NCBI RefSeq assembly: GCF_036884845.1
Contig: NZ_CP145732.1
Span: 5,208,001-5,272,000 of the forward strand
Source: Pseudomonas sp. MAG733B
GTDB lineage: Bacteria; Pseudomonadota; Gammaproteobacteria; Pseudomonadales; Pseudomonadaceae
Direction: 5' to 3'
Length of the DNA stretch: 64,000 bases
Numbering within the stretch: position 1 is the stretch's first letter; the number at the start of each line of letters is the position of its first letter. The notes under the pieces are model-generated. The model saw only the letters and a list, made by a program, of their open reading frames with translations. It made no database searches and was not told where the DNA came from. Below, one piece after another: positions 1-64,000 of the stretch. Position numbers and translations under genes: made by a program.

Positions 1-252
1 GCGGCGCTGAGTGCAAGAATGCTGCGCACGGGCGGGCAATATCTCAATGCCGCCAACACCCAAAGCATTCCGGCGTGGAGCCGCTTCGATCTGGGTGCGC
101 GGTATGCCTTCGGGTTCGATGACCGGGACGTCACGCTGCGCGCCAATCTTGAGAATGTTGCCAATGAGGCCTATTGGGCTTCGGCCAATGGCGGGTATCT
201 GACCCAAGGGACGCCGCGGACGTTGAAGGTTTCGGTGACGGTGGATTTTTGA
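1..252 (+). CDS. TonB-dependent outer-membrane receptor, C-terminal fragment
   Basis: Only the last 83 codons are present; the frame is open from base 1, so the gene begins outside the window. The fragment reads like the final strands of a 22-stranded TonB-dependent receptor barrel: an alternating hydrophobic pattern, the family-typical stretch around 'LRANLENVANEAYW', and the terminal 'GTPRTLKVSVTVDF' ending in Phe, the usual outer-membrane assembly signal. Such receptors import ferric siderophores or other scarce ligands using TonB energy. The ligand cannot be judged from this end. A REP-like repeat follows the stop. The family call is firm; nothing more specific is supported. Confidence 0.85.
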   Translation, partial: AALSARMLRTGGQYLNAANTQSIPAWSRFDLGARYAFGFDDRDVTLRANLENVANEAYWASANGGYLTQGTPRTLKVSVTVDF

Positions 253-283
253 TTCAACCCGAAATTTGCGGTGCGGCTTATGC

Positions 284-372
284 CGTCATCGCGAGCAGGC
301 TCACTCCCACATTGAATCTGCGTCGTTCACAAATCCCTTGTAGGAGCTAGCTTGCTAGCGATCCGCGCAGCG
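284..372. repeat. REP-like inverted repeat pair, diverged
   Basis: Two oppositely oriented arms (ATCGCGAGCAGGCTCACTCC at 288 and the CTAGCTTGCTAGCGAT arm ending near 362) separated by about 30 bases. The second arm is altered relative to other copies in the window. It fills the gap between two convergent genes. Confidence 0.7.
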
Positions 373-383
373 GCCATTCACCG

Positions 384-1826
384 CTAAGCCCGCTTGAGCA
401 ACCACTGCAAAAACCCTTTCTTGCGCACCACCACCGGCTCTTCCTGGATCAACGCCTGCACTTTGTGCAAGCGGAAATCCAGCAAGGTTTTCATCGCGTC
501 GTTGATGTCGTGACGGGCATCCAGGCACGGTTTCAGGTAGTCCTTTTCGATGCGGTAAAGCGTACAAAAGGTCTTCGCGGCAAATTCGGCGGCCGATGAG
601 GTGTCGGTCAGGATACCGGCCTCGCCGATCACTTCCCCTGGTCCCATGCGCCCGGTTTCGATGAGTGCACCGTGGATGTTCAGCGTCACCGAAACCACCC
701 CGGACTCGATGATGAACAAGTGGTGGCTGACCTCCCCCGCCGCCAGTATCGTCTCCCCGGCGCGGAAGGTTTGCAGGTTCATGTTCTGGCTGAAGGTTTC
801 TTTCTCTTCCTGGCGCAAGGTCGAGAAAATCGGCGAACTGTCGAGCAACGCCCGTGGTTTTGAAGAATCGCTCTCCGGATTGGGTTCCACGCTCGACAGC
901 AAATTGATCCCCGATGCATGCAAGTGCCGATACGCCAGGTCGAACAGTTGATTGCGCACCGTGCGCTTCTCGCTCATCGAAGCGACAAACCCGCTGATTT
1001 CATACTCCGCGCCAGCGGCGCTGGAGCTTTTCAGCGCCACTTTCGGGCCGGGCACACTCAACAGAATGCGGCAGCCCTGCATCGCCCGCTCAAGGGCATC
1101 GATCACGGTTTGCGGACGGACATGGGGGCTGACCTGCAAACTGATGGAAAGGCCGAACATGTCGCTGGGGCGGCTGAAGTTGGTGATCTTGGCCTTGGCC
1201 GCCAGCGAGTTGGGGATCACGATCATACTGCCCTGGGAAGTTTGCAGCCGCGTGGCACGCCAATCGATGTCGATCACCCGGCCTTCGGTGCCATCGATGG
1301 CGATCCAGTCATCCAGTTGATAGGGCTTGGTGGTATTGAGGACGATCCCGGAAAACACGTCGCTGAGGGTGCTTTGCAACGCGAGGCCGACGATGATCGC
1401 CAAGGCGCCGGACGTGGCCAGCACGCCTTTGACCGGCAGATCGAGCACATAGGCCAGCGCCGCAATAACGGCGATCAGGAATATCACCGCCCCGAGCAAG
1501 TCTTGCAGCAATCGCCCGGTGTGCCCGACCCGTTGCATCATCACGGCACCGATCGTCACCGTCAGGGTGCGCGCGGCGAACAGCCACCAGGTGATCTGCA
1601 AACCGGTGGCTGCCAGGTGCAGCGGCACGTTGTCCACCCAGGGTGCCGGCACCATCGGGTTCATGCCTTCGTTGAACAACAGAACGCTGTACAGCGAAAA
1701 AATCACCAGCCGTGCAAGCAACTTCCAGTTGTGGTGGCTGGCATCGATCAAGCGCCACAACACCAGATCGATCAGGATCAGGATCAAGGCGCAGATCAGC
1801 GGGTGTTCAGCGAGCAACGACAGCAT
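384..1826 (-). CDS. MscS-family mechanosensitive channel with C-terminal cyclic-nucleotide-binding domain
   Basis: This 480-residue inner-membrane protein has several N-terminal hydrophobic segments, then an MscS-like pore and beta domain. The Gly/Ala-rich pore helix reads 'LATSGALAIIVGLALQSTL' and is followed by 'DVFSGIVLNTTKPYQLDDWI', a standard MscS signature. From about residue 330 a Crp/cNMP-binding fold follows ('FRAGETILAAGE...LFIIESGVVSV...GPGEVIGEAGILT'). It probably gates in response to membrane tension or a bound nucleotide, although ligand binding is inferred from the fold only. I start at ATG 1826, which has a GGAG sequence 9 bases upstream; a TTG start at 1856 would add 10 residues. 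It is monocistronic and convergent with the receptor fragment on its left. Confidence 0.85.
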   Translation of the reverse strand: MLSLLAEHPLICALILILIDLVLWRLIDASHHNWKLLARLVIFSLYSVLLFNEGMNPMVPAPWVDNVPLHLAATGLQITWWLFAARTLTVTIGAVMMQRVGHTGRLLQDLLGAVIFLIAVIAALAYVLDLPVKGVLATSGALAIIVGLALQSTLSDVFSGIVLNTTKPYQLDDWIAIDGTEGRVIDIDWRATRLQTSQGSMIVIPNSLAAKAKITNFSRPSDMFGLSISLQVSPHVRPQTVIDALERAMQGCRILLSVPGPKVALKSSSAAGAEYEISGFVASMSEKRTVRNQLFDLAYRHLHASGINLLSSVEPNPESDSSKPRALLDSSPIFSTLRQEEKETFSQNMNLQTFRAGETILAAGEVSHHLFIIESGVVSVTLNIHGALIETGRMGPGEVIGEAGILTDTSSAAEFAAKTFCTLYRIEKDYLKPCLDARHDINDAMKTLLDFRLHKVQALIQEEPVVVRKKGFLQWLLKRA

Positions 1827-1928
1827 CAAGCAGCTCCAGCACAGGACGATGAGCAAAAGATCTCACAGATTGAGCACAGTGTAGGAGCAATTGATTTCGC
1901 TGGAATCTACAAACACCACAAAAACAAA

Positions 1929-2022
1929 TGTGGGAGCGGGCTTGCTCGCGAATGCGGTGTGTCAGACAACGTAAATGCTGTTTGACACGCCGCTTTCGCG
2001 AGCAAGCCCACTCCCACAGGGG
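1929..2022. repeat. REP-like inverted repeat pair (GGGAGCGGGCTTGC type)
   Basis: Arms GGAGCGGGCTTGCTCGCGAA and its near reverse complement, ending in CACTCCCACAGGGG, flank a spacer that contains the shorter inverted pair GTGTCAGAC/TTTGACAC. The element lies between two minus-strand genes. Confidence 0.85.
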
Positions 2023-2040
2023 TGAGGTGTATTGCCGGAG

Positions 2041-2667
2041 TTATTTGCTGTCGGTCAGCGTGCTATAGCTGGTCATCAGGTTGCGGTAATCCGGGATGTG
2101 GTTGGAGAACAGCGTGCCCAAGCCTTCCACGTCGTTGCGCCAGTCGCGGTGCAGTTCGCAGGCCAGGCCGAACCAGGTCATCAATTGCGCACCTTGCGCG
2201 GTCATGCGGCTCCAGGCCGATTCACGGGTCAGTTCGTTGAACGTGCCGGACGCGTCGGTCACCACGAATACATCAAAACCTTCGGCCAGCGCCGAGAGTG
2301 CCGGGAACGCCACGCATACTTCAGTCACCACACCGGCGATGATCAATTGCTTCTTGCCGGTGGCCTTGATCGCCTTGACGAAATCTTCGTTGTCCCAGGC
2401 GTTGATCTGGCCTGGACGGGCGATGTACGGCGCGTCCGGGAATTGCGCCTTGAGCTCGGGCACCAGCGGACCGTTGGGGCCGGTTTCGAAACTGGTGGTG
2501 AGGATGGTCGGCAGCTTGAAGTACTTGGCCAGGTCGGCCAGGGCCAGCACGTTGTTCTTGAAACGGTCGGGGTCGATGTCGCGCACCAGCGACAACAGGC
2601 CGGTCTGATGATCCACCAACAGAACGGCGGCGTTATCCTTGTCGAGTCGTTTATAAGAAGTAGTCAT
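2041..2667 (-). CDS. YcaC-like isochorismatase-family cysteine hydrolase
   Basis: This 208-residue soluble protein has the isochorismatase/nicotinamidase fold. The catalytic Asp is in 'LLVDHQTGLL', a Lys in 'ATGKKQLIIAG', and the nucleophilic Cys in 'GVVTEVCVAFPA', so the D-K-C triad is intact. It most resembles E. coli YcaC, whose substrate is unknown. The start at 2667 has AGGA about 9 bases upstream. It lies 56 bases after a paralogue (2724-3407) with the same orientation, and both follow a pirin gene, so the three are probably co-transcribed. Hydrolase family: high certainty. Substrate: unknown. Confidence 0.88.
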   Translation of the reverse strand: MTTSYKRLDKDNAAVLLVDHQTGLLSLVRDIDPDRFKNNVLALADLAKYFKLPTILTTSFETGPNGPLVPELKAQFPDAPYIARPGQINAWDNEDFVKAIKATGKKQLIIAGVVTEVCVAFPALSALAEGFDVFVVTDASGTFNELTRESAWSRMTAQGAQLMTWFGLACELHRDWRNDVEGLGTLFSNHIPDYRNLMTSYSTLTDSK

Positions 2668-2723
2668 TGCAGTAGTCCTGATTAGTTATCGGTGCCGATT
2701 GAGTATCGGCGTGAAGTACCCGC

Positions 2724-3407
2724 TTAACGTTCGGAATCCAGCTTTTCGTGCTCGTTGGCCACTTGCTGAGCCTTGAGATAGCTCTCGATCAGCAATTGAT
2801 AATGCGGCATGGCCTGGGCGTAGACGGCGGCCCACTGCTCGGCGTCCGGACGGTTCCACGAGCCTTGCAGCTCAGAGAGCGTAGCCATGATGTCGATCGG
2901 CACCACGCCGGCCTGGGCCAAACGGGCAACTGTCAGATCGGTGGCCAGTTTCGAGTGGTTGCCGGAAGCGTCGACCACGGCAAACACTTTGTAGCCTTCG
3001 TGCACCGCCGCGATGGACGGGAACGCCAGGCAAACGCTGGTCAGGGTGCCGGCGATCACCAGGGTCTTCTTGCCGGTGGCTTTGACCGCCGCGTGAAATT
3101 CCGGGTTGTCCCAGGCGTTGATTTCACCTTTGCGCGCCACGTACTGCGCATGCGGTGCGGCCTCATGAATCTCCGGGATCAGCGGCCCGTTCGGCCCTTG
3201 CGGTACGGAAGCGGTGGTGATCACCGGCATCTTCAGCAGAGTCGCGGCCTTGGCCAGTGCGATGGCATTGGCGCGCAGTTGTGGCACGTCCATGTCCTTG
3301 ACGATCTGGAACAGTCCGCTCTGATGGTCGATCAACAACATCGCGGCGTCGTTGGGGTCGATGGTCGGTTTCTGACCATTGAAGTTGGCAGCATTGACGG
3401 TGCTCAT
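2724..3407 (-). CDS. Isochorismatase-family cysteine hydrolase (paralogue of the next gene)
   Basis: This 227-residue protein has the same fold as its downstream neighbour: Asp in '[14 protein letters not shown]', Lys in '[11 protein letters not shown]', and Cys in '[12 protein letters not shown]'. It shares the '[12 protein letters not shown]' segment with the paralogue ('PGQINAWDNEDF'), which points to an old tandem duplication. I place the start at 3407 because GAGGAAA lies 7-8 bases upstream; a start at 3440 would have no ribosome-binding site. The C-terminus is about 20 residues longer than in the paralogue and charged. Its substrate is not predictable. Confidence 0.87.
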
Positions 3408-3500
3408 GAGCGTTTCCTCTTTTTGACAGGCAACAGCCATCCCTGGCCCGAAAACCGGCCTACGCGTCCTGTGTAGAGCGGGTTGTTGAAGCGAAACGGT

Positions 3501-4367
3501 TTAACCGTGCATCTGGCCGAAGCGGCCGGACTGGAAGTCGGCGAACGCCTGGTGGATTTCTTGCTCGGTGTTCATCACGAACGGGCCGTGGCCGACGATC
3601 GGTTCGTCGATCGGTTCGCCGCTGAGCAACAACACCACCGCGTCTTTGCTGGCTTCAAGGGTCAACTGATCGCCCTTGCGATCGAGCAGGGCCAACTGCC
3701 CTTCACGCACCGATTCCAGACCATTGACCTGAACCGCACCGCGCAAGACCACCAGTGCGGTATTACGCCCTTCATGCAGATCCAGAGTGAGCAACTTGCC
3801 GGCATTCAGGCGCAGGTCCCAGACGTCAATCGGCGTGAAGGTCCGCGCCGGTCCTTTGCGGCCGTCGAACTCACCGGCGATCAGGCGCAGGCTGCCGGCG
3901 TTGTCTTGCAGGGCAATGTCCGGAATGTCGCCATCAAGAATCGTCTGGTAACCGGCGTCGGCCATTTTGTCTTTGGCCGGCAAGTTGACCCACAACTGGA
4001 CCATTTCCAGAGTGCCGCCGCTCTTGGCGAAACCTTCGGAGTGGAACTCTTCGTGGAGAATTCCCGAGGCGGCGGTCATCCATTGCACGTCGCCGGGACC
4101 GATCTTGCCGCCACTGCCGGTGGAGTCGCGGTGTTCCAGTTCGCCCTTGTAAACGATAGTCACGGTTTCGAAGCCGCGGTGCGGATGCTGACCAACGCCA
4201 CGCCGTTCGGTGGTCGGGGTGAATTCAGCAGGCCCGGCGTGATCGAGCAGCAGGAACGGGCTGATGTGTTTACCCAGGTTGTCGTAGGAAAACAGCGTGC
4301 GAACCGGAAAACCGTCGCCAACCCAATGGCCGCGAGGACTGGTGTAGATACCGATGATGTTTTTCAT
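3501..4367 (-). CDS. Pirin-family protein
   Basis: This 288-residue bicupin contains the pirin metal site: 'HPHRGFETVTIVYKGELEHRDS' supplies the His ligands and 'GILHEEFHSEGF' the distal His/Glu. Bacterial pirins bind Fe and either act as quercetin 2,3-dioxygenases or modulate other proteins. The start at 4367 has AGGAGA 6-8 bases upstream (the longer frame to 4403 has none). It is the first gene of a probable operon with two isochorismatase-fold hydrolases and is divergent from a LysR regulator with a clear binding site between them, so it is probably that regulator's target. Confidence 0.9.
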   Translation of the reverse strand: MKNIIGIYTSPRGHWVGDGFPVRTLFSYDNLGKHISPFLLLDHAGPAEFTPTTERRGVGQHPHRGFETVTIVYKGELEHRDSTGSGGKIGPGDVQWMTAASGILHEEFHSEGFAKSGGTLEMVQLWVNLPAKDKMADAGYQTILDGDIPDIALQDNAGSLRLIAGEFDGRKGPARTFTPIDVWDLRLNAGKLLTLDLHEGRNTALVVLRGAVQVNGLESVREGQLALLDRKGDQLTLEASKDAVVLLLSGEPIDEPIVGHGPFVMNTEQEIHQAFADFQSGRFGQMHG

Positions 4368-4421
4368 GGTGTCTCCTGATGAAGTGAGTGAAGCCATGGA
4401 CAAAGCTTAAAACCGTGGCCT

Positions 4422-4440
4422 TTGCTGCGCTAGACTGCAA
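4422..4440. promoter_or_regulatory. LysR-type T-N11-A box in the pirin/lysR divergent promoter
   Basis: TTGC-N11-GCAA is a perfect dyad of the LysR-box form. It lies 32 bases upstream of the LysR start and 55 upstream of the pirin start, in the only intergenic space between them. LysR proteins usually bind such a site to repress themselves and control the divergent gene. Confidence 0.6.
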
Positions 4441-4471
4441 AAATCAGCCTTAGCGTTCTATCTGGAGAACG

Positions 4472-5380
4472 ATGGTGGAAGACCTCAACACCCTCTATTA
4501 CTTCACTCAAGTGGTGGAACATCACGGTTTCGCAGCGGCCGGGCGCGCGCTGGACATGCCCAAGTCCAAGCTCAGCCGACGCATCGCCGAGCTCGAAGAG
4601 CGCCTGGGCGTACGCCTGCTCAATCGCACCAGCCGCCATTGCTCGCTGACCGAAATAGGCCAGGCGTATTACCAGCGTTGCCTGGCCATGCGCGTGGAAG
4701 CGGAAAGCGCCGCCGAACTGATCGAACGCAACCGCTCCGAACCCCAAGGCCTGGTGCGCATCAGTTGCCCGACGGCGCTGCTCCACACCTGGGTCGGGCC
4801 GATGCTGACCCGCTACATGCTCAAGTACCCTTTGGTGGAGTTGTTCATCGAGAGCACCAACCGCCGGGTCGACCTGATTCATGAAGGTTTTGATATCGCC
4901 CTGCGGGTGCGTTTTCCGCCGCTGGAAAATACCGACATGGTGATGAAGGTATTGGGCAACAGCACCCAGAGTGTCGTCGGCAGTCCGGCGTTCGCCCAAC
5001 GCCTGTCGACACCGCCGTCGCCGGCAGACCTGAGCGGCATGCCGAGCCTGCATTGGGGCGCGGCGCAACGTGAGTATCAGTGGGAACTGTTCGGCGCCGA
5101 GGGCAGCACCGCATTGATCCGGCACGCGCCGAGGATGGTTACCGATGACCTGTTGGCCTTGCGCCATGCAGCGGTCGCCGGGGTCGGCATCGTGCACCTG
5201 CCCAGCGTGGTGGTACGCGATGAAATCGCTACCGGGCAATTGGTTGAACTGGTGCCGGGCTGGGCACCGAAAAGCGGCATCATCCACGCGATTTTCCCGT
5301 CGCGCCGAGGGTTGCTGCCGTCGGTGCGCAGCTTGATCGACTTTCTCGGAGAGGAATTCAGTCACAGCGATATCGCCTGA
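4472..5380 (+). CDS. LysR-family transcriptional regulator
   Basis: This 302-residue protein has a typical N-terminal winged helix ('FAAAGRALDMPKSKLSRRIAELEERLGVRLLNR', residues about 18-50) and a periplasmic-binding-like effector domain from about residue 90. The PKSKLSRRI variant of the recognition helix matches the subgroup that often sits next to pirin and quinone or aromatic-related genes. The start has CTGGAG 6-9 bases upstream. It is divergent from the pirin-hydrolase operon and shares an intergenic T-N11-A box with it. The effector is unknown. Confidence 0.92.
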   Translation: MVEDLNTLYYFTQVVEHHGFAAAGRALDMPKSKLSRRIAELEERLGVRLLNRTSRHCSLTEIGQAYYQRCLAMRVEAESAAELIERNRSEPQGLVRISCPTALLHTWVGPMLTRYMLKYPLVELFIESTNRRVDLIHEGFDIALRVRFPPLENTDMVMKVLGNSTQSVVGSPAFAQRLSTPPSPADLSGMPSLHWGAAQREYQWELFGAEGSTALIRHAPRMVTDDLLALRHAAVAGVGIVHLPSVVVRDEIATGQLVELVPGWAPKSGIIHAIFPSRRGLLPSVRSLIDFLGEEFSHSDIA

Positions 5381-5420
5381 GACGGGCGACACATGGGACT
5401 GGCGGAGTTTTTATTTCGGA

Positions 5421-5453
5421 CATAATATCGACGAGGATTACAACCATAATATC
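5421..5453. repeat. Direct repeat CATAATATC x2 upstream of the thioesterase gene
   Basis: CATAATATC occurs at 5421-5429 and 5445-5453, with starts 24 bases apart, 25-57 bases before the start codon at 5478. The spacing suggests an operator or promoter element. No regulator is assigned. Confidence 0.4.
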
Positions 5454-5477
5454 CGCTCCCGCCGAGGACTTGATCTC

Positions 5478-6017
5478 ATGCAAAGCCCAACCCGCGACGC
5501 CACGCTCGCCCAATGGATCGCTCAGGAGCAGGCCATGCGCGCCCGTCTCGCCGGGCCCGGGAGTTTGTCCATGGCCGAAGTCAGCGCCCTGACGCCCGCA
5601 GAGTTTTTCGAAGGTATCGGCGACGGCACGCTGCCCTCCCCGCCAATTGGCACACTGATGGACTTCATTCCAATCGAATGGTCGGCCGGCGTGTTCATTT
5701 TCCAGGGCACACCGGATTCACGTCATTACAACCCGCTGGGCACGGTGCACGGTGGCTACGCCGCGACGTTGCTGGATTCGTGCATGGGCTGCGCGATTCA
5801 TACGCAGCTGAAAAAAGGCCAGGGCTACACCACGCTGGATCTGCGCATCAGTTATGTCCGCGCCTTGAACAGCGCCAGCGGACCGGTGCGGGCCGAGGGC
5901 AAGATTGTTCACTTGGGGCGCTCGACGGCGTTGGCCGAGGGGCGGATTTATGATGTGGATGGGCGGCTGTATGCGACGGGTTCGACGACTTGCATGATTC
6001 TTGAGGCGCGGGGGTAA
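5478..6017 (+). CDS. PaaI-family hotdog-fold thioesterase
   Basis: This 179-residue protein belongs to the single-domain hotdog acyl-CoA thioesterases. The helix motif 'GTVHGGYAATLLDSCMGCAI' (about residues 89-108) carries the HGG and the acidic residue used in catalysis, followed by the conserved strand 'TTLDLRISYVRALNS'. Length and pattern suit the PaaI/YdiI-like group that hydrolyses aromatic or medium-chain acyl-CoA. The N-terminal 60 residues are an extra helical region. The start has GAGGA about 8 bases upstream. It is a single gene, with a REP-like repeat downstream. The substrate is unknown. Confidence 0.85.
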   Translation: MQSPTRDATLAQWIAQEQAMRARLAGPGSLSMAEVSALTPAEFFEGIGDGTLPSPPIGTLMDFIPIEWSAGVFIFQGTPDSRHYNPLGTVHGGYAATLLDSCMGCAIHTQLKKGQGYTTLDLRISYVRALNSASGPVRAEGKIVHLGRSTALAEGRIYDVDGRLYATGSTTCMILEARG

Positions 6018-6040
6018 GGCTCCAGAACCGCGGTGCTGCC

Positions 6041-6136
6041 TTCGCGAGCAAGCCCGCTCCCACATTTGATCTTCAGTGAACACGGGGTTTGTGTCCCATA
6101 CAGATTAAATGTGGGAGCGGGCTTGCTCGCGAAGAG
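6041..6136. repeat. REP-like inverted repeat pair
   Basis: Arms TTCGCGAGCAAGCCCGCTCC (6041) and GGAGCGGGCTTGCTCGCGAA (ends 6133) are perfect reverse complements, separated by about 55 bases. Confidence 0.88.
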
Positions 6137-6278
6137 GACCTTTCAACACCGACACCTGACCGACATACGGCCGATTCTTGACTTGCGGTAAACATTGCTT
6201 TGCCAATCCAGCGGTTTTTCCCACGAATGCAGGCGCGGATACTCACGCCCATTCCCACTGCAACCACTGGAGTCAATC

Positions 6279-7082
6279 ATGTCTATCCCCGCATTCGGCC
6301 TGGGTACGTTTCGCTTGCAAGGCCAGGTAGTCATCGATTCGGTCAGCACCGGCCTGGAACTGGGCTACCGGGCCATCGACACCGCGCAAATCTACGAGAA
6401 CGAAGCCGAAGTCGGCGAAGCCATCGCCGCCAGTGGCGTTGCCCGTGAAAACCTGTTCATCACCAGTAAGATCTGGGTCGCCAACTTCGCCAAGGATCGC
6501 CTGATCGAAAGCCTCAGGGAAAGCCTGCAAAAACTGCAGACCGACTACCTGGACCTGACCCTGATTCACTGGCCGTCGCCGGAAGACCAGGTGCCGGTCG
6601 AGGAATTCATGGGTGCCCTGCTCGAAGCCAAGCGCCTGGGCCTGACCCGGCAGATCGGCGTGTCGAACTTCACCGTCGACCTGATGAAACAAGCGATCGC
6701 CGCCGTCGGTGCCGAGAACATCGCCACCAACCAGATCGAACTGCACCCGTACCTGCAAAACCGCAAGGTGGTCGAGTTCGCACAAAGCCAAGGCATCCGG
6801 ATCACCTCCTACATGACCCTGGCCTACGGCGAAGTGCTCAAGGACCCGGTGATCGCGACGATCGCCGACCGCCTTCAATCGACCCCGGCGCAAGTCACCC
6901 TGGCCTGGGCCATGCAACTGGGTTACGCGGTGATTCCGTCGTCGACCAAACGCGCCAACCTCGCCAGCAACCTCAAGGCCTGCGCCATGAAGTTGAGCGA
7001 CGCCGACATGGCGCTGATCGCCAGCCTGGATCGCGGCCATCGCCTGACCAGCCCGAAAGGCATCGCACCGGCCTGGGACTGA
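6279..7082 (+). CDS. dkgB: Aldo/keto reductase, DkgB-type (2,5-diketo-D-gluconate reductase B)
   Basis: This 267-residue NADPH-dependent reductase is a TIM barrel with the AKR catalytic tetrad: Asp in '[14 protein letters not shown]', Tyr in the same motif, Lys in 'LFITSKIWV', and His in '[10 protein letters not shown]'. 'QIGVSNF' and the C-terminal '[15 protein letters not shown]' (cofactor-binding loop) are family signatures. DkgB reduces 2,5-diketogluconate and related small ketones or aldehydes. I start at ATG 6279 ([11 protein letters not shown], with GGAG about 6 bases upstream); the open frame reaches 6195 but has no supporting site. It is convergent with the sensor kinase, the stops being 3 bases apart. 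Confidence 0.88.
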
Positions 7083-7085
7083 TCT

Positions 7086-10000
7086 TCAGCCCTGCTCAAG
7101 ACGTTGGTCCAGGCGCGTCATGGCCTGATGCAACTGATCGACGGCGGCGTCGATCAGTGCCGCATCGCCCTCGCCGCAGGCACGTTCCAGTTGTTCGCAA
7201 CAATCCACCAGCGCATGCGCCCGGATCATCTGCGCCCCGCCCTTGATCCGGTGCGCCAGATCCTGCAAGCCGTGGCTATTGCCGCTGGCATGCTCGTGCA
7301 GCAGGCGTTCGCGATCGTCGCGATTGGTCGCCGCTACATCACGCAACAGTTGCAGGATCAGCTCGCTGTCGGCACCCGCGAGCTGCTGCAGCCCGCTTAA
7401 ATCTATTTCGGCGCTGGGAGGCGCTTCGCTGGAAAATCTCGCGGCCAACCATCCGCTCAGGTCAATCAGTCGAATCGGTTTGAACAGGCAATCGTCCATG
7501 CCCGCTTCAATGCAGCGGATTTTTTCTTCGGGTTGTGCGTTGGCGGTGAAGCCCAGAATCACCGTCGGTTGCTCCACGCCAAACCGTTCCTCATCGCGTA
7601 TCGCACCCGCCAGTTCATAACCGCTGACCACCGGCATGTTGCAGTCGGTGATGACCAGATCGAAGGCCTGTTCGCGCCATTGCTCGAACCCTTGCCGGCC
7701 GTCCTCGGCGAGCAGTACGCGGTGCCCCAGATAACTCAGCTGCCGGGAAAGCAACAACCGGTTGGCCGGATAATCGTCCACCACCAGAATCGTCAGCGGC
7801 CGGGTCTTCACCTGGGATTGGCCCGGTAACGTTGCAGTGGCGGGCAATGGGTGCAACGCCACCAGTTCAAGGGTGATGTCCAACCGGGTGCCACGTCCCA
7901 AATCGCTGTCGAGCTGCAACTGGCCGCCCATCATTTCGCACAGCGTGCGGCTGATTACCAGTCCGAGCCCGGAACCCTGACGGCCCGATTGCGGGTTGTT
8001 CCCGGCCTGCTCGAACGGGCTGAACAGTCGCCGCTGGTCAAAGGCGCTGATGCCGATGCCGCTGTCCTCGATACGCACGCTGACCGCGAGGCGTTCCGGT
8101 GACACCGGCTCGACCGACAATTTCAGGCTGACCTCTCCCTTGTCGGTGAACTTGATGGCATTGCTCAACAGATTGGACAGCACCTGCTTGAAGCGAGTGG
8201 GATCGATCAGCACGTCGCGGTCACTGTGTTCGTCCATTTCGACCCGCCACTGCAAGTTTTTCTGCCGGGCCAGGCCTTCAAAAACCCGACACACCGACAC
8301 CACCAACGCCTGTAGATTGGCCCGCTCCGGCGACAACGACAGATGCCCGGACTCGATACGGGCGATGTCCAGAATGTCGCCGATCAAGGCCAGCAACTGT
8401 TGCCCTGCATTTGATGCCACCTCGATCGCCGCCCGGTCAGTCACGCCCTCATCCGCCCGTTTCAGCGCCAGCTCGAGCATGCCGATCAGGGCATTCATCG
8501 GCGTGCGGATCTCATGGCTCATGGTTGCCAAAAACGTAGTCTTGGCCCGGTTGGCGTCGTCGGCGATGTCCTTGGCTTCCTGCAATTGAGCAAGCAATTG
8601 CTGACGTTGACGGATGTGCCGACGTTGCCAGGCGATCCACGCCACGGCGAGCAAGAGCAAGGCGCCAGCAACCGCGAACGCCTGGAAAATGCTCTGTCGA
8701 TGGCGCAGCCAATAGCTCTGTTCCACCATCAGGTCATTGCGCCAAGGCAATATCAACGCGTCGATTTCTTCCGGAGGAATACTCAGCAATGCCTTGTCCA
8801 GAATCGAATGCAGCTCGGTGGCATCGAGGCTGGTCGCCAGAGTACTGCGCGCGGGATCGGTGCCAACCGTACTGCTGACCTCGAGGCGATCACGGTATTG
8901 CCGGGAAATCAGGTAACGGGCGCTGATCAATGAATTGATGCTGCCTTGTGCCTTGCCTTGGGCGACCATTTCCATGGCATCCGCCGACAATGGCGCATCC
9001 ACGCACCGGATCAACGGGTAGTGTTGGCGAATGAACTCGCCGCCAACATTGCCTTGGGTCAGCGCCAGGATTTTACCGGCCAGGTCATCCAGGGTCTTGG
9101 GGCTGTCCGGTCCCACGCGCGTCACCAGCACAGTCGGACTGGTCAGCATCGCCCGGGTAAACAGCAAGTCCTCCTCGCGCCTGGAACTGAGACCGATGCC
9201 GGCCAGCACGTCCACCTCACCGCTCTTGATCGCCTTCATCATCTCAGCCACTGACTGCATCGAGCGGATGTCGAATTGCAGGCCGGTGCGCAGACTGATT
9301 TTCGCCAGCACATCGACACCGATGCCGCGAAACTTGCCTTCACTGTCGATGAAGGTGATCGGCGGGATATTCTCGTTGATCGCCACACTGACGCGCGGGT
9401 GCCGGTCGAGCCAACGCTGCTCGGCCACGCTCAATTGCAATGACTGCGTGCCCGGCATGGACACCCCGCTCGCCCCCCATCGCCGCAGAATGTTCATCTG
9501 CTCATTGGCCGTTATCGCCGACAGGGCCTTGTTGACGATGCGCAGCAACGCCGGGTTGTCACGGGCCATGGCAAAGGCAAAGCGACCGGATTCCAGGGGC
9601 GAGAAGTCCGCCAGTTGTACGTTGTTCAGGTAGTTTTTGCTGATCAGGTAATGGGCGCTGATTGCATCGCCCAGATAGACATCCGCCTGCCCGAAAGCCA
9701 CGGCGCCCACGGCCCCCAGCGTCGACGGAAACAGTTCGACCTGCGCCTGTGGGTAGAATTGCTGCACGTTTTGCTCAGGCAAGTAGTGATACAACATTGC
9801 CAGGCGCTTGCCGGCCAGCGTCGGGTCCAGCGTTTGCGAGGAGTCGGTGCGGGTCACCAGTACCGGTTGATCGACCGCATAGGCGCCGGACATCTGTAGC
9901 TGCGGATCTTGCGCCTCATAACTGTTGGCCGTTCCCAGCAGGTCCGCCGCCCCTTGCTTGAGCGCCCGAACCGCCTCGTCTCGCGACGCATAGCGCCGAA

Positions 10001-10298
10001 CCTCGACCTCCACCCGCAACAGTTGCTTGAGCAGCCCGGCGTAGTCCGCGGTCATCCCTTCAAGCGCATAACCTGTGGTGGTGATATCGAAGGGAGGATA
10101 GTCCGGGGCAGAGACGGCCAGCACCAACCGACCTTTTTGCCGCAGCCAGCGAGCGTCCGCCTTCGACAGTTTGACCGTCACCCCTTCCACATAGGAGCGT
10201 CCGAGCAAAGTCAGGGTTTGCGGCTCGGCGCTGGCACTCGCCCCCCACAGGCCAAGCCCCAGCACCAACAAGCAGTGCAGACAGCGCAGGGTTTTCAT
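7086..10298 (-). CDS. BvgS/EvgS-like unorthodox hybrid sensor kinase
   Basis: This 1070-residue inner-membrane kinase starts with a signal peptide (cleavage near 'ASASA|EP'). Two periplasmic solute-binding (SBP_bac_3, Venus-flytrap) domains follow at about residues 50-275 and 295-525, then one transmembrane helix (about 540-560) and a short coiled coil. HisKA has the phosphoacceptor His595 in 'ATMSHEIRTPMN'; the HATPase domain carries 'DSGIGI' and 'GSGLGLVIS'; the receiver has Asp885 in 'VITDCNMP'; and the C-terminal Hpt has His1016 in 'AHRIKGG'. Unlike BvgS there is no room for a PAS domain between membrane and HisKA. Its ATG directly abuts the stop of the LuxR-type regulator, with no good ribosome-binding site, which suggests coupled translation. 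The periplasmic ligand is unknown. Confidence 0.93.
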   Translation of the reverse strand: MKTLRCLHCLLVLGLGLWGASASAEPQTLTLLGRSYVEGVTVKLSKADARWLRQKGRLVLAVSAPDYPPFDITTTGYALEGMTADYAGLLKQLLRVEVEVRRYASRDEAVRALKQGAADLLGTANSYEAQDPQLQMSGAYAVDQPVLVTRTDSSQTLDPTLAGKRLAMLYHYLPEQNVQQFYPQAQVELFPSTLGAVGAVAFGQADVYLGDAISAHYLISKNYLNNVQLADFSPLESGRFAFAMARDNPALLRIVNKALSAITANEQMNILRRWGASGVSMPGTQSLQLSVAEQRWLDRHPRVSVAINENIPPITFIDSEGKFRGIGVDVLAKISLRTGLQFDIRSMQSVAEMMKAIKSGEVDVLAGIGLSSRREEDLLFTRAMLTSPTVLVTRVGPDSPKTLDDLAGKILALTQGNVGGEFIRQHYPLIRCVDAPLSADAMEMVAQGKAQGSINSLISARYLISRQYRDRLEVSSTVGTDPARSTLATSLDATELHSILDKALLSIPPEEIDALILPWRNDLMVEQSYWLRHRQSIFQAFAVAGALLLLAVAWIAWQRRHIRQRQQLLAQLQEAKDIADDANRAKTTFLATMSHEIRTPMNALIGMLELALKRADEGVTDRAAIEVASNAGQQLLALIGDILDIARIESGHLSLSPERANLQALVVSVCRVFEGLARQKNLQWRVEMDEHSDRDVLIDPTRFKQVLSNLLSNAIKFTDKGEVSLKLSVEPVSPERLAVSVRIEDSGIGISAFDQRRLFSPFEQAGNNPQSGRQGSGLGLVISRTLCEMMGGQLQLDSDLGRGTRLDITLELVALHPLPATATLPGQSQVKTRPLTILVVDDYPANRLLLSRQLSYLGHRVLLAEDGRQGFEQWREQAFDLVITDCNMPVVSGYELAGAIRDEERFGVEQPTVILGFTANAQPEEKIRCIEAGMDDCLFKPIRLIDLSGWLAARFSSEAPPSAEIDLSGLQQLAGADSELILQLLRDVAATNRDDRERLLHEHASGNSHGLQDLAHRIKGGAQMIRAHALVDCCEQLERACGEGDAALIDAAVDQLHQAMTRLDQRLEQG

Positions 10299-10925
10299 TC
10301 AGATCAAATTATTGCGTCGGGCAAGATCGCGCAGGTGCACCGACGACTCCACGTTGAGTTTTTCGGTCAAACGGGTTTTGTAGGTGCTGACGGTCTTGTG
10401 GCTCAAATGCATGATTTCAGCAATGGCCTTGTTGCTGATGCCTCGGGCCAGGTGCTGGAAGATCGTCAATTCGCGGTCCGACAGGTTGTCGATCAGCTGC
10501 TTTTCGCTGCGCTGCAACGAGCTCATCGACACCGAACTCGACGGGAGACGGGTGAAATACGTGTAGCCCCCCATAACGGCATGTACCGCCTTGTGCAGAT
10601 GCTGCAGATCGTTGGTCTTGGCGACGTAGGCCGAAGCACCGGCGCGCATGCAGCGATCCTGATAGAACATCGGCTCCTGGGAGGTGAAGACCACGACGCG
10701 ACACGGCACTTCACCTCCCTTGATCCGGGCCAGCACGTCCAGCCCGTCAAGGGACGGTATGTTCAAATCCAGTACCACCAGTTCCGGTTTGTGCTCGCGG
10801 ATCATCGGCAAGACTTCATTACCACTGGAGGCTTCGTAAATGCGCTTGTACCCCTCAAGCTTGAGGACGATTTTGACCGCGCCGCGAATCACCGGATGAT
10901 CGTCCACAATCAGCACTGACTTCAT
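10299..10925 (-). CDS. LuxR/NarL-family response regulator (BvgA/EvgA-like)
   Basis: This 208-residue regulator has a receiver domain at residues 1-120 (acidic pair 'IVDDHP', phosphoacceptor Asp53 in 'LVVLDLNIP', Lys in 'AYVAKTND') and a NarL-type helix-turn-helix at the C-terminus ('LSDRELTIFQHLARG', 'SNKAIAEIM', 'SHKTVSTYKTRL'). I start at 10925, with AGGGAG 6-9 bases upstream; the open frame to 11036 gives an unlikely extension. It is almost certainly phosphorylated by the adjacent four-domain kinase through the Hpt domain. Its own operon leader has a BvgA-like heptad palindrome (11511-11524). Confidence 0.93.
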   Translation of the reverse strand: MKSVLIVDDHPVIRGAVKIVLKLEGYKRIYEASSGNEVLPMIREHKPELVVLDLNIPSLDGLDVLARIKGGEVPCRVVVFTSQEPMFYQDRCMRAGASAYVAKTNDLQHLHKAVHAVMGGYTYFTRLPSSSVSMSSLQRSEKQLIDNLSDRELTIFQHLARGISNKAIAEIMHLSHKTVSTYKTRLTEKLNVESSVHLRDLARRNNLI

Positions 10926-11035
10926 GGCAACTCCCTGGGCAAACACACGACGACCGGGCAGCGACTGCCCGTGGGCAAGGCCCGAACCAAACGCAGTCGC
11001 TGCGCATAGACTCTTGCACGGAAAACCGCGTCGCA

Positions 11036-11449
11036 CTACCTGACAGAAATGACAGTGCCGACGAACGGTAGACGAGGATCAACCAGCGCCATCAAGCGCT
11101 GGATCGACGCGAAGTCAGGCAACAGGGCATGGCTCACCCGAACTTTCTGCTGCCCGCAGGCCGGGATCGGCGGCAGATCGGTCTGTTGGCCGTCATAGAT
11201 CAACACGCGGTCCAGTTGCCGGTTATCCAGGCAGAAATCCAGCAAATCCAGCTTTCCACCTGCCAGCGCAGCATTGACGACCAGCAGATCGAAAGGTTCG
11301 CAAGCGTACTCCACCAGAGTGAGCAGCTCTTCCAGGCTTTGCACCGGCGCTACCCGGAAGTAGTCGAGCTGGTTGAACAATCGCTCGATTTTCATCCGGT
11401 TAAAATGCTGTTCATCAGCAATCAGGATACGTAAGGACTTGTCGGACAA
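11036..11449 (-). CDS. Stand-alone degenerate receiver-like protein
   Basis: This 137-residue protein has the alternating pattern of a response-regulator receiver domain: 'LRILIADEQHFNRMKIERLF' at the N-terminus, then 'PFDLLVVNAAL', where the phosphoacceptor Asp is expected but Asn59 is found. It has no output domain. The start is TTG (11449), preceded by GGGGGC; an in-frame stop lies just upstream, so no earlier start is possible. The stop is 111 bases before the LuxR-type regulator with the same orientation, so it is probably the first gene of a three-gene operon with regulator and kinase. It may act as an unphosphorylatable partner or anti-adaptor. The function is inferred. Confidence 0.75.
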   Translation of the reverse strand: MSDKSLRILIADEQHFNRMKIERLFNQLDYFRVAPVQSLEELLTLVEYACEPFDLLVVNAALAGGKLDLLDFCLDNRQLDRVLIYDGQQTDLPPIPACGQQKVRVSHALLPDFASIQRLMALVDPRLPFVGTVISVR

Positions 11450-11510
11450 CGTGGCCCCCGGGTCAGATTAACGAGGGTGCAAGGCTACGGAAGACCCGCA
11501 GTGCTTTCTG

Positions 11511-11524
11511 TAGGACTTTTCCTA
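11511..11524. promoter_or_regulatory. Inverted heptad palindrome resembling a BvgA site
   Basis: TAGGACT-TTTCCTA consists of two head-to-head heptads; the right one equals the BvgA consensus heptad TTTCCTA and the left differs at two positions from its complement. It lies 62-75 bases upstream of the TTG start of the receiver-like gene, a suitable place for activation of this BvgAS-like operon by its own regulator. Confidence 0.45.
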
Positions 11525-11548
11525 AATGCCTCACACAACTGCCTACAA

Positions 11549-14251
11549 TCATTGCCAGCCAAACCGTCGGATGTAGAAACCCTTCACCGCCTGAGTCAGC
11601 CCCATGTACGCCAGCAGAATCACCGGCAGGAACACGAAGTAAAGCGACGGCAGCGCCTGCAATTTGAAGTAGTGCGCCAGCGGTCCCATCGGCAGGAAAA
11701 TCCCCACGGCCATGATGATCCCGGTCATCACCATCAACGGCATCGCCGCGCGGCTTTGCAGGAACGGCACCTTCGGTGTGCGGATCATGTGCACGATCAG
11801 TGTCTGGGTCAGCAGCCCGACCACGAACCAGCCGGACTGGAACAGCGTCTGGTGATCCGGGGTATTGGCGTCGAACACGTACCACATCAAGGCAAACGTG
11901 GTGATGTCGAAGATCGAGCTGATCGGTCCGAAAAACAGCATGAAGCGTCCGACGTCGCCCGGCTGCCAGCGCTGCGGTTGCTTGAGCATTTCGTCATCGA
12001 CGTTATCGAACGGGATGGCGATCTGGGAAATGTCGTAGAGCAGGTTCTGCACCAGCAGGTGCATCGGCAGCATTGGCAGGAACGGGATGAACGCGCTGGC
12101 CACCAGCACCGAGAACACGTTGCCGAAGTTGGAACTGGCGGTCATCTTGATGTACTTGAGCATGTTGGCGAAGGTCCGCCGACCTTCCAGCACGCCCTCC
12201 TCCAGCACCATCAGGCTCTTTTCCAGGAGGATGATGTCGGCCGCTTCCTTGGCGATGTCCACCGCGCTGTCCACGGAAATCCCGATGTCGGCGGTGCGCA
12301 GGGCCGGCGCGTCGTTGATGCCGTCGCCCATGAAGCCAACCACATGACCGTTGCCCTTGAGCAGGCGCACGATGCGTTCCTTGTGCGACGGGGTGAGTTT
12401 GGCGAAAACGTTTGTGGTCTCCACCGCCACCGCCAGTTCGGCGTCGCTCATGCGTTCGATGTCGTTGCCCATCAGCAGGCCTTGTTGCTCCAGCCCGACT
12501 TCGCGGCAGATCTTCGCGGTCACCAGTTCGTTGTCGCCGGTCAGCACTTTCACCGCCACGCCGTGCGCTGCCAATGCCTTGAGCGCCGGCGCGGTGCTTT
12601 CTTTTGGCGGATCAAGGAATGCCACGTAACCGATCAACGTCAGGGCCTGTTCATCAGCGAGGCTATAGGTGTCGCGACCCACGATCATCGGCCGTGCCGC
12701 CACGGCGACCACCCGCAGGCCTTCGGCGTTGAACACCGCAGTGACCTGACGAATCCGTGCCAGCAGTTCTTCACTCAACACTTCATCCACCACGCCGTGA
12801 CGCACGCGCGTGCACACCGCCAACACTTCTTCCACGGCACCTTTGCAGATCAACAGATGCGGTTGATCGCGCTCGGCGACCACCACCGACATGCGCCGAC
12901 GGGTGAAGTCGAACGGGATTTCGTCGACTTTGCGAAACGCTGTGCCGACTTTCAATTCACGATGGATTTCCACGTGTTCGAGCACCGCCACATCCAGCAG
13001 GTTTTTCAGGCCGGTCTGGTAGTAGCTGTTGAGGTAGGCCATTTCCAGCACGTCATCGGAATCGTTGCCCCAGACGTCGACGTTGCGCGCCAGGAAAATC
13101 CTGTCCTGGGTCAGCGTGCCGGTCTTGTCTGTGCACAGCACGTCCATGGCGCCGAAGTTCTGGATGGCGTCGAGACGCTTGACGATGACCTTCTTGCGCG
13201 ACAGGAATACCGCGCCCTTGGCCAGGGTCGAGGTGACGATCATCGGCAGCATTTCCGGGGTCAGGCCCACGGCAATCGACAGCGCGAACAGCAGCGCTTC
13301 GGTCCAGTCGCCCTTGGTGAAACCGTTGATGAACAGCACCAGCGGCGCCATGACGAACATGAAACGGATCAGCAGCCAACTGACTTTGTTGACCCCGGTC
13401 TGGAACGAAGTCGGAGCACGATCGGTGGCGCCAACGCGCTGGGCCAGCGCACCGAAATAAGTGCTGTTGCCGGTAGTGAGGATCACCGCCATAGCGGTGC
13501 CGGACACCACGTTGGTACCCATGAACAGGATGTTGTCCAGGTCCAGAGGATTGAGCGTGTTGCTGTCCTGCTGGCGCGGGAATTTTTCCACCGGCATCGA
13601 TTCGCCGGTCATGGCCGCCTGACTGACGAACAGGTCCTTGGCACTGAGCACCCGGCAATCGGCGGGAATCATGTCGCCAGCCGACAACACGATCAGGTCG
13701 CCCGGCACCAGTTGCTTGATCGGCAACTCACGACGGCCTTCGTCGCGACGCAGCACCGTGGCGGTGTTGCTGACCATCGCCTTGAGCGCATCGGCGGCCT
13801 GGTTGGATTTGCTTTCCTGCCAGAAGCGCAGCAGGGTCGAGAGCACCACCATGGAAAAAATAACGATGGCGGCTTTCATGTCTTCGGTCAGCCAGGAAAT
13901 GACCGCCAGCAGGGTCAGCAGCAAGTTGAACGGGTTCTTGTAGCAGTGCCATAGATGGGTCCACCACGCCAGCGTTTGTTCGTGCTCGACTTCATTGAGG
14001 CCGAATTGCCCGCGCAGAGCTTGGGCTTCCAGTTCGCTCAGGCCGTCGGTGTGACTGCCCAGCGTGTCCAGCAACAGGCCGGTGTCACTGCCGGCAGCAC
14101 TGACCAGGGTTTGCGCCAGGGTCGGCGGCACCTCACGGCTGACCGTGGTGTCGGTGAAGTTTTCCAGCAGCGCCAGGCGACGGAAGTGTCGGGCGATGTG
14201 GCGGGTGCGCAGGAATCCGGCGAAGAATTCTTTGAGCAGGGTCAGGTTCAT
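11549..14251 (-). CDS. mgtA: Magnesium-transporting P-type ATPase (MgtA/MgtB family)
   Basis: This 900-residue P3-type ATPase imports Mg2+ across the inner membrane. The N-terminal cytoplasmic segment is followed by paired helices around residues 95-145, the actuator motif 'MTGESMPVEK', phosphorylation site Asp375 in 'CTDKTGTLTQD', nucleotide-domain 'KGAVEEVL', hinge 'GDGINDAPALR', and six C-terminal helices ending near 'KGFYIRRFGWQ'. The length matches MgtA/MgtB. The start at 14251 has CTGGGGGAA upstream. A 500-base leader separates it from pvdA; it has hairpins and a possible leader peptide, as expected for a Mg2+-regulated gene, though no known riboswitch was recognised. MgtA and MgtB cannot be told apart by eye. 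Confidence 0.92.
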   Translation of the reverse strand: MNLTLLKEFFAGFLRTRHIARHFRRLALLENFTDTTVSREVPPTLAQTLVSAAGSDTGLLLDTLGSHTDGLSELEAQALRGQFGLNEVEHEQTLAWWTHLWHCYKNPFNLLLTLLAVISWLTEDMKAAIVIFSMVVLSTLLRFWQESKSNQAADALKAMVSNTATVLRRDEGRRELPIKQLVPGDLIVLSAGDMIPADCRVLSAKDLFVSQAAMTGESMPVEKFPRQQDSNTLNPLDLDNILFMGTNVVSGTAMAVILTTGNSTYFGALAQRVGATDRAPTSFQTGVNKVSWLLIRFMFVMAPLVLFINGFTKGDWTEALLFALSIAVGLTPEMLPMIVTSTLAKGAVFLSRKKVIVKRLDAIQNFGAMDVLCTDKTGTLTQDRIFLARNVDVWGNDSDDVLEMAYLNSYYQTGLKNLLDVAVLEHVEIHRELKVGTAFRKVDEIPFDFTRRRMSVVVAERDQPHLLICKGAVEEVLAVCTRVRHGVVDEVLSEELLARIRQVTAVFNAEGLRVVAVAARPMIVGRDTYSLADEQALTLIGYVAFLDPPKESTAPALKALAAHGVAVKVLTGDNELVTAKICREVGLEQQGLLMGNDIERMSDAELAVAVETTNVFAKLTPSHKERIVRLLKGNGHVVGFMGDGINDAPALRTADIGISVDSAVDIAKEAADIILLEKSLMVLEEGVLEGRRTFANMLKYIKMTASSNFGNVFSVLVASAFIPFLPMLPMHLLVQNLLYDISQIAIPFDNVDDEMLKQPQRWQPGDVGRFMLFFGPISSIFDITTFALMWYVFDANTPDHQTLFQSGWFVVGLLTQTLIVHMIRTPKVPFLQSRAAMPLMVMTGIIMAVGIFLPMGPLAHYFKLQALPSLYFVFLPVILLAYMGLTQAVKGFYIRRFGWQ

Positions 14252-14267
14252 GGCAGTTCCCCCAGGA

Positions 14268-14330
14268 TCAGCCGGGAAACCGTCGAGCAGGCGTGTCGGT
14301 GCGCCGCGATGACGACACAGGGTCGAACAT
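14268..14330 (-). CDS. Possible mgtA leader peptide (20 codons)
   Basis: A short frame reads MFDPVSSSRRTDTPARRFPG and stops 16 bases before the mgtA start. It has Asp-Pro and Asp-Thr-Pro segments and an Arg-rich tail, in general style like Salmonella mgtL (EPDPTP...RRR), where Pro- and acid-rich codons destabilise ribosomes at low Mg2+. There is no strong ribosome-binding site, so the call is tentative. Confidence 0.25.
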   Translation of the reverse strand: MFDPVSSSRRTDTPARRFPG

Positions 14331-14657
14331 CACGCACGGTTCAGCGTCGATGAGAAGGACGTCGGGACACGGACCGGGACCGGCCGTGATCGGGATGCCG
14401 CTGCTCGCTTTTACGGCGAGACAACGGCACAAAAAGTCTGCGCGTTATCTGGCCGAGGATGTGCCGGTTATCGAAACCGGCCGACTACTGTCACTCGAAC
14501 AAGTACCCACTGTGGGTCTCCGCTATTGATTGAAAACGCGCGAAGCTTACGCCCCGGTTTTTGCAGAGTAAACGCTGTGGCGGGGAATGGCTGGGGAAAT
14601 GCGGGGTTCTTCAGGGAGGGTTCAGTTTTCAAGACTTACATCGTTCTCAAGGGCCTC
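14331..14657. other. Long mgtA leader/intergenic region with hairpins, no gene supported
   Basis: No convincing coding frame is present on either strand. Visible structures are GCCGGTTATCGAAACCGGC at 14463-14481 (7-bp stem, 5-base loop) and a CTCGC/GCGAG hairpin near 14400 with an outer GCCG/CGGC pairing, preceded on the minus strand by TTTTTGT. These could be parts of the mgtA 5' leader RNA. The rest shows nothing recognisable. Confidence 0.4.
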
Positions 14658-14730
14658 TTCGCGAGCAAGCCCGCTCCCACATTTGACCTGTGTTCGCAGA
14701 TTAAGTGTGGGAGCGGGCTTGCTCGCGAAG
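14658..14730. repeat. REP-like inverted repeat pair
   Basis: TTCGCGAGCAAGCCCGCTCC and GGAGCGGGCTTGCTCGCGAA flank about 35 bases. It lies just downstream of the pvdA stop and separates the pyoverdine locus from mgtA. Confidence 0.88.
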
Positions 14731-14754
14731 GCGGCCTTATAGACGCCGAAAATC

Positions 14755-16092
14755 CTAGCTGGCAGTCGCCAACAACAAATCCACCACCGAACGACTGTGC
14801 CCACGGTTCTTGCCATGGTCATACAGCGACCCGGCAATTTCATCGGCGCGGATCGGCAGGATCGACAGCAGCGTATCGCTCAAGCCGTGGCTGGCCTGGC
14901 AGAAGCCCTGCATATAGATGCCGGCCTTGCAGCGTTCGTCGGTGATCAGTTTGTAGTTGCGGTCGACCTCGAAATCGCCCAGGTATTGCTCCAGTGGCGC
15001 GAGCAGTTTGCGGTGCATCTGGCGCTCGTAACCAGTGGCCAACACCACGGCGTCGTAGTGACGAACCGTCACTTCACCGGTGGCATTGTTGCGCACCGCC
15101 AGTTCGATGCCGCGCTCGGTGGCCGTGGCTTTTTCGATGGTGGTCAGGGTTCGGAACGCGTGACGGGCGATGCCCGAGACTTTCTGACGGTAGAAGATCC
15201 CGTAGATGCGTTCGATCAAATCGATGTCCACCACCGAGTAGTTGGTGTTGTGGTACTCGTTGACCAGACGCTCACGCTCGCTGCTCTCCTGCTGGAACAC
15301 CAGGTCGGTGAACTCCGGCGAGAACACTTCGTTGACGAACGGGCTGTCGTCCGCAGGCTTCAACGCCGAGCCGCGCAGGATCATGTCGACCTGAACCGAC
15401 GGGAAGCTGTCGTTGAGATCGATGAAGGCTTCCGCCGCACTCTGCCCGCCGCCAATAATCGCGATGCTCATCGGTTGGTTGTTCACGCACGGCTGCTTGG
15501 CCATCTGCGCCAGGTACTGCGAATGGTGGAACACCCGACCGTCATCCTTCAGCACCTTGAACGCTTCGGGAATGCGCGGCGTGCCGCCGGCGCTGACCAC
15601 CACGGAACGCGCGGTGCGCACGTGTTGATGGCCGGTCGCATCACGGGAAATGACCCGCAGCGCTTCGACTTGGTGGTTATGCAGCACCGGCTCGATGGTC
15701 AGCACTTCTTCGCCGTAGCGGCTTTGCCGTTCGAACTGCGCGGCGACCCAGCGCAGGTAGTCGTTGTACTCCATGCGGCACGGATAGAAAGTGCCCAGGT
15801 TGATGAAGTCCACCAGACGGCCGTGGGCCTTGAGGTAATTGACGAACGAATACGGGCTGGTCGGGTTGCGCAGGGTCACCAGGTCCTTGAGGAAGGAAAT
15901 CTGCAACTCGCTCTGGGTCGACAGGGTGTTGCCGTGCCAGCTGTAGTTGGCCTGCTTGTCGAGAAACAGTACATCCAGTTCGCCCTGGATCGGCCCGCGC
16001 TCTTGCAGAGCGATGGCCAGCGCCAGGTTCGAAGGGCCGAAACCGACGCCGATCAGGTCGTGAACGATGGGCGATGCAATTGCCTGTGTCAT
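14755..16092 (-). CDS. pvdA: L-ornithine N5-monooxygenase PvdA
   Basis: This 445-residue flavoprotein hydroxylates the side-chain nitrogen of L-ornithine, making the hydroxamate precursor of pyoverdine. The FAD-binding motif is 'GVGFGPSNLALA' (residues 15-26), the NADPH site is 'IAIIGGGQSAAEAF' near residue 211, and the C-terminal 'VLATGYE' is the family ATG motif. Length matches P. aeruginosa PvdA (about 443). A perfect iron-starvation box lies about 100 bases upstream, so transcription by the PvdS sigma factor is expected. It sits next to fpvI as in P. aeruginosa, but pvdQ does not follow; mgtA does. Confidence 0.95.
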   Translation of the reverse strand: MTQAIASPIVHDLIGVGFGPSNLALAIALQERGPIQGELDVLFLDKQANYSWHGNTLSTQSELQISFLKDLVTLRNPTSPYSFVNYLKAHGRLVDFINLGTFYPCRMEYNDYLRWVAAQFERQSRYGEEVLTIEPVLHNHQVEALRVISRDATGHQHVRTARSVVVSAGGTPRIPEAFKVLKDDGRVFHHSQYLAQMAKQPCVNNQPMSIAIIGGGQSAAEAFIDLNDSFPSVQVDMILRGSALKPADDSPFVNEVFSPEFTDLVFQQESSERERLVNEYHNTNYSVVDIDLIERIYGIFYRQKVSGIARHAFRTLTTIEKATATERGIELAVRNNATGEVTVRHYDAVVLATGYERQMHRKLLAPLEQYLGDFEVDRNYKLITDERCKAGIYMQGFCQASHGLSDTLLSILPIRADEIAGSLYDHGKNRGHSRSVVDLLLATAS

Positions 16093-16192
16093 TTCCAGTG
16101 TCCTCTGGATGAACCCCTCAACAATGGGGCAAGGAGAGCCTAAGTGACCTGACCGGCCTTGAGCAGGACAGTAGGTCGTCTGTTGAGTAGGA

Positions 16193-16216
16193 ACGAGGAC
16201 AGTGAAATAAAATTTA
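16193..16216 (-). promoter_or_regulatory. Iron-starvation box (PvdS promoter) of pvdA
   Basis: On the minus strand TAAAT-N16-CGT, a perfect match to the PvdS-dependent IS box, with CGT 101 bases before the pvdA start codon and in the right orientation. Confidence 0.82.
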
Positions 16217-16238
16217 ACAAGAAGGGATCAAAGGAGGA

Positions 16239-16721
16239 TCAATGCGCATCCCATTGCCGCACGCGCACCCGGCAATGCTTCATCGCGTTGACGATGTGTT
16301 TCTCGACCAGCGCCTTGGAAATGCCCAGGCGTTCAGCGATCTCCGGGTGCGACAGGCCTTCGATCTTGCGCAGCAGGAAACTCTCGCGGCACAGCCTTGG
16401 CAATTCCGCTAACGCACGCTGGAGCATGTCCAGGCGCTGACCATGATCGAGGCTGCTGAAAGGCGACGGGCAGAAATAGCGCTCTTCATTATCGAGCACG
16501 TCCAGCGACTCGACCTGACGCAAGGCATTGCGCCGGTGATCGTCGATCACCAGGTTCAGTGCCGTGCGATAAAGGAATGCCCGGGGCTGCTCGATCGGCG
16601 TCTCGCTGGAACGCTCCAGCACTCGCAGATAAGCGTCATGCACCACATCTTCGGCGACCTGACGGTTGCCGAGCTTGGCGTTCAGGAAACACACCAGCTC
16701 TCGATAGTAGTTTTCCAACAT
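16239..16721 (-). CDS. fpvI: ECF sigma factor FpvI
   Basis: This 160-residue ECF sigma factor has region 2 at residues 1-65 ('LGNRQVAEDVVHDAYLRVLE', 'PRAFLYRTALNLVIDDHRR') and region 4 at about 105-155 ('LPRLCRESFLLRKIEGLSHPEIAERLGISKALVEKHI'). Its size and position between pvdA and pvdR match FpvI, which directs fpvA transcription after ferripyoverdine binds FpvA. The alternative, PvdS, is about 187 residues and normally lies elsewhere. A Fur-box-like palindrome sits about 100 bases upstream on its strand. The gene for the cognate anti-sigma FpvR, which follows fpvI in P. aeruginosa, is absent here. The ribosome-binding site is poor (GGAG only 2 bases from ATG). Confidence 0.88.
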   Translation of the reverse strand: MLENYYRELVCFLNAKLGNRQVAEDVVHDAYLRVLERSSETPIEQPRAFLYRTALNLVIDDHRRNALRQVESLDVLDNEERYFCPSPFSSLDHGQRLDMLQRALAELPRLCRESFLLRKIEGLSHPEIAERLGISKALVEKHIVNAMKHCRVRVRQWDAH

Positions 16722-16814
16722 GACTCCGGCACGGGTGCGGTTTCTGTCCTTGAACCAGCTAATCGACCATAAAAACGGGCAATGGCACGATAGTGGCAGT
16801 TTGAGCTGCGTAAT

Positions 16815-16829
16815 TTATAGTAATTCTCA
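16815..16829 (-). promoter_or_regulatory. Fur-box-like palindrome upstream of fpvI
   Basis: Minus strand TGAGAATTACTATAA fits the 7-1-7 Fur consensus TGATAATnATTATCA at 12 of 14 positions. It lies about 95-110 bases upstream of the fpvI start within an A/T-rich stretch, as expected for iron repression of this sigma gene. Confidence 0.6.
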
Positions 16830-16905
16830 TATAGATTTAAAGTACTGCTTTGTGTTGCCCGACAAATAGTCATGGTCTACACGTGTAACCCCATATGTCC
16901 GGGCC

Positions 16906-16929
16906 TAAATTCCCCGGGTCTTTCAACGT
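16906..16929 (+). promoter_or_regulatory. Iron-starvation box (PvdS promoter) of pvdR-pvdT-opmQ
   Basis: TAAAT-N16-CGT, perfect consensus, with CGT 68 bases before the pvdR ATG. It is divergent from the fpvI control region. Confidence 0.82.
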
Positions 16930-16996
16930 ATAAAGGACAGCTCCCCGTCTTCCCGCCGCTGAACGACGGGCCGAAATCCTTTGGCCGGAACACTGC

Positions 16997-18169
16997 ATGA
17001 AACGTCCCCGTCACACCCGACGCGCCCTGCTTGTCGCACTCTGCCTGATCCCCGTCATCGCCGTCGCTGCCTGGAAAATCATCCCGCCCGGCCGTGATCA
17101 GTTCGCAACCGTGCAAGTCACCCGCGCCGACATCGAAAGCAGTGTCACGGCATTGGGCACCCTGCAACCGCGTCGCTATGTCGACGTCGGCGCCCAGGCG
17201 TCCGGGCAAATCCACAAGATCCATGTGGAAGTCGGCGACGTGGTCAAGGAAGGCCAGTTGCTGGTGGAAATCGATCCGTCCACGCAACAGGCCAAACTCG
17301 ACGCCGGGCGTTTCTCCATCGAAAACCTCCAGGCGCAGCTGCAAGAGCAAAAGGCACTGCATGAACTGGCCCGGCAGAAATTCCAGCGTCAACAGAACCT
17401 CAAGGCCGGCGGCGCCACCCGAGAAGAGGACGTGCAAACCGCCCAGGCCGAATTGCGCGCCACCCAGGCGCGGATCGACATGTTCCAGGCACAGATTCGC
17501 CAGGCTCAGGCCAGCCTGCGCAGCGATCAGGCCGAACTCGGTTACACACGCATTTACGCGCCGATGTCCGGCACCGTGGTCGCACTCGATGCCCGTGAGG
17601 GCCAAACGCTCAACGCCCAGCAGCAGACACCACTGATTCTGCGCATCGCCAAACTGTCGCCGATGACCGTCTGGGCGGAAGTCTCGGAAGCCGACATCGG
17701 CCACGTCAAACCCGGCATGACCGCCTGGTTCACCACCCTCAGCGGCGGCACCCGACGCTGGAAAAGCACCGTGCGGCAGATTCTGCCCGTGCCGCCAAAA
17801 CCTCTGGACCAGACCAGCCAGGGCGGCGGCAGCCCCGCCAGTTCGAGCAAAAGCGGCAGCGCTCGCGTGGTGCTGTACACCGTGTTGCTCGACGTCGACA
17901 ACGCCGACAACGCGCTGATGGCGGAAATGACCACCCAGGTATTTTTCGTCGCCGATCAGGCGCAGAACGTACTGACCGCGCCGATTGCCGCCCTGCAGGC
18001 CGGAACACAAGCCGATACCCAGACCGCGCAAGTGGTCGCCAAGAATGGCAGCATCGAACAACGCAACGTGCGCACCGGCATCAGCGATCGCTTGCGGGTG
18101 CAGATCCTTGACGGCTTGCAGGAAGGCGATCACCTGTTGATCGGCCCGGCTGACGGGAGCGGCGGTTGA
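16997..18169 (+). CDS. pvdR: PvdR, periplasmic adaptor of the PvdRT-OpmQ efflux pump
   Basis: This 390-residue MacA-type membrane-fusion protein has an N-terminal anchor (residues 8-30), lipoyl/barrel segments ('GTLQPRRYVDVGAQASGQI', 'IYAPMSGTVVALDAREGQT') and a coiled-coil hairpin between them (about 95-180). It links the inner-membrane transporter PvdT to the outer-membrane channel OpmQ. In P. aeruginosa this pump secretes and recycles pyoverdine. Its stop codon is immediately followed by the pvdT ATG (TGA-ATG), so the genes form an operon, preceded by a perfect iron-starvation box. Confidence 0.93.
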   Translation: MKRPRHTRRALLVALCLIPVIAVAAWKIIPPGRDQFATVQVTRADIESSVTALGTLQPRRYVDVGAQASGQIHKIHVEVGDVVKEGQLLVEIDPSTQQAKLDAGRFSIENLQAQLQEQKALHELARQKFQRQQNLKAGGATREEDVQTAQAELRATQARIDMFQAQIRQAQASLRSDQAELGYTRIYAPMSGTVVALDAREGQTLNAQQQTPLILRIAKLSPMTVWAEVSEADIGHVKPGMTAWFTTLSGGTRRWKSTVRQILPVPPKPLDQTSQGGGSPASSSKSGSARVVLYTVLLDVDNADNALMAEMTTQVFFVADQAQNVLTAPIAALQAGTQADTQTAQVVAKNGSIEQRNVRTGISDRLRVQILDGLQEGDHLLIGPADGSGG

Positions 18170-20143
18170 ATGCAAACGCCCCTGATCGAACTGCAGGACA
18201 TCCGCAAAGCCTACGGCGGTGGCGACGCGCCTGAAGTTCACGTGTTGCGCGGCATCGACCTGTCGATCCATGCCGGGGAATTCGTGGCGATTGTCGGTGC
18301 CTCCGGTTCCGGCAAGTCGACGCTGATGAACATCCTCGGCTGCCTCGACCGCCCGACCTCCGGCGAGTACCGCTTCGCCGGGGAAAACGTCGCGGCGCTG
18401 GACAGCGACGAACTGGCCTGGCTGCGTCGCGAAGCCTTCGGATTCGTGTTCCAGGGTTACCACCTGATTCCGTCGGGCTCGGCCCAGGAAAACGTCGAGA
18501 TGCCGGCGATCTACGCAGGCTTGCCGGCCGCCGAGCGCCACGCCCGCGCCGCCGCCCTGCTCGACCGCCTCGGCCTGGCCTCGCGCACCGGTAACCGTCC
18601 GCACCAACTTTCGGGCGGGCAGCAGCAACGGGTGTCCATCGCCCGCGCCTTGATGAACGGCGGCCACATCATCCTCGCCGACGAACCCACCGGCGCCCTC
18701 GACAGCCACAGCGGCAAGGAAGTCATGGCGCTGCTCGACGAGCTGGCGAGCCAGGGCCACGTGGTCATCCTGATCACCCACGACCGCGAAGTGGCGGCGC
18801 GGGCCAAACGCATCATCGAAATCAGCGACGGTTTGATCATCAGCGACAGCGCCCAAGACAACCCCGCCGCGCAACACTCCGCCACCCCCGGCGCCCTGCA
18901 AGCCGTCGATTTACGCAAACGCCTGAGCGAAGGCGCGGAAGCTACCGGCGCCTGGAAAGGCGAACTGGTCGACGCCGTGCAAGCCGCCTGGCGGGTGATG
19001 TGGATCAACAAGTTCCGCACCGCGCTGACCCTGCTCGGGATCATCATCGGCGTGGCTTCGGTGGTGGTGATGCTGGCCGTCGGCGAAGGCAGCAAGCGCC
19101 AGGTCATGGCGCAGATGGGCGCGTTCGGCTCCAACATCATTTACCTCAGCGGCTCGGCGCCCAACCCGCGCACACCGCTGGGCATCATCACCCTCGACGA
19201 GGTCAGGGCCGTGGCGAGCCTGCCGCAAGTGATGCGGATCATGCCGGTCAACGGCCAGGAAGCCGGGGTGCGCTTCGGCAACCTCGACCACTTGAGCTAC
19301 GTCGGCGGCAACGACACCAACTTCCCGGCGATCTTCAACTGGCCCGTGGTCGAAGGCAGCTACTTCACCGAGGCCGATGAACAGAATGCGGCAGCGGTGG
19401 CCGTGATCGGTCACAAGGTCCGGACCAAATTGCTCAAGGACGTGGCCAACCCCATCGGCCAGTACATCCTGATCGAGAACGTGCCGTTTCAGGTGGTCGG
19501 CGTGCTGGCGGAAAAAGGCGCCAGCTCCGGCGACTCCGACAGCGACGACCGCATCGCCATCCCCTACTCCGCCGCCAGCGTGCGCTTGTTCGGCACGCAC
19601 AATCCGGAGTACATCGCGATTGCCGCCGCCGATGCGCGCAAGGTCAAGGAGACGGAGCACGCCATCGAACAACTGATGCTGCGCCTGCACAACGGCAAGA
19701 AGGATTTCGAGCTGACCAACAACGCGGCGATGATCCAGGCCGAGGCGCGCACGCAAAATACCCTGTCGCTGATGCTCGGTTCGATCGCGGCGATTTCGCT
19801 GTTGGTGGGCGGCATCGGCGTGATGAACATCATGCTGATGACCGTGCGCGAGCGTACCCGCGAGATCGGTATCCGCATGGCCACTGGCGCCCGGCAACGG
19901 GACATCCTGCGCCAGTTCCTCACTGAAGCAGTGATGCTCTCGGTGGTCGGCGGGCTCGCCGGGATTGCCCTGGCATTGATCGTCGGCGGCGTGCTGATTC
20001 TCAGCGAAGTCGCAGTGGCGTTCTCCCTGATAGCGGTACTCGGCGCCTTCGGCTGCGCCCTGGTCACCGGTGTTGTCTTCGGCTTCATGCCGGCCCGCAA
20101 AGCTGCCCGACTCGACCCGGTCACGGCCCTTACCAGTGAATGA
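18170..20143 (+). CDS. pvdT: PvdT, MacB-type ABC transporter of the pyoverdine efflux pump
   Basis: This 657-residue protein joins an N-terminal ATPase domain (Walker A '[12 protein letters not shown]' near residue 43, signature '[15 protein letters not shown]', Walker B '[12 protein letters not shown]') to a MacB/FtsX permease part: one helix near 275-300, a large periplasmic domain, and three C-terminal helices after residue 530 ('[21 protein letters not shown]'). It works with PvdR and OpmQ as a tripartite mechanotransmission pump. The first codon abuts the pvdR stop. Length matches P. aeruginosa PvdT (about 663). Confidence 0.94.
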
Positions 20144-20150
20144 TCGATTT

Positions 20151-21545
20151 ATGAAGCCGCAACTCAGCCTGTTGACCATGTGCCTGCTGCTCAGCGCCTG
20201 CGGCAGTCCTGCCCAGCGTCCGGACAGCGGCATTGCGCCGCCCGCCGCCTGGCAATCGCCGCACATCGCCGGCTCCACCCGCGACAACCAGCAATGGTGG
20301 AACCGCTTTGGCAGCCCGCAACTGGGGCGCCTGATCGAACAGGCCCGGGTCGGCAGTTACGACCTGGCCGCCGCCATCGCCCGAGTGCGTCAGGCGCAGG
20401 CTGAAACGGTGGTCGCCGGCGGTTCACAGTTGCCCGAGGTCAAGGCCGGCGCCAACGCCAACCGCCAGAAACTGCTGCGCGGCAACGGCTACAGCCAACT
20501 GGATGCCGACAGCGACAACAGTGCTGTGGATTACTTCAACGCCAATCTGACGGCCAGTTACGAGATCGATTTCTGGGGTGGCCAGCGCGCCTCCCGCGAC
20601 AGCGCGCAATTCGCCCTGCGCGCCAGCGAGTTCGATCAGGCGACGGTTGAGCTGACGTTGCTCAGCGGCGTGGCTAACGGCTACGCACAAACCCTGTCGT
20701 TGCAGGAACAGAGCCGCATTGCCGAGTTGAATCTGGCCAATGCGCAGAACGTTTTGAAGCTGGTGCAGACCCGTTTCGATTCAGGTTCGGCGACCGCGCT
20801 GGAACTGGCCCAGCAAAAAAGCCTGGTGGCAGCGCAGCAACGGCAATTGCCGCTGGTACAGCAACAGGCCACGGACGCGCAGATCAGCCTCGCCGCCCTG
20901 CTCGGTCGTCCGGTGCAGGAGTTGTCCCTCGGCCAGGAACGCTTTGATCAATTGTCATGGCCCGTCATCGATGCCGGCGTGCCCAGCCAATTGCTCAGCC
21001 GTCGCCCGGACATCGCCCGGGCCGAAGCGCAGCTGTCCGCGGCCCAGGCCGACGTCACCGTGGCCCGCGCCGCGATGTTGCCGACCGTCACCCTCAGCGC
21101 GGAAATCGGCTCCGGCGCCGACCGCGCGGGCGACATTCTGCGCAGCCCCTTCTACAACCTCACTGCCGGATTGCTCGCGCCTGTGTTCAACAACGGCCGC
21201 CTGGGCGCCGAACGCGACAAGGCCACAGCCCGCCAGGAAGAACTGCTGGAAAGCTATCGTGGGGCGATCATCAATGGTTTCGCCGACGTCGAGAAGGCCC
21301 TCAACAGCATTCGCGGACTGGACGAGCAACGGCAGTGGCAAAGCGAAGAACTGAACCAGGCGCAAACCGCGTTCAACATTGCGCAAAGCCGCTATGAAGC
21401 CGGCGCCGAGGATTTGCTCACGGTGCTGGAGACCCAGCGCACGCTGTATGCGGCGCAGGATTTGAATGTACAGCTGCGGTTGTCGCGGATGCAGGCGAGC
21501 ATTGCGTTGTACAAGGCGCTTGGGGGTGGGTGGCAGGTTTTGTAA
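20151..21545 (+). CDS. opmQ: OpmQ, outer-membrane channel of PvdRT-OpmQ
   Basis: This 464-residue RND/MacAB-type outer-membrane factor of the TolC class has a lipoprotein signal peptide with lipobox 'LLSAC' near residue 17. Two tandem OEP repeats follow ('VRQAQAETVVAGGSQLPEV', 'SRRPDIARAEAQLSAAQADV', 'QSRYEAGAEDLLTVLETQRT'). I choose ATG 20151 because it gives a compact lipoprotein signal; an in-frame GTG at 20136 is possible and the ribosome-binding site is weak in either case. It lies 7 bases after pvdT and is the third gene of the operon; a REP-like repeat ends it. Confidence 0.92.
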   Translation: MKPQLSLLTMCLLLSACGSPAQRPDSGIAPPAAWQSPHIAGSTRDNQQWWNRFGSPQLGRLIEQARVGSYDLAAAIARVRQAQAETVVAGGSQLPEVKAGANANRQKLLRGNGYSQLDADSDNSAVDYFNANLTASYEIDFWGGQRASRDSAQFALRASEFDQATVELTLLSGVANGYAQTLSLQEQSRIAELNLANAQNVLKLVQTRFDSGSATALELAQQKSLVAAQQRQLPLVQQQATDAQISLAALLGRPVQELSLGQERFDQLSWPVIDAGVPSQLLSRRPDIARAEAQLSAAQADVTVARAAMLPTVTLSAEIGSGADRAGDILRSPFYNLTAGLLAPVFNNGRLGAERDKATARQEELLESYRGAIINGFADVEKALNSIRGLDEQRQWQSEELNQAQTAFNIAQSRYEAGAEDLLTVLETQRTLYAAQDLNVQLRLSRMQASIALYKALGGGWQVL

Positions 21546-21567
21546 TTGCTGCGTTCTTTCGACCGCC

Positions 21568-21648
21568 TTCGCGAGCAAGCCCGCTCCCACATTTGACCGT
21601 TTTTCCTCAGTTGGAATGCAGCCAAATGTGCGGACTTGCTCGCGAAGA
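21568..21648. repeat. REP-like inverted repeat pair, one arm decayed
   Basis: The left arm TTCGCGAGCAAGCCCGCTCC is intact; the right arm (AAATGTGCGGACTTGCTCGC...) has lost part of the GGGAGCGGG sequence. It lies between the convergent opmQ and pvdP genes. Confidence 0.8.
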
Positions 21649-21663
21649 ACGATAACGCGGTGC

Positions 21664-23283
21664 TCAGGCCTGACTCTGCTTGGCCTTCAAATGCCGCGCA
21701 TACCACGGTCGTTGCGGCACCTTGCGGAACAGGTCCGCGAGTTTCTTTTCGTCCTCACCAAAGGTAATCCGCAGCGCCAGCTTCATGGTTTCCGGATCCA
21801 TTTCCACCGACTTGCCGGCCTGCAACCCCGGCGTGGTGCTGCAACCATGAGTGCTCGGGCCGAGCCACGGGTCGGCGATCTCGACCCAGCGCCCCGGCGC
21901 AAACCACGGCACGCCATTGACCTGCAATCGACTGACCTCACCCGGATGGAAGCGCTCATGGGCGCGGAACCAGTCTTCCAGCCGATCATCGATCCAGCCA
22001 TGGAAATGCCAGAACACCGGATTTACATGGGAAGAAAACGGATCACCCAGGAAATCGTTTTCCGGCGCATACCACCGCGCGGAAAAATCCGCCGGATCGC
22101 GAGCGAACGGCACCGGCTGACCATTGGACGGATCACGCGGCACCGAAGCCCAGCGCATGTGCAGCCAGTCGTGCAAGCCCAGCTCCACCTCGGAACCAAA
22201 CTGCCCCAACGTCAGCTTCGACAGATAACGCGGATCGCGGTACTGCGATTCCCAGACCTGGAAATTGCTGTGATACGTCTCATTGGTCTTGATGTCGCTG
22301 ACCCACTGCGAGTACTCGTCATCGTCCTCGGCCAGCCAGGTCGGCGGCAGCGCGGTGGCGTCGTGGTTGTCGAAATAGTTGGCGAAGCCGATGCGGTCCC
22401 GGGCCAGTTCAGGCTGCGGCAGCGGAAAATGCGTCCACGATGGCAAATCCTGTAGCGAGCGCGCCGTACCGAGCATGTGCCGGTGCATGAAGAAAAAATC
22501 CACGCCCGAGCCATTGCGATCCTTGCGCTTGCCCCTGGCATCGCGCTCCAGGTCCCGCGGGCCCGGTTGCCAGCCGATACCGCGCAAGGCATTGCGCTTG
22601 TCTTCGGGCAAGGTGTGCCACTTGTCCCGGGACGCATGCCAGAGCTGATGGAACAGGCGATGTTCCTGGGACGTCAGCCACGCCAACAGCGGCGGATTCA
22701 GGCCGGTGCGCTCGCGGGCTTCGGGGAAGACTTTCTTCACAGCGACGAAACGATTGTCCTGCGCCGTCAGCATCAAGGGCCGATCCAGATCCAGCACGCG
22801 ACCGCTCAAAGAGCCGCTGCCGGCATTGCCGAAACCAGCCCAGACTTCGTCCAGCGCCATGCTGAATTCGTAGTCACAGCTGCCATTGGCACTGACCAGT
22901 CGCCAACTCAACTGCGCCGGTTTGACGCCGGCCAGATCGCCGAGCACCCGGTAACGAGGCTGTTCGCCGGAACGCAAACGTTCGGCGGTGTCGAGAAAAC
23001 CGATCAGGCCACGACCTTTGTGCCCGATGTCGAGAAACACTTCCAGACCGTCCCGTGGCAAGCCTTCAAGCCCCGCGTCACGGCCTTCGAAACGAATCTG
23101 CCAGACACCGCGCAGCGTATCCGCCAGGCGTTGGCCGGCGACATCCGCCACATCGAATGAAGCTTCGCCCGGCGTGATCGTCGGATCCGGTTTCGTCCAT
23201 TCGCGATGCCCATAAAAAGCCGCAGGCACGGCAGCGCTGGTCAGCGCCAGGCCCGCCATGAACCATCGTCGAGAAATCGTCAT
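21664..23283 (-). CDS. pvdP: PvdP, periplasmic tyrosinase of pyoverdine maturation
   Basis: This 539-residue copper oxidase has a Tat signal ('SRRWFMAGLAL'); the start at 23283 has AGGTAGGG upstream, whereas the open frame to 23322 adds an unsupported extension. The N-terminal half is a beta domain particular to PvdP; the tyrosinase half carries copper-site His clusters ('HRLFHQLWHASRDKWH', 'HRHMLGTARS', 'DWLHMRWAS', 'NPVFWHFHGWIDDRLEDW'). In P. aeruginosa PvdP oxidises the D-Tyr-derived part of ferribactin to form the dihydropyoverdine chromophore. Its divergent neighbour is pvdM, and both have perfect iron-starvation boxes. Confidence 0.93.
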   Translation of the reverse strand: MTISRRWFMAGLALTSAAVPAAFYGHREWTKPDPTITPGEASFDVADVAGQRLADTLRGVWQIRFEGRDAGLEGLPRDGLEVFLDIGHKGRGLIGFLDTAERLRSGEQPRYRVLGDLAGVKPAQLSWRLVSANGSCDYEFSMALDEVWAGFGNAGSGSLSGRVLDLDRPLMLTAQDNRFVAVKKVFPEARERTGLNPPLLAWLTSQEHRLFHQLWHASRDKWHTLPEDKRNALRGIGWQPGPRDLERDARGKRKDRNGSGVDFFFMHRHMLGTARSLQDLPSWTHFPLPQPELARDRIGFANYFDNHDATALPPTWLAEDDDEYSQWVSDIKTNETYHSNFQVWESQYRDPRYLSKLTLGQFGSEVELGLHDWLHMRWASVPRDPSNGQPVPFARDPADFSARWYAPENDFLGDPFSSHVNPVFWHFHGWIDDRLEDWFRAHERFHPGEVSRLQVNGVPWFAPGRWVEIADPWLGPSTHGCSTTPGLQAGKSVEMDPETMKLALRITFGEDEKKLADLFRKVPQRPWYARHLKAKQSQA

Positions 23284-23328
23284 TGCCCTACCTGTGTCAG
23301 CCATGAAGCAGGCTTTATCCAAGCTAGA

Positions 23329-23352
23329 ACGTTTGTTGCCCCCATAAATTTA
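23329..23352 (-). promoter_or_regulatory. Iron-starvation box (PvdS promoter) of pvdP
   Basis: On the minus strand TAAAT-N16-CGT, perfect consensus, with CGT 46 bases before the chosen pvdP start. Confidence 0.82.
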
Positions 23353-23357
23353 AAAGC

Positions 23358-23434
23358 TTCGCGAGCAAGCCCGCTCCCACATTTGATTTGTGTTCACCTC
23401 GTTCCAATGTGGGAGCGGGCTTGCTCGCGAAGAG
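23358..23434. repeat. REP-like inverted repeat pair
   Basis: Perfect arms TTCGCGAGCAAGCCCGCTCC and GGAGCGGGCTTGCTCGCGAA with about 37 bases between them. It lies between the two divergent iron-starvation boxes of pvdP and pvdM. Confidence 0.88.
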
Positions 23435-23449
23435 GCCGGCACAAACATC

Positions 23450-23473
23450 TAAATTTCCGGATCAGCCACTCGT
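23450..23473 (+). promoter_or_regulatory. Iron-starvation box (PvdS promoter) of pvdM(-pvdN)
   Basis: TAAAT-N16-CGT, perfect consensus, with CGT 49 bases before the pvdM start. Confidence 0.82.
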
Positions 23474-23521
23474 TCCTCCCAGATAGCAAAGCCCCCTGCG
23501 GCGAACCTGACTGAGACGGCA

Positions 23522-24871
23522 ATGACAAAACCACGTTCGAAAAAGGCTCTTTTCATCGGCCTGCCGCTGGCCCTGGCGATCAGCGCCGGTGCCGGCTTCG
23601 CGGCCTGGGATTACTGGTTCAAGGACAATCCCGGCTACCCGGTCAAGGTGATGAAACAGGCCGATGAACTGCATGAGCGCCTTCTCTCGTTCGACAGTCA
23701 CATCACCGTGCCGATGGATTTCGGCACCGCCGGCAACGAAGCCGACAAGGACGGTAGCGGCCAGTTCGACCTGGTGAAAACCGGACGCGGTCGCCTGTCC
23801 GGCGCGGCACTGACCATCTTCGGCTGGCCGGAAATCTGGAACGGTCCCAACGCGCCGCATCGCCCTACCGCCGGTTTCATCGAAGAGGCGCGGTTCGAGC
23901 AGGAAACCCGCTACAAAATCATCAGCACGATGGTGCGCGACTATCCCAATCAGGTCGCCATCGCCTACACCCCCGACGATTTCCGCCGCCTGCATGGCGA
24001 AGGCAAGTTCGCGATTTTCATGAGCATGCTCAACGCCTACCCGCTGGGCACCGACCTCAACGCCCTGGACAAGTGGGCCGCACGCGGCATGCGCATGTTC
24101 GGCTTCAGTTATGTGGGCAACAACGCCTGGGCCGACTCGTCGCGGCCGCTGCCGTTCTTCAATGATTCGCGCGACGCCCTCGGCGGGCTTTCGGACATCG
24201 GCAAACAAGCCGTGCACCGCCTCAATGATCTGGGCGTGATCATTGATGTGTCGCAGATGTCGACCAAGGCCCTGGAGCAAGTCGCGCGTTTGAGCCGCAC
24301 GCCGATGGTTGCATCGCACTCGGCGCCGCGAGGACTGGTGGACATTCCGCGCAACTTGAGCGACCACGAAATGCAGTTGATCAAGGACAGCGGCGGCGTG
24401 GTGCAGATTGTCGGTTTCCCGACCTACATCCGCCCGCTGAGCCAGGCCACCCAGGACAAACTCAACGCCCTGCGTGCTCGCTTCGACCTGCAACCGCTGC
24501 AAGGCCTGGAGATGGCGTTGATGCCGGGCGACCCGATCATCACCGTGTGGTCCGAGCAACGTTTCGGCGAGTACGCCAGCCAGCTCTACGCCATCGTCGA
24601 CGAAGAACCCAAGGCCACCCTCAAGGATTACGGCGACGCGATTGACTACGCGGTGAAGAAAATCGGCATCGATCATGTCGGCATCAGCTCCGACTTCAAC
24701 GACGGCGGCGGCCTCGATGGCTGGAAGGACGTCAGCGAGGCGCGCAACGTGACCGCCGAACTGATCAGTCGTGGTTACAGCGAGGCCGACATCGGCAAGC
24801 TCTGGGGCGGCAATTTCCTGCGGGTCTGGGATCAGGTGGAAAAATCCTCCAAACCCGTCGCCAAAAACTGA
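23522..24871 (+). CDS. pvdM: PvdM, membrane-anchored renal-dipeptidase-fold protein
   Basis: This 449-residue protein of the M19 (renal dipeptidase) family has an N-terminal membrane anchor (residues 9-30) and its domain in the periplasm. It is needed in fluorescent pseudomonads for oxidation of ferribactin by PvdP. Aligned by hand to human DPEP1, His60 ('FDSHITVP') and His266 ('VASHSAP') are kept, but the positions of Asp22, Glu125 and His198 are Thr62, Leu170 and Gln245 ('IIDVSQMS'), so three of five zinc ligands are lost and normal dipeptidase activity is unlikely. The stop overlaps the first possible ATG of pvdN, consistent with an operon. Confidence 0.92.
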   Translation: MTKPRSKKALFIGLPLALAISAGAGFAAWDYWFKDNPGYPVKVMKQADELHERLLSFDSHITVPMDFGTAGNEADKDGSGQFDLVKTGRGRLSGAALTIFGWPEIWNGPNAPHRPTAGFIEEARFEQETRYKIISTMVRDYPNQVAIAYTPDDFRRLHGEGKFAIFMSMLNAYPLGTDLNALDKWAARGMRMFGFSYVGNNAWADSSRPLPFFNDSRDALGGLSDIGKQAVHRLNDLGVIIDVSQMSTKALEQVARLSRTPMVASHSAPRGLVDIPRNLSDHEMQLIKDSGGVVQIVGFPTYIRPLSQATQDKLNALRARFDLQPLQGLEMALMPGDPIITVWSEQRFGEYASQLYAIVDEEPKATLKDYGDAIDYAVKKIGIDHVGISSDFNDGGGLDGWKDVSEARNVTAELISRGYSEADIGKLWGGNFLRVWDQVEKSSKPVAKN

Positions 24872-24900
24872 TGCCACTTTTGCCAAGCGAAGCCGAAGCC

Positions 24901-26205
24901 ATGACCAACCGTCGTTCATTCCTCAAGCAGGCCGGTATTCTGGCCGCCGGCCTGCCGTTGACTGCCGGTGTGAGCCTGCCGGCGCTGGCCGGCAATCTGC
25001 AACAGCAGCCGCAACAGCAGCCGCAACCGCTGCCCAAAGGCAAATGGGCGCAATTGCGCCAGTTGTTCAATCAGGACCCGGACTACCTGCACTTCGCCAA
25101 CTTTCTGGTGACCTCGCACCCGACACCGGTGCGCAATGCGATTGACATGCACCGCGCCAACATCGACCGCAACCCCGGCCGCGCCATGGACTGGGACCTG
25201 CAGGAAACCGAGAAACGCGAGCACAACGTGCGGGTCTGGGCCGGCCGTTACCTCAACGCCAAGCCTGAGCAGGTCGCGCTGACAGGCAGCACCACCGAAG
25301 GTCTGGCAATGATTTACGGTGGCATTCATGTGCGCCCGGATCAGGAAATCCTGGTCAGCGAACACGAGCATTACTCCACCAACTACACCCTGGAATTCCG
25401 TCAGCAACGCCAGGGCACCAAGGTGCGCAAACTCAAGTTGTTCGAGAACAGCCACGATATTTCCGTGGACGAAGTGCTGGACTCGATCAGCAAAGGCATC
25501 CGCCCCGAAACCCGCGTGCTGGGCATGACCTGGGTGCAATCGGGCAGCGGCGTGAAACTGCCGATTGGTGAAATCGGCAAACTTGTCGAAGAGCTGAACC
25601 GTCAGCGCGACGAGAAGGATCGCATCCTGTACGTGGTCGACGGCGTGCACGGTTTTGGCGTGGAGAACCTCGATTTCCCCGACATGCACTGCGATTTCTT
25701 CATCGCCGGCACCCACAAATGGATGTTCGGTCCTCGCGGCACCGGGATCATTTGCGCCCGCTCCGCCGAGGTCAAGGACGTCACGCCGATCATTCCGACC
25801 TTCAGCGAATCCACCGACTTCGCGACCATCATGACCCCCGGCGGCTATCACAGTTTCGAGCATCGCTGGGCGGCAGACGAAGCGTTCAAGTTGCACCTCG
25901 ACCTGGGCAAGGCCGAGGTCCAGGCACGCATCCACGCACTCAACACCTACGCCAAGAATCGTCTGCTGGAGCAGCCACGGATCGAACTGGTCACGCCGCA
26001 AAGTCCGCAGCTGTCCGCCGGTTTCACCTTCTTCCGGATCAAGGATATGGACTGCGAAAAAATCGCCAGCGGGTTGATGCAGAACCGCGTGGTCTGTGAC
26101 TCGGTCGACCGCGACGTCGGCCCCGTGATCCGTATCGCCCCCGGCCTGCTCAACAGCGAAAACGAAATCGACCGCTTCATGGCCCTGCTCAACAAAACCG
26201 CCTGA
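24901..26205 (+). CDS. pvdN: PvdN, periplasmic PLP-dependent enzyme
   Basis: This 434-residue fold-type I PLP enzyme carries a Tat signal ('NRRSFLKQAGILAAG'), unusual for PLP enzymes. The Schiff-base Lys273 is in 'AGTHKWMFGPRGTG', with the cofactor-binding Asp in 'LYVVDGVHGFG'. PvdN converts the chromophore-bound glutamate side chain of pyoverdine into succinamide. I choose ATG 24901 because it gives a normal-length Tat n-region; an ATG at 24871, overlapping the pvdM stop, is also in frame. A REP-like element follows the gene and precedes pvdO. Confidence 0.93.
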   Translation: MTNRRSFLKQAGILAAGLPLTAGVSLPALAGNLQQQPQQQPQPLPKGKWAQLRQLFNQDPDYLHFANFLVTSHPTPVRNAIDMHRANIDRNPGRAMDWDLQETEKREHNVRVWAGRYLNAKPEQVALTGSTTEGLAMIYGGIHVRPDQEILVSEHEHYSTNYTLEFRQQRQGTKVRKLKLFENSHDISVDEVLDSISKGIRPETRVLGMTWVQSGSGVKLPIGEIGKLVEELNRQRDEKDRILYVVDGVHGFGVENLDFPDMHCDFFIAGTHKWMFGPRGTGIICARSAEVKDVTPIIPTFSESTDFATIMTPGGYHSFEHRWAADEAFKLHLDLGKAEVQARIHALNTYAKNRLLEQPRIELVTPQSPQLSAGFTFFRIKDMDCEKIASGLMQNRVVCDSVDRDVGPVIRIAPGLLNSENEIDRFMALLNKTA

Positions 26206-26210
26206 CACAA

Positions 26211-26308
26211 CCCCTGTGGGAGCGGGCTTGCTCCCGAATGCGGACTGCCAGACAGCATTAAGTTGACTGAGTCACCGCTTTCGCGAGCAAGCCCGCTCCC
26301 ACAGGGGG
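26211..26308. repeat. REP-like inverted repeat pair
   Basis: Outer arms CCCCTGTGGGAGCGGGCTTG (26211) and CAAGCCCGCTCCCACAGGGG (ends 26307) are fully complementary; one inner arm reads CTCCCGAA instead of CTCGCGAA. The element lies between pvdN and pvdO. Confidence 0.88.
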
Positions 26309-26356
26309 CCTGCACAAGGCTGGCATCTCCCCGTTTTTTCTTTATCGAGATAACTC

Positions 26357-27232
26357 ATGAACAGTGATCTGCTGTCTCACTTCAAGGCCCTCGCCCTGAC
26401 CGCACTGATGGCCGGCCTGCTGCCGACTGCGGCTCAAGCCGCCACGCCCCCGCCACCGGGCAAGGTATTCAAAGACTGCAAGAACTGCCCGGAAATGGTG
26501 GTTCTGCCTGCCGGCACCTTCACCATGGGCACCCCTGACGACGAAGTCGGCCGCGAGCCCGATGAAGGGCCGATGCATGACGTGACGTTCGCCAAGCCGT
26601 TCGCCATGAGCCGCTTCCAGATCACCGCCGGTGAGTGGGACAGCTACGTGAAAGAGAGCGGCGCGACCATCGCCAACGGCGATACCCGCCCCGGTCGCGA
26701 ATGCATCGCCAGCAAGCCGCGTTATCCACAGAGCCCACGCCAGCCGGCGGTGTGCATGAACTTCGACGACGTTAAAAACTACGTTGCCTGGTTGTCGAAA
26801 AAAACCGGGCAGAAGTACAGCATGGTCAGCGAAGCCCAACGCGAATACGCCGCACGCGGCGGCACCAAGGGCCCGTTCCCCTTCCCGTTCGATGAAGGCA
26901 AGGAATACAGCATCGCCAAGCACGCCAACACCTATGGCCCGGCGGACGGCTACAGCTACAGCTCGCCGGTAGGCAGCTACCCGCCCAACGCCTTTGGCAT
27001 GTACGACATGCACGGCAACGTCTACGAATGGGTCGAAGACTGCGAACACCCGAACTACGTCGGCGCCCCCACCGACGGCAGCGCCTGGCTGGAACCCAAC
27101 TGCGAAGCCGTGCGCATCCGCGGCAACGACTGGGGTGAAGCGCCGGTGTTCTCCCGCTCCGGCAACCGCAACAGCCAGTACCCGCAGGAACGTGGGGACT
27201 GGATGGGCTTTCGGTTAGTGCGCGACCTCTAA
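26357..27232 (+). CDS. pvdO: PvdO, formylglycine-generating-enzyme-fold protein of pyoverdine maturation
   Basis: This 291-residue periplasmic protein has a Sec signal peptide (cleavage at 'AQA|ATP') and an FGE-sulfatase (SUMF1-like) domain: 'MVVLPAGTFTMGTPDDEVGR', 'VSEAQREYAARGGTKGPFPF', 'NAFGMYDMHGNVYEWVEDC', and the C-terminal 'RSGNRN...GFRLVRDL'. In P. fluorescens PvdO oxidises dihydropyoverdine to the mature chromophore. No iron-starvation box is visible in the 150 bases upstream, which hold a REP-like element, so it is probably read from the pvdM-pvdN promoter. In P. aeruginosa pvdF follows; here pvdE comes next. Confidence 0.92.
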   Translation: MNSDLLSHFKALALTALMAGLLPTAAQAATPPPPGKVFKDCKNCPEMVVLPAGTFTMGTPDDEVGREPDEGPMHDVTFAKPFAMSRFQITAGEWDSYVKESGATIANGDTRPGRECIASKPRYPQSPRQPAVCMNFDDVKNYVAWLSKKTGQKYSMVSEAQREYAARGGTKGPFPFPFDEGKEYSIAKHANTYGPADGYSYSSPVGSYPPNAFGMYDMHGNVYEWVEDCEHPNYVGAPTDGSAWLEPNCEAVRIRGNDWGEAPVFSRSGNRNSQYPQERGDWMGFRLVRDL

Positions 27233-27244
27233 GCCACACCACAC

Positions 27245-27344
27245 CCCCTGTAGGAGCCGAGCTTGCTCGCGATGGCGGTATTCCTGTCGAAAGAGATGTC
27301 GACTGGCAGTCCGCTATCGCGAGCAAGCTCGGCTCCTACAGGGG
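27245..27344. repeat. REP-like inverted repeat pair (TAGGAGC type)
   Basis: Arms CCCTGTAGGAGCCGAGCTTG and CAAGCTCGGCTCCTACAGGG are exactly complementary and border a spacer with further self-complementarity (GATGGCGGTATT...AGTCCGCTATC). It follows pvdO. Confidence 0.88.
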
Positions 27345-27381
27345 TATGTGTGCTGTCAGCCGCCATCAGTCGGCACCTCTC

Positions 27382-27405
27382 TAAATTAACCCCTCGACCA
27401 GACGT
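27382..27405 (+). promoter_or_regulatory. Iron-starvation box (PvdS promoter) of pvdE
   Basis: TAAAT-N16-CGT, perfect consensus, with CGT 42 bases before the pvdE ATG. Confidence 0.82.
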
Positions 27406-27446
27406 TCTACTGGGTATCTGCCTTCCGACCCAAGGAACTGTCTTCC

Positions 27447-29096
27447 ATGACCCAGCCCACCCGAGGCGCCATCGGCGAATTGTTCGCCCTGCTCAAACCC
27501 TTTCGACTGATCGTCGCCGCGTCCATTTTCCTGGGCATGGTCGGCGGCCTGAGCGTCACGGTGCTGCTGGCGACCATCAACAACGCTTTGCATTCGGACA
27601 GCGGTCTGACCCAGGGCGTGGTCGCGCTGTTCGCCGGCCTGTGCCTGCTGGCGCTGGCCAGTTCGATCTGCTCCGACATCGGCACCAACTACGTCGGCCA
27701 GCACATCATCGCCAAGCTGCGTAAACAGCTGGGGGAAAAAGTCCTGTCGGCGCCGATCGAACAGATCGAGCGCTACCGCAGCCATCGGCTGATCCCGGTG
27801 CTGACCCACGACGTCGACACCATCAGCGACTTCGCCTTCGCCTTCGCGCCGCTGGCGATTTCCGTCACCGTGACCCTGGGTTGCATGGGCTACCTGGCGA
27901 TTCTGTCGTGGCCGATGTTCCTGATCATGGTCGCCGCGATCCTGATCGGCACCGCGATCCAGGCCTACGCCCAGAGTAAGGGCGTGCAAGGTTTCATGGC
28001 CGCCCGTGACGCCGAAGACGAACTGCAAAAGCACTACAACGCAATCGCCGAAGGCGCCAAGGAACTGCGCATTCACCGCCCACGTCGCCAGCGCATGTTC
28101 ACCTCGGGCATCAAGGGCACTGCCGAATTCATCTGCAACACCCAGGTGCGCTCGATCAACACCTTCGTCATCGCCAAGACCTTCGGCTCGATGCTGTTCT
28201 TCGTGGTCATCGGCCTGGCGTTGGCCCTGCAAACCTTCTGGCCGAGCGCCGACAAAACCGTGATGAGCGGCTTCGTGCTGGTGCTGCTGTACATGAAAGG
28301 CCCGCTGGAACACTTGATCAGCACCCTGCCGATTGTCAGCCGCGCGCAGATCGCCTTCCGCCGCATCGCCGAATTGTCCGAGCAATTTTCCACCCCGGAA
28401 GCGCATCTGCTGCACAATGATCAGGGCGACGTCAAACCGGCTGTGCATGAACTGCAACTGGCCGACGTGCACTACGCCTTCCCGTCCGTCGACGGCGCCG
28501 CGCCGTTTCAATTGGGGCCGGTGAACCTGACGATCAAACAGGGCGATATCACTTTCATCGTCGGCGAGAACGGCTGCGGCAAGACCACGCTGATCAAGTT
28601 GCTGCTGGGCCTGTACACCCCGCAACAGGGGCAGATCCGTGTTAACGGCGAAGCCATCGACGCGCAGAACCGCGACGACTATCGCCAGTTGTTCACTACC
28701 ATCTTCGCCGACTACTACCTGTTCGACGACGTGGTCCAGGGCGATACGCACATCCCGGAAGACGCCAACAAATACCTGCAACGCCTGGAGATCGCACACA
28801 AGGTCAGCGTCAAGGACGGCAATTTCACCACCACCGACCTCTCCACCGGCCAGCGCAAACGCCTGGCGCTGGTCAACGCGTGGCTGGAAGAACGCCCGGT
28901 GCTGGTGTTCGACGAATGGGCCGCCGACCAGGACCCGACCTTCCGCCGGATTTTCTACACCGAGCTGCTGCCGGACCTGAAACGCCTGGGCAAGACCATC
29001 ATCGTGATCTCCCACGACGACCGTTACTTCGATGTCGCCGACCAACTGGTGCGCATGGAAAGCGGCCGGGTCGTCACCGAGCTGATGCCGGCCTGA
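27447..29096 (+). CDS. pvdE: PvdE, ABC exporter of the pyoverdine precursor
   Basis: This 549-residue half-transporter has six membrane helices in its first 310 residues and a C-terminal ATPase domain (Walker A 'GENGCGKTTLIK' near residue 372, signature 'LSTGQRKRLALV', Walker B 'VLVFDEWAADQDP'). It belongs to the cyclic-peptide-exporter (SyrD/PvdE) group and moves acylated ferribactin from cytoplasm to periplasm, where PvdP, PvdM, PvdN and PvdO act. Its own perfect iron-starvation box is just upstream. It stands directly before fpvA, as in P. aeruginosa. Confidence 0.95.
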   Translation: MTQPTRGAIGELFALLKPFRLIVAASIFLGMVGGLSVTVLLATINNALHSDSGLTQGVVALFAGLCLLALASSICSDIGTNYVGQHIIAKLRKQLGEKVLSAPIEQIERYRSHRLIPVLTHDVDTISDFAFAFAPLAISVTVTLGCMGYLAILSWPMFLIMVAAILIGTAIQAYAQSKGVQGFMAARDAEDELQKHYNAIAEGAKELRIHRPRRQRMFTSGIKGTAEFICNTQVRSINTFVIAKTFGSMLFFVVIGLALALQTFWPSADKTVMSGFVLVLLYMKGPLEHLISTLPIVSRAQIAFRRIAELSEQFSTPEAHLLHNDQGDVKPAVHELQLADVHYAFPSVDGAAPFQLGPVNLTIKQGDITFIVGENGCGKTTLIKLLLGLYTPQQGQIRVNGEAIDAQNRDDYRQLFTTIFADYYLFDDVVQGDTHIPEDANKYLQRLEIAHKVSVKDGNFTTTDLSTGQRKRLALVNAWLEERPVLVFDEWAADQDPTFRRIFYTELLPDLKRLGKTIIVISHDDRYFDVADQLVRMESGRVVTELMPA

Positions 29097-29152
29097 ACCC
29101 CAATGACATTTTTTTCACATTTCTTTTCCGGTTTCGCATTCACGCCCCGTCT

Positions 29153-29170
29153 TAATAATCATTCCTATTA
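29153..29170 (+). promoter_or_regulatory. Fur-box-like A/T-rich palindrome upstream of fpvA
   Basis: TAATAATCATTCCTATTA includes AATAATCATT, matching half of the Fur consensus well and the other half loosely; the outer TTAAT/ATTAA is a perfect inverted repeat. It is 44-61 bases before the fpvA ATG. A CGTC tetrad, as used by FecI-type sigma factors, lies just upstream at 29148-29151. Confidence 0.4.
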
Positions 29171-29213
29171 ACAAAAACTCTGCACGACACTTTTTCAGGA
29201 GCACAGGTAAGTA

Positions 29214-31694
29214 ATGCGATCTCTTCCACGCCGCACACCTCTCGCGCTGGCCGTACAGCGCCCGTCTCTGCATCGGACCCTGTTGACCAGCGTTCTGCTG
29301 ACCGCCACGTTGCTGGGGAGCAACATGGCCAACGCAGCGCCTGTAAAAGTGAGTATCTCCGTGCAGCCGCTGTCCAGCGCGCTGACCGAGCTGGGCATGC
29401 AGACCAATCTGCAAATCCTCTACAGCCCGGACCAGGTTGCCGGCATCAAGTCCCGCGCCGTGTCCGGCTCGCTGGAGCCGTCCGCGGCCCTGGCCGAGAT
29501 GCTCAAGGGCACCGGCATTTCGTTCCAGATCAACGGCAACAGCGTGACGCTGATTTCCGGCGGCTCTTCGAGCCTGCAACTGGGCGCGACCACCATTTCC
29601 GGCCAGGCGCTGGGCCTGACCACTGAAGACACCGGTTCCTACACCACCGGCGCCACCACCACCGCCACCAAGCTGCCGCTGACCATTCGCGAAACGCCGC
29701 AATCGGTGACCGTGGTTACGCGCCAGCAGATGGATGACCGTGGTGTCACCAGCGTCGCCGATGCCTTGCGCAATACTCCCGGCGTTACGACACAGAAGTA
29801 CGACAGTGACCGTACCGAGTTTTCCGCCCGAGGCTTTGCCATCACCAACTTTCAGTACGATGGCGTCAATATTCCCTACGACGGTGTCTACGGTGAAAAC
29901 CCGAACAACGGTGACGATGCAGCCAACCTCGACCACATTGAAGTCATCAAAGGCGCTACCGGCCTCATGACTGGCGCGGGTGACCCGTCCGCCACTGTCA
30001 ACCTCATCCGCAAAAAGCCGACCAAGGAATTCAAGGCTTCAGTCAGCGCCACTGCCGGTTCCTGGGACAACTACCGCACCGAAGGCGACATCTCCGGTTC
30101 GCTGACCGAGTCGGGCAACGTGCGCGGTCGCTTTGTCGGCGCCCTGCAGGACAAAGATTCGTACATCGACCACTACAGCCAGAAGAAAGACCTGTATTAC
30201 GGCGTGCTCGAAGCCGACCTGACTGACGATACCCTGCTGACCCTGGGTGTCGACAAGTCCAGCATCACTCCGCGCGGCAGTTCCTGGACCGGTAACACGG
30301 TTTACTTCGCCGACGGCGGCAAAACCGACTTCTCCCGCAGCTTCAATCCGGGCGCCGACTGGAGCCGTCGTGACTTCGACAGCACCACCTACTTCGCGTC
30401 CCTGGAGCAGGCGCTGGCCAACGACTGGAAACTCAAAGTCAGCCTCGACCAGAAAACTACCGATCACGATACTCAACTGGCCTCGGCCAGCGGTGGTTTC
30501 CCGGACCGCGACACCGGCGAAGGCATGTCCTTTTATCAGGGGCACTGGGAAGGCCATCGCGAGCAGTACACAGGCGACGTGAACGTCTCGGGCCCTTTCA
30601 CCCTGGGCGGTCGCCAGCATGAACTCGTGGCTGGTTTCATGGCGGCCCACTCCCGTCAGACTGGCGCAAACTTTGGTAGTGCCACTGACTCCGATGGACT
30701 GGTGCCGGGCAACATCTTTGACTGGGCAGGCCATATCGCGAAACCGGACTTCCCGAAAATCGGCAAGTACGAGCGCACCCAGAGCCAGAACGGCGCTTAC
30801 CTGGCCACCCGCCTGCGCCCGACCGATGATCTGTCGTTCATCCTTGGCGGCCGTGTCAGTACCTACAAGTACAACGAGGATTACAGCTACTACCCAGGCG
30901 CTGGCACCGACACACACGCCAGCTACAAGGAACATGGCGTCGTCACACCCTACGCCGGTGTAGTCTATGACCTGAACGATACCTATTCGGTCTACGCCAG
31001 CTACACCAGCATTTACCAGCCACAAATCAACAAGGACATCAATGGCAATACCCTTGAACCGGTTGAAGGTGACAGCTACGAAACCGGTCTGAAAGCGGCC
31101 TACTTCGAAGGCAAACTGAACGCCAGCCTGGCCTTCTTCCGCATCGAGCAGGACAACGTTGCAGAGTCGATCGGTACCAATGAGATCACCGGCGACGGCA
31201 TTTTCAAAGCCGTCGACGGTGCCACCACCAATGGCGTTGAACTGGAGCTGGCCGGCGAACTGGCACAGGACTGGAATGTTTCGGCCGGTTACACCTACGC
31301 CCGTACTCGCGATCAGGACCATCAACGTATCTACGGCTTCCCGCTGGCCACCAGCAAACCCGAACACGTAGTGCGTACGTTCACTACCTACCGCCTGCCC
31401 GGCGCACTGGACCAGGTCACCGTCGGTGGCGGTGTCAGCTGGCAGAGCGCGTTTTACGGTCAGAGCTTCAGTCCGAACGTGGGTAATGGCGAAGGCGGTA
31501 GCACCATGCTCAAGCAAGGCGGCTACACCCTCGTGGACCTGATGACCCGTTATCAGTACGACGAGCACCTGAGCTTCACCGCCAACGCCTACAACGTCTT
31601 CGACAAGAAGTACCTGACAGGCCTGGGCAACTTCGGCACCACCTTCTACGGCGAGCCGCGTAACTTCCAGGTAACGGCCAAGTACGACTTCTGA
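29214..31694 (+). CDS. fpvA: FpvA, ferripyoverdine TonB-dependent receptor with signalling domain
   Basis: This 826-residue outer-membrane transducer starts with a long signal peptide (to about 'MANAA|PVKV'). An N-terminal secretin/TonB (STN) signalling domain follows at about residues 44-115 ('VSISVQPLSSALTELGMQT...GTGISFQINGNSVTL'), then the plug ('TPQSVTVVTRQQMDDRGVTS', 'GVNIPYDGV', 'LDHIEVIKGATGLMTGAGDPS') and a 22-strand barrel ending 'FQVTAKYDF'. The STN domain relays ligand occupancy to an anti-sigma factor (FpvR) that controls FpvI and PvdS. The start has AGGAGCAC upstream. A good terminator follows. Receptor and NRPS lie close together, as usual for co-evolving pyoverdine types. Confidence 0.95.
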   Translation: MRSLPRRTPLALAVQRPSLHRTLLTSVLLTATLLGSNMANAAPVKVSISVQPLSSALTELGMQTNLQILYSPDQVAGIKSRAVSGSLEPSAALAEMLKGTGISFQINGNSVTLISGGSSSLQLGATTISGQALGLTTEDTGSYTTGATTTATKLPLTIRETPQSVTVVTRQQMDDRGVTSVADALRNTPGVTTQKYDSDRTEFSARGFAITNFQYDGVNIPYDGVYGENPNNGDDAANLDHIEVIKGATGLMTGAGDPSATVNLIRKKPTKEFKASVSATAGSWDNYRTEGDISGSLTESGNVRGRFVGALQDKDSYIDHYSQKKDLYYGVLEADLTDDTLLTLGVDKSSITPRGSSWTGNTVYFADGGKTDFSRSFNPGADWSRRDFDSTTYFASLEQALANDWKLKVSLDQKTTDHDTQLASASGGFPDRDTGEGMSFYQGHWEGHREQYTGDVNVSGPFTLGGRQHELVAGFMAAHSRQTGANFGSATDSDGLVPGNIFDWAGHIAKPDFPKIGKYERTQSQNGAYLATRLRPTDDLSFILGGRVSTYKYNEDYSYYPGAGTDTHASYKEHGVVTPYAGVVYDLNDTYSVYASYTSIYQPQINKDINGNTLEPVEGDSYETGLKAAYFEGKLNASLAFFRIEQDNVAESIGTNEITGDGIFKAVDGATTNGVELELAGELAQDWNVSAGYTYARTRDQDHQRIYGFPLATSKPEHVVRTFTTYRLPGALDQVTVGGGVSWQSAFYGQSFSPNVGNGEGGSTMLKQGGYTLVDLMTRYQYDEHLSFTANAYNVFDKKYLTGLGNFGTTFYGEPRNFQVTAKYDF

Positions 31695-31710
31695 GCCTGA
31701 GCCAAAATGA

Positions 31711-31746
31711 AAAATGCCCGTGTCGTGAGATGCGGGCATTTTTTTA
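31711..31746 (+). terminator. Rho-independent terminator of fpvA
   Basis: The stem AAATGCCCG / CGGGCATTT has a 12-base loop and is followed by a run of T, 17 bases after the fpvA stop. Confidence 0.85.
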
Positions 31747-31774
31747 TGGGTCGGGATTTGCGGTGGATTTGATA

Positions 31775-31857
31775 CCGCCATCGCGAGCAGGCTCGCTCCT
31801 ACAGGGGATCTGCATTCACCTCGGTCAACTGTAGGAGCGAGCCTGCTCGCGATGGCA
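31775..31857. repeat. REP-like inverted repeat pair (TAGGAGCGAGCCTGC type)
   Basis: The arms CATCGCGAGCAGGCTCGCTC and TAGGAGCGAGCCTGCTCGCG belong to the second repeat family in the window. It lies between the convergent fpvA and esterase genes, flanked by a terminator on each side. Confidence 0.88.
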
Positions 31858-31892
31858 ATAATTGCCACACCACAAACGCAACTGCCAGGCAC

Positions 31893-31929
31893 AAAAAAAC
31901 CGTCATCCCCAATCCGGAAATGATGGTTC
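31893..31929 (-). terminator. Rho-independent terminator of the esterase/NRPS-strand transcript
   Basis: On the minus strand AACCATCAT, a 12-base loop, then ATGACGGTT (one G-T pair) is followed by a run of six to seven T. It begins 14 bases after the esterase stop. Confidence 0.75.
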
Positions 31930-31942
31930 TGTTTACTTCAGA

Positions 31943-32899
31943 TCAAACCTTTGACCGCACCCACCCCGCCACTTCCGCATGAATCGCTTCCACCTCACTC
32001 AACAACCCCGCCATGCGCAGAAAGTCATGAGTCATGCCCGGCTGTTCAAGCAAGGTCACGTCGTTGCCGGCAGCGCGCAAGCGCTCGGCATAGGCCAGGC
32101 CTTCGTCGTGCAGCGGATCGTGGCCGGCCAGGTACACCAAGGCGGGCGCCATACCCGACAGGTCTTCGGCCAGCAGCGGTGAGCAGCGCCAGTCCGCGAG
32201 GTCTGCCGGGGTGCGGCCGTAGTGGGCGTAGAACCAGTCCAGCGTCGGGGTTTCCAGCAAGTACCCTTCGGCAAAATCCCGGTGCGAGGCGCGATGGGTG
32301 GTGGCGTCGGTGACCGGGTACACCAGCAATTGCGCCTTGGGTTTCAACGCCAGTTCTTCGGGTTCACGCACGGCGATCAGTGACAGCACCGTCGCCAGGG
32401 TTGCACCAACGCTGTCACCGGCCAGCGCCACCCGTGACGCGTCCAGGCCATGGGCCGAGCCTTCGCGCACCAGCCAGTTGCCGGCATCGCAGGCGTCCTG
32501 CACCGGGGCCGGGAAACGCCATTCCGGCGCCAGGCGATAATCCACGGTCAACAGGGCAAAACCACCCTGCGCGGCCAAGCGTCGGCACAGCGCATCGTGG
32601 GAATCGAGGCTACCGACTACGTAGCCACCCCCGTGGAAATACAGGATCACCGGTTGCAAACCGTCGACCGTTTGCCCGTCGCGATACAGCCGCGCCGCCA
32701 GGCGGTGGCCGTCGCGCGCGGCGATGCTGAAGTTCTCGCAGACGATGGTGTCCAGCGGCACATCGAGGAACCCCGAGGACGCTTCGAAATCGATCCGCGC
32801 CTGTTGCGGGGTCTGCTCGTGCATTGCGCGACTTTTGCCGGTCAGGCGGCCGAACTCGGCGAGTTCGAGAAAAGCTTCAAGTTCTGGCAGTACGGCCAT
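31943..32899 (-). CDS. HSL-family alpha/beta-hydrolase (acetyl esterase-like) in the pvd locus
   Basis: This 318-residue esterase belongs to the hormone-sensitive-lipase family: oxyanion motif 'YFHGGGYVVGSLDSHD', nucleophile Ser in 'ALAGDSVGATLA', Asp in 'YLAGHDPLHDEG' and His in 'PGMTHDFLR'. There is no signal peptide, so it is cytoplasmic. The start has AAGGA 9 bases upstream. It lies between fpvA and the terminal NRPS gene, on the NRPS strand, where P. aeruginosa has no gene. It may be read through from the NRPS operon across a REP-like element. A role such as removing an acyl group from siderophore or hydroxyornithine intermediates is only inference. Confidence 0.85.
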   Translation of the reverse strand: MAVLPELEAFLELAEFGRLTGKSRAMHEQTPQQARIDFEASSGFLDVPLDTIVCENFSIAARDGHRLAARLYRDGQTVDGLQPVILYFHGGGYVVGSLDSHDALCRRLAAQGGFALLTVDYRLAPEWRFPAPVQDACDAGNWLVREGSAHGLDASRVALAGDSVGATLATVLSLIAVREPEELALKPKAQLLVYPVTDATTHRASHRDFAEGYLLETPTLDWFYAHYGRTPADLADWRCSPLLAEDLSGMAPALVYLAGHDPLHDEGLAYAERLRAAGNDVTLLEQPGMTHDFLRMAGLLSEVEAIHAEVAGWVRSKV

Positions 32900-32960
32900 G
32901 GGGTGAATCCTTCAAACAAAGAAATAGGATCTGCACATAATCCTGAAACGGCCACGGATC

Positions 32961-33053
32961 TTGTGGGAGCGGGCTTGCTCGCGAATGCGGTGTGTCAGCA
33001 GCATGAATGTCACTGACACTCCCTCTTCGCGAGCAAGCCCGCTCCCACAGGGG
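32961..33053. repeat. REP-like inverted repeat pair
   Basis: Arms TGTGGGAGCGGGCTTGCTCG and CGAGCAAGCCCGCTCCCACA with an internal GTGTCAG/CTGACAC pair. It closely matches the element at 1929-2022, including the GAATGCGGTGTGTCAG segment. Confidence 0.88.
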
Positions 33054-33071
33054 TTCGCGTAAGGCCGACCG

Positions 33072-36000
33072 TTATGCGATCGCCGTGCGGCGCTCCAACA
33101 CTTGCTCAAGCTCATCCAGCAACTCATCACCACGCAGCAACTCGTAATGCCCGCCCGCCAACAAGCGATCAACGCCGTGATGGCCGACCTGCGCCTCGAA
33201 CACCCGGCGTTCGTCGTCGCGCTCGGCCACCCACCAGCGATGGGCCGCCACTTGCACCTTCGGCAACTGCCGTTGGGCCAGGGCCAGTTGCTTGAGCGAT
33301 GAACCGGTGGCGAAGATCTGCGTCAGTTCGCTCGCACCCAGCGCGGCGTTTTCGTTGGAACCGTGCATCGCCGCTTCGATCACCGCTGCGGCACCTTCAC
33401 GCTCGTTCAGGCCAGCGGCTTTCAAGGCAATCAGCGTCTCTGCTTCTTCAGACGGTTGACCGAGGACGAACTTAAGGAAGTCGGCCAAATCTTCGCGCCA
33501 ATCCCCCGCTTCCGCCGTGCCCGCCACGTAGCTGTCGACCAGTCCGGCAAACGCAATCGTCTGACCTTGGGCTTCCAGTTCATAGGCAACCAGTTGCGTC
33601 AGCGCACCACCCAATGACCAGCCGAGCAGGTAATACGGACCTTCCGGCTGCTGCGCACGAATCCGCTGTGTATAGGCCCGAGCCATCGCCAGCAGCGATT
33701 CGTCCTGCCATTGCGGGTCGAGCAACATGCGGCATTGCAGGCCATACACCGTGCGCCGGCCTTCCAGACGCCGGGCCAGCGGTTCGTAGTCGAACACCGT
33801 GCCGAAACCGGCGTGCAGGCAGAACAGCGCCGGCACGTTGGCAACCCGGCCATTCAACGCCAGCAGCGGGTCCGGCGCTTTCGCAGGCTCGGCCACTTGA
33901 TAACCGCTGAGTTCGGCAATGCACGGTTTCTGCATCAGGTCGCGCAGCTTCAATTCGTAGCCCAGTTGCGGCTGACTGCGCACCCGCGAGATCACTTTGA
34001 GCACCTGCAACGAGTCGCCGCCGAGTTCGAAGAAGTTGTCGTCGATGCCCACTTGCGGCACGCCGAGCACCTCTTGCCAGATCGCGGTCAACGCCTGCTC
34101 CAGCGCGTTGCGCGGCGCACGATATCCACCGGTTGCCCATTCCGGCTCCGGCAGTGCGCGGCGGTCGAGCTTGCCGTTGGCCGACAGCGGGAAACGCTCC
34201 AGCACGAGGATTCGCGCCGGCACCATGTAGTCCGGCATTTGCGCTTGCAGCTCCGCCTTCAAACGACGATCCAGCCCGACCGTACCAGCAGCCACCACAT
34301 AACCGACCAACTGCTTGCCGGTCGGCGTGTCGTGCACCACCACGGCGGCATCCTGCACGCCTGCGCATTCACGCAAGCGCGCCTCGATTTCGCCCAGTTC
34401 GATACGGAAACCTCGGATCTTCACTTGCTGATCGAGGCGGCCGAGGTAGTCGATCAAGCCGCATTCGCGCTGGCGCACCAAGTCGCCGGTGCGGTACATG
34501 CGACCACCGGCCTCGAACGGATCGGGAATGAAGCGCTCGGCGCTCATGCCCGGACGCTGGTGATAACCCCGCGCCAGGCATTCACCGCCCAGGTACAGCT
34601 CACCGCTGACACCCACCGGCAGCGGATTGAGATCGGCATCGAGCACGTACAAACCACGCCCGGCCACGCCACGACCAATCGGCGCATAGGCCGCGTCGCA
34701 GGTTTCGCTGGCTTCTGCACGCCACAGCAGCGGCGTGACCACGGTTTCAGTCGGGCCATAACCGTTGACCAGACGCTGCGGACGCAAGGCACGCTTGACC
34801 TGTTCGAAACTGGCGTCCGGTACCGCATCACCGCCGAAGCAATACACCTCGACCGCCGGCGGATTGCCCAGGCGCTCGGCCACTTCGGCCATCTGTTGCA
34901 GGTAGGCCGGCGGGAAGCAGGCGACGGTGACGTGGTGCCGATGCAGCACTTCCAGGGTTTGTTCCGGGGTCCACAAGCTGTCCTCGCGGATCACCAGGCT
35001 GCCACCGGCCAGCATCACACTCAGCCAACGTTCCTGGGCGCCGTCGAAAGCGAACGACATGAAATGCAGTTCGCGGCTGCGCGGTGCCAGTTCATAGAGG
35101 TCGATGATGCCGCGGCAATGCCGGGCAATCGGTCCACGCGCCACGGCCACGCCCTTCGGTTGGCCGGTGGAGCCGGAGGTGTAGATCAGATACGCCAGAT
35201 GCCCCGGCAGTGGATCAACAACCGGGGATTCGCTGCTGCCAGCAACGCTCAACTGATCGAGCAACAAGCGCGGCGGGCTGTCGGCCAATGTCAGGCGTTC
35301 ACCCAGATCGCTGTCGCAGATCAACAGGCTCGCCGCCGAGTCGCTGAGCATGTAGGCCAATCGTTCGGCCGGGTACGCGAGGTCCAGCGGCAGATACGCC
35401 GCACCCGCCTTCAGCACCGCGAGGAACGCCACGATGGTGCGCTCGGAACGCGGCAACGCCACCGCCACCATGCTTTCGGCACCGATGCCGCGAGCGATCA
35501 ATTGCTGCGCCAGACCGTTGGCCTGTGCGTCGAGATCGGCATAGCTGACCTCACGATCCTCGCAGAACAGCGCGACTTTCTGCGGCTGGCTGCGGACATG
35601 TTGATTGAACGCCTGCAACAGATCAGCGTTGTCGGTAGACGCTTGCGGCAGGCACAAACGCACTTCGGGCAAGCCGATGTTGCCAAGCAAGCGATCGGCG
35701 TCTTCCGGCAAGGCGCGCAGCAACCCTTCCAGCTGAGCACGAATGCGCTCGACTTCCTGTTCGCTGAAGCGATCACGCAAGTACAGGTATTCGACTTCCA
35801 GGCCTTCGTCGTTGGCGCTGACCATCAAGTCCATCGGGAAGTTGGTGACGCCGCCGCTGCCGACTTCGGCGAAGCGCAGTTCGCCTTCCTCACCACCGCG
35901 CAAAGCACGGTCCACAGGATGGTTTTCAAACACGATGATGCTGTCGAACAGGCCTTGGCCACCCTGTCCGGCCCAGCGCTGGACGTCGGACAACGGCGTG

Positions 36001-39000
36001 TGTTCGTAGTCGCGCACGGCCAGGTTGTAATCCTGCAACTCACGCAGCCATTCGCCCAACGGCTGTTGCGGGTCGAGGGTCTGGATCACTGGCAAGGTGT
36101 TGATGAACAGGCCGAGCATTTCCTGGGCACCGGGCAAACCGGTCGGGCGCCCTGCCACCGTCGCGCCGAAGGCCACGCAGCGCTGCCCGCTATGGCGCTG
36201 CAACAGCAACAGCCAGGCACCTTGCACCAAGGTGTTGAGGGTCACGCGCTGACGCTTGGCGAAACTGTGCAACTTGCGTGTCGCCTCGGCATTGAGGTCA
36301 CTGTACATCACGCCGTGGCCTGAGCCTGCGGCACCCGAAGCCTTGGCCAGAATGGTCGGGGCTTCCAGCAAAGCCAGGCGCTCGCGCCAGAAACCTTCGG
36401 CCTGGGCATCGTCCTGACGTTGCAGCCAGGCGATGTAATCGGCGTAGCGACCGGTCAGCGCCGGCAGGCTGTCGTGGTGATACAGGCGCAGCATCTCGCC
36501 CAGCAGACGCGAAGCACTCCAACCGTCCAGCAGCAGGTGATGGTAGATCCAGATCATCTGGTAACGCTCTTCACCGAGGCGAACCAGAATGAAGCGCATC
36601 AGCGGCGGGCAGCTCAGGTCGAAGCCTTTCGCCTGCTCGGCAGCCGCCAGTTCGCTCAGCGCTTGCTCGGTGTCACTACGCTCGCGCCAGTCGAGCTCTT
36701 CGATCGGCAACTCGACTTCGGCAAACACCGCTTGCAACGGATCGGCCAGGCCGTCGCGCCAGCGGAACGCCGCACGCAGTACTTCATGCCGCTCGACCAA
36801 CGCCTGCCATGCCGCGCGGAAACGCGGCACCTGCAAGCCATCCACGGCCACGCTCAACTGGTTGACGTAGGGGTTGAGCTCCGGCGAATCGAGGCAATGG
36901 AACAACATGCCCTGCTGCATCGGCGACAGCGGATACAGGTCTTGCAGCCCCTCACGCGCCGTCACGTCGATGTGTGGAACCAGCGCGAAAGCCTCTACGG
37001 TCGGCGCGTCGACCAACGTAGTTTCACGACGGGTCGCCACGGCGGCGAGTGCACGGATGGTCTGCTGTTCGAACAATTGCTTCGGACTGAACACCAACCC
37101 GCGCTGCCCGGCACGGCTCACCGCTTGCAGCGAAATGATCGAGTCGCCACCCAGTTCGAAGAAGTTTTCGGTGACGCCCAGCGAATCCAGGCCGAGCAGG
37201 TCCTGCCAGATCTCCACCAACAGCGCCTCGGCGGGCGTCGTGGCGGCGACCTGATCGAGGCTCTGACGCGAGGCTTCCGGCGCTGGCAAACCCTGACGAT
37301 CGAGCTTGCCGTTCGGCGTCAGCGGCAGCGCGGCCAGGCACATCAGGTGTGCCGGCAACATGTGCGCGGGCAGACGGCTGCGCAAGTGTGCGGTTAGTGC
37401 GTCACGCAGGTCCTGCTCATCGGCGAGCGGATCGCGCGGCACCACGTAACCCACCAGTTGGCGACTCACTGGCCCTTCGCGGTCGATGACGAACGCTTCA
37501 CGCACGCCTTCGTGCTCCATCAGGCAAGCTTCGATTTCGCCGAGTTCGATACGGAAACCGCGAATCTTCACTTGCTGGTCAATGCGGCCGAGATATTCGA
37601 CCACGCCATCAGCGCGGAACCGTGCGAGGTCGCCGCTGCGGTACAGCCGCGCCCCCGGCACGAAAGGGTCCGGCACAAAACGTTCGGCAGTCAGGTCTGG
37701 ACGCTGGTGGTAACCCCGCGCCACGCCCTCGCCGCCGAGGTACAACTCGCCCGCCACGCCCACCGGCAACGGCTGCAAGCCACCGTCCAGGATGTACGCG
37801 CTGCGGTTGCCCACCGGGCGGCCAATCGGCATGAACGCCGAGTCGAATTCGGTATCCGGATACGCCAGCCAGATCAGCGGCGTGATCACCGTTTCGGTCG
37901 GGCCGTAGCCGTTGATCAGGCGCTTGGGTTGCAGCACTTGCTGAACTTCGTCGAACGCATGCTTGGCCATGCCTTCACCGCACGGGGTGTAGGAACGGAT
38001 CGGCAGATCGCGCCCCGCTTCGCCCATGTAGTCGGCGATCTGCGCCAGGTAACTCGGGGTGAAACAGGCGATGGTGATGCGGTGTTTTTCGATCTCGGCG
38101 CAGGTGCGCTCGACGCTCCACAACTCGTCATCACGCGGCATCACCGCCGAACCGAACACCAGCGGCGTCAGCCAGCGTTCGTGGGCGCCGTCGAAGCTGA
38201 TCGAGGCAAATTGCAGTTCGCGGTCGTCCGGGGTCATGCCGTACAACTCGCCGATCGACACGCAATGCATGGCCAGCGGACCGTGGGCCACGCTGACGCC
38301 TTTCGGTCGCCCGGTGGAGCCCGAGGTGTAGATCAGATAGGCGAGGTTTTCGCCGCAGGTCAGGTTGACCGGGTTGCTGTCCGCCATGGACTCCAACGGT
38401 TCACGGTCGATTTCCAGCACCGCCAGACCTTCCGGCAACGGCAGTTTTTCCCGCAGCCAGGATTGACTGATCAGCAGCGAAATCCCGCTGTCGTCCATCA
38501 GATAGCTCAGGCGTTCAGCCGGGTACGCCGGGTCGAGCGGCACGTAGGCGCCGCCCGCCTTGAGGATCGCCAGCAATCCGACGATCATTTCCGGCGAACG
38601 CTGCATCGCCAGGCCCACCCGCACTTCAGGGCCGATACCGCGCCCGCGCAAGTGGTGGGCCAGGCGGTTGGAGCGGCGGTTGAGTTCGTCGAAGCTCAGT
38701 TCCACATCATTGAAGATCAGCGCCGTGGCGTCCGGTCGGGCAACGGCCTGCGCCTCGATCAATTGGTGCACGCATAGCGGGTTTTCCGCGACGGTGAACG
38801 GCGGGTTCCACGCCAGCAATTGCTGGGCGCGCTCCGGTGCCGTTAGCAGGGCCAGTTCGCTCAAAGCAGCCTGAGGTGCCGCGACCATCGCCGCCAGCAG
38901 CGCGGCCAGATGCTCGCTCATGCGCGCAATCGCCGTGCTGCTGAAATGGTTGCACTGGTAGCTCCAGTTCAGGCTCAGCTGACTTTCAGCGGTGGCCGCC

Positions 39001-42000
39001 AGGGTCAGCGGGAAGTTGGTGCGTTCGTGATTCTGCGGGATCGAGAAGCTCAATCCGGCCGGCGCACCCTGTTGCAGGGCTTCGGCCACCGGGAAGTTTT
39101 CGAACACCAGCAGGCTGTCGAACAGCGGCTCACCGGCACGCCCGGCCCAGCGCTGAATGTCCCCGAGGGCGGTGAATTCATGTTCGCGCAGTTCGAGGTT
39201 CTGCGCCTGCAAACGGCTCAGCCATTGCTCGACGCTTTCCACGGCGTCCGGGCTGCTGATCACCGGCAAGGTGTTGATGAACAGACCGAGCTGGCTTTCC
39301 GCACCCGGCAAATCCACCGGACGCCCGGCCACGGTGGCGCCGAACGCCACGCTGCGCTGGCCGCTGTAGCGTTGCAGCAGCAGCGCCCACGCGCCTTGCA
39401 CCAAGGTGTTGAGGGTGACTTTCTGCTGGCGGGCAAAGTCGCTGAAGCGTTTGCTGATGGCGACGTCGAACGTCTGGAGATGGTCGGAAAACTCCGCGTC
39501 CGACAGGTTTTTGCTGTCGCCATGGGCGAGGCTCTGAGCCAGCAGCGTCGGGTTGTCGAGGGTTGCCAGTTGCCCGCGCCAGAAAGCCTCGTCGGCCTCG
39601 GCATCCTGACGTTGCAGCCAGCCGATGTAGTCGGCGAAACGCCCGGTGGGCGCCTGCACTTCTTGCCCGGCATAACGCTGCAAGACTTCGCTCAGCAGCA
39701 GCGAGTTACTCCAGCCGTCGAGCAGCAGGTGATGGTGGGTGTAGATCAGTTGCTGACGCTCGTCGTCCAGGCGCACCAGCGTCAGACGCATCAGCGGCGC
39801 TTTGGTCGAGTCCAGTTGCAGGCGTTCGCTGTCGATCAGTTGCGCCAGCGCTTCGGCCTGATTGTCGCGACCGCGCCAGTCAAGGCAGGTCAGCGGCAAT
39901 TGCAGTTGACGATGCACCAGTTGCACCGGCGCTTCGAAACCTTGCGGGAAGTGGAAACTGCTGCGCAGGATCGCATGGCCGTCGAGCACCGCTTGCCACG
40001 CGCGGCCCAGACGTTCGGAATCGAGACCGCGAGCCTCGACGCTGAGTTGGTTTACATACGCGCCAGACGCCGATTCGTAGAGACTGTGGAACAGCAAACC
40101 GGCCTGCATCGGCGACAGCGGATACACATCTTCGATCTGCGCCGGCGGCACCGGCAGACCATCGAGTTGCGCCTGGCTCAGGCGCGCCAGCGGGAAGTCG
40201 GCCGGGGTCACGCCACCCGCACCGTCGCTCAGGCAATGGTCGATCAGCGCCAACAGTTCGGCGCGGAAATCGATCGCCAGGGCTTCAATCTCGCGCAGCT
40301 CGAAGCATTCGCGGCTGAAGGTCCAGTCGAGTTTCAGTTCACCGCCATAGACCTGGCCGTCCACCGACAGCCAGTTCGGCAGTGGCGAGTCGGCGGATTG
40401 CGCGGCGCCGCTGCATTCCCTGGCCGGGGTGAACAACGCGTCCTCGGCAAAGCTTTGGTCGAACTGGCCCAGGTAGTTGAAGGTCACCCGCGCCTGCGGC
40501 AACGCCGCCAATGCGGATTGCGCCGCAGCATCGCCCATGTAGCGCAGCAAGCCGAAGCCCAGGCCTTTGCCTGGGATGTCGCGCAGTTGCTGCTTGATTG
40601 TCTTGATCGAAGCGCCGAGGTTGGCGGTCGGTGTCAGGCGCACCGGGAACAGGCTGGAGAACCAGCCGACGGTGCGGGTCAGGTCGATGTCGTCAAACAG
40701 CTCTTCGCGGCCATGGCCTTCGAGCTGAATCAGTGCCGATGCTTCACCGGTCCAGCGGCTGAGTGCGCGGGCTAATGCGGTCAGCAGCAGATCGTTGACC
40801 TGAGTGCGGTAGATCGCCGGGGCCTGTTGCAGCAACTGGCGGGTCTGATCACGATCCAGGCCGATGCTCACGCCCTGGCGCAGATGCCCGGCCTGACTCG
40901 CTTGCGCGTTGGCCGCCGGCAGCAAATCGCTGGCTCCGGTCAACTGCGCTTGCCACCACTTCAGTTCGGCGGCGGCGGTTTCAGAGCGTGCGTAAGTATC
41001 GAGCTTGTCCGCCCAAGCCTGGAAAGCGCTGGTCTTCGGCGGCAGTTCTTCACCTTGATAAGCGGCCTGCAAATCTTCCAGCAACACCCGCCACGAAACA
41101 CCGTCCACCGCCAAGTGGTGGATCACCAGCAGCAAGCGTTGCGAGCCATCGGCCTGGGCGATCAGCGCCACGCGCAGCAGCGGTCCATCTTGCAGGCTGA
41201 AGCTGCGCTGGGCTTCGTCGCACACCGACTCCAGCGAGGCATCGCTGGCGACACGGGCGGTCCAGAGCATGTCAATGACGTCGGCGCTGTCGGCGCCGAC
41301 ATAACGCGCCGACCATTGGCCGTCGACCTGACTGAAGCGCAGACGCAGGGCATCGTGCTGCTTGAGCACACGTTGCAAGGCACCTTGCAGACGCGGCAGT
41401 TCAAGGGTTTCGCGCGGTGTCAGCAACACCGCCTGGTTCCAGTGTGCGCGTTGCGGGATCGGTTCTTCGAAGAACCAGCGCTGGATCGGCGTGAGTTTTT
41501 GCACGCCATCGACCGGCCCTTGTTGGGCCAGCGGCGCGGCCTGTTCCTTGACCACGGCAGCCAGGGCTTGCAGGGTTTGCTGCTGGAACAGGTCGCGCGG
41601 TTGCAGGCTCAGGCCGGCACGGCGGGCGCGACTGACCACTTGAATCGAGATGATCGAGTCGCCGCCCAGCTCAAAGAAATTGTCCTGACGCCCGACTTGC
41701 TCCACGCCCAACACGTCCTGCCAGATCTGCGCCAACACCTGCTCATGGCTGCTGCGCGGTGCTTCGAACGCACGCTGGCTGACCTGCGCGGTCGGCGCCG
41801 GCAGGCGTTTGCGGTCCAGTTTGCCGTTGGGACTCAGCGGCATCTGTTCGATCAGCACGGTCTGCGCCGGCACCATGTAATCCGGCAGGCTGCCGAGCAA
41901 ATGGCTTTTCAGGGTTTCGCGCCACGCGCCTTGCTGCTCGGCATCAGCACCGACCAAAGCACGGTCCTGCGGCACGATGTACGCCACCAGTTGCTTGCCG

Positions 42001-44833
42001 CTCGGGCCGTCTAGGGCCAGGACTACGGCTTCCTGCACGTCCGGATGTTCTTGCAGACGCGCTTCGATTTCCCCGAGCTCAATACGCAGGCCGCGAATCT
42101 TCACTTGGTGGTCGATGCGTCCGCAGTAATCGATAACGCCATCGGCGCGATACCGCGCCAGGTCGCCGGTGCGGTACAGGCGCTCGCCGCTGCCGAACGG
42201 ATCGACCACGAAACGCTCGGCAGTCAGCGCACCACGACGGTGATAACCGCGCGCCAGACCAACGCCGCCGAGGTACAACTCACCCACCGCGCCCAGCGGC
42301 AACGGTTGCAGTTCGCTGTCGAGAATGCAGGTGCGCAGATTGGCGATTGGTCGGCCGATCGGCACGCTGTCGCGACCCTCTTCGACGCAGGTCCAGTGGG
42401 TCACGTCGATGGCCGCTTCGGTCGGGCCATACAGGTTGTACAGGTTGGCTTGCGGCAGGCTGCGCAGGGTCTGGCGTTGCAGTTCCATCGGCAGCGCTTC
42501 GCCACTGCAAATGATCCGGGTCAGCGAGGTGCAAGCCAGCGCTTCGTCGGCACCGATGAACGCCGAGAGCATCGACGGCACGAAGTGCAGCGTGGTGATC
42601 GCTTGCTCAACGATCAGCGCGGCAAGGCGTTGTGGATCGCGATGCTCGCCCGGTGCGGCGATCACCAGCGTCGCGCCTTTCATCAGCGGCCAGAAAAACT
42701 CCCACACCGACACGTCGAAACTGAACGGCGTCTTTTGCAGCACGCGGTCTGACGGCAGCAGGTTGTAGGCTTCCTGCATCCACTCGATGCGGTTGTGCAG
42801 CGCCACATGGCGGTTGCCCGCGCCTTTTGGTTTACCGGTCGAACCGGAGGTGTAGATCATGTAGGCGAGGTTTTCTGCCACGGCGATGTTCGGCAGATCG
42901 CTGCCCGGCAGTTCGCTCAGCCAATCGGCATCGGCGTGCAGGCTCAAAGTGCGCACGTTGTCCGGCGTCGGCAGTTGCGCCAGCAAATGCGCTTGGGTCA
43001 GCAGCAGCGAAATGCCGCTGTCTTCGATCATGTAGCTCAAGCGATCCAGCGGGTATTCCGGGTCCAGCGGCACGTAGGCGCCACCGGCCTTGAGAATTGC
43101 CAGCAGGCCGACGACCATTTCGAACGAGCGGTCGCAGGCAATCCCGACGATCACTTCCGGGCCGACGCCCTGCGCACGCAAGTGATGGGCCAGACGATTG
43201 GCGCGCAGGTTCAGCTCGGCGTAGCTCAAGGACTGGCCCTGGAACACCAGCGCCGTCGCTTCAGGGTTTTCAATCACCCGCGCTTCGAAATGCCGCTGCA
43301 CGCAGACTTCACCCGGATATACCTGAGCGGTGTCATTGAGATCATCGAGGATGCGCAGGCGCTCGTCAGCGTCCAGCAGCGGCAATTCGGCCAGCGGGGT
43401 TTGCGGGTTGGCCAGCACCCCGGCGAGCAGGTTGCGCCAATGCCGGGCCAGCGTTTCGATGCGCTCAGCGTCGAACAGGTCGGTGGCGTAGGTGAGGCTG
43501 GCGAACAGTTTGTCGCCCTCTTCCTGGGTATCGAGTTGCAGGTCGAACTGGGTGGTCTGCGCCGTGGCGTTCAATGCCTCGACCCGCAGACCGGCCAGCA
43601 AACCGCTGACCGCTGCCGGCCGGGCTTGCTGGTGATTGAACATCACTTGGAACAGCGGGCTGTGGCTCAAGCTGCGCTCACCTTGCAGCGCCTGCACCAG
43701 ACGCTCGAACGGCAAGTCCTGATAATCCTGGGCATCCAGCGACGCGGTGCGGGTTTGCTCCAGTAACTGGCTGAACGGCAGGCGTCCGTCGAGTTCGGCG
43801 CGCATCACCTGGGTGTTGACGAAGAAGCCGATCAGGCCACGGGTTTCCGCGCGATTACGGTTGCCGATCGGCACGCCAATGCGCAAATCGGATTGACCGC
43901 TGTAGCGATAGAGCAAGGCATGGAAACTGGCGAGCAACAGCATGAACGGGGTCACGCCGCGTTGCTTGGCCAAGGTCATCAAACCGCTGGCCAGATCTGC
44001 GTCGAGGGCGAAATCCAGACGCGCACCGCGCTGGCTCGGCTGGGCCGGACGCGGACGATCCGTCGGCAATTCCAGCAGCGGCTGTTCGCTGCCGAGCTTC
44101 TCACGCCACCAGTTCAGTTGACGCTCCAGCTCTCCGGCGTCCATCCAGCGACGTTGCCACGCGGCGTAGTCCGAATACTGGATCGGCAGCGCTTGCAGTT
44201 CCGCGCCCTGCCCTTGGCAATGGCCGGCATACAGTCGGGAAAACTCTTCGATCAATACGCCCATCGACCAGCCATCGGTGACGATGTGGTGCAGGGTCAG
44301 CACCAGCACATGGTCCTCGGTGTCCAATTGCAACAGGCTGACGCGTAGCAGCGGGCCGTGCTGCAAATCGAATGGCCGGGCGATGTCCTGCTCGACCTTT
44401 TTCATTGCGCATTCGAAACGCTGCGCCGCAGGTTCTTCGCGCAAATCGTGCTGTTCGATGGACAGCGAAGTGAACGCCGCCAGCGTTTGCAGCACTTGGC
44501 CGTCGTCCTCGATAAAACGACTGCGCAGGCTCTGGTGCCGCTCCAGCAGCACATCAAAACTCTGTTGCAGGGCCGCGACATTCAGCGGTCCATGCAGACG
44601 CAGGGCGGCAGGAATGTTGTACGCCGAACTCTGTGGATCGAGCTGCCAGAGGAACCATTGGCGCTGCTGCGCGTAGGACAGTTCAAACGTCGCTTGCGGC
44701 TCGGCAGCGGCTGGAATCGGCAGTTGGCCAAAACTCACACCCTGCTCTTGCATCTTGGTCAAAAACTCGCGGCGCTTGTCGGCGGGCAGGCCGGCAAAGC
44801 GGGTGGCGATACGCATGGCGGTGGTGTGTTCCA

Positions 44834-44834
<1 letters not shown>
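33072..44834 (-). CDS. pvdD: Terminal pyoverdine NRPS, C-A-T-E-C-A-T-C-A-T-TE (PvdD-like)
   Basis: This 3920-residue synthetase completes the pyoverdine peptide. Module 1: C (HHIVTDG), A near residues 510-1010, T 'GGDSIIS' (about 1056), E with 'HHLAVDG' (about 1241); its A code DVWHISLIDK is serine-type, so D-Ser. Module 2: C starting 'DVYPLSPMQAG' (about 1575), A code D-G-E-C-T-C-G-I-T-K, T 'GGDSIIS' (about 2563), no E. Module 3: C 'DLYPLSPMQQG' (about 2635), A code D-G-E-C-C-G-G-V-T-K, T 'GGDSLQV' (about 3605). The TE has 'GWSLGGALTQ' (about 3740) and His in 'LAGGHYELL'. Codes were aligned by eye; modules 2 and 3 are probably hydroxyornithine types. Its ATG overlaps the upstream NRPS stop (TGATG). 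The symbol rests on synteny (TE-bearing, near fpvA). Confidence 0.93.
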
Positions 44835-55816
<10,982 letters not shown>

Positions 55817-55870
55817 TTCTGGGTATCCGGATCAGTGGCGGGAAGCACAAAGGCACGTCGTCCCTATAAA

Positions 55871-55893
55871 ACGAATGCAGGCCGGAAAAATTA
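55871..55893 (-). promoter_or_regulatory. Weak iron-starvation-box candidate of the NRPS operon
   Basis: On the minus strand TAATT-N15-CGT (or CTAAT-N16-CGT), a degenerate form of TAAAT-N16-CGT, with CGT 55 bases before the NRPS start. Orientation and distance are suitable. Confidence 0.35.
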
Positions 55894-55962
55894 GCGAATG
55901 AGAACAAGTATCAGAAGGGAGGTAAAACGAGGGTGATTACAGGAACCTTGCGAACCCAAAAA

Positions 55963-56057
55963 CCTGTAGGAGCAAAGCTTGCTCGCGATGGCGGTGTAAC
56001 TGTCGATATCTATGTTGAATGTCAGACCGCTATCGCGAGCAAGCTTTGCTCCTACAA
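55963..56057. repeat. REP-like inverted repeat pair (TAGGAGCAAAGC type)
   Basis: Arms TGTAGGAGCAAAGCTTGCTC and GAGCAAGCTTTGCTCCTACA are exactly complementary; the inner parts GCGATGGCGGT / ACCGCTATCGC also pair. It lies between the NRPS operon and the pvdG-like gene. Confidence 0.88.
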
Positions 56058-56066
56058 GAATCGGGG

Positions 56067-56801
56067 TCAGGCACTGGCAGCCATGGCATGCCGCCGATGA
56101 TGCACCTCCAGCTGATCCTTGATCACCCGCAGCACCTTGGCCTCATGCTCATGAATGAAGAAGTGCCCGCCAGCGAGCATGTCCACGGAAAAGCTGCCGT
56201 GGGTTTCCTTGCTCCAGCCGATCAACTGCTCGGTGGTGGCGCGGTCAGCCTTGCCGCCGAGCACGTGCACCGGGCACTTGAGCAACGGTCGCTGGATCGG
56301 CTCGAAACGCCCGCACAACTGAAAGTCGGCGCGCAGGATCGGCAGCGTTAGGCTCATCAGCTCTTCGTTGGCCAGCACTTCCTCGCTGGTGCCGTTGAGC
56401 GTGCGCAGTTGCTCGATCAGTTCGGCATCGGTCTTGGGTTCGGCAAAACCTCGGTCGTAGTCGGCGCGCATCGTGGGCGCGGCGGTGCCTGAAGCGAACA
56501 AGGCCACCGGCTCCGGACCGCCGAGCGAGCGAAACGCGTGGGCCATTTCACAGGCCAGCAACGCGCCGAGGCTATGGCCGAACAAGGCAAAAGGCGCCTT
56601 GAGCATGGTTTTTTGCTCGTGGGCCAGTTGCAGCGCCAGGCGGCGCATGTCGGTGTGCAACGGCTCGCCGTAGCGCACACCACGCCCCGGTAATTCCACC
56701 GGTTGCAGCTTGATCCACTCCGGCAGTTTGCGCCGCCAGCGGCTATAGACCATGGCGCTCGCGCCGGAATAGGGCAGGCACAGCAATGTCAGCTGGGTCA
56801 C
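56067..56801 (-). CDS. pvdG: Type II thioesterase of pyoverdine synthesis (PvdG-like)
   Basis: This 244-residue external thioesterase removes stalled or wrong acyl groups from NRPS carrier domains. Its nucleophile is in 'FALFGHSLGALLACEMA' (Ser near residue 89), it has the N-terminal 'LPYSGASAMVYSRW' and 'ELPGRGVRYGEP' typical of the family, and the catalytic His is in 'GGHFFIHEHE'. Length suits PvdG (about 254). The start is GTG at 56801 with GAGGT about 9 bases upstream. It lies upstream of the NRPS genes on the same strand but is separated by a REP-like element, and has its own weak iron-starvation-box candidate. Confidence 0.9.
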   Translation of the reverse strand: MTQLTLLCLPYSGASAMVYSRWRRKLPEWIKLQPVELPGRGVRYGEPLHTDMRRLALQLAHEQKTMLKAPFALFGHSLGALLACEMAHAFRSLGGPEPVALFASGTAAPTMRADYDRGFAEPKTDAELIEQLRTLNGTSEEVLANEELMSLTLPILRADFQLCGRFEPIQRPLLKCPVHVLGGKADRATTEQLIGWSKETHGSFSVDMLAGGHFFIHEHEAKVLRVIKDQLEVHHRRHAMAASA

Positions 56802-56833
56802 CGGGCGTACCTCGAAAGTTGTCTGTAAAGAGA

Positions 56834-56857
56834 ACGGATGAAGTACGCAGAGAATTA
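56834..56857 (-). promoter_or_regulatory. Iron-starvation-box candidate of the pvdG-like gene
   Basis: On the minus strand TAATT-N16-CGT, one mismatch from the PvdS consensus, with CGT 33 bases before the GTG start codon. Confidence 0.45.
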
Positions 56858-56870
56858 GTCGACCGGAGAT

Positions 56871-56957
56871 CCCTGTAGGAGCGAGCCTGCTCGCGATGGA
56901 GTGTCAGCCACATTGATATTGACTGACACTCCATCGCGAGCAAGCTCGCTCCTACAG
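56871..56957. repeat. REP-like inverted repeat pair (TAGGAGCGAGC type)
   Basis: The arms TAGGAGCGAGCCTGCTCGCG and CGCGAGCAAGCTCGCTCCTA extend through ATGGAGTGTCAG / CTGACACTCCAT into one nearly continuous hairpin with a short loop around 56915. It marks the edge of the pvd locus. Confidence 0.88.
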
Positions 56958-56965
56958 TTAAATCT

Positions 56966-58138
56966 TCATTTCAAATGGCGATAGCTTTGCACCGCTGACC
57001 CGAGAACCACCGCACCCGCGCCAATCGCCAGCCAAAACCCGCTCCTGGCCCCGAACGCATCAACCATCCACCCCGACCCCGCCGCACCGATCGCCACGCC
57101 GATGCTCAACCCGGTCACCAGCCAGGTCAGGCCCTCAGTGAGCTTGGCCGGCGGAACGATCTGTTCCACCAAGGCCATGGCGACAATCAACGTCGGCGCA
57201 AAAAACAGACCGGCGACAAACACCGCCAGCGACAACCCGAGAATGTTCACCGCCAGCAACAGCGGCAAGGTCGTCACCGCCGTCGCCACGCCACCATAGA
57301 GAAACAGTCGAGGCAACGGCACTTTCGAACGCAACGCACCGAACGCCAATCCGGCCATGCACGAGCCAATCGCATACACCGACAGCACAATACTCGCCGC
57401 CGCCGGTTGGCCCTGATGCTGGGCGAACGCGACGCTGACCACATCCACCACACCGACGATGGTGCCCATGGCGACCATCAACAGCATCAGCAACTGGATG
57501 TCCACGGAGCGGATGATCGACGCGGCATGATGTGCTTCATGAGGATGCACCGGTGGCTCGGTGCTGCGCTGCGACACAAACGCCGTAACTCCGATCGCCA
57601 GCATCAGCAATGCCGCCAACGGTCCGGCCTCGGGGAACGCCACCACGCACAAGCCCACCGACAGCGGCGGCCCGACAATAAAGCAGACTTCGTCCAGCAC
57701 CGATTCCAGGGCATAGGCCGTTTGCAGTTGCGGCTGGCCGCGATACAACTCGGTCCAGCGCGCCCGCACCATCGCCGACATGCTCGGCATGCAACCGGCA
57801 ATCGCGGCGAACACAAACAACGTCCAGTTCGGCGCCTGCAACCGGGTGCAGAGCAACACCATCAACAACGCCCCGCCACCGATCAACGCTGACACCGGCA
57901 AAATCCGTCGCTGACCAAAACGGTCCACCAGCCGCGACACCTGCGGCGCACAAAACGCCGTGGCCAGCGCAAACGTCGCCGCCACCGCGCCGGCCAATCC
58001 GTAGCCACCCTGCAACTGCGACAGCATGGTGATCAGGCCGATGCCGGTCATGGAAATCGGCATGCGCGCGATCATCCCGGCCAGCACAAAAGCACGGGCG
58101 CCCGGGGCTTTGAACAGTTCGCGGTAGGGGTTGGCCAT
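56966..58138 (-). CDS. Major facilitator superfamily transporter
   Basis: This is a 390-residue transporter with about 12 hydrophobic helices, the inter-helix motif 'DRFGQRRILPVSALIGGG', and an extended C-terminus. I start at 58138 (MANPYRELFKAPGARAF); the longer frame to 58321 runs through a REP-like repeat and reads as repeat-derived 'VIVGASLLAMGPS', so it is not credible. A start at 58174 is possible. No substrate can be assigned. It lies next to the pyoverdine cluster on the same strand, but a REP-like element and the lack of any iron-starvation box argue against co-regulation. Confidence 0.82.
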   Translation of the reverse strand: MANPYRELFKAPGARAFVLAGMIARMPISMTGIGLITMLSQLQGGYGLAGAVAATFALATAFCAPQVSRLVDRFGQRRILPVSALIGGGALLMVLLCTRLQAPNWTLFVFAAIAGCMPSMSAMVRARWTELYRGQPQLQTAYALESVLDEVCFIVGPPLSVGLCVVAFPEAGPLAALLMLAIGVTAFVSQRSTEPPVHPHEAHHAASIIRSVDIQLLMLLMVAMGTIVGVVDVVSVAFAQHQGQPAAASIVLSVYAIGSCMAGLAFGALRSKVPLPRLFLYGGVATAVTTLPLLLAVNILGLSLAVFVAGLFFAPTLIVAMALVEQIVPPAKLTEGLTWLVTGLSIGVAIGAAGSGWMVDAFGARSGFWLAIGAGAVVLGSAVQSYRHLK

Positions 58139-58220
58139 GGGTGCAGGTCTCGTCAAGGGACTGCACGTTGCCATAAACGCTGATTGAGAAGAAAGCGTGG
58201 AATTGTTGGTTGTATGTGAA

Positions 58221-58302
58221 GGCCCCATCGCCAGCAGGCTGGCTCCCACAATGACTGATGTACACCCATCCAATGTGGGAGCCAGCCTGCTGGCGATGGG
58301 GC
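58221..58302. repeat. REP-like inverted repeat pair (GGGAGCCAGCCTGC type)
   Basis: GGCCCCATCGCCAGCAGGCT and AGCCTGCTGGCGATGGGGCC are perfect complements, with further pairing of GGCTCCCACA/TGTGGGAGCC. The element lies between the divergent MFS and GH15 genes. Confidence 0.88.
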
Positions 58303-58385
58303 CAGAACAGTCAACGCACAAATGAACTCCAGTCCACCCAAACCAGTCAGCTAAATAGACCCCTGATTCCCGGAGCCCCGCGACA

Positions 58386-60209
58386 ATGGCTGATCACCCC
58401 GAACGCCAAAGCCCCATCGACGCCCACGGCATCATCGGCGACATGCGCAGTGCCGCGCTGGTCAATGACAAGGGCAGCGTTGATTTTTTCTGCTGGCCGG
58501 AGTTCGACAGCCCGTCGATTTTCTGTTCGCTGCTGGACAGTCCCGAGGCCGGCATTTTCCAGTTGTCCCCGGACTTGCCCGACGCCCGCCGCGAGCAGAT
58601 TTACCTGCCGGACACCAACGTCTTGCAGACCCGCTGGCTCAGCGATCGCGCGGTGGTCGAGGTGACCGATCTGCTGCCGATCGGCGACAGCGAGGACGAT
58701 TTTCCGGTGCTGATGCGCCGGGTGCGAGTGGTCAGCGGCAAGGCAACTTTTCATCTGCGTTGCGCCGTGCGTCACGACTACGCCCGCGCCATGACCCGCG
58801 CGCGCATGGACAAAAAGGACGTAATTTTCGAAGCCGCCAATCAGCCATCGCTGCGCCTGTCTGCGGATCAGATTTTGCGCATGGACGCCAATGCGGCGGT
58901 CGCCGAATTCACTCTCGAACAGAACCAGACCGCCGAGTTCCTGCTCGGCGCCATCGACGATCCGCGCTTCAAGGAAGGCGCCGCCGCACTGTGCCTGCAA
59001 CGCACGCTGAAGTTCTGGCGCGACTGGATCGGCCAGTCCAACTATCGCGGTCGCTGGCGGGAAATGGTCAATCGCTCGGCGCTGGCGATGAAGCTGCTGA
59101 CCTCACGCAAACACGGCGCCATCCTCGCCGCCGCCACCTTCGGCTTGCCGGAAACCGTCGGCGGCGAACGCAACTGGGATTACCGCTACACCTGGATCCG
59201 CGACGCCTCGTTCACGGTGTACGCCTTCATGCGCCTGGGCTTTGTCGAAGAAGCCAATGCCTACATGCGCTGGCTGCGCGGGCGGGTCAGCGATTGTCGC
59301 GGCCAACCGATGAAACTCAACATTCTGTATGGAATCGACGGCCGTCAGGAACTGCCGGAAATCGAGCTCACGCACTTGTCCGGCCACGGTGGCGCGAAGC
59401 CGGTGCGCATCGGCAATCTGGCGTACGCGCAGGTTCAGCTCGACATTTTCGGCGAGCTGATGGACGCGGTGTATCTGGTCAACAAGTACGGCGAGGCTAT
59501 TTCCCACGAAGGCTGGAAGCACACCGTGGAAGTGGTCGATCAGGTCTGCGAAACCTGGCAACAAGAAGACGTCGGCATCTGGGAAATGCGCGGCGAGCAG
59601 CATCACTTCCTGCACTCGCGCCTGATGTGCTGGGTCGCACTGGATCGGGCGATTCGTCTCGCCTCGAAACGCTCGTTGCCCGCCCCGTTCGCCCGCTGGG
59701 ATCAGACTCGGCAAGCGATCTACGCCGACATCTGGGACAACTTCTGGAATGAGGAACGCGGGCATTTCGTCCAGCACATCGGTGGCACTGGTCTTGACGG
59801 TTCGATGCTGCTGATGCCGCTGGTACGTTTCGTCAGCGCAAAGGACCCGCGCTGGCTCTCGACCCTCGACGCCATCGAAAAAAACCTGGTGCGCGACGGC
59901 ATGGTCTACCGCTACCACAACGACCTCAACCAGATCGACGGCCTGCCCGGCACCGAAGGCGCGTTCGCCGCGTGCTCCTTCTGGTACGTCGAATGCCTGG
60001 CCCGCGCCGGCCGGGTGGAAAAGGCTCATCTGGAGTTCGAACAACTGCTGCGCTACGCCAATCCGTTGGGGCTGTACGCCGAAGAGTTCGACAGCCACGC
60101 GCGGCATATGGGCAACACGCCGCAAGCGTTGACGCACCTGGCGTTGATCAGCGCCGCGTGTTTTCTTGATCGGAAGTTGAGTGGGGAGAAGAGTTTTTGG
60201 CAGCCTTGA
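58386..60209 (+). CDS. Glycoside hydrolase family 15 (glucoamylase/trehalase-like)
   Basis: This 607-residue cytoplasmic enzyme has the bacterial GH15 layout: an N-terminal beta-sandwich (residues about 1-210, beginning 'SPIDAHGIIGDMRSAALVN') and an (alpha/alpha)6 barrel with 'GGERNWDYRYTWIRDASFTV' (about 260), 'GIWEMRG' with a likely catalytic Glu, and 'GLYAEEFDS' near the end, the usual site of the second Glu. Family members hydrolyse alpha-glucosides such as trehalose or maltodextrin. There is no signal peptide. It is a single gene, divergent from the MFS gene, with REP-like repeats on both sides. The exact substrate is not known. Confidence 0.88.
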   Translation: MADHPERQSPIDAHGIIGDMRSAALVNDKGSVDFFCWPEFDSPSIFCSLLDSPEAGIFQLSPDLPDARREQIYLPDTNVLQTRWLSDRAVVEVTDLLPIGDSEDDFPVLMRRVRVVSGKATFHLRCAVRHDYARAMTRARMDKKDVIFEAANQPSLRLSADQILRMDANAAVAEFTLEQNQTAEFLLGAIDDPRFKEGAAALCLQRTLKFWRDWIGQSNYRGRWREMVNRSALAMKLLTSRKHGAILAAATFGLPETVGGERNWDYRYTWIRDASFTVYAFMRLGFVEEANAYMRWLRGRVSDCRGQPMKLNILYGIDGRQELPEIELTHLSGHGGAKPVRIGNLAYAQVQLDIFGELMDAVYLVNKYGEAISHEGWKHTVEVVDQVCETWQQEDVGIWEMRGEQHHFLHSRLMCWVALDRAIRLASKRSLPAPFARWDQTRQAIYADIWDNFWNEERGHFVQHIGGTGLDGSMLLMPLVRFVSAKDPRWLSTLDAIEKNLVRDGMVYRYHNDLNQIDGLPGTEGAFAACSFWYVECLARAGRVEKAHLEFEQLLRYANPLGLYAEEFDSHARHMGNTPQALTHLALISAACFLDRKLSGEKSFWQP

Positions 60210-60238
60210 AGTCGCCGCCTAATCAGCTCTGGCGAACA

Positions 60239-60384
60239 GGCTTTTGTGGCGAGGGAGCTTGCTCCCGCTGGGTTGCGAAGCAGCCCTGGAGGCTGTGAAT
60301 ACGATCTGTCAGGTGCACCGCATCGAAATGGTTTTACGACTGCTGCGCAGCCGAGCGGGAGCAAGCTCCCTCGCCACAAAAGCT
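60239..60384. repeat. Long inverted repeat (GTGGCGAGGGAGCTTGC type)
   Basis: Arms of about 44 bases (GCTTTTGTGGCGAGGGAGCT and its complement AGCTCCCTCGCCACAAAAGC, extending through TTGCTCCCGCT / AGCGGGAGCAA) enclose about 55 bases. This is a third repeat family, different in core from the others. It fills most of the 350-base gap after the GH15 gene; the rest (60385-60559) shows only the ribosome-binding site of the next gene. Confidence 0.85.
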
Positions 60385-60559
60385 CATTCGGCGTGGATTC
60401 TGTACAAGCCCGAGTCCTACATCTAATAAACAACCCCACCGCAATCCCCGATTGCCAGCCTATCCATCCCAACCTAACATCGACCTTCAGCGGGTACAGC
60501 GGAGCGGCGAAGTATTTCAACCAGATAGCGAAAGTTGAGTTCCAGGAGAAAACTGACGA

Positions 60560-61462
60560 ATGAGTAATCACGCGCCGATCCAGTATGTCCGGACTCCGAT
60601 TCTGAACCTCGCCTATGAGGAACACGGCCCCATCACCGGCGACCCGGTCATCCTGCTCCACGGTTTCCCCTATTCCCCCCGCGCCTTCGACGAAATCGCC
60701 CCGCCTCTCGCGGCCAAGGGCTACCGCGTGATCGTGCCCTACCTGCGCGGTTACGGCCCGACGCGATTCAACAGTCCTGACACGCTGCGTTCCGGGCAGC
60801 AAGCCGCCCTCGCTCAGGATTTGCTCGAGCTGATGGATGCACTTTCCATCGAGCAAGCGGCGCTCTGCGGTTATGACTGGGGCGGTCGGGCGGCGTGTAT
60901 TGTCGCGGCGTTGTGGCCGGAGCGGGTTCGTTGTCTGGTGACGGGTGATGGCTACAACCTGCAGAACATTCCTCGTTCGATCCGGCCGCGCGCCCCGGAA
61001 ACCGAGCATCGTCTCTGGTATCAGTATTATTTTCATACGCCGCGTGGCGTTGAGGGACTGACGGAAAATCGCCGGGGCGTGTGTGAGTTGTTGTGGAAGC
61101 TGTGGTCACCGACCTGGGCAAACAGGGCCGAGCGTTATCCCTTGAGCGCGCCCGCCTTCGACAACCCGGATTTCGTCGACGTGGTGATTCACTCTTATCG
61201 TCACCGCTTCATGTATGTGGCCGGCGACCCGGCGCTGGAGTCGATCGAGGAGGCGCTGACCCTCCAGCCACCGATCAGCGTGACGACGATTTCCCTGTGC
61301 GGCGCCGACGATGGCGTTGGCCCGGCAGGGGAGGTCGACGACGACATCGAGCATTTCACCGGGTGTTACGAGCGCCGGATGCTGGCGGGTGTCGGGCATA
61401 ACATTCCCGAAGAAGCCCCCGAGGCAACGCTCAAGGCATTACTGGATCTGCTGCAACGCTGA
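60560..61462 (+). CDS. Alpha/beta hydrolase, epoxide-hydrolase/dehalogenase-like (Asp nucleophile)
   Basis: This 300-residue protein has the oxyanion motif 'LLHGFPYSPRAFDEI' and nucleophile elbow 'LCGYDWGGRAAC', where Asp replaces Ser; this marks epoxide hydrolases, haloalkane or fluoroacetate dehalogenases. The catalytic His is in 'MLAGVGHNIPEEAPE'. No clear pair of cap Tyr residues of epoxide hydrolases could be identified. The start has AGGAG about 12 bases upstream. Its 3' end overlaps the convergent GlxA-type gene by 32 bases. The substrate is unknown. Confidence 0.85.
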   Translation: MSNHAPIQYVRTPILNLAYEEHGPITGDPVILLHGFPYSPRAFDEIAPPLAAKGYRVIVPYLRGYGPTRFNSPDTLRSGQQAALAQDLLELMDALSIEQAALCGYDWGGRAACIVAALWPERVRCLVTGDGYNLQNIPRSIRPRAPETEHRLWYQYYFHTPRGVEGLTENRRGVCELLWKLWSPTWANRAERYPLSAPAFDNPDFVDVVIHSYRHRFMYVAGDPALESIEEALTLQPPISVTTISLCGADDGVGPAGEVDDDIEHFTGCYERRMLAGVGHNIPEEAPEATLKALLDLLQR

Positions 61463-62414
61463 CGGAAAAACGCTCGCGATAGGCTTGCGGCGTTACGCCC
61501 ATCGCCCGTAGGAAATTGCGACGCAGGGTTTCTTCGCTGCCGAATCCGCATTGCATGGCGACCCGTTTGATCGGTACGCCGGTATCGCTGAGTAGGCGCC
61601 GCGCAGTCTCGACCCGGATCAGCTCGATGGCCCGGGCCGGGGTCTGGCCGGTGTCGGCGCGGTAGTGGCGGACGAAGCTGCGTTCGCTCATGCCGGCCTG
61701 TAGCGCCAAGGTTGGAATGCCGAGGTCTTTGGTGAGGTTTTCGCTGATCCAGGCGTGAAGTTCGTCGAAACGGCTGCCTTCTTTCTGCAAGGACAAGGTC
61801 ACGCTGAATTGCGACTGGCCGCCGGGCCGTTTCAGGAACACCACCAGTTGCCGCGCGACCTCCAAGGCCATATTGCGGCCCAGATCGGCTTCTACCATCG
61901 CCAGCGCCAGGTCGATGCCGGCGGTGACCCCGGCCGAGGTCCAGACCGGGCCGTCGTTGATGAAAATCGGATTGGGTTCGACCTGCAATTGTGGATGTTG
62001 CTGCGCCAACTGCTCGCATCGGGTCCAGTGGGTGACAACGCGCCGGCCATCGAGCCAGCCGCTGGCCGCCAGCAAAAAAGCCCCCGTACACACCGATGAC
62101 ACCCGTCGACATTGCGCCGCATGCTCACGCACCCAACTCACCAGAGGCTGATCTTCCGCCGCCGCGTAAACACCCCAGCCCCCGGCGATGATCAAGGTGT
62201 CGCTGCCCTGCTCGGGCAATGGTTCGGCCAACAACGCCAACCCTGCCGACGACATCACCGCCCCGCCGCCGCTGGCGATCACCGATGGCGCATACGGTGC
62301 CGGTGAACCTTGCTGGCGGGCGATGTCGTTGGCCGAGGCAAACACCTGCAACGGCCCGGTGACGTCGAGCAATTGCACGTTGGCGAACGCGAGTACGTGA
62401 ATGGTTTTCGTCAT
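61431..62414 (-). CDS. GlxA-family AraC-type transcriptional regulator
   Basis: This 327-residue regulator combines an N-terminal DJ-1/PfpI-like domain ('FANVQLLDVTGPLQVF', with Cys in 'SSVCTGAFLLAASG') and a C-terminal AraC helix-turn-helix ('GIPTLALQAGMSERSFVRHYR', 'VAMQCGFGSEETLRRNF'). Family members often sense a small molecule and control catabolic genes. I start at 62414 (MTKTIHVLAFANVQ); the frame to 62537 is an unlikely extension. It is divergent from inhA, whose product has the same DJ-1 fold, so it is the likely regulator of inhA. Its last 32 bases overlap the convergent hydrolase gene. Confidence 0.88.
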   Translation of the reverse strand: MTKTIHVLAFANVQLLDVTGPLQVFASANDIARQQGSPAPYAPSVIASGGGAVMSSAGLALLAEPLPEQGSDTLIIAGGWGVYAAAEDQPLVSWVREHAAQCRRVSSVCTGAFLLAASGWLDGRRVVTHWTRCEQLAQQHPQLQVEPNPIFINDGPVWTSAGVTAGIDLALAMVEADLGRNMALEVARQLVVFLKRPGGQSQFSVTLSLQKEGSRFDELHAWISENLTKDLGIPTLALQAGMSERSFVRHYRADTGQTPARAIELIRVETARRLLSDTGVPIKRVAMQCGFGSEETLRRNFLRAMGVTPQAYRERFSVSVAADPVMP

Positions 62415-62503
62415 TTTGGCGGAATTCGTGGGGTGATTGGCGTATGCGCCAAATCCTAGGCGCCTACAGTGAAGTCGTCCACCCACTTCAGGAGAAAAAC
62501 ACC

Positions 62504-63190
62504 ATGACCTTGCAGATCGGTTTTCTGTTGTTTCCACAGGTGCAGCAACTCGACCTCACCGGCCCGTACGACGTACTGGCCTCGTTGCCGGATGTGAAGG
62601 TGCATCTGATCTGGAAGGACCTGATGCCCATCACCGCCAGCACCGGCCTGATGTTGAAACCAACCGTTACTTTCGACGATTGCCCGGCACTGGACGTGAT
62701 CTGCATTCCCGGGGGCAGCGGCGTCGGGCCGCTCATGGAAGATGAGCAAACGCTGGCGTTCATCAAGGCTCAGGCCGCGAATGCGCGTTACGTGACGTCG
62801 GTCTGCACCGGTGCGCTGGTGCTCGGCGCGGCGGGCTTGTTGAAAGGCAAACGCGCCACCACCCACTGGGCCTATCACGAATTGCTGGCACCGCTGGGGG
62901 CGATTGCGGTGAAGGATCGCGTAGTGCGTGACGGCAATCTGCTGACCGGTGGCGGGATTACCGCGGGCATCGATTTCGCCCTGACGCTGGCCGCAGAACT
63001 GTTCGATAGGGACACCGCTGAACTGGTGCAATTGCAGCTGGAGTACGCCCCGGCTCCGCCGTTCCAGGCAGGTAGCCCGGAAACTGCGCCAGCCAGCGTA
63101 TTGGAAGAGGCCCGCAAACGCGCCGCAGGTTCGTTGAAACTGCGCACGGAAATCACTGAGCGTGCCGCCGCGAAACTCGACCGTCGGTAG
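62504..63190 (+). CDS. inhA: Isonitrile hydratase (InhA-like), DJ-1/PfpI superfamily
   Basis: This 228-residue protein matches, in length and recognisable segments, the Pseudomonas isonitrile hydratase that turns isonitriles into N-substituted formamides: 'QIGFLLFPQVQQLDLTGPYD' at the N-terminus, 'LDVICIPGG', nucleophile Cys101 in 'VTSVCTGALVLGAAG', and 'ATTHWAYHELLAPLGA'. The start at 62504 has CAGGAG about 8 bases upstream. It is divergent from a GlxA-type regulator. Isonitrile natural products occur in pseudomonads, so a detoxifying role is possible, but activity is inferred from homology alone. Confidence 0.85.
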   Translation: MTLQIGFLLFPQVQQLDLTGPYDVLASLPDVKVHLIWKDLMPITASTGLMLKPTVTFDDCPALDVICIPGGSGVGPLMEDEQTLAFIKAQAANARYVTSVCTGALVLGAAGLLKGKRATTHWAYHELLAPLGAIAVKDRVVRDGNLLTGGGITAGIDFALTLAAELFDRDTAELVQLQLEYAPAPPFQAGSPETAPASVLEEARKRAAGSLKLRTEITERAAAKLDRR

Positions 63191-63243
63191 AAAAAAGCAG
63201 CGGGGGCCAAGGCTCCTGCTGCCAGGACTTTTCCTGCGCCCAT

Positions 63244-63266
63244 AAAAAAACCCGCCGAAGCGGGTT
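63244..63266 (-). terminator. Rho-independent terminator (kinase-gene strand)
   Basis: The stem AACCCGC / GCGGGTT has a 4-base loop and, read on the minus strand, is followed by seven T. It may also stop inhA transcription from the other side, though the T-run there is poor. Confidence 0.75.
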
Positions 63267-63278
63267 CTTCCAAGACCA

Positions 63279-63467
63279 TTACGACTCCCTGTCGTCAGCA
63301 TTCCATGCAAATGGCCGATCATCCATGATCCTGAGCACTCCCTGTGCATCAGTGGATGAGGCCAGAATACGCATGGGATCCAATCCGCAATAGACGACAT
63401 AGTTGTTACGGCGTGTAAGACATTCGCTATAGCGTCCCCTCCGAACACCCTTAGATGCCTCATGCAC
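63279..63467 (-). CDS. Possible small coupled protein, 62 residues
   Basis: An open frame starts with GTG at 63467, overlaps the kinase stop by 8 bases and runs 12 bases short of the terminator. It reads VHEASKGVRRGRYSEC...NADDRES, with a hydrophobic middle ('NNYVVYCGLDPMRILASS') and acidic tail. Its position between gene end and terminator is suggestive, but there is no strong ribosome-binding site and no family was recognised. It could also be 3' untranslated sequence. Confidence 0.25.
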   Translation of the reverse strand: MHEASKGVRRGRYSECLTRRNNYVVYCGLDPMRILASSTDAQGVLRIMDDRPFAWNADDRES

Positions 63468-64000
63468 CAAGGCTGGAGGCCCCGAGTTTCGCGACTTGTA
63501 GCTGACTTTCAGCCGCCCGGTCGTCGCCATCCTCAAGAAACCACGCCGCCGACAAACCGGCAAACGCCAATACCCATTGCAACAACCGGCGCCGATCAAG
63601 CCCGGCGGCCTCGGCCACCACCTCTATCTGCCGCTGGAATCGTCGCGGGTCCGAGGCGGTCGGCAAGTCTGGATTGCAGATCAGATTGGCGTAATCGAAA
63701 CCGCGCTCGCCGCTCACCCGTTTCGGGTCGATGGCCAGCCAGCCGCGCGGGCCGAAATCCAGGACATTGTCGTGGTGCATGTCGCCGTGCAACACCACAA
63801 CGTCCTGCGGCTCGGCCAGCAAGGCTTCGGCGGTCAACAGGCACGCGGAATACGCACCGCCCTGAAGCTGCGCCGCCGCACGTAGCGAGGCGAACCAGGG
63901 TGACAAGGCAAACATCGGCGGTGGCGGTGTCGGTCGCGGAGCATGCAAACGGTCCAACGCCGCACACAGGATTCGGCTGGCCTCGTCGTCCTCGCCGTTG
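63460..64000 (-). CDS. Aminoglycoside/hydroxyurea antibiotic resistance kinase family, C-terminal part
   Basis: The last 179 codons of a gene that starts beyond the window edge; the frame is open to base 64000. The catalytic loop 'VVVLHGDMHHDNVLDFG' and 'GWLAIDPKRVSGERGFDYAN' (metal-binding Asp) identify a small-molecule kinase of the APH(6)/hydroxyurea-kinase type. Such chromosomal genes are common in pseudomonads and do not by themselves show resistance. A terminator follows about 200 bases downstream. Confidence 0.85.
   Translation of the reverse strand, partial: NGEDDEASRILCAALDRLHAPRPTPPPPMFALSPWFASLRAAAQLQGGAYSACLLTAEALLAEPQDVVVLHGDMHHDNVLDFGPRGWLAIDPKRVSGERGFDYANLICNPDLPTASDPRRFQRQIEVVAEAAGLDRRRLLQWVLAFAGLSAAWFLEDGDDRAAESQLQVAKLGASSLGA

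Follow-up and report, generated by a model that had tools for sequence, protein, structure and literature searches.

The locus described here raises two linked questions: which pyoverdine peptide is assembled by its two NRPS genes, and what part is played by the hydrolase gene lying directly downstream of them. The window, i.e. the whole stretch of 64,000 nucleotides that was analysed (G000:C1:5208001-5272000 of a 6.65-Mb single-contig Pseudomonas genome), is a pyoverdine region in which both NRPS genes occupy positions 33072-55816 of the minus strand and encode six modules in total (Table 1). The two open reading frames of the first-pass annotation, made from the letters of the window, were recovered as given, and the gene order that it had assumed, from the 3660-residue NRPS to the TE-bearing NRPS, is firmer than it supposed, since the two genes overlap by a single base (TGATG), the final A of the upstream TGA stop codon being also the first letter of the downstream ATG. 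The pvdL product that it placed ahead of them is encoded outside the window, at about G000:C1:5336890-5350056, some 65 kb past the right end. This 4388-aa NRPS, identified by its NRPS domains and codes (the acyl-ligase domain lying outside that check), consists of a partial A-type match followed by C-A, C-A-E and C-A, with no E domain after the final code, DIWELTADDK, which we take to be a Dab code. Within the window, the periplasmic maturation genes pvdN, pvdO and pvdP all scored over curated NCBIfam cut-offs, the exporter PvdE, the receptor FpvA and the efflux set PvdRT-OpmQ were all matched at domain or family level, and the single NCBIfam match listed for the PvdA candidate fell below its cut-off. 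A third NRPS (G000:C1 4980797-4989988; L001:2798-11989), considered as a candidate extra part of the pyoverdine line, was set aside, having no starting C domain, the codes Thr, Thr and DSALIAEVWK, and a TE of its own.

Table 1. Features of the pyoverdine region, with positions counted from the first letter of the window (module boundaries are approximate).
Feature	Position	Strand	Basis or remark
Ornithine/lysine N-hydroxylase family protein, PvdA candidate	14755..16092	-	Pfam PF13434
PvdRT-OpmQ-like efflux set	16997-21545		Domain-level family matches
PvdP tyrosinase	21664..23322	-	Over NCBIfam cut-off
PvdN	24871..26205	+	Over NCBIfam cut-off
PvdO	26357..27232	+	Over NCBIfam cut-off
PvdE-type cyclic-peptide ABC exporter	27447..29096	+	Domain-level family match
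TonB-dependent siderophore receptor, FpvA-type by place	29214..31694	+	Family match
HSL-family alpha/beta hydrolase, 318 aa	31943..32899	-	PF07859 1.2e-69; directly downstream of second NRPS
Second peptide NRPS, 3920 aa	33072..44834	-	C-A(Ser)-T-E / C-A(OHOrn type)-T / C-A(OHOrn type)-T-TE
Thioesterase domain	33072..33830	-	GWSLGG
Module 6: DCL-like C, A, T	33915..36947	-	DGECCGGVTK (last OHOrn; cOHOrn predicted in product)
Module 5: DCL-like C, A, T, no E	37065..40136	-	DGECTCGITK (AcOHOrn predicted)
Module 4 E domain	40227..41510	-	D-Ser predicted
Module 4: LCL-like C, A, T	41553..44693	-	DVWHISLIDK (Ser)
First peptide NRPS, 3660 aa	44834..55816	-	C-A(Ala)-T-E / C-A(Lys)-T / C-A(Thr)-T
Module 3: LCL-like C, A, T	44897..48025	-	DFWNIGMVHK (Thr)
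Module 2: DCL-like C, A, T	48137..51160	-	DGEDHGTVVK (Lys; or Orn)
Module 1 E domain	51248..52513	-	D-Ala predicted
Module 1: LCL-like C, A, T	52562..55681	-	DLWNNALTYK (Ala)

The genes, the order of their domains, the codes and the places of the E and TE domains were read directly. Pfam gave four condensation-superfamily, three AMP-binding and three PP-binding stretches per NRPS, and a thioesterase in the 3920-aa protein only. The E domains expected after modules 1 and 4 are two of the eight C-superfamily domains, set apart from the rest and located behind the T domains of those modules; they share 57% identity with each other vs 21-25% with the other six, and an E-type motif is visible in both. 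Labels for E, LCL and DCL domains were assigned by position and sequence motifs rather than by reference subtype models.

The codes for Ala (DLWNNALTYK), Thr (DFWNIGMVHK) and Ser (DVWHISLIDK) are taken here to be the conventional ones. The GrsA A domain (PDB 1AMU, with its letters verified) served as the template from which all six codes, in the order of modules 1 to 6 in Table 1, were extracted by alignment; the four that had been aligned by hand came back letter for letter, and the two given earlier just as beginning DGEC are DGECTCGITK and DGECCGGVTK. In the accessible part of a survey (PMC12283262), DFWNIGMVHK is also treated under Thr, DGEDHGTVVK is treated among Lys codes with the remark that it lies one residue from an Orn code, and the modified-ornithine codes include DGECTGGITK and DGEACGGVTK, the codes of modules 5 and 6 each being one residue off a listed one. 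The residue calls of the first-pass annotation (Ala, Lys, Thr, Ser and two of hydroxyornithine type) are thereby supported, with the qualification that OHOrn codes cannot separate acetyl, formyl and cyclic forms according to a paper on an A-domain predictor (PMC11444679). DGEACGGVTK was found in internal modules too. The reading is calibrated by the line of P. aeruginosa PA7 (L058), in which the codes before the TE are Thr, Ser and DGEACGGVTK, in agreement with the Gly-Thr-Ser-cOHOrn end listed for the type II peptide of this species (PMC9774294). Four further lines (L069, L075, L079 and L080) read Thr(E)-DLWNNALTYK-DGEACGGVTK, which fits a listed pyoverdine ending in aThr-Ala-cOHOrn (PMC9925543), the strains being different from the listed producers of that peptide.

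The module pattern recurs in relatives. Among the named loci compared (the best 80 of 370 relatives, from which the nearest records are possibly omitted), P. azerbaijanoccidentalis SWRI74 came closest at the end of the second NRPS, with 96%. The DVWHISLIDK/DGECTCGITK/DGECCGGVTK-TE half was present in 35 of these 80 loci, including SWRI74 (L008), P. sp. Irchel 3A7 (L032), Irchel s3h14 (L034) and P. koreensis DSM 16610 (L027), where the downstream hydrolase is also present as here. The three-module first protein, with the same codes and an E domain after module 1, was identical in all seven near-relative genomes read for the Ala-Lys-Thr protein (a set defined by a last module at least 90% identical, rather than every named locus). 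Together, the seven first proteins and the 35 second halves indicate that the pattern is not due to chance. Variants occur in both halves: the P. lundensis, P. fragi and P. helleri lines (L038-L043, L045, L046) share the Ser/OHOrn/OHOrn-TE second half and an adjacent hydrolase, 63-67% identical to the one here, but differ in their module 5 code (DGECTGGITK), whereas in related lines L133 and L134 the first half reads Ser-Dab-Thr by code instead of Ala-Lys-Thr.

The C domains behind E domains are DCL-like and those behind Dab, Lys and Thr are LCL-like, a pattern that would fit, as expected, L-Dab, D-Ala, L-Lys, L-Thr and D-Ser; in particular, the LCL-like first C domain of the first NRPS fits an L-Dab donor from the E-less end of PvdL. 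In module 6, the last C domain is of the DCL-like type despite the lack of an E domain in module 5, sharing 48% identity with the two DCL-like domains vs 26-28% with the LCL-like ones. A D residue at position 5 or a dual C/E domain, as this might suggest, was dropped because the feature is general: all 75 last C domains that follow an E-less module in TE-ended lines (74 named loci and the window) are DCL-like, so that they give no evidence for D-AcOHOrn at residue 5. An apparent clade of last C domains (support 1.0) also dissolved, to a support of 0.0, once E-ended lines and internal OHOrn modules were added. Prediction of D or L from sequence is limited to residues 1 and 4.

PvdL makes the acyl-Glu-Tyr-Dab starter. 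To this starter the 3660-aa NRPS would add D-Ala, Lys and Thr. The 3920-aa NRPS would follow with D-Ser, N5-acetyl-N5-hydroxyornithine (AcOHOrn) and a last N5-hydroxyornithine that would turn cyclic (cOHOrn) upon release, with ornithine being hydroxylated by a PvdA-type enzyme and hydroxyornithine acetylated by a PvdYII-like one. The only PF13523 match of the genome is a 337-aa acyltransferase beside pvdL whose best PDB match is the N5-hydroxyornithine transacylase SidF; we call it PvdYII-like solely from its family and place. Its place supports the label because PvdYII of P. putida GB-1 is PputGB1_3811 (PMC3596284), near the chromophore-synthesis gene PputGB1_3809 (PMC4019867). The four formyltransferase-fold genes of the genome are Fmt, PurN and two PurU, and no PvdF-like gene was found among these Formyl_trans_N genes as judged without a PvdF query sequence. 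A PvdYII-like enzyme as the sole PF13523 match and no PvdF-like gene together point to an acetyl group, a choice that the first-pass annotation had left undecided, and residue 5 is probably AcOHOrn instead of FoOHOrn. PvdYII by itself is no proof of acetyl, since type II P. aeruginosa carries it (PMC6206403, PMC3596284) and yet has formyl-OHOrn as its internal residue in a review table (PMC9774294).

The order of the codes on one operon with a terminal release domain matches Ala-Lys-Thr-Ser-AcOHOrn-cOHOrn, a match in which Lys and Orn, and the OHOrn derivatives, are unseparated by code. The locus is very likely the peptide half of a pyoverdine line with the predicted product chromophore-D-Ala-Lys-Thr-D-Ser-AcOHOrn-cOHOrn, in which the amino acids, the acetyl group and the cyclisation are inferred. 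The composition that the first-pass annotation had placed among described pyoverdines is a real one: Ala-Lys-Thr-Ser-AcOHOrn-cOHOrn has been listed, on MS/MS evidence, for isolate S3b16 (PMC8888394, PMC9925543), with an [M+H]+ of 1047.47 for its Suc-Py form (PMC9925543). The residue sequence of this measured product, given without D or L, is identical to the prediction, including the acetyl and the cyclic hydroxyornithine, and its gene cluster would by extension be the same as the one here. The same line with another detail, i.e. Orn at position 2, or formyl or 3-hydroxybutyryl on residue 5, seems improbable; it draws on the single residue between Lys and Orn codes (PMC12283262), on the inability of published predictors to separate OHOrn derivatives (PMC11444679) and on the formyl-OHOrn of PvdYII-bearing type II P. 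aeruginosa (PMC9774294), but a natural pyoverdine of this very sequence, Lys and acetyl included, has been measured (PMC9925543, PMC8888394) and the acyltransferase complement described above favours acetyl. For the chain with Lys and AcOHOrn, the accessible part of PMC8888394 names four other samples as new chains and S3b16 is not among these, which implies that its chain was already known in 2022. Most likely, then, the compound is not new, and a known pyoverdine type is now assigned to this strain, which is useful in siderotyping and in predicting who shares or pirates its iron.

The hydrolase matters more than this peptide prediction. It belongs to the Abhydrolase_3 family (PF07859), with an HGGG oxyanion motif at residues 89-92, a GDSxG nucleophile motif and the Asp and His residues of the triad; Ser163, Asp261, His291 and HGGG 89-92 show at least 98% conservation across 97 sequences and are invariant in 31. 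No signal peptide was visible in the sequence judged by eye. The structure model is confident (mean pLDDT 88), and the closest solved structures are HSL-type esterases/lipases, not NRPS thioesterases. In the named loci (best 80 of 370 relatives), the hydrolase gene comes after the terminal NRPS in 77 of 80, in L053 only partly; in L047 it is on another contig of the same genome, in the L049 assembly neither a hydrolase nor a PvdYII-like match was found, and in Azomonas (L051/G119) a hydrolase match was not found while a PvdYII-like gene and a DGECCGGVTK-TE last module were present.

In a sample of 119 genomes from the genus Pseudomonas, the hydrolase (cut-off E<=1e-60) was found in 58, PvdYII in 78 and pvdP in 88, the hydrolase counts being inflated by relatedness among genomes and expressing association only. 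The weakest accepted match was at 2.5e-80; the second-best match in another genome reached 4.8e-58, and the next best in the present genome had 36% identity at 1.2e-45. A tree placed the hydrolase homologues apart from four paralogues of the present genome, with weak support (0.63). All 58 hydrolase-positive genomes also have a PvdYII-like gene and are, in a non-blind assignment, the same 58 that were assigned a last module DGE[AC]CGG[VI]TK; 39 of these lines end in TE and 19 in E without TE. Cross-tabulating hydrolase against this last module in the 88 pvdP-positive genomes gave 55/0/0/33, and the pvdP-positive genomes without hydrolase comprise 16 with and 17 without PvdYII.

Direct reading supplied the last-module code for 49 of the 58 hydrolase-positive genomes (G000, 20 and 28 others), and the remaining nine were assigned by 71-93% identity over an A-T-TE query. 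For the 61 hydrolase-negative genomes, 18 regions, several of which stop short of the last module, were read from the 20 that are PvdYII-positive (G028 and G054 left out), and the lack of such a module in the 41 PvdYII-negative ones was deduced from the A-T-TE query with at most seven candidates per genome scored. A C6-A6 query search, meant to provide a hydrolase-independent classing, failed to tell last OHOrn modules from internal ones, so the cross-table is not blind; nor is the grouping, because it was the hydrolase in their genomes that led to the reading of G051 and of the 19 E-ended lines. By their coordinates, hydrolase and NRPS adjoin in 54 of the 58 genomes, G002 being split by contig ends.

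Ornithine-type ends also occur in hydrolase-negative lines. L108, L109, L113, L119 and L125 end in DGECTGG[VI]TK with TE or E-TE, and L112 ends in DGEGSGGVTK-TE, also ornithine-type; since these codes resemble the module 5 code here, our guess is that the final residue of these lines might keep its acyl group and not be closed into a ring. L116, L121, L124 and L120 (as far as read) have internal hydroxyornithine modules and PvdYII with another last code and no hydrolase, which shows that the hydrolase does not track acetyl-hydroxyornithine as such.

From this association we propose a putative role of the hydrolase in cOHOrn formation or release. PvdYII would acetylate hydroxyornithine, and the hydrolase would later strip the acetyl from, or cyclise, the last residue. 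That it is the missing enzyme of cyclic-hydroxyornithine formation, deacetylating or directly cyclising the last residue so that ring closure frees the peptide, is put forward tentatively, as a possibility falling somewhat short of even. In one version the hydrolase removes the acetyl placed by PvdYII, the freed N-hydroxyamine attacks the thioester, the six-ring closes and the chain leaves the NRPS. This version accommodates the full overlap of hydrolase, PvdYII and assigned last module in 58 of the 119 genomes, the lack of hydrolase from pvdP-positive genomes both with (16) and without (17) PvdYII, and the conservation of the catalytic residues. It also draws on GB-1, which enters by its published PvdYII and product alone rather than by its hydrolase: this strain has PvdYII (PMC3596284), its measured pyoverdine contains cOHOrn without acetyl (PMC4019867), and acetylation is thought necessary for cyclisation according to a review (PMC6206403), three statements that would be reconciled by a hydrolase that deacetylates or cyclises. 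We nevertheless regard deacetylation as rather unlikely, given that the evidence is an association inflated by relatedness in a grouping that is not blind, that Azomonas combines DGECCGGVTK-TE and a PvdYII-like gene with no hydrolase match, that the six lines ending in DGECTGG[VI]TK or DGEGSGGVTK have ornithine-type ends and are hydrolase-negative, and that ring closure is credited to the TE domain in a survey (PMC12283262).

The 19 E-ended lines bear on a different version, in which the hydrolase is a stand-alone release or cyclising enzyme (a trans thioesterase) with the NRPS-bound chain as its substrate. These lines stop 3-10 residues past the E domain and keep the adjacent hydrolase, their TE-less status referring to the terminal protein and not to other thioesterase genes of the genomes. 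Such a role is unlikely, as TE domain and hydrolase stand together in 39 lines and the nearest solved structures are those of HSL-kind esterases/lipases. The hydrolase may instead be a passenger or an indirect partner, acting for example in siderophore turnover after uptake, a prospect that we place just under even: esterases of the HSL kind accept a broad range of substrates, the gene adjoins the receptor gene as well, and Azomonas does without a match. Against it, the hydrolase is absent from all 33 pvdP-positive genomes lacking an assigned DGE[AC]CGG[VI]TK last module, and in three of the 58 positive genomes (G003, G057 and G072) it is no longer beside the NRPS and yet lies about 3 kb from pvdP.

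If the hydrolase is needed for the cOHOrn end, it would provide a one-gene genomic marker of terminal cOHOrn as against internal acetyl-hydroxyornithine, a separation that is beyond the published A-domain predictor by its own account (PMC11444679). A part in cOHOrn formation or release would also explain the acetylase gene in strains with an acetyl-free pyoverdine and the release of product by E-ended lines without a thioesterase, and the biosynthetic step would become accessible through one gene. Among the papers covered on the hydrolase or on cyclisation, none was found that assigns the hydrolase gene. P. aeruginosa PA7, which likewise has an OHOrn-type last module with TE but differs in its Gly-Thr-Ser-cOHOrn end and last code (DGEACGGVTK), carries a PvdYII-like gene 70% identical and a hydrolase 51% identical to those described here.

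The homologue search placed the HSL-family hydrolase in 58 of 119 Pseudomonas genomes, the same 58 that were assigned a last pyoverdine module with the code DGE[AC]CGG[VI]TK, an assignment that was not blind since some lines were chosen for reading because they were hydrolase-positive; Azomonas was an exception to this pairing. Six hydrolase-negative lines (L108, L109, L112, L113, L119 and L125) had other ornithine-type last codes (DGECTGG[VI]TK, DGEGSGGVTK) and finished in TE or E-TE.

Features read in the source genome
Feature	Position	Strand	Reading
HSL-family hydrolase gene	window 31943-32899	-	adjoins terminal pyoverdine NRPS
Last C domain, terminal NRPS	window 35670-36947	-	DCL-like
Separate three-module NRPS	L001:2798-11989 = G000:C1:4980797-4989988	-	domains and codes read

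The last C domain of the terminal NRPS is DCL-like despite following a module without an E domain, as also seen in TE-ended lines among L008-L087. In 19 pyoverdine lines (L088-L106), domains and codes read ...C-A(DGE[AC]CGGVTK)-T-E to the end, and the terminal protein lacked a thioesterase in all 19, which suggests a D-configured last residue and some other release step.

In two related lines from P. lundensis-like genomes (L133, L134), the first-half codes were DVWHVSLIDK, DIWELTADDK and DFWNIGMVHK, which we take to be Ser, Dab and Thr, so that the predicted peptide would be Ser-Dab-Thr-Ser-AcOHOrn-cOHOrn. The separate NRPS begins with an A domain, has the codes Thr, Thr and DSALIAEVWK in order, and carries its own TE.
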